DNA of 34,887 nt. Source: Saccoglossus kowalevskii (lineage: Eukaryota > Hemichordata > Enteropneusta > Harrimaniidae). Under the pieces are notes generated by a model, which was not told where the DNA came from, searched no databases, and was given only the letters and a program-made list of their open reading frames with translations. The translations under genes and the position numbers were made by a program. The stretch's first letter is position 1. Each line of letters opens with the position of its first letter. This document shows, piece by piece, positions 1 through 34,887 of this stretch. The stretch covers positions 297,391 through 332,277 of the forward strand of contig NW_003116455.1 of assembly GCF_000003605.2 (NCBI RefSeq), in the 5' to 3' direction.

Positions 1-1233
1 TTTTTAAGCTAATTTTTTTTAAACCACTTTTGTCAAAAAAAGCATATTTTTGACCCAAAATCAAAAACGCATTCTGGATATTTAAAATAAAGACAAGTTT
101 TACAAAGTTTGTATAATAAGCTTTCAGAAAATATATAACATGTTGGATATATAATACCATCTTCATTGTCTAATTACTCAATTAAAAAGCAAGCCAAATA
201 AACTGCATCTCTACCTTAAATAATATTTTTTTCAACAAAATTGATAATGGTCTATCCATAGTAACATGTAAATGGAACAAGAAGCAGTACAGTCTCAGTG
301 AAAGGATATGTAGACACCAGATACCAGCTTCGAAACCCGTTGATAATGTAGACGCGCGCGTCAGTACGCTACAATCGCAATCACCGATCTAAAACAATAT
401 CAGCTCCAGGCTCTTTACGAAAGCGCCCTCTAAGTGAGGGACAACAACTTATATATAAAGCCAAGTATTTAAGGTCAGTGTGATCTCGTGTGAATTTAGT
501 ATGGCATTTTATTTGAACTTTCTGGACACTGGATGGTTTCATAATCATTCATTTTAATTCACATTTGTCACAAGGATGAATCAATTATTGAATAGGGATT
601 TGTGTGTATCGTAGGTTTATTTATATATAAATATAACATACTTTTGGTGCAAATATATCTATAGTTATTTGAGTAATATTAATACAACTATTGAACACAA
701 TATCAAAACTCAACAATGTCTAGTAAATTTTACATACATTATTAAAAAAGGAGTTCACCATTTCGTGCAAATTTGAGGGTCTTTTATTATTTGGAACGTA
801 ATTGTCGAGGAAAAAAAACCGCCCTGTAAAATCTGCCCAATGAACCAAAACAAAACAAACACACACTAAAAACCAAGGACGACAAGTTATCAAGCAATTA
901 TTAAGCTCCTTGGTTTGACAATGGAGGTACACATGTTCGATGGTTTTGGTTGGCCAAGTTCCTTTCGTATCCGTCTTTTTTCACTGCTGAAATTTCACAC
1001 GTGTGTGTTATTTACATAATACAGTACCACTTGTTGATTGTGGCAGGAGTGCAAGGGCGCCCTCATCGTCTTTCTTCGTACTATGAGCATGCACCATTGA
1101 TGCAGTCCTACTATACCTGTCTATGCATGCACGAAGCACAACCGAATATTGCACTGTTTTATATATATTCATATTTCCAGTAGAAATAATATTTGATGAC
1201 AAATCATGTTATCAAATCACATGACCATGACAG
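1..1233. other. Upstream flank, no gene seen
   Basis: AT-rich sequence before the gene. I find no recognisable coding region, tRNA or repeat structure on either strand. The only local marks are a short CG-alternating tract near 352-360 and a TATA-box-like TATATAAAG at 452-460. That TATA-like word is about 1.8 kb upstream of the kinesin start codon, so it is unlikely to be the core promoter of this gene. It could belong to an unseen distal start site or be chance in AT-rich DNA. Confidence 0.5.
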
Positions 1234-1762
1234 CTAATCGAGGGGAGGCAAGGGGGGTAGCTGGTACGGTTTTACGGGAAATAAAAAGGGCTTTTCACAA
1301 TTTACGAAGAAAAAAAAGACGTTTTTACAGTTTACAGTGTTAACAAATGGAACATTGAATGGTCCGAAGAGCTCTCCGACTCAAATCCTCCACCATTGCT
1401 GCGCCGTGTGAAGAGACGCATGCGCATATTACCCTCGTAATGCTCTTCTTTTGGTTAGAGGGCCTTTTACGTCTTGACACTCAATTTTATAGTGAATTGT
1501 GTCATCTAGTCGTTTTACAGTTTCTAAAATGTAATTTCCCTGGATTATTCTTTACGATTTTTTTATTTGGATGTGATTTTTTGTACGTACGAGAAAAATG
1601 ACACATTTTTACAGTGTACGAAAAAAATATTTGATTGATTACGTCGTACGTCTAGCCTGTGATTACAGAATTACGGAATTTATTTTTTCTATTTACGTTG
1701 TACGAACAAAAAAATATTGCAATTACGTTGAACGAAAATAACCCTTGCCCCCCTCCTAATCG
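1234..1762. repeat. TTACG-rich inverted-repeat element with 7-bp flanking duplication
   Basis: The direct repeat CTAATCG occurs at 1234-1240 and again at 1756-1762. It brackets about 515 bp whose ends are imperfect inverted repeats: AGGGGAGGCAAGGG on the left and the reverse complement of a CCCTTGCCCCCC-type end on the right, about 11 of 14 matching. The interior is packed with variants of TTTACG, TTTACAG and GTACGA (for example near 1273, 1303, 1323, 1551, 1583, 1606, 1641, 1693, 1722). Matching flanks plus inverted ends suggest a non-autonomous DNA transposon of unknown superfamily; a 7-8 bp duplication would be compatible with hAT-like elements. An open frame at 1359-1601 inside it has no recognisable domain and is not called a gene. 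Confidence 0.6.
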
Positions 1763-1929
1763 GATTCTTGCTAAAAATAAAGATTTTTTTTTACAAGAGA
1801 AATTTAATTTTGAAATGATATTATTTCACCAAACAAATAATGAGTGTGGCATTGGATAACTGATCATAGGTGTTTCGTCAGTCTACCATTATAACATAAA
1901 TTCTGAAATTTAATTTATGACAACTCTAT

Positions 1930-2290
1930 CAAGTAGCGCCACTAACGACGTACCAAAGAAAATAACCCATGAAGCATTGCGTGATATTTCGCTCTTATTT
2001 CACTCGCAGTTCGCTGGATCACCTGTGTTATCGTCGTTGTAGTTCATGGACGTTTTGAACAATATTGTGAAAATATGCAGTTAAATTAGTCAAATGGCTT
2101 GCTTTTACATCGAAGGGGACTCGTGGTTTGTGTGATGTTCACAAGACAGACCAAAAGTTAACTGAAGGACCGCGGAGGGGATTCGTAGCGGTTTTCAAAT
2201 TACGTTGACCGGGCTAGTAGCGAGTTGACCGTCGACGTTGAGATAGGAAGACAGTTTTGCTTGTCGTTTCTAGCGAACACGATAGTAAAG
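1930..2290 (+). promoter_or_regulatory. CpG-rich probable promoter and 5' UTR of the kinesin gene
   Basis: CpG dinucleotides rise sharply here compared with the surrounding AT-rich DNA. I count about 18 CpGs in 2161-2340, while most 180-bp stretches of the intron have only a few. The region ends at the kinesin start codon, so it most likely contains the transcription start and the 5' UTR. The exact start cannot be read from sequence and no convincing TATA box lies close by. An in-frame TAG at 2186-2188 closes the reading frame upstream of the start, and no other in-frame ATG lies between it and 2291. A PuF/CpG-type dispersed start is inferred, not seen. Confidence 0.5.
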
Positions 2291-2328
2291 ATGTCTGCCG
2301 ATGACACGAGTGTCCGTGTGGCAACGAG
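2291..2328 (+). CDS. KIF21 coding exon 1 (start codon to residue 13, partial codon)
   Basis: The first coding exon holds only 38 coding bases: [12 protein letters not shown] plus the first two bases (AG) of Arg13. The start was chosen because this ATG is the first in frame after the TAG at 2186, has A at position -3, and yields the short acidic leader followed by the family's first beta strand (SVRVA). The donor is AG|GTAGGT at 2329. Using the nearby GT at 2333 instead would put a stop codon in frame. Intron phase is 2. The strand ends in Thr12 where relatives usually have Val before the RIRP motif. Confidence 0.88.
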
Positions 2329-5300
2329 GTAGGTAACCGATAACTACAGTTTGTATCTCACAGACGTAAGATTTGACATGTGCCGATCGTTGAGTGCAAG
2401 AGAGCTGGTGATTTGTGTCAACGCAGCTCCAGGTTGGATGTTCAAAGATTGCCGGTGTGTGGATGATATTGTCGTGTCACTGAAAATGATTAATATTCGA
2501 GTACTAGCTATAACGACCATTCGTTTTATATTTCCCCATTACCCGGCAAGCGTAATATTGTCCATTTTACAGCGACTCAGACGTTTATAATATTAATAAT
2601 TTCGAAAGGGAGAAAATTACGTCACAGAACCGTCGCTTACTCATATCCGATTCATTGATTTTTTTGTTGCATTAATTTTATTCGGAAATGCTGCCATGTA
2701 CACAGCACGACTATGAAAGTAGTATAATCGAAATTACAGATTCAGATTGTGTGTCTCAGTTATCATTCGTATTCGTTTCTTGTGCGTTCTCGAGTCGAAC
2801 AATGAGATAACGGGAGTAGCAAACTGGCTATCACTGTCATCTTGTCCCAAGACCAGCTCTTGCAGGCTTGCATGTAACTAAGCCTGTATTGAAAAAACTA
2901 AATTAATTAAGTCAAGGACCCCAACTTGGTACACTTGGTTTACATTTTGTATGTAGTTAATTTGATTAATTTACATATAACAGTTCACAACAAATACACT
3001 GGGTGTGAAATTTTCCGCCTTGTCAAGCATTTATTCCATTCTCTTTAGTTGAATTACATTTATGCTGTACCTGCACTGTCATTGGTGTTGACAAACACTG
3101 TTGATTGTTCCGAGTATTGTCATATGTCACCAGTTGAGTGACAGCTCTGTTGTAGTTTTCACACTGTCCTTTGTCAGTGATTAACTGTGAACTCAATTCA
3201 GGTCAATTTCATCAAGGCTCAATAGTGTGAAAAAACAAACAAAAAGCGATCACATGTCTAAGATCACTTTGGTGATATTTTTATTTATTTTATTCAAGTG
3301 ACCTAGTTAAATCAATCGTAAACTAGCAAGAGCTGATGTAGTTGTAAAAAAGGGTGGGTGAGGTTCTTTTATCCTTTGTTTTTTATGTTACACTGGGTTT
3401 TTTAACAGCAGATTCTTCCACTGTCCAGATAGATCAAAACAAGTTGAAAGTTGCTAGGAATGAACACAGTAGACTATAATTTATGTGTGCATGTTTATAC
3501 GACCAGGCTGATAAATTGTAATCAGTGTCGAAAGATGCAACACCATCGTGACTGAACGAAGGCCAGAGTTTGTGTGTGTGACGAACCTGGTAAATCATAT
3601 CTCCATAATCACAAGAAACTACCTGTTATAAGAATACGATATAGGGATTTTACAGGATAAACGATATTATACTAAAGAAATCAATGAATTTTAACTCTAA
3701 ATCTGATATCATATATATATATATATATGTATCAGCCTCAGATCTTCTCGCTTTCTCATGTCACTATAATGTGGTAGATGTTTCTGGCAGCTAGAAAATT
3801 ATTGTTACAAGTTTCTCATTTTCAAAAGTTCATAAATCTCTGAAAAATTATTTGATCATGCGGATTGAAAAACTAGCATGTGAATATCAACTCATAGCAT
3901 TTTAAATGCTCATGAAGTTTTATGAAGCCAGGATCCTGCCTGTGTTCACTGAGCTCTATTACTATCAAAACCATGGTAAAGACTGGCACTGGTAATTTGA
4001 TAGTTTCTATAAATCATATAACATGTGAGAGATTACCATTGTGTACTGTCTGCAATTGAAGTTGTAAAATTATATGGGTAGCTTTACTGTTTGTAGTTTT
4101 GCTATGATGAGTGTTTATGTTTGTGACATAATCGTTTTTTTGTTTGTTTATCACTTCCTTTCTGTATGTTTATATTGTTATATTTTTGGGCCAAGCAGAT
4201 ATAGGTTCTCAAAGCAATACAATACAAGTCTACCAGTATTATTCAATTTTGAGTTGACTCAGAGATAAACCAAGAGAAATGATGTCGTTTACCTTAATTT
4301 CACTTGTAGAATATTTTGGAACAGATGATAGATGCTATGTTACAATTATTTAAAGTAGTTTTAAAAATTTTGTTTGTCTGATCTTGGAGGTACCTCATGG
4401 TCTGATTTATCACGTTGTCTGTTTTGCACAGTTTTGCTGAAACCATCCTTCCATGGCATCCCTAAAAGTCTGTTCGTAATCAGGTTAGGAAAAGTCCCTG
4501 TTTTGAAGCTGTTTGACCTCTGTTAAACTGAATGGTTTGATTGAGGATGCCAAGGAGCTGAATTCCATCAATCAGAGTTCCTGTAACGACAACTTCCATC
4601 CATTTTAAATATAAACCAATAGATTTTGTCCTCTTATATAATTTAATACTGTAAAATACTTTATTTTCACTTGAAATTAATTTTTGCTATTTTCGTCGAA
4701 GGAATGATTCAGTAAAAATGTGAAAATAAAATCCAGCGAATATTTTTTTTTTTCATATATTTTACTAGTCAAAAATCAGTGAAAATAAAATCCATACAAA
4801 ACACTCAAAAAGTCTTTTCAGTGAAAATTAATTCCAGCTAAAATAAAGTATATCACAGTAGTTTAACCGCCAAAAACATGTGACTTCACGTTTGATTTCC
4901 CATGGAAACGAGTCACGACACTTGATGAAAGATGCATTTATCATGAATAATATTCTAGAAATGAAACTATAGACATACAGATTCAGTTGTAGTCTGAAGT
5001 CCTGAGTCCCTCCCCCTCCCCCTCCCCCTTCTAATACAGTAATGTAGTATGTATAAAGACCAGGAGTCAGTGACACTGTTTTGCAGCGTTTCTTAGATTG
5101 ATAAATATTTACTTGAGTAACAACTTTCTAAATGCCATCTGTACTTTGATACCCAAGTATGTGGCGAACTTTCTAGCAATACTGAGATCAGCTTTCTAGT
5201 TGACACCTGTCATTTTGTAAGCCCCCGATTTAATATCAAATTAAGATTCTTTGTATTGGCTCACTATAAAAAGTAAAGGTCACACCATGTATAAAATAAG

Positions 5301-8300
5301 GATGGCTTTCTCACAAAGTGAAACAAATTCAGCTTCTTGATTTTTTTCTTTTTTCTTCAGCCCCATGATACAACTTTTTCACTGACCTAGCCTTATTACT
5401 GTGCAGTTGTTTGTGGCATGCAGTGACTTCTATCATCTGAACTCACCCCTGTTTTGATTGGTGCTAGTTGTCACGTACATCACTGTATTTAGGTTACGGG
5501 TAATCTTGCTTGTCAAATATTTGATAAGATATTGGAGAATGTGAATATATGTATCCAGTGTGACACGCCCATGCTTTCAATGACATGGGTTCCATTGATA
5601 CTACACATCGTTGTTGTCATTTATTATCACTTGTTTGTATTCTCTGCAAGACGTATAGTTCTATTGCATTTAATACTAATTAATTATTCAATAGGAGCAT
5701 TTACATGTGATGGAATATTCAAACAAATGAACATCTGCATGCATTAGTAGACCCCACCCTAAAAATCTGTCGTTATTGACATAATTGTATTTGGAAACAT
5801 ACATGGGTATTTCCTGGGTAGCCGATTTACTTTCATACATTAAAATATGATAGTTGCTAACTAAATGTATTAAACAAAAAAAAAGACATTTCCAATTCCA
5901 TTGAATATTTACTTACCGGTATGTTTACATGTTTGTAGGACAAGAAATATAATTCTAATCAGATAATAATGCAATTTTCTAGTTGTACAGAATAGTTTTC
6001 AATCACATGGGCATGGCTCACCCATGTTCACGGTAAAAAAAAAAAATGAAATTTGAACACTGCGTGTGTATTTTAATATTAATCAATTAACAGCTGATTA
6101 GCTTGTGAAAAATAATCTTGTCTGACGCTGCCACTGTTATATTGGTACTGGTGTATGATATACACTGATGAATGCTGAAATCTTTACGCAGGTAATAATA
6201 TGCAAGACTACAAATCTGTGTCTCAACATACAGTGCTGCAAGGCCTTTTATGTCCTTGCTACATGTATTTTGATGGAGCCTGCCCAATAATACTGGTAAT
6301 GTGAAATGACTAGGGATATTATTTTAAATCATTCTTATAACAGTTTAATATAAATTATAAACAATATTCATCATGTATAGCTGAGCTGTCACTTAAATTT
6401 AAATATAGAATTGGTATAACGTCAATATTTGCTGGTTATTTATCGTACAACAAATCATTCTTCATTATGATTGTATACATGACTTGGTCTTCTATATTCT
6501 GTAGGGCCCAGCTTTTTTTTCAATAAAGCCAACATTTATAAAAAAAACACTTTTAATATATTTCTAATAAAATAATTAACTGTTTTGAAGGGCACCAACT
6601 CAGTGAGGTTATATTAATTATATAAATTAGTATATTAAATTATATTAAAACTCCACTGATATCATACAGTGTGAACAAATTATTACAATTTCTTTCAAAG
6701 TTTTATTGTATTAGGACCATAGAGCCGAATATGAGGGATAAGAAACACTGATGAAAAACAATATACCAGTAGTACATGTAATAGTTTATTTGCATATGAT
6801 GTTGCTTTGCATACGTTATTAGAGCATCAGGCAGACTACTTTCTAGGGTCTATGATAGGAACCATGACCCTTTTGATTACTCTGCAAAAAAACCAAAACA
6901 ATAATTCTGAAAATTTAATCCTATTATAAAGTAACTTGACAGTATTAATATTATTTCATCAGTGTAAACAGTGCTATAGTAGATGTTGATTAGTTTATTA
7001 ATTTAAACTGGATGTTTGTTGACCATATTTTCTTATCTGGTTTTATGAACAGTATACACTGTATAAAAAAGTACATGTGAAATTCTGATGAAATGTTTTT
7101 TTAATAGTACCTACAATCATTAATTGGTTTATAAGCGGTTTTAAAAGTTAAGATATAACTGGTAAATTTTATCAACTGCACTGTTTGTAATGCCTGGCAC
7201 ATGACAGATTACCTACCATTTCTTCTATTGTCCTCTTCTAGATTGTTAAATTGTTACTGATTGTTAGTTGAGGCATTAAACGATAAAACAGTGGTCAGTA
7301 TGTATGTCAGCGTAGTCTCAGAACGCCTATCGGTATTATGATATACCTTGACCTCGATATAGGGAATGTGTACGTGGGTATACATGTGTATTTAGCCTCT
7401 TTTGCACTTCACTATGCATACACTGTGTAATCACTGACCACTATCTACAAATCTGTCATTGCACTTTGAATGTACACTGTGCATAGTATGTAATTGTAAA
7501 TAAGCATGTATTGTACTTCAACTTTTATCTGCTCAAGTCAATGTTAAAAGTACATGGGTCTAGCAGGATAAAGGTAAATGCTTGTATTTTAATTAATGAA
7601 TGAACGAAGACGACAATTCAGGAACAACACTGTTACATGTCACTGTTTTTTTTTTTCTGTGAATTCTTTCTGGAAATTAAAACAACTACTACATGTAGAG
7701 ATTCCCCCAGATGATTTACAATACAATTCTTCTAGCTTCTTGACTCTATAATAAAAATCTGGGAAGTAGGTAGTGAGTTTTATATGCATGCTTTATTAGC
7801 ATAATTGTACCATTAACGCTATGTGGACATTGTTGTTGATGGCAAGGTAATGATATTGTTAATGGTATTGAGAAGTTTGCATTGTACTCTATTGTAATTG
7901 TTAAGTTGGCCTTTTTTTAATGATCTGACAAGGTGGGGCTCTCCCAGGTACACTAGTTGTCATTTTTATTTTTGTCAAAAGAATCACTTTTAATGTATGC
8001 TGCACACAGTTGTGTCATTCTACCAATAGGAATGATGAAAGTCAATACTGTATTGTCACACAACTGAATAAACAGTGTGTCTATTCTACACATGAACAAA
8101 GCATTGCCTCATTCTTGGAGTTATGAATATGGGCAAATTTTCTGTCAAGCAACAAAAAACGTCTTAAATGCAGAAAGAAGTAAAACCTTGAAAGTAAAAC
8201 CTTGGGGAAATTATCGGTAGATGCATTTAGGGTAGTACATAGATGTGATTAATTTGTCTTCATTAGATGTGTTTATCTGTAAAATTTATTAATATTTGTT

Positions 8301-11300
8301 GTCCTCTACCGTCTATCATCAATCTATGTGTTAATGACTGCTAACCTAATCTCACACACTTGTATAATTATTCTTGCACATTGTTTTGTGAAATTGTCCG
8401 GGTATGAATATAACAAAACTCTGTCCATGATTCTCTCAATATGTATACCAGTATATTCTCTAAATTAATTCTTAATATACCGGTAGGTCACTTCAAACTG
8501 TTTGAACAACAATGTAAACATTTGTCACAAATTAAACAACATGTACAATATGTAATTTTTCTGGAAATGAATCCTAATTTTGGAGCCAACAGATAAAATG
8601 TAAGTCAGTTTTCAGTTTTTACTCAAAAAATTTGGCTATTTTTTCCCAGTCCTCTGAGAGTAAGTACAGACTATAAACAGGACTATTTTGTGAATTAGTG
8701 GTGGTGAAAAGGGTTAATGAAAAATCATAGAAAAATACATAAACTAGTCAATAAACTAGGCTGTTCAAATGATTTAAACAATAGAAAATTTGGTTTGCTA
8801 TAACATTGACTTAAAAATACTATTTTTAAAAACAGAATCAAAGTCTCATATGAAATCACTTGATTAAACAAATGTGAACAGCATCTTTAAACTATTTTGT
8901 TATAAATTGATTAAAATGCATTCATATTAAACATGTGTGCCTGGCCAATCCTACGTACCCTATGACACTGATCCACTCATGTGCGTCTTAAAACTAATGG
9001 GCTAATTATAGAATAATAATTACAATACAGTTATCATTCAACTAGTTCTCTTTTTTGCACCTGTGGAAATCAAATTCAGTATAGGTATTTCAGTTTGGTA
9101 TTCACATTTTCATTTCAATCTGCAAAAAAAAAAATAATAATTGAACACCATGTTAGCTGTCAAAATTGTGGTGGTTGATTTTGTACATTTTTATGTTTTT
9201 TGATGAAATATGTATAATTGTTTGAAAGCAGTAATGAAGAAAGTTATGGAGGTTTAGTTTGTTAAAGGCAATCTGCTGTTAGTAAATGCGTGACCTGAAC
9301 AACATTGGTATTTGCCTAATGCCTGGTAGCCTTGATGCCCTGTGAAATTTAAGAGTCCAAGACAATTTTAAAAATTTACCTTAAAAATGTGTGCCCTTAG
9401 AATTACGAAATTCAACCTGTGTGTGTGTGCGTGTTTGAATATTGTCTCCTTGTACTTCATTGTATTCTCAGAGTAAATTATATATTCCATTGGTAAGGAC
9501 AGCCATGTTGAATATTTAAATATATTCAAAATATAGCTGATTGTCATTTGTTGTATAATGTATGTTACCTCAGGCCTGCTTGCTTTGTCAGAAGGGCATT
9601 TATGTAAGCGCATGTAATATTTAAACAATTTGCTTAGCTCTTAAGCAGATGATTTACAAGGTGTATTGATTATATATGTACTGTATGATAATTAGTTTAC
9701 AACCCTCAATATTAGAAAAATAAACATAAAAGGGGTCATACACTTTTTTTATCTCAATCATCCCAATACTGTTATTTGTATGTACCCATCATGCATTGCA
9801 TTTGCGTGACATGGATGTTCTGTATCCATGCAGACTGGCTGGATTGATTCTGATTAAAATAAGTCTTATAAAATAGTTACCGGCAGTAACAGGGCTAGTT
9901 ACCCATTTCTCTCTATACCTTCATAAAAATTTAAAAAATAATTCTGACTTCATGCTGTTAAACTATTACTAATTCTGTGATTAAAGGCTTTATTTTGAAA
10001 AAGATTTGTCCAATATAATATACCCTTCACATTATTTTATCCAAAGTGGCCATATTGGAAGAGACTATTATTAGAAGAGGTAGGAAAACTACCCTTGCGA
10101 TGTGGCCGGTCCTGAAATCAGATAATGATTCTCTGGGTTAGTATGTGTTTAAATACTTTTAAAATCCAACATTGCAGAATTATAAATTTACAAAAGTTCA
10201 TCGTTTTGTTGAGCTGCTTGTTGGTTCACCACTACTATCATAAGGTACTTCAAATAATGGTATAATCCAAATAAGAAAGTTCATCCATTAAAGTGGGGTT
10301 CATTTTCATGACTGCAATTGCAGTACAATATAATGTATCAATTTATCTTTGAATATTAACTAAGGGATAATCTGATATACAGCTGACTTTTTGCTCTACT
10401 AATTTTAATATTATCTGTACTCAGCTACGCTATGTCTCTCGTTATTCCTCTGGGAATCCATATTTGGGAATATTACAATGCACATCATAACTCTCTGAAA
10501 TTCATTGTTTATTTATTTATACATGACTGCATGAAATGTTCAGATAATACCATGTAACTGTGATGTAGCCTTTGTTACGATTGTAATAATTACTGACTTT
10601 GACTACCATTTGAACTTCTACTCCATACATGTTCATGTATATTATGGACAGCAGTCACTGGTTTACACTCGTGTATTTTAAACAAACTCTTATTTTTTAT
10701 TCTTAATAATAACCCATTCTCTGACATTCGTGCAAAAACAGTATTCACTGTGGAGGTGACCTCAAAAATAAACGATGACGATGATCAATGGAGGGGTCTG
10801 GATGGTGATGTGTCCTGGACAGACTGTCATCAGTGTGGTTTAATCTCGTATTTTGATTAATGTAGGTGCCATTATAGTATAGCTAAAGACAAAATAGCAT
10901 GTAACTTATTACATCTCACAGGAATCATGGATATGCAAGGGACCTCAAAATGGTAAAATTTGAATCCAGTGAATACATTTATAATGTATAACTCAATCAT
11001 TACTTGTGATGCAGTAGAGTTTGTTTTCAGGTCATTGCTTCCAATTTGATATGCAGAATGTACATTAACCATACAGTCTGTATCAATACAAATCGAAATA
11101 TGCAGAAATACTTTATTGTTAACGGTTATTGTAAAGCTAGGCTTTTGTTATGTTAATGAATTCAGTATAATCTGGGCTCCAAAATGATCACCTGAAATTA
11201 TAAAATTTTATATCACTGATATAAATCACTAAATAATATTACAGAGGTTTTAATAATAAGCAATAAAAATAAATTGTTCCTTGCTCATCCTGCACGTCAG

Positions 11301-14300
11301 CTCGAAAAGGGTTGCTTGTGATGGTTTCTGGCAATATATTAAAAAAAAGAGGTGCTCACAATACCGTATTTTTTTATATTCAGTCAGTAATGCATAAAAC
11401 ACACAAATGTTTCATTTACCAAGCTTTTATGTAACATTACAAGAAAAAAATTATTCGCCACCAGAATAATTTTTCTTTTTTGCGTAGAAAAAATAAAATG
11501 GATTTTATCACATGTGTGGAAGTTGTATTCTAAGTGGCCTCTTTATGTCATGTAGATTTATTTAAATAAATGCCTGATTGGTGCATTCTATGTCATTTGA
11601 GTACTGTGTAATGATCTTCATTATAGTCTGTGTATGGACATGTATGTCTATCATTTGAAGATGTAAACTGAGTAGAATCTCACAGAATTGTTGAACATTT
11701 TTATCACATGTGATAATAATAGCATGGTGTGTAATGTTGTACAATAAGGCACACTCCAGGGTTTCAGTTAGCATATTAGTTTGTAATGACCCCCTAAGGA
11801 AAGACCTTGTTGCCTCAGGTTATGAAGATTATTTGTCATGCAATTTACTATTAATAAATTTATTTCATTTACCGGTACAGTTTGTTGTAGTCTGTATATA
11901 CAAATGACAGAATATTGTTGAAACTTATTAATTTTTACTAAATTGAAGAGAAAACGTAAGCCTGTCATTGAGGCGCACATTTATTCCATTTGAAGTATAA
12001 TGTCACCATAGTTACTTAACACAAGTCTATGTTAATAATCCACTATGCAATAAATAGATCTTTTCTTTGTAATTGATGAGTATCTCTTAAAGGGGAACCA
12101 CTCAATCCTATGGATTGCACCAAAGAATCATGGGACACTATTGTTTATGTTGTTTACAATGTTAATCTATCTTTTGTTAGCCATTGTTATTTTAATCCAG
12201 CGAGTAAATTTGTTTTGAAATTAGGCTTAACTGGAAGGTGCCCCTTTAATCACATTGCTGCATGTGTATTTTGTAATATCATTGTTAGATATAGCATGTT
12301 CGGGTCAAAATGGGTTATGAGTGATCGTAAACTAAAAATGTAGCTCTTGCGTTCATTGAATAATGACAAACTCTACTATACATGTGAAGTAGTTATTATA
12401 TTTACCAAAAATAAAACAATAAGTACACACACATATTAATGAATTTCCTTGTTTCATTGATGTATGAATCAATGTGTGTTCATCCATATACAGTAACCAT
12501 CAGCAGTGTTAAAAATTTCATGTTTTTAATCATGTTACATGTTTAACCTTTTCACCACCAGACTTTCTCACCCAAATATTTCAGCACTAATTTTCTTATA
12601 TTCTTCAATATTTCTGGAAATGAACCCTAATTTTAAGTTTTTACTCAAAAAATTTGGCTACTTTTGTCTCAATCTTCTGAAGGAAAGTGCAGACCATAAA
12701 GGGGACTATTTTGTGAATTTGTGATGAAAAGAGGGAAATGGTGGTGGAAAAGTTAAGGTTAATATTTTCAGACATCTACCAAGAACTATACAATGTTCAT
12801 TTGCATAGTTTTATTATTTCCCTTTAAATCGTATAATATTATAATTATATTGTCTATAGTTAAGTTTTCCTGCCATATTTGAATACTGCATGTAGGTGTG
12901 GGTAAAAGTCTGCTGTATTTCATTTCTGCAATCTGTGACAGGTACACAGGTGTACAAAATGCCCGGGGTGGTGGGGGTGGTGGATTGACACCTTCATGTC
13001 TGTCAGCAGCTTGATGCAGAATGTTGGCATTTCTAGTTCAGTTGCTACAGCACAATAATCATGAATAAAGTGCAGCAACTTTATCATCACTGGGCAGCAT
13101 GGTTGAGCTGTTACCGGTGCATGCGATCCATTAGGAAAATTATAAGGCATCCCTAACCCGATATTCTATACTTTTAAAAACCCATGCGGCATTTTACAGA
13201 CCCAGGGTCAGCGTGCAAGTCGAGTAGCAATCAGTGAATGTTGCTTTTTATTGTGTGGTTGCAAAAGCACTTCACCATGTTAACAGTTGCATGACTTGTA
13301 TTTCGTGCTCTGGGGAAGTCAGAATAGAAAACGTGTGGTTATAATGTTTGGGTGTCGAAGTGGAAAAGTATAAAGTTCTCGTCTAGTTTCAGTATTATAA
13401 AGTCGTAATATAAGTGTGGTTGTTGTTTTGATGGTACGTATTGTTGTGTTGATTAGTTTGACACTCCGGGCACACTTTTTATCTCCCTTTTCCTTCTCCG
13501 TTTTGCTTTACTGGTTAGTGAATGTTGTAACATGGTTATTGTGTCTTGGGTGCTCATAAAAACAGCCGTGCTTTCTTTGTTAATTTGAAAGCAGTGTATT
13601 GGACGTCCCAGCTGTTGTAGTTGTAGCAGTGCAAGACAGGCTTGTATTTACACAAGATGTATTATATCAGTAATGTGGGATGCTATCGGGCAGCAGAGGG
13701 ATTCTATGCCGTAGTATAGATATTCAAATCATGGGCAGACTTATACTTATACCCCATTGAGTGTACACATGCGTCTATTGGTGTTATTTGCACACAGTCA
13801 CATGCGTTTTGTAGCCTGCTATTTTACAATCAGCGGAACACATCATGACACGTGCATGTATTGTGTGGGTCACTGTTCTTTCGTTGAACCTGAATGTGTT
13901 AGAAGTTCAACATTTAATGGCCGACTGCATGCTTTCACCTGCTGCCCTTTTTTGCATGATTTACATGTGCACATTGTATTATATGCATTTAATTTTGTAC
14001 ACCAATTTTATCAATGTATGCAACATGTATACTATCAATACAGATGATTACCAAAACAAAAAAACTGACTGACTACTAGTTCTATGGGATTTCAAAGTAC
14101 ATCTTACACACAAAGCCAGCAAGTTGTGTACTAAAAAATTAGCATCATTCAAATGTCCCAAAAATGAATCTAAAAAAGCCACTGTGAGTATGGAAACCTC
14201 GCAATAAAATTGACTCAGATAACATTTACTGCATATTGCGCCTTTAGCAAAGTGTTGTTTTGAGAAATATCATTGGTGACTGTATGACCTTGTGGATTTG

Positions 14301-17300
14301 GGTACTGTTTTATACTATAAAAGTACTGGCTTTTAATTTTACTATTTTTGCTGAAATCTGCTAAACCAAATTTGAATTAACATGTAAAATTAGAACAGAA
14401 ATTGTTATTTTTTACTGAGAAATATGATCAAAATCTAATTGAAATTGAATGCCAATGAAACATTGCTTTTTACAGTACGTCAAAACCTATATTTGTGGAG
14501 GTTTGTGCTCAAGTCAAATTTACCTGACCACTGCCATCAAGATATTTTTGTTGCTATTTGATTTACAGACCTGGTCATGGTACGCTTATAAAAACGTCCT
14601 GCTGGGCAGTACCCTGGTAGTACCTCCAGGTAAAGAAAAATTTAGGTTTCTTGGTCTTGTAGCATATAAATCGATTCAAAGCCTAACTATATAGCCGTTG
14701 GCATGATCATGCAGAAAGGCACATTTGATTCACATGCGGTTGAGGGATGAGCGATACGCTATAATTCATTACGTTGTCAAGATATTGTCGAAATGTCCAA
14801 TCAATTCTTTGTGTTCATGTGTAAACTTTTCATACTCCCCTACACTAACCCTTTGGTGCTTCTTGGTAAAGAAAATTTCTTTGTGTTGTAGCATATAAAT
14901 CTATTCACAGCTTAACTATATGGCTGTGGCGGATTTATAAATTTATGATCATGCAGAAAGGTGCATGTGATTTACAAGTATTTGAGGGATGAGTTTATGC
15001 TGTAATTCATTACACTGTCAAGTTTTGGTCAAACTATGCATGTACAAACAATGTCTTGTGTCTATGTGTAAACTTTTATTGCCCACCGAGATCAACTGTT
15101 TGAGAGCCAAAGTCAATTTTTGAATTGTTGTCTTTCACAAATTTAAACTGCATAATTATATCTGTTTCATCTAAATTAACAAAGAAATTATAGAAAAATG
15201 CACAAAATCTTGAACCGGAATTTTGGAGGTAAAAATGTTGGCGTTTATTGGGTTAATATGGTTTGTGAGAAAATGGGGTTGGTTTGATCTGACTGCTGCA
15301 TACATCTTGATTGTTTTGTTTTTTTCACTCATAAACCTTATTGATTATTGATGTGCTGTCGTAGCAGTTTTTGGTTGTCATTTTTAATGATAAATTAAAG
15401 ATGTTAAATCCAGGTACATACAGCCCTGGTTATGGTAGGGTTTCCGTACTGCATGACCACAGCGCCTCACAGTTGTTAACGAGCTATTGTTTAATGCCCA
15501 GAGAACCAGGAATTCTTACCCTTTAATGTGTCATAGCTACATTGGAATTTCTACTCTAAACCGTGTCATCCGGAAATTGTCAGGAATTCTTTATATGATA
15601 ACACACAGTGGAAAATATTAGAATTATGCGACACGTAGTACTCTGTAAGCTCATAATCCTGAATCTCATCACCCTGTGACATTCCTCATATAAATCTAGG
15701 GATAATTAATGAAACCTTGTTGGTCCCTATTGTGGATATTCTTCTTTTCTCTTGAGCCGTTCTAGTAAAGCATGCTGAGGTCATGTGGTTCCATCGAAGC
15801 ATACTCCAGGACTTGTCAGTTAATGAGGTGATTTCTAGAGCATGATGGACACACATACTTTTAAAGCTTATCCAGCAATTTCTATATCAATATTATGATA
15901 AATTTTAAATCAGGTCACCTACTACCGTAGTATTTGAAATTGTTCACCTGGTAATAAGACCTGGTATAATAAAAGTTATTTGTTGTTTATGAGTCTAATT
16001 GTTTTTGTTTATTTGCTCATCAGTGTGCCGTATAAGCTGATATGACGCGTCACTGACGCACTGACGAGTTTTGCTGTGACGCAACTACGTGTAGGTTTTC
16101 TAATTCACTGGAACATCATTGAAGCAACAGAGAAATGTATAGTGATAGTGATCTTGAAAAAGGTCTTCCTATAGTTGCGTACTTATAGATTAATAAAACA
16201 AAATCAACATTATATAAATAAACATTTTCGTTTGTGCATCAAGTTACCAATACAGCCACATACATTTTTTTTTAGCTCTGCTGTCGACTTTGTCGAGCAG
16301 AGCTTATCATATGAGTGATTGTCCATCGTCGTCCGTGTCAATGTTTTACTTTTTCGACTTCTTCTTGAAAACTACAAGCCTGAATGCTTTGATACTTGGT
16401 GTATTTGTACCTTGGGTAGACCTCTCTCAGATTTGTTCATTTTGTAATGATATCTTCAATTCTCTAATTTTAATTAATATTTTTGTCATTTTTGGTAAAA
16501 AGTGATATTTTCGACTTCTTGTTAAAAAACGCAAGTCCAATTGCTTTGATATTACATATATAGGTACTACATGTGGACCTCTCTAAGATTTGTTCATTTT
16601 GTAATGATATCTTTAATTCTCTAATTTTGGTGAATATTTTTGTCATTTTTAGTAAAAAGTGATATTTTTGACTTCTTGTTAAAAACCACAAATCCAATTG
16701 CTTTGATATTACATATATAGGTACTACATGTGGACCTCTCTAAGATTTGTTCATTTTGTAATGATATCTTTAATTCTCTAATTTTGGTGAATATTTTTGT
16801 CATTTTTAGTAAAAAGTGATATTTTTGACTTCTTGTTAAAAACCACAAGTCCAATTGCTTTGATATTACATATATATGTACTACATGTGGACCACTCTCA
16901 AATCTTTTCATTTCATGATGATATCTTCAATTCTCTAATTTTGATGAATATTTTTGTCATTTTTGGTAAAAAGTGATATTTTCGACTTCTTGTTAAAAAC
17001 CACAATCATTTATGGTAAAAAATGATATTTTTGAATTCTTGTTGAAAACAGCAAGTCCCATAGCATTGATACTATGCATATTGTTCATTTTCTAATGATA
17101 TCTTTTGTTCTTTAATTGAAATGTTCATTGCTAACAGCGGAGATATCTCAACCGAGAGACTGCTTGTTTATAAAAACCACTCTCACCAGTAGTCAACAAG
17201 GTTACTCAACTTGAGATGAGGGGAATTACATTTTAACTATGGGACCCTGCGAAATCAGTCCTGTTAGAGGGCACATAATGTCTAATCATTGATTTTAATA

Positions 17301-18787
17301 TATTTAAATTAGCTGTTAGGCCCACAAAAAGAAATTTATGGTTATTGTGCATGTCAGCTAAGTGATTGTTTTTCGTCGGTCGTTGGTCAGCAATAACCTT
17401 CAGAAAAATGAGAGAAACTTCGTATTGCATCAATTTTGAAATATACAGATTGGTCAGAAACTTTTTGTGCCTTAGTAACTTGACATTGTGAAAGTGGACA
17501 TCACAGTTACATTTAAACAATGCATTTCACATACGTGTTGTCGTATAGGACTTGTATTGAACACGATGAATGGTAGCAATCACTGCCCTTCAACCCTGCT
17601 ACCAGTTGTCACCACATTTGAAGATAACAAGTCTGACTCAGCAGTATTTTACGCTGAAATTCGTTTACACTTCTCGACAAAACTAACTTGTATAAATAAT
17701 TTATAGAATTTGTTTTAAAAAACATGTATACTGTATAATAGTCACTGCGACCTTGCTGTTACATTCAGACTGCTCTGACAACTGTTGCTGGGAAAGAACC
17801 CACTGAAAATACTTTATGCTTTCCTGTATTAATCTGTATTTCTGATAGCATGTGTATCATCTGTCCAGCATCAATCACTCTTCACCAATGTTATTAGCAC
17901 ATACAGCCTTATTCTAAATATTTACAAATTGAAGCAGTACATATCAACAATAATTCCTTGTATTTGTCCATGGCTTTTATTGTATAATTTTCTGTTGATT
18001 GATATCTGTATGAAAATACATTATACATACTGTAAAACACTTTAAAACAGCTAGATGTCATTTTAGCAATTTGGCTCAATCCACAAATTAACAGAATCTT
18101 AATGTAAACTGAAGTGTCAATAATCTTTCATTGTAATGAGAGTATATATTTCTTTTAAATTTTTTAAATCTTGATTTAGTGAATTTATAGTTAAAATAAA
18201 TTATTAAAGTGGGGGAGTCGTCATCTCGCATGCATCAGTTGGCCATATCGTGTCATTGTTTACAAGCAGGTGTCTACCCATAAGCCTTTGTGATTCTTTC
18301 CATTACCAGATTTGTTAAACTTGTATCACTCTCTGGTACAATATGCCTGTTGTGATACCACAGCTTTCCATAATGCAGGGCAATTGGGTGATCTATTTTT
18401 TTTTTTTGTGCAAAATGATACATCTTTCGATATGTATCCAATCACATTCATGTGCATTGTCTTTTGGGTTCTTCTTGGTACCACTTTTATAGATCTATAG
18501 ACTGTGACCAAGTCTATCATGAACCAAGGTTTTAGTCACTTTTAATAAAAAAAAAAATTGTTTAAATACTCTCAGACTGAACTCAGTTTGTCAAGGGGTG
18601 GCCACTTTAAACTCAAGGGGAGGGGTGGCATACAGCGATAACTGCATGAAAATATACATTTACGTCTCATTCATTCTGATAACACTACGTTTAAGTGAAA
18701 TTAAGTGATAATTTGCACAGTTTTTTTACTACCATCCCTCTCCCAGAGTTTCCAATGATCATGCCATTAGGTATACACAGAAACTGC

Positions 18788-18825
<38 letters not shown>

Positions 18826-21800
18826 TTATTTTATCTTCAGAAATACACATTTTTCTCAGTATATAGAATTGAAATATTAATCAATACAAAAAAATAAAAT
18901 AAAAAAGAACAAGTCACAAGTTAGTAAGAAGAATTTAAAAAAGTAAAAAGTTCAAATCACATATATTTTTGTGTGCGTTGTTGGAATGCCATGAAGATAA
19001 ATTGTGCAACATGCTTAATTGAGGTTTTGTCTGTTATTGTCATTATAAATTGAAATTTTTCATTATTGGTTTTAATTTCTTTTGGGAATACTAGTATTAT
19101 ATGTGAGAACAAATCTTGTCGCAATGTCATGTATTTTGAACAAACTAAATGTTCTTCATCTTCTATATATTCTATATTCCACTCATTCTCTGCGAGTCCA
19201 AGAAGATGTCAGGGCTCTGTAATCTTGGGTAGATTGTACATGACTTAACATTCAGTAACGATGGTAATCAGTTTCCTTCTGTCAACAACAACATACAGCA
19301 GTACATTTAGAATAACATGTGCATGTATGGATTACCCATACACAGATTTCATGTAGGACTTGAGATACGTGTGCAGAGTACAAATTAACTGTACTCTTAG
19401 TAATTGGTAATCTTCGGTACTATAGATGTCTAATTGAACTGCTCACAAGGGTGAAAGATCAAATGCAAGTAACCTATTCTGTTAAACGTTGATTGCTTGG
19501 TGTGTATATTTTGGTTTATTTTGTGTGTACCCAGGTGGTGTGCCATGCTTGGTAAATCAAGTGTTGATTTTTGAGACTGAGGTAACGATTCTGCTCCAGT
19601 GGTTCTTGAATGTTCATGTAATTCCTGCCATGGGTTCTGCTGCATTTGCACATAGTTTTGCCGATAGAAATGGGTCAAGTGATAGATAATAGCAATAACA
19701 TGTAATTCGGGAATTCCGTAGAAATTTTGGTAAATGACCCAGTGTGAAGAAAAGCATTTAAGCTTTGCTATGCTTCAGTGATGCTATGTTGTGTGCAAAT
19801 CAAGCTTTCTTCCCCTCTCATTAATGTACCGGGGTATGTTGTTTGCTTTCTAGCACGTAGTTCAGTGTACAAATCTGAGCCGTTGCCATGTTGTTACAGC
19901 AATTGATTAAACACAATGCGACAATCTTACCTAATGAAATCAGAGGATAATCCTCATTTTAAATTGCCGAAATGTGAAAGCCCGGATAAGTCAAGAGTGA
20001 AATCCTTCCTCTGTTATCCTACTCAAGAATTCAATGTTGTACAGTCAAGGGAACTATCTCTAATCACAACCAGACACTGGTGGGTTAATGTAGTTTATCA
20101 AATTATATTGACCGGTCATAAAATATTAACTGAATCAGACTGTTGGGAAATATGATTACCTTTATTAAGGAAATGCTCACAACTTTTGCCAGTGTTCATC
20201 AATATCATAATATTAAATTATTGTTTATTTAATATTTATCAAATTGTGTTACTTTTTCAAATGTATACATATATCCAATATAAGTCATTTTAATAATTAG
20301 TAGCTACTATACATGTAATACTTAAATTTATTAATCACATGGACCTAAACTTCTTTTAGTTGCTGAAGTGCTTCATTACCATATTTGCTCTGTAACAGCA
20401 AGTCTCACAAGTATTGGGAGGCAGTCACCAAATTGGCTTACTGATTGGGTTTTGACTAAACAGTTAGCTTTTGAATGTCACTGGCACCGACTTGTTTGCA
20501 AATTGGCTGGCCCCTATACTTCTGAGACTTGCTGTAAAAGCCCATCTTTATTAAAAGACCATATAAAACAAAAATAGCATTTGTCATATGCTGAATCTTT
20601 AGAACATTACTTTGACCATAGAAGTGCCTCTGTAATATAAATGTACATTGCATGTAAGCACCTGTGCTACTACTAAAGAACAAAAACAGTAATATGATTT
20701 TTAATTTTGCTGCTTACCTGATTGATTCTATTGTACATTCAAAGCACATGCTACATGTTTACTTGTCTTGTACCCTATACTGAGAAAAAGGCTCATGTAA
20801 AAAAAATCTTTTTTTTTCTGGTTATTATGCTGATCCAAAAAATCCTACTGCCTCAACCAACATTTTTCATTTAAACTACAAAGTTCTTTTGTGTGCGTTT
20901 TGTGTGCAATTTCCCTTTAAGTTAAGTTCTTTAGATGTTGCTGTTCATTTTTAGCAAAATGATTAGAATTAGAAACCTTGTACCATGGTAGATTCGTTTT
21001 TGAGGTTAGTGAGAAAGAAATGTAGTTGTTATTGTACATGTAGTTAATAAAATATTTAATTTTATGCATCTCTGATACACTAATCTACTCTGCCCTATCC
21101 TACAATTATGCTGGAACCCATGTGTGAACATGGCTTATGTGATGCTGTTGTACGTGTCCCTCTGAATGGATGGAATTCACTTTGAATTCTGTATCTGATT
21201 TACAAACTGTTGACCTCTAGGTCATATACAACACCTATACTCTCAAAGAAAATCTGCTTTTCTCTGCTTAAAAGCTAATAGAGTTCTCATAAAAGTTTCT
21301 TTTAAATGAATGTGTGTTCATCATACAGTTGAACAGTCGAGTACAATAACGCAGCACACAGCCTTTTTACAATAGAGGTTAAATCCTAGGGATAGTCGAA
21401 GAAGTGCAAGTATGCAGTAAAGTTTCCAAATACAGAATTCCTTTCTCGAAGCTAAACACAAGTTGCTGAGTATCTGTATATTTGTTTTTCCACATGAACA
21501 GTTCTCATGAAACTACTTGTGTTCATTTATAAAAGCCTGAATGTTGGCCCCTATATGTTAGCTTTGAGTGTTGCAGTGCTTTTCCTCTATGGTGTTTGTA
21601 CTGCACAGTCGGTTAGTTTGATATGACAAGTGTGACATGCCCAGATGGCAAAAATAATAGCTAGCTGTCAAATGCCACTGGTCAAGTCATTCTTCACCGG
21701 TTACATGGACATTATGGTTTGTCATCTTGACATACCATTTACGTTGACCCTGTCACACAGCAAGATCTTCAATTGTGTGTTAGCTAATCAACAATGACCA

Positions 21801-24800
21801 CTCTATGAATGAATGACTCATGCCATTTGTAATTGCTGGGCGCTTCTTTAAAAATGTAGTGCACTGTTAATGTTGTTCTTAATTCTCTGTTAAAGAAGTG
21901 GTCTTCACACTGCGCATATGCGAAATTTGTGTTGATAAACATTGATTTTCATTGATAAACATTGATTTTCCCTCTTCTAATGGAAATCACAAGTACATGT
22001 GTGAGGTTTGACCTGGGTGCGATTTGCACTAATTACCGCCGGTAGCTTCTTCAATACCTTCCAATCACCTAAAAAATGTCTAATTGAAGCTTGGTAATAA
22101 CTCGTTGATCTGCACAACAGTCAAAGTTGCCATCTTTGTTTATACGAGTCTTGTATATTTCATGCATGCGTGGAGTGACGACTTCCACCCTTTAAGAATT
22201 CTTTGCTAATCTCTGACTACAGTGGATTTTATTATTGCAGATAAATTGAGATACCATATTTCTTCTATTTGAAGTGCATCTTCAAAAAGAGTGCATGTAA
22301 ACCATAAGTTGCATTTATTGTATACTGGTTAGTTAAATACAACTTATTTTGATCATAGACAGATCTTTGCTTTATGTACTACGCATGGGCTACTAACAAC
22401 AAACGTGTAATCTGCATTTGATTACTCGGCTGGCTGTTTTCGTGTGTTCCTATAACTAGTATCTATTGTAATCTACACTAGTTGATGGGAATGAATTAAG
22501 AGCTCTAAAATTGTGGTTCTATGCAGTTTTATATTTAGTAAATGCTTTGCCTATTCTAAGATTAGGGGTCTATATTACTTGCGTTTCATTGCAATACATT
22601 TGTACATGTATGTCAATCATTTGTTTTCTACACCCGTTTTCTACAAAAAAGCCAGTAGAAAGTGTAGTTGTCTGGATCAATACTGAAAACAACAGGAATT
22701 CACATTGACTCATAAAGTCATACTTTTAAGGTACATATATTATCAGTTAGCTTGTTATTCATATCTGAACAGTAACCCCCATTCGTTGGTGATATTTCGG
22801 ATCAGACTATATTTTATATTCTTCAAGGGGCACATGTGTAGTTATAACCAGAGACTTGTACATGGTCCCTTGACAATTAATCTTCGTTCTAGTTGATATG
22901 CCTTTATGAAGCTGTATATCATGGGGTCTCTGGTCTTTATATTGAAACTTAAAACCAAGTTGGACCACCCGTAGCTGATGTAGTGAAGTTAATAGAGCTT
23001 GAATTTGAACTTGTTCTTGGCTGTGTTCTTCTTCTTAAGCGTGAAGTCACTTGTTAAATAGAGTATAATTTATTGTTACTTTTAGTGTATTGCAGTACTC
23101 ATGAATTTCTTGTGCATGTGCTTTAATTAATGTTGTAAAGGTTTATCTTTTATGCCACTGTAAATCATGAAGTTTTGCTATAGGGAAAGTAAATTCACTG
23201 ATGTACATCAGGTACTTTCTAGTTTATAAGGTTAATGATTTAATAACTACTCATTACCAAAACATACATGCTGCATATGCATATATTAACATCTACCCAC
23301 ATTAATTGACATTTGCATATTAAGTTCATAAACTATTCTTTTAAATTATTGCCTTGTTGCAACATTAGGAAACACAATTTTCCACATTTTTGTCATAGTT
23401 ATTAAATCATGGTAACCAACTTTAAATAAACTTTATTAGGTAGCTATTGTTTGGGCTTTGCATCTTGGGTGCTTGCAATGTGGGCGTGGTGCTATTATAT
23501 AATTATGGAATTATGTGATAAAACTAAGTTTTCTTGTACCACATGTACTTGAAATATCATTGAGTTAGACCATACAGTTTGTACATTATCAGTGATTCAG
23601 ATGCTCATTATTTGCTGGCATTTTTGTCAACTAATTTTGTTCAATCATATCAGCCAAAGTGTTTTTTGTATAATTTATTTAATTTACATCCAAAATATAG
23701 GAAATAATTAGAAATGTCCTATGACGCTAGTTGTCATTTTTGACAAAATGTCCTCAGCTAATTTAAGACAATTGAACCAGTGCATCATTGTTATCAGACT
23801 CTGATTGTCTGATGCCAAATAAAAAAAACATAGTAGTTAGTATAACCTGTTTTTAGCTCCGCTGTCGACTTTGTCGGGCAGAGCTTATCATATGAGTGAT
23901 TGTCCGTCGTCGTCGTCCATAGTCAGTCGTCGTCCGTGTCAATGTTTTACTTTTTCGACTTCTTCTTGAAAACTACAAGCCTGAATGCTTTGATACTTGG
24001 TGCATATGTACCTTGGGTAGACCTCTCAGATTTGTTCATTTCATGATCATATCTTCAATTCTCTAATTTTAGTGAATATTTTTGTCATTTTTGGTAAAAA
24101 GTGATATTTTCGACTTCTTGTTAAAAACCGCAAGTCCAACTGCTTTGATATTACATATATATGTACTACATGTGGACCTCTCTCAGATTTGTTCATTTTG
24201 TAATGATATCTTTAATTCTCTAATTTTGGTGAATATTTTTGTCATTTTTGGTAAAAAGTGATATTTTCAACTTCTTGTAAAAAACTGCAAGTCAAATTGC
24301 TTTGATATTATATTACATATATAGGTACTACATGTGGACCTCTCTCAGATTTGTTCATTTTGTAGTGATATCTTTAATTTTCTAATTTTGATGAATATTT
24401 TTGTCATTTTTGGTAAAAAGTGATATTTTCGACTTCTTGTTAAAAACCACAATCATTTATAGTGAAAAATGATATTTTTGAATTCTTGTTGACAACAGCA
24501 AGTCCCATTGCATTGATACTATGCATATTGTTCATTTTCTAATGATATCTTCTGTTCTTTAATTGAAATGTGCAGTGCTAACAGCGGAGCTATCTCAGCC
24601 GAGAGGCTGCTTGTTTAAAATTATTAGAGTGCCGGTACTTTAATATTTGTGTTTCATTTTTTTTCTTGCTTATACGTATTTTTTTTTTTAGATAAGAATG
24701 TCATAAATCATGTTTAAAGTTGTTTAAATTACCCAGTTTTGCAAAGTTTTGTATCTTTTGTAAAATCTCATTCAAAGGGAGGAATATTTTGTGAAGTTTT

Positions 24801-27800
24801 CTCAAATATGCTGGCGAACAAATTCTAGGGCCAGGCAGTAATTTTTTTTTTCTCGGCCTAATGGAAGTTGGTACTGTTTAATATTAGCTATTTTCTCATA
24901 GAAACATTAGCCAAGTGGTTCTCATTAGGTTATCCCACTCTAAAAATACAAATGTATTAAAAGTATTTTGTAACACAGCATGCCATTCGGATTAGGATCT
25001 ATAATCAGGACTTAAAATACACATTTTATCTAAGTATTAAGTCTTTAGAATGTGTATACATTTTAAAATCTGGTACTCCAATTGCAATAACTTGGTATGT
25101 CATGGAGGATGGGGATATCAGTAATATTATTTGAGTCACCAGATAGTCTTACATGATTACATCATGTTACCTTTTGACATTTAAACTCATTAAACTGTGA
25201 TATATATTGTTTTTTATACTGGCCCATAATTTCTCTTAAAGTGCTACAGTTGTCGTGCACTTTGCATGCTCGTCTCTATGGGTCATATATTGAACAGGAT
25301 ACGGAGCAACAACTGTAGCACTGTAATTGAATTTGTTTACACTTTTTTTCTTATATTCTTTAATATTAGGTTCTGTAGTGTTCTATACCAGGGTCCCATA
25401 CTGCATACATGTACATGTACATGTATCATGAATAATTAATTAGCAATGCATACGTCTTGAATAGACCATAGCACTTAACTTCGCGTCAACCAATATTTAA
25501 AAAAAAAATTATAAAAACAACAATATAATTGTCATAGCTGAATGTAATTTTTAAATTCAAAAAACCATAATTGCAATTAATTAGTTAAGCTTAGCAAACA
25601 AAACTAAAATAAAATGTAAAAATTTGAATTTGAATTGAGATCCACTCTGAGATGCACTGTATGCCCTGGTATGACAAGTCGGTTTTTGCAAAAGCCTACC
25701 CATGCAATACATCAGTCAAGATTAATAATGCGTATCCTGCAATTTAAAAGTTCTGGTTGTCCATAGAGTTAAATAAAGTGAGTGAACTGTGACTCTGGTG
25801 TCACCCCCTTCAAATAAAGGCTTCTTCCTGTCCATTCAACCCACTGTGTGTTATGTCAGTAACCAAGTCAAGTCACTATGATCTATGTATCTCTGTAGTT
25901 TTCAGATTATCTATAGGGAGGTAACCTAACAATAGCGGTGAAACATGTGTAATAAACAGTGTTAGGAAATACTTTCTTTTTCTGCTTATTGTTTCTGTTA
26001 GTTTTGTTTGGAGTTGTAGGACTTTAGACGTGTGGCTGGGGGTCTTGATTATAAACTATCCATCATGTTCAGTGAAGGATTGTTTATCTTTAACCCAGGG
26101 GCTGGATTCGTGATATTTTCCATACAACTTCCTCTATCTGTGATAAGCTAAGTTATTTGTATAATTTTTAATTGGAATGCTGTTGTTTTTCTACCTGATT
26201 ATGCAGGCTATAAATGAGTTTATGAGTGTTACCCCCCCCCCCCCCTCCCCGGTAGGTAAATATTACCTGTAACAAATTTTGTTGTAACCAGAAATGTTTG
26301 CAATAAACCAATTTTTGTTCACTGCGAAATGTAAAAAAAGGACAAACAAAGATCATTATGTCTCAGTGGCGTCAATACTAGTACGGTACATCGTGTGTGA
26401 TTCAACATAATTAAAAGTATTCTAAAGGTGTTTCCTTGCTTAATAATTAATATGCTTCACATATAAGATGATGGTCAATTTTGATGACTATAGAAAATGA
26501 AATTCAAAATTAAATCATTTGAGCAGGATATAGAGAAAACCGTTGTCCCTCCATGGACTGGTCTGGAAACTGACTGAATTTAAACAGAGCATGTCATGGG
26601 TAATAATAACTCGCACCTTTTAGACGATATTCATGCTTATCAATAACTGCTGAAGACACGTACCTGCCCACAGAAAGTGACCATGGACAGTATTAAAACG
26701 TTTTGTAATGTATTTTGTAGAATTCAACTTGAACTAGCCCACCGTATTACACCCACTATTCCAAACATGGTTTTAAAGATTTTTTTATGATACTTTTAAT
26801 AAATAAATCAGAAAAAAATGACTATAATTGTCGTTGCTATGCAATGTATGCATTGTTAACAGGATTGAACCAATTCACACCTCAAACAATTGCCTTTTTC
26901 AGACCAGTCTAAAGAGGGACTGTGAAAAAACTATGATGGTCTCTTTATATAATTCTTTTTACTCTACTTAATTCCCAGTTTAATGACATATGAAGATGAA
27001 GCAGTTATTTGTGTAATGAAATGTTAATTATATCTGTCCATATGTTTGTACCTTGTATAATGTATGCATGAACATGTATACACTTAAAACAATAACTGAC
27101 TAATTTAAAGCATTTATTTTTTGCTGATGACATTTTTTGAGATTACAAAATTCACCAACAGTGACAGTGTCATAGGACAGCAGAGACTGCTACAAAATTT
27201 GGTGATTTCTGCATTTCAGAATAATTCTGAACAGAATCAAATGTTTTCAGAAGCATTAGTAACGAAATTTGAAATTAAAATCAATTGTCGGGGCTCAGAT
27301 ATAGATATGCTGAAAATCATCACAATTTTAATGTTTATTATATATTTTCCACAATTCATACCATAAAATATTTCATAAAATATTTAGTAATACTCTAAAA
27401 ACTGCAGTATTAAAACCTCTATGAATGCCTTCAGAGCTCAGCTTCAATTGGATGCTGTATACTACCTTAGTAGATTTTTTCAGCATTGTGCTTGGCTTTG
27501 GCAGGTGTGTGTTTGTTTGTTTGTTACATGTTGTGGATATAATAGCAGTCTTTACTATGGTGTGGGTTACAGATTCAACATTAATAGTTGCTATTTTGAG
27601 TTCAGTGAGCAGTACATCTGATAATCTGTGTAAATGGCTGTAATTATTTATTGACTTTGTAACTTGAGGATTCTTTATCTAGAGTGAAGAATATCTGTGC
27701 CAAACACATGTACAACTGGTTGGGGTTCATTGTGACTCCACTGTATGGATGAGATATTTATTTCAATTCAAGATAATTTTAAAAAGAGAATTGTGTATAT

Positions 27801-30800
27801 ACTAGTACTATATTTAATTTACTCTATTAGAAATGCATCTTCGGTTGAAGTGCACATAAACCAATAATTGCATGTGGCATCTTCTTTAGTATTCAGCTGT
27901 GAATTTGGTACATGTACATGTATGTGTTTATACATATGTGTCGTCAAATGATTCAGATTGACGAAAGTAGAAACTCTTTCATTTTTTTGACGAGACTATG
28001 TTCACATACAGTCATTGCGCATCTTTTTTCATGTCTGATTTGATTTGCAATTAAACATCTCTCAGTCTTGTTGGTTATTCGGCTTCAGTTGTTAATTGAT
28101 TCAGGGTGTCATGCCAGACGTACATCACATGGGACATCAAATCTTGCTATAAGTGCAGTCTGATTGATCTACTGGAGAGTGTACACTGAATGAGTAAATG
28201 AATTCATGACATTACAGTGCTGTACTGCTATCCTGCTTATGTTACTTTAATTTATTGTATCTGACATGAATTACCAGAGAACTTGCAACAGGAATGTTGT
28301 CTGTTAGTTTAAGCTCCATACTATAAAAAAGGTGGTTAATGTACCCTGCGATTCAGATACCCACTGGACATCAGTAATTTCCTGGTATTTTCTTCAAATT
28401 GTCCTAAACTTGTTCAGTCATTTCAGACAAAGGGATTAAAAGTGTTTTCAGTTAAATTTTTTGTTTTACACCCAAAATATGGCAAATTATTAGAAATTGC
28501 TAGTTGTCATTTTAGATAAAAAGTCCTAAGCTGATTTTGAGACAAATCCTGTATATACTACATAAGTATTGTAATGCATATTGATATGTTAATACTTAAC
28601 TGTCTGGTCATCTGAGGTCACCACTAGTAATTGTTTGCTAATGGTTGTTATTTTTTTAAGTAGTTAATTCATTGTAATGGGTCTACACTTTAGATGCTGC
28701 TTCAACCCAACCCCTGTTTATTGTCTAGGACAGTAAGTAAAAGCGAGAAGTTATGCATCAGTAGGTCAGAGTATACAGGATATTCCATAGGGCTTGATGA
28801 TGTACATCGATGAACTCCCAAGTCAGTGGGTCTGACTCTCATTATGAATATTTAAACCCACCTAAAAATGACGTTCTTCCAATAATTCATTTACTTTTGC
28901 CAGATTTGAAGTACATTTGTAATAAATTTATGATAATTGGAGTCTACCAATGAAGTATAGTGTATGATTTATTGAAAATGACATGTACATAACCACAGCA
29001 TGGTTTAAATGTCCTGTGCAAAGTGTGTCACCACACTGGCTTAGTAAGAACTCCTTTCTGTTCACTGTAAATTGTATCAAAGCATAGTTGCTCTTTCAAA
29101 ACTAACCTGCATATGATTTATGTTTGGCAATCAATAGCCCTGAGTAATGTCTCTGGGGTTAATTACTTTACATACAGAATGCAATGTTAAAGTGGTTCTC
29201 ATGTTTATCCTTGCCAGATGCAAAACCCCAGTTAGCATAGTATGCATGCAAGAAAAAAAAAGCATCTGTGGAAAGCGAAAAAAAAATCTCATACTGTCAA
29301 AACATTCTGTCATACTTCCATCAGATTGCTTTTCTGAGTGTAAGTTTAATTGCACTCAGTTGAGTATACATAGACTCATTCTTGTATAATATTTCAATGA
29401 CTGCACTCATTTGTATGCAACATGCATGCTACTATGAATTACATTAAAGGTCTCCTGCCTTGTGATTTCTGTTGTAGATTTCATGTTTGAAACTAGAGCT
29501 TGGAATGTACATAACCCCGGTACTAGATTTTCCTGGAGCAACAACTGAAAAACACCCTTTCAAACCAATGTGGTCTCTTTTTTTTTTTTCTCATCATCTA
29601 GGTCAATTTCTCTGGATTCTCTTTATATAATGAAATTCCTAGCATTTGTGCATGATGTACATCTACGGGTACTAAATGTCTATTGTACTAACTTTAATAT
29701 TATTTTGTTAAATATCCATGCAAACCAGATCACAATAACTTTCTCCTATGTAATTTCAAGATAGTAAATCGAACCTTAATTCAGATAATTTTGGGCAATA
29801 GGGTTTGTTATCAATGCCAAAGATGCAATCGCAACAAACTGAGATCTTCACCTACAAATCTCACATTTGCTAGGGATGCTTGTAATTGAAGAGTTCGTAC
29901 ACCATATCGCAATTCCAAATATGAGTGCATATTGTTGTCAGGTATCCACATGATCAGGCATGCTTTGTGATTGGCCAAATTGAGTTGTGTATCCCACAAT
30001 TCACTAAGACACTATGACACTATGGTTTGGAATTGTTATTTGATCTATGGTATGAATGGTCAAGTACACATGTGTAATACTGTTATTGTGCAATACCGGT
30101 ATGACAACTCAATAAATAAATGCTGCCTTAAGATTAAATACATAATTATCTTTATGTTCATCTCAGGTCCAATTGTTTGTCATTCCCACTATCTTCTGTA
30201 GGGTCTCTGTTATAGTAAAAACTTTTGTAGACATACATGTATTTCTGAACATGTGTTTATTGTGAATCAAAACAATGAAAAGTGTTGCCTGGAGTCTCCT
30301 CCATAATGACTGTTGTCACTGTAACATTCCAGTATATGTTTATTTGTGTCCGAGAAACTCAGCTACTGAGAAAGACACGATTACAAAATATTGACAGTAT
30401 AATGGCACTGAAGACTGGAGTTTTATGCAGGCTATAAATGTGCATTACCATCTGGTGTTTAGCCTTGTCTTATCTCTGTTTGTGGTTAAAAGGGATGGAC
30501 TCTAGGGGGGACAAGGGCAAGCTACCAAGTTATAAGAATCTCTATGGTATATGATGTGAAAAAAACTCCAGGGATGTGCTTACTAAATATAAGATTTTAA
30601 GACTACCATCTATTCCTGCTCCGTTTTCGCATTGTTAACAATATGAGGAAGTGCTTAGTTTTAGTGGTGCTTAGCTCAACTCAACTTGGCGGGGGAAGGG
30701 GAGGGGGCATAGCATTAACATAAAATGTATTAAATATTGTAATTTTTTTGTGCGAGATTTTGGCTTATATAGAGTTAATGCTTTAATATTTTTTTTGACA

Positions 30801-33800
30801 ATTTTGTCAAAAAAATATAATACCCAAAACGATCCCTTTGACAGGCACTTCCCAAAGTTAGTCAACGTAATATTTATCTATTTTTCTTTTCTTGTAGAAT
30901 TCGACCACAGTTGGCACGTGAAAAGATCGATATGTGTCGTACATGCACCTTTGTAACACCAGGAGAACCGCAAATAACGCTTGGACAAGACAGAGCATTT
31001 ACATATGACCATGTATTTGATATGGATAGCACACAAGATGCTGTCTACAATGAAAGTACACATCAGCTCATTGAAGGGTAAGTGATATGTAAACCTAGAC
31101 AGGAAAGATAATATGACATGAATGCTAACAATATGAGCACAGAATTTCCATGATAGTGACAGTCAGTGTTCCCTCGCTCTAACCGGACTAATTTTGTATG
31201 GCTTGTGAGTCAAAATGGTACTTCCCAGAATAAAATTGGGTTAAAGCTTGTTCACTGCTTGGGAGAAAGATCTTCACCAATAGGATAAAATATATTTATT
31301 GGTATCCAGTCCCATATTTGAGGTTTTGATGAAAAGTACAATAGTACAAGTAATAAATTCTGAAAACCTAAAAAATAACTAACACTAACAATCTAACATT
31401 ACAGGAAAAAATCAAACAAGACACTCAAATTTCTAGACATGGTTAAATTGTATTTTCGTGAAAATAGGCCATGATTGTTTGTGGCCGTAGAGAAGTTTTC
31501 TTTGCTTACACTTGCTTTGTTTATAAAATTAGAAATTCCATAACTATAGTGAGATGAGTTTATCATGTGTTTGTTCTGCATCATTGGTGCATCAAAGAAT
31601 GAGCATTATTAGTTGCGTCAGAAAACGTCTCTGTACGTCATATCGACATAGAGGGCAAACTGTTGACAATATAGGGCACTGTCATTATTCTCATCTGTCA
31701 GATTTAGAGCAGCTCAATATTTGAATGTATGGCCTCCAATCTCATAAGGGTGTGATGCAAGCTACCCTATTCTCTATATATGGTTGGTTGGTTTTGATGC
31801 ATTTGAATCCAATGGCTGACTATTTTTCTTATTGTTCGGCCATCATCTTCTTGAAAACTATTGTTCATATTGCTTTAAATTTTGGTGTTTACATGCTTTA
31901 GGGTTCCCTCATTTGGATTTGTGGCAATTGTCCACTGTTAGCTCATATTTTTTTTTTTCAATCATCATCCATCATGTCAGTAGAGGTAATTTGATTGACA
32001 TACAAAATGTCTTGCTTCACTTTTATTCACTAAATAATACTGTACTTCCTCAATTATTAGTAATACACGTGCTCACGAGTATTACAGGGCTGTTTCTATG
32101 GTCAAAATACAATTATTTTATGGTTTAGTATTAACAGATGTGGGTTGGGGTTTATTTACAGGTTCCTGGATGTACATGTACATATCTAGTTTTAATTTAA
32201 GGTTCCCATGGAATCTCATTAGCTGCCAAATAAGCCATACTGTGCACATGAGGTTTTAATCTGGCTATGTGCACATTCTGACAAGTCTGTCTGCTTCTTC
32301 TTAGATTAGACAAGTAGCTATTAATAACAAAGTTTCTGAGTTAATCTTCATATACCAGTCCCTATTTTTGAATCTTACAAAATCACTTCTGTTGAATTCA
32401 AAGTTGGGTGTAATTTATTAATTCATGTGCTAACACTTATCCTATACTTAGTAGTTCTTATAACCCTGTGTTTGATGAAAATCTGACCAGCTTTAGACTA
32501 GATATTAAAAAAGTCTTATTAATGTTTTTTTTTTTGATTTTTTTTTTTTATGCAAGAGAAATATTACCCTGCAAAAGCATTCTCATTAATTCTTTTCTTG
32601 TCCATGTCTACCGCATCTAGTATTTCATGTAGTGAGTGGAGTTGGGGAAAACAATATCATGCGTTTTCTAGATCAACCATAATGTTTTGATTAGATCTGT
32701 CTGACCTAAGCCCATAGCATGTTAAGCTAAATTAAAAAAGGTATATATTAATAATACATGTATGTATTATGAATCTATAATTGTGAACGGTTGCCAGGCA
32801 TGCGTTTCTGTTAATAGTGCCTTTGCAGAAATGGCAAGCAAAACACAAGGTACCAATTTATAATGTATCTGACATTCACATGTAAAATTCTGCTGATAAA
32901 AAACAGTAGTTAATAATTACAATAATTTTATGTACTTTGTGAATTAGTTGTGCATTTAATAATTTCCAGAACTGTATGACTCATTCATATATTGGGTTCA
33001 CATGACATTTCCTGTGGAAAATTGGAAACTGACAGCAGAATGTCAAAAGGTCACCAATTACTCTGCAGCTTTCCTTGTTTAGAAATTCCTAAGATGACCT
33101 TTTCCCAAAAGTCTTTTTTGTTATCTCTTTTGCTATAGTTCATTGACCCTTCTATAAGCATTTCCCGGTGCAGATATTATAATATGCCTTGTCTTGAAGT
33201 AACTTCTGGCTTTAGAATTACACAAGACCAACTTTAATGTGGCAGATTACCAAAGTTAATTATTTATTAATAAATTACTAGTATTATTAATCTGCAAGGT
33301 TCTGTTAAGTTTTCTTCACATCCGAATGTGCACAGTTTGTTTTTAATGTCAGTATTTAATACTAGACTGGCTGGCAGCAGGTTGTTTTCATAGACAGTGT
33401 GGTGCTATGGTAAAATGCTACATGACACTGGCAATGCATTTTGTTCCAACAGAATGTCAACAACATTATATCTTTGATGCATTTGAACTTGAAAAGAATT
33501 GGTCTGCTCTTTAGTTAGCTAAAATGTATATCACATGCAATAACATTTCTGTAGTTGATTCTGAAATTAGCTACATTTGAAGCATAGATTTGTCACATTT
33601 CCCCAAAACGTTGAACACAAAGTGAATAAAAATATGTATAAAGTAATGTAAAGTGTGGATGTACAGTAAAGACCTTAAATTAATTGTTCTGCTGTAAAAA
33701 TTATCTTTGACTTGGAATTGTGTGGGGTGAAATCATGTGAAGCTAGTTATTTTGGGCTGAACTGTGATTTTAAAAAAAAGTACAAGATTATTGCAAAGTG

Positions 33801-34262
33801 AAAGCAAATGAGCGTAATAAGTTGAAAAAAAAAGATAATAATAATAACTTTATTGACATTATTCATTTTGAATAGAACATAGTCAAATACTATTCTAAGA
33901 AACAAAACAAAAATAACAACAACAAAAAGAGATGAAAATAAATATACTGTTGATATGACAGCATTTACATCAAACTGCCTCACATCAAGGATGTCAGTTT
34001 TCTGTATCTTGTTTTACAATGTTTGTTTCATTGCAGTTGTTTTGACGGATATAACGCCACTGTGTTTGCATATGGCCAAACCGGTTCAGGTAAAACTTAC
34101 ACCATGGGGACTGGATTTGATGTCAGTTCAAGCACGGATGAGAGAGGAATCATTCCAAGAGCAGTCTCGCATCTCTTTAACGGGATAGACAAGAGGAGAA
34201 AGACTGCAATAGAGAATGGTGAGCCGCCGCCTGAATTTAAAGTTCATGCACAGTTTATGGAG
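2291..34262 (+). CDS. Kinesin-like protein KIF21 (KIF21A/B type), 5' part, join of three exons
   Basis: The join 2291-2328, 30898-31077, 34037-34262 encodes 444 nt, exactly 148 residues, in one open frame. The product is the N-terminal part of a kinesin-4 family motor, an ATPase that moves on microtubules; vertebrate KIF21A and KIF21B are long neuronal motors that also restrain microtubule growth. Visible landmarks are SVRVATRIRPQLA at residues 7-19 (RIRP nucleotide contact at 13-16), VTPGEPQ, the YDHVFD segment, [12 protein letters not shown] and the P-loop GQTGSGKT at 86-93, followed by YTMGTGFD, typical of the KIF21 subfamily rather than KIF4 or kinesin-1. The last residues, AQFME, precede the family's LYNEE segment, expected in the next exon outside the window. 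Switch I, switch II, coiled coils and the WD40 tail are therefore not seen. Whether it is the single invertebrate KIF21 or one of two paralogues cannot be decided here. Confidence 0.93.
3709..3728. repeat. (AT)n microsatellite
   Basis: About ten uninterrupted AT dinucleotides in intron 1. No associated element is visible. Confidence 0.85.
4647..4860. mobile_element. MITE-like inverted-repeat element, about 214 bp
   Basis: The left end TACTGTAAAATACTTTATTT and the reverse complement of the right end (TACTGTGATATACTTTATTT) match at 18 of 20 bases, and weaker pairing continues inward. If the outer TA is the target duplication, this is the layout of a Tc1/mariner-derived MITE. There is no coding capacity. 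Inside, the word GTGAAAATAAAATCCA recurs (4719-4734 and 4779-4794), with a degenerate third copy near 4821, so the interior is partly tandem. It lies in intron 1. Confidence 0.75.
5008..5028. repeat. CCCCCT tract, G-quadruplex-capable on the minus strand
   Basis: Three C5 runs and one C3 run separated by single T residues. The minus strand reads four G runs with one-base loops, an ideal G-quadruplex and triplex-prone pattern. Because the G-rich strand is the template strand here, a quadruplex could form during transcription of the kinesin intron. Function is inferred; the pattern itself is plain in the sequence. Confidence 0.8.
7290..7442. repeat. Possible short inverted-repeat element
   Basis: AGTGGTCAGT at 7290-7299 is matched by its exact reverse complement at 7433-7442, enclosing 133 bp. 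Pairing does not extend convincingly inward and no flanking duplication is clear, so this may be a degenerate MITE or chance. Confidence 0.3.
8556..8719. repeat. Dispersed repeat, copy related to 12542-12762, left end missing
   Basis: It shares with 12608-12762 the segments TTTCTGGAAATGAA, TTTTTACTCAAAAAATTTGG and GGACTATTTTGTGAATT in the same order and orientation, and carries an extra stretch of about 30 bp near 8580-8611. The right end TGGTGGTGAAAAGGGTTAA is kept, but the matching inverted left end seen in the other copy is absent, so this copy looks 5'-truncated. Confidence 0.7.
11441..11481. repeat. Hairpin-forming inverted repeat
   Basis: AAAAATTATTC (11446-11456) and GAATAATTTTT (11464-11474) form an 11-bp perfect stem around a 7-base GC-containing loop, and A/T runs extend the stem outward imperfectly. 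The poly-A and poly-T arms make this partly low-complexity. No role is evident. Confidence 0.5.
12087..12249. mobile_element. MITE-like element with TTAA ends, about 163 bp
   Basis: The left end TTAAAGGGGAACCA and the reverse complement of the right end (TTAAAGGGGCACCT) match at 12 of 14 bases. Both ends carry TTAA, the target site duplicated by piggyBac-type transposons, so a piggyBac-derived MITE is possible. The interior has no transposase. An open frame over 12110-12343 crosses the right end and shows no motif, so it is not called as a gene. Confidence 0.6.
12542..12762. mobile_element. Inverted-repeat element, fuller copy of the repeat at 8556-8719
   Basis: The left end TTTAACCTTTTCACCACCA is mirrored by a right end whose reverse complement reads TTAACC, then TTAAC, then TTTTCCACCACCA. 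The ends are therefore inverted repeats with a five-base extra copy of TTAAC on the right. The interior aligns with 8556-8719. Two copies with related ends show a small dispersed non-autonomous family. An open frame of 61 residues lies inside and is repeat-derived. Confidence 0.65.
12965..12983. repeat. G-rich GGTGGT tract
   Basis: A G4, G2, G5, G2, G2 series separated by single T residues in intron 1, on the + (non-template) strand. It could form a two-tier G-quadruplex, but this is weaker than the tract at 5008. Confidence 0.55.
14629..15077. repeat. Diverged tandem duplication, period about 236 bp
   Basis: Unit one (14629-14830) and unit two (14865-15077) share, in order, GGTAAAGAAAA, TTGTAGCATATAAATC, a CTAACTATAT or TTAACTATAT segment, ATGATCATGCAGAAAGG, TTGAGGGATGAG, TAATTCATTAC, TGTCAAG and TGTGTAAACTTTT. 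The second unit carries an extra GGATTTATAAATTTATG-like insertion. Divergence shows an old local duplication. No coding signal is seen; the ORF at 14449-14694 ends within unit one and is not supported. Confidence 0.75.
16043..16081. promoter_or_regulatory. Cluster of TGACG (CRE/ATF-like) half-sites
   Basis: TGACG occurs at 16043, 16054, 16062 and 16077 and its reverse complement CGTCA at 16048, the first pair forming the palindrome TGACGCGTCA. Five half-sites in 39 bp, with CpGs kept in AT-rich DNA, resemble a bZIP (CREB/ATF) binding cluster and could be an intronic enhancer. It sits about 200 bp upstream of the first tandem-repeat element. Function is inferred. Confidence 0.4.
16271..17170 (+). 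mobile_element. Tandem-repeat-cored non-autonomous element, copy 1 (HINE/pearl-like)
   Basis: The 5' end forms a strong hairpin at 16274-16304: AGCTCTGC and TCGAC pair with GTCGA and GCAGAGCT around a TTT loop, with a two-base bulge. A CGTC-rich spacer follows. Then comes a core in which the anchor CGACTTCTT (or TGACTTCTT) recurs at 16355, 16512, 16669, 16826 and 16983, exactly 157 bp apart each time, followed by a truncated unit at 17032. The 3' part has ACAGCGGAGATA (17134-17145), an imperfect inverted copy of the 5' TAGCTCTGCTGT, and a decayed hairpin before the end GCTTGTTTA. Subterminal inverted repeats, tandem core and 3' stem-loop are the known layout of Helentron-associated elements (DINE-1, HINE) and bivalve pearl elements. 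There is no transposase. Minus-strand open frames at 16470-16911 are tandem-repeat artefacts. Confidence 0.75.
18788..18910 (-). repeat. (ATA)n microsatellite with antisense retroelement-like tail
   Basis: About 12 ATA units (18788-18825) are followed by ATTTATTTTATC. Read on the minus strand this is a poly-A signal AATAAA next to a TTA-repeat tail, the typical 3' end of many invertebrate LINE/SINE copies. The adjoining sequence to about 18910 is A-rich. No coding remnant is recognised, so only a 3' end, or a bare microsatellite, is present. Confidence 0.5.
20395..20535. mobile_element. Foldback element, 141 bp
   Basis: ACAGCAAGTCTCACAAGTAT at 20395-20414 and the reverse complement of 20516-20535 match at 19 of 20 bases. 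The 101-bp interior also has loosely inverted CAAATTGGC and GCAAATTGGC words in direct orientation. It has no coding capacity and no clear target duplication. This is a MITE-type element in intron 1. Open frames on both strands across it are not genes. Confidence 0.65.
21932..21970. repeat. Short tandem duplication, 20-bp period
   Basis: TTGATAAACATTGATTTTC occurs twice without mismatch, separated by one A. It is a perfect recent duplication, probably from replication slippage. Confidence 0.85.
22271..22316. repeat. Dispersed repeat, partner of 27830-27874
   Basis: GAAGTGCATCTTC, then GTGCATGTAAACCATAAGTT, then GCAT align with the segment at 27830 in the same orientation with moderate divergence. 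It is too short to classify. Confidence 0.5.
23625..23770. repeat. Dispersed repeat, partner of 28399-28547
   Basis: Shared ordered blocks include TTGTC, TTGTTCA, GTGTTTT, CCAAAATAT, ATTAGAAAT, GCTAGTTGTCATTTT, GTCCT and AAGCTGA-type or CAGCTAA-type words, then GACAA, in the same orientation as at 28399-28547. The pair is an unclassified dispersed family with no coding signal. Confidence 0.6.
23852..24617 (+). mobile_element. Tandem-repeat-cored non-autonomous element, copy 2 (HINE/pearl-like)
   Basis: Same family and orientation as 16271-17170. The subterminal inverted repeats are perfect here: TAGCTCCGCTGT at 23854-23865 and ACAGCGGAGCTA at 24581-24592. The core anchor CGACTTCTT recurs at 23956, 24111, 24268 (as CAACTTCTT) and 24430, with spacings of 155, 157 and 162 bp, one unit fewer than copy 1, then the same truncated unit 49 bp later. 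The 3' hairpin is intact, CAGCC and GGCTG around a GAGA loop (24596-24609), just before the end TGCTTGTTTA. The 5' hairpin has a mismatch. The CGTC-rich spacer is about 18 bp longer than in copy 1. No protein is encoded, so it would depend on enzymes from elsewhere. Confidence 0.75.
25240..25322. mobile_element. Short foldback element, 83 bp
   Basis: AGTGCTACAGTTGT at 25240-25253 has an exact reverse complement at 25309-25322. A 14-bp perfect inverted repeat around 55 bp suggests a tiny MITE. No clear target duplication is seen. Confidence 0.55.
25406..25425. repeat. TACATG-type microsatellite
   Basis: Three and a third copies of a self-complementary TACATG hexamer. Related shorter runs occur at 27909-27922 and 32173-32183, so the word is common in this genome. 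Confidence 0.8.
26232..26250. repeat. Poly-C tract
   Basis: Fourteen C, one T and four C in an AT-rich intron. The minus strand is G-rich, so G-quadruplex or i-motif formation is possible. The length is also prone to sequencing error. Confidence 0.8.
27830..27874. repeat. Dispersed repeat, partner of 22271-22316
   Basis: GAAATGCATCTTC, then GTGCACATAAACCAATAATT, then GCAT align with 22271-22316. Short and unclassified. Confidence 0.5.
28399..28547. repeat. Dispersed repeat, partner of 23625-23770
   Basis: Ordered blocks match the segment at 23625 in the same orientation; this copy has about nine extra bases before the shared GTGTTTT. Unclassified, no coding signal. Confidence 0.6.
30688..30707. 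repeat. G-rich tract 190 bp before exon 2
   Basis: Runs of G2, G5, G4 and G5 with one- or two-base spacers on the sense strand. It could form a G-quadruplex in DNA or in the pre-mRNA. Being about 190 nt upstream of the exon 2 acceptor, it might influence splicing, but that is inference. Confidence 0.55.
30785..30820. repeat. Hairpin-forming inverted repeat upstream of exon 2
   Basis: The arm AATATTTTTTTTGACA and its near-exact complement TGTCAAAAAAATATAA surround a four-base ATTT loop, giving a stem of about 15 pairs with one bulged T. It ends about 78 nt before the exon 2 acceptor, just upstream of the likely branch-point region, so it could shape splice-site choice in the pre-mRNA. The arms are partly homopolymeric. 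Confidence 0.6.
30898..31077 (+). CDS. KIF21 coding exon 2 (residues 13-73)
   Basis: This is 180 nt, entering with A (completing AGA, Arg13) after the acceptor TTTTCTTTTCTTGTAG and leaving after GG of Gly73 at the donor GG|GTAAGT (31078). It encodes [11 protein letters not shown], then [29 protein letters not shown] and THQLIEG, which follow the early strands of the KIF21 motor domain closely. A branch-point candidate is the TCAAC at about 30871. Both flanking introns are phase 2, so the exon is a multiple of three and symmetric: skipping it would keep the frame but delete 60 residues of the motor core. A rival open frame on the minus strand across 30878-31063 is a shadow. Confidence 0.93.
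31078..34036 (+). other. KIF21 intron 2 (3.0 kb), phase 2
   Basis: GT-AG intron of 2,959 bp with consensus donor GTAAGT and acceptor TTGCAG. It is AT-rich. The only structured item recognised is the antisense retroelement-like tail near 33834-33950. The open frame at 31832-32128 is hydrophobic and low in complexity, with no motif I recognise, and is treated as chance. Confidence 0.9.
33834..33950 (-). mobile_element. Antisense retroelement-like 3' tail in intron 2
   Basis: Read on the minus strand the segment ends in CAATAAAGTTATTATTATTA, a poly-A signal followed by a TTA-repeat tail, as found at the 3' end of many invertebrate non-LTR elements. The preceding bases on that strand are T-rich with no reverse-transcriptase motif. 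The minus-strand frame at 33747-33983 is low complexity and not called. Only a short 3' fragment is present, and its class is uncertain. Confidence 0.5.
34037..34262 (+). CDS. KIF21 coding exon 3 (residues 73-148, P-loop exon)
   Basis: This is 226 nt, starting after the acceptor TTTCATTGCAG (AG at 34035-34036) and ending at the donor GAG|GTGAGT (34263). The first T completes Gly73, then [15 protein letters not shown] leads into the Walker A P-loop GSGKT, which binds the ATP phosphates, and YTMGTGFD. The remainder ([13 protein letters not shown], then a basic helix with DKRRK, then [12 protein letters not shown]) fits the alpha2 and beta4 region of kinesin motors. The exon closes at a complete codon (phase 0). 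The open frame continues to 34496 by reading through the donor; that stretch has no kinesin similarity and is intron 3. Confidence 0.95.
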
Positions 34263-34887
34263 GTGAGTTTGAGTTCAGAAGAACTGTTGGTTACGTCATG
34301 GCACTGCGTTTCTCATCAGTTCCGGACTGCCCAGGATCGTCACTTGCCTTGGGAGTCTTCTCCCGGATATTTCACATGCTCCAAATCCGATATTGTTTCT
34401 GCTGTTAATGTCATAGGTTACAAAGAAATAATTGAAACGTATCAGATATGCAATGTTTTTATTTCTATTTATTCATTCTCTTGCTCTAGTATGTAATTTA
34501 AAAAGCATGGTTGAATTATCAAGTTGGTTCACTTAAGAACTTTTTGGGTTGAATGTATTTAAATCCGTTGAGCTTTTATAACATTTTCAGCATGTCATGA
34601 AATACTGTATTTACACTTTCAAAAGGTGTATAAATTTAATTAACTTCTGATTTTGAGCTAATGAAAAATTTACAAAAATTGATATGTTTAGGCAATGCCA
34701 TATTAACCATGATTGATAATTTCAAAATAAGTTTACTGTGAATTCATATAAACAGGCATAGAATGAATGAATCAATCAATCAATCAATCAATCAATCAAC
34801 TTCGATCCATAGCTGTAATAAATTGCCATGGCTTAGTCACAACAGGATCTGCCTTTTACATCCTTGTGCATAGGGAGTTATTTTACT
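34263..34887 (+). other. KIF21 intron 3, 5' part
   Basis: Begins with the consensus donor GTGAGT right after codon 148 (phase 0) and runs off the window. Nothing coding is seen; it contains the TCAA-type microsatellite at 34761-34799. The next coding exon, expected to start with the LYNEE-like segment of the motor, is not in the window. Confidence 0.85.
34761..34799. repeat. TGAA then (TCAA)n microsatellite
   Basis: Two GAAT-type units lead into about seven perfect ATCA tetranucleotides in intron 3. Likely polymorphic; no other structure. Confidence 0.85.

Follow-up and report, generated by a model that had tools for sequence, protein, structure and literature searches.

Two repeats in a Saccoglossus kowalevskii contig are copies of an abundant family of protein-less jumping DNA

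Two copies and their parts

The window, by which we mean the whole 34,887-nucleotide stretch analysed (contig NW_003116455.1, positions 297,391 to 332,277), contains two repeats, both members of an abundant family of jumping DNA that encodes no protein; such families were previously known in oysters and other animals. Aligned across 741 bases, copy 1 and copy 2 are 95.4% identical. Their features, in window positions and with the evidence for each, are as follows.

16265..16273, + strand: copy 1, T run at the 5' insertion boundary (sequence, multi-locus boundaries, nested and empty sites)
16274..16304, + strand: copy 1, 5' hairpin (fold, 41-copy comparison)
16317..16338, + strand: copy 1, short CGTC-rich spacer (sequence, copy alignment)
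16353..17133, + strand: copy 1, tandem core, four units of 157 nt from 16353 and a truncated or diverged last unit of 153 nt at 16981-17133 (TRF, unit comparison)
17134..17145, + strand: copy 1, 3' subterminal inverted repeat, diverged (copy alignment)
17149..17162, + strand: copy 1, 3' palindrome with GAGA loop, two pairs broken (alignment, fold)
17163..17169, + strand: copy 1, 3' terminus CTTG, ending at 17166, and the subsequent TTT at 17167-17169 (multi-locus boundaries)
23850..23854, + strand: copy 2, T run at the 5' boundary (sequence, multi-locus boundaries)
23854..23865, + strand: copy 2, 5' subterminal inverted repeat, exact (repeat search)
23855..23885, + strand: copy 2, 5' hairpin with mismatched pairs (fold)
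23898..23940, + strand: copy 2, CGTC-rich spacer (sequence, copy alignment)
23954..24580, + strand: copy 2, tandem core with units of 155, 157 and 162 nt, followed by a 153-nt last unit that is truncated or diverged, at 24428-24580 (TRF, unit comparison)
24581..24592, + strand: copy 2, 3' subterminal inverted repeat, exact (repeat search)
24596..24609, + strand: copy 2, 3' palindrome with a 5-bp stem and GAGA loop (fold, 41-copy comparison)
24610..24616, + strand: copy 2, 3' terminus CTTG, ending at 24613, and the subsequent TTT at 24614-24616 (multi-locus boundaries)

The order of parts is fixed: a 5' subterminal inverted repeat that folds on the neighbouring arm, a CGTC-rich spacer, a core of about 157-bp units, a 3' subterminal inverted repeat, a 3' palindrome and the terminus CTTG. 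Direct reading, alignment and measurement found in both copies the order that an earlier note on this DNA had described. The note had also placed the ends to within a base or two, except that the last bases it gave, 17170 and 24617, are the first bases of the flanks. The T run of copy 1 would consist of target Ts and about two Ts of the element. In copy 1 the 5' subterminal inverted repeat coincides with the first arm of the hairpin, together with T16273.

The family ends are AGCTCCGCTGT, the hairpin, and CAGCCGAGAGGCTGCTTG. As the note had claimed, TAGCTCCGCTGT / ACAGCGGAGCTA forms an exact 12-nt inverted repeat in copy 2 (23854-23865 / 24581-24592), where the GAGA-loop palindrome is also perfect (CAGCC-GAGA-GGCTG). 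In copy 1 two pairs of the palindrome are broken. The core, with TRF periods of 157 x 3.7 and 162 x 2.7, ends in both copies in a unit that is truncated or diverged. The spacer is 20 nt shorter in copy 1 than in copy 2. When units were matched by position between the copies, the first were 95% alike and so were the last, whereas first units were 84-87% alike to middle units. Neither copy holds an ORF of at least 120 aa from a start codon, and the longest stop-to-stop frame listed in the core, 101 codons, lies within the repeats.

In the majority sequence of 41 copies both the 5' hairpin and the inverted repeat are perfect, the latter over 11 nt in 25 individual copies. The majority hairpin has C and G at positions 6 and 26, respectively, where copy 1 carries T and A; these two CpG-type transitions re-pair, and the combination occurs in 2 of the 41 copies. 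Thus the hairpin of copy 1, which had been taken for the perfect version, is indeed paired but by way of two changes from the majority, and we rejected it as the ancestral form.

Genome copies, ends and insertion sites

We searched the 572-Mb host assembly with both ends, allowing at most 3 mismatches. The 35-nt 5' hairpin pattern matched 1646 times and the 3' end 3027 times, whereas the reversed-pattern controls each gave 0, showing that the hairpin pattern is far more frequent than expected by chance. The 5' count is low because the pattern used the letters of copy 1, two of which already differ from the majority, and the two counts therefore do not give a fair ratio. A lack of other copies sharing the termini, which the note had named as evidence against its reading, was not seen, and neither were boundaries well outside the ends that it gave: 34 of 40 scored copies start at query position 1-2, and their ends fall at 763-766 of 766. 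The hairpin pattern had no match in viral contigs, nor had copy 2 in plasmids.

A 5'/3' pair was obtained at 52 of 70 loci (56 rows, from which one spurious row and three outer rows at 5' ends that were nested or doubled had been removed), and 18 gave no pair. The ends were constant between T runs and the flanks differed among loci. AGCTC was preceded by at least two Ts at all 52 paired loci, and by exactly five at 32 of them; Ts after CTTG were counted directly in 50 and were also present in the indel-shifted loci L007 and L041 when these were read. Sampled copies, picked because they resembled copy 2 or the hairpin of copy 1, differed by 1.0-6.0% from their majority. The suggestion that the family is active or recently active is only partly supported: the most similar separate copies are 98.9% identical, and no two separate loci are identical.

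Copy 1 sits inside an older dispersed repeat, which has 33 genome matches besides its own two halves; 27 cross the junction and 6 begin after it. Twenty of the 27 were fetched, chosen for crossing the junction, and all 20 aligned through the copy 1 site with gaps of at most 7 nt located within or next to the T tract. For copy 2, one diverged empty site (73% identity) was present among 16 other matches, with a local score of 95 versus a maximum of 32 in 200 shuffles. The comparison with empty sites that had been proposed could thus be made for both copies. Two nested self-insertions, L031 and L014, provided two more before-and-after sites, at which the sequence outside AGCTC...CTTG had grown by about two Ts net. 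No target duplication outside the T tract was present in the 20 empty sites of copy 1 or the two nested insertions; because both the target and the ends are rich in T, an insertion without duplication looks the same here as one that duplicated one or two Ts. The family therefore has fixed ends, many copies with differing flanks, and insertion into T tracts without visible duplication.

Candidate partners and rival explanations

The earlier note had expected a Helentron with the same ends elsewhere in the genome. Helitron_like_N genes do exist (8 matches at 7 places in a profile search), including a Rep/PIF1 gene at the best place; the family ends, however, were absent from the DNA read at this one examined locus. 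There, no 5' family end was present in 5 kb at up to 9 mismatches in 25, and the 3' end gave a single match in 7 kb, at 12 mismatches in 28. An endonuclease fused to Rep/helicase is the hallmark of Helentrons, and the two Rep and helicase pieces scanned at this place had no match to an endonuclease family.

We also extended 11 loci that had a 5' end and no 3' end within 1.5 kb. Six of them (L096, L097, L098, L100, L101 and L103) enter N runs of 4.6-8.0 kb, L099 has its 3' end 2.1 kb on, and L102, L104 and L105 have no 3' end in the extended DNA. Four frames scanned in L102 gave a match to integrase zinc-binding and, below the threshold, one to reverse transcriptase, so we took this locus to be a retroelement and rejected it as a partner. 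L095 is a 5453-nt family copy with two inserts, one of them carrying a DDE transposase piece (Pfam DDE_Tnp_1_7), and with tandem repeats downstream of its 3' end. Because family sequence continues unbroken on both sides of the inserts, and these have their own inverted ends, we read them as later nested insertions and not as the body of an autonomous partner.

The DDE piece in L095 could be taken to mean that cut-and-paste transposition moves the family and that it is a MITE, the class to which pearl-type elements were originally assigned, and short inverted repeats near both ends would agree with this. The piece, however, belongs to the nested insert, the family's repeats are subterminal and asymmetric and are joined by extra 5' and 3' hairpins, and a fixed-length target duplication is absent from the sites described above. 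We consider a MITE highly improbable, and insertion by another superfamily with terminal inverted repeats and a target duplication, which would have argued against the note, was not seen for this family. A non-autonomous canonical Helitron is very unlikely as well. Such elements begin with 5' TC and end in CTRR after a hairpin. The 3' hairpin near the terminus, the missing target duplication and the Helitron_like_N/PIF1 gene in the genome would fit, but the 3' end here is CTTG-T and not CTRR, inverted repeats lie near both ends, and insertion is in T runs and not between A and T, the canonical target according to the available text of PMC4067079. The tandem core could suggest that there is no inserted element here, just pieces of a satellite array or an artefact of assembly; this is scarcely credible, being contradicted by the empty sites and also by the differing flanks and fixed ends. 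Taken together, these data make it very probable that both copies belong to one high-copy, non-autonomous Helentron-associated (HINE, DINE-1-like) family, as the note had proposed, on the basis of the part order, the many copies sharing ends and insertions into T tracts that leave no visible target duplication.

Relation to known elements and mode of spread

The closest layout is that of Cg_HINE of Crassostrea gigas, which has the same order of parts; this likeness rests on the description of the layout, not on sequence. The sections available of PMC7492417 describe an 11-12 bp 5' subTIR, a complementary IR, a 3' subTIR and a palindrome, a GTC-type microsatellite in several Cg_HINEs, and units mostly of 140-180 bp in low number. 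T-rich insertion, lack of target duplication and high copy number are common to both families. Pearl and DTC84 elements of bivalves likewise carry, between conserved ends, central repeats of about 160 bp in short arrays (PMC7492417, PMC5139131), again a likeness by description and not by sequence, and they are termed MITEs in the part of PMC5139131 available. The layout also fits the HINE definition in the available text of PMC4067079, where HINE-Mo and DINE-1 share with our family 12-15 bp subTIRs, a 3' palindrome, central repeats, TT preference, a variable number of terminal Ts and no target modification. Our family and DINE-1 have a separate IR beside the 5' subTIR, which HINE-Mo lacks. The 3' inverted repeat and the palindrome lie 21 nt and 4 nt from the CTTG end, shorter than the 38-60 nt and 8-35 nt of the mite HINEs (HINE-Mo) in the same text. 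When four end motifs were sought in literature text, the only matches, in three papers, were unrelated by title.

In such a family, a Rep/helicase enzyme supplied in trans would nick the element ends, one strand would be peeled off, replication would stop near the 3' palindrome, and the freed strand would be joined into a TT. In both window copies the first and last units are position-specific, and the number of middle units varies between them. Transposition of the whole element, with gain or loss of middle units, is therefore the most likely course. Growth of a separate array by each copy is disfavoured by the same position-specific units.

The 3' end matches are skewed between strands, with 1170 forward and 1857 reverse (about 12 standard deviations from even, by arithmetic treating matches as independent), whereas the 5' matches, 803 and 843, are even. 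In addition, L020 contains 8.3 tandem units of 56 bp that are built of the 3' end. Because of these observations we tentatively raise the possibility, doubtful as it is, that the 3' terminal module itself amplifies into tandem arrays, which would amount to the birth of a satellite from a replication-terminating end.

The known picture of rolling-circle elements and satellite-like repeats is left unchanged by these results. Which enzyme moves such elements is a question common to our family and to the oyster work of PMC7492417. The present analysis documents one more family, by its ends, copy numbers and empty sites, in the rolling-circle spread of satellite-like repeats in invertebrate genomes.

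Anatomy of the two copies

Copies 1 (~16274-17166) and 2 (~23855-24613) both lie on the + strand, 7.6 kb apart, and 707 of 741 aligned bases are identical (95.4%, gaps excluded); most gaps correspond to copy 1's additional core unit. We read and aligned the sequence and computed its repeats and folds, and the parts of both copies listed in the earlier note proved to be accurately described. In each, a T run is followed by a 31-nt hairpin, whose first arm doubles as the 5' subterminal inverted repeat, a CGTC-rich spacer and the tandem core; the core ends in a truncated or diverged 153-nt unit, beyond which lie the 3' subterminal inverted repeat, a palindrome whose loop reads GAGA, and CTTG with Ts after it.

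Comparing the two copies, the first core units match at 95%, and so do the last, truncated ones, whereas the first unit is 84-87% alike to the middle units; the latter are 89-97% alike both within one copy and across copies (gaps excluded throughout). Because first and last units are position-specific, these alignments suggest that the element most likely transposes as a single piece, with copy-to-copy number variation confined to the middle units. Cg_HINEs, the Helentron-associated non-autonomous elements (HINEs) of Crassostrea gigas, and pearl elements likewise have few core units of varying number (PMC7492417).

The window also holds a kinesin motor-domain exon (33954-34493, +; Pfam Kinesin, E 8.6e-21) and other diverged direct duplications or inverted-repeat pairs (14647-15102; 8554-8703 and 12607-12726; 4647-4860; 20390-20540; 25228-25334), which are possibly further mobile elements.

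A dispersed family and its age

The host assembly (572,110,611 bases, 4830 contigs; the window is C1001:297391-332277) was searched with copy 2, giving 3897 first-look candidates. We scored 40, copy 2 among them: the alignments of 34 run from base 1-2 to base 763-766 of the 766-base query, and the 39 apart from copy 2 itself are 89-95% identical to it. Allowing at most 3 mismatches, the 35-nt 5' pattern gave 803 + 843 matches, a count that is too low because the pattern carries copy 1's letters, and the 34-nt 3' pattern gave 1170 forward and 1857 reverse; reversed-pattern controls for both ends gave 0 in the same assembly. Copies 1 and 2 thus belong to a dispersed family, and many other copies share their ends; a lack of such copies was one outcome that the earlier note named as refuting its reading. 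The 3' matches are thus strongly skewed by strand, and at locus L020 (~1648-2111) the element's 3' end forms an array of 56-bp tandem units, 8.3 in number; both suggest that the 3' terminus may have been amplified in tandem.

Divergence from the majority is 1.0-6.0% over 42 aligned rows (locus L049 counted twice), a sample that may favour young copies because its members were selected for resembling either copy 2 or the hairpin of copy 1. Copy 2 differs by 2.3% and copy 1 by 3.7%; the closest separate pair, L004/L005, is 98.9% identical. The earlier note had called the family active or recently active; these sequence comparisons make a past, fairly recent spread likely, but as divergence data they speak to that spread and not to present activity. 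The majority sequence of 41 copies has a perfect 5' hairpin and a perfect inverted repeat. The most frequent hairpin departures are at positions 6 and 26, each within a CpG, and copy 1 has a transition at both, which restores hairpin pairing and spoils the inverted repeat.

Ends, empty sites and nested sites

A 5'/3' end pair was recovered at 52 of 70 loci (56 rows, minus 3 outer rows with nested or doubled 5' ends and 1 spurious row); the remaining 18 are truncated, gapped or past the mismatch limit. At least two Ts precede AGCTC in all 52, and exactly five in 32. When flanks were compared, setting aside those containing family sequence and loci counted twice, some short matches across loci represented shared repeats, and no two separate loci were alike on both sides. 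At L049 (~420-1260), a 5'-end fragment of ~80 bp from one copy is joined at its T run to a second copy that is complete and is followed straight away by non-family flank; the arrangement may reflect an insertion that was one-ended or abandoned.

The sequence around copy 1 is an old dispersed repeat that predates the insertion.

Older dispersed repeat on either side of copy 1: 16152-16271 and 17167-17286; at least 33 relatives, 67-84% identity

The joined flanks had 33 other genomic matches, of which 27 span the joined site and 6 start beyond the junction. We retrieved 20 of the 27 and all align through it, which confirms empty sites but gives no rate estimate, since these relatives were chosen for spanning the junction. 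The insertion point is the repeat's T tract; the 20 alignments show small gaps (at most 7 nt) in or adjoining this tract, and in none of them is flank sequence duplicated. For copy 2, 1 of 16 other matches to the joined flanks spans the junction (73% identity). The parts of both copies lie within a base or two of the ends given in the earlier note.

Two nested copies were compared with uninterrupted forms from other family copies, AGCTC...CTTG denoting the element without its outer T runs. At L031, GTTCATTTTCTAATG became GTTCATTTTT-[AGCTC...CTTG]-TCTAATG; at L014, TTTTACTTTTTCGACTTC became TTTTACTTTTT-[AGCTC...CTTG]-TTTGACTTC, assuming a C-to-T change beside the junction. Each site ended up with about two Ts more than its uninterrupted form. 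Helentrons and HINEs, as described in PMC4067079, prefer TT, do not duplicate the target and vary in T number, in agreement with the family's empty sites and nested copies.

Candidate enzymes and classification

Helitron_like_N gave 8 matches at 7 places in the host assembly and none in 14 control genomes. The best place, contig C2261 (7 kb read), has a 977-aa frame carrying both DUF6570 and Helitron_like_N; a 473-aa PIF1-helicase piece lies in a different frame. The family 5' end was not found in the 5 kb upstream, and the 3' pattern gave a single match across the 7 kb, with 12/28 mismatches. A DDE transposase piece inside one family copy, L095, was rejected as the partner gene: it sits in a nested insert with inverted ends, and family sequence resumes on both sides.

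L095 354-5806: long family copy, 5453 nt, with two nested inserts that have inverted ends
L095 insert 1, ~4.05 kb: DDE_Tnp_1_7 transposase piece, broken frames
L095 insert 2, ~0.8 kb: 28-nt perfect terminal inverted repeats

Given its layout, ends, insertion habit and lack of coding sequence, the family is a HINE-type element. Its autonomous partner is inferred, as it is for Cg_HINE, whose authors were unable to link any autonomous element (PMC7492417). The family would travel as a rolling-circle passenger. It adds one member to a known kind of element, the HINEs.
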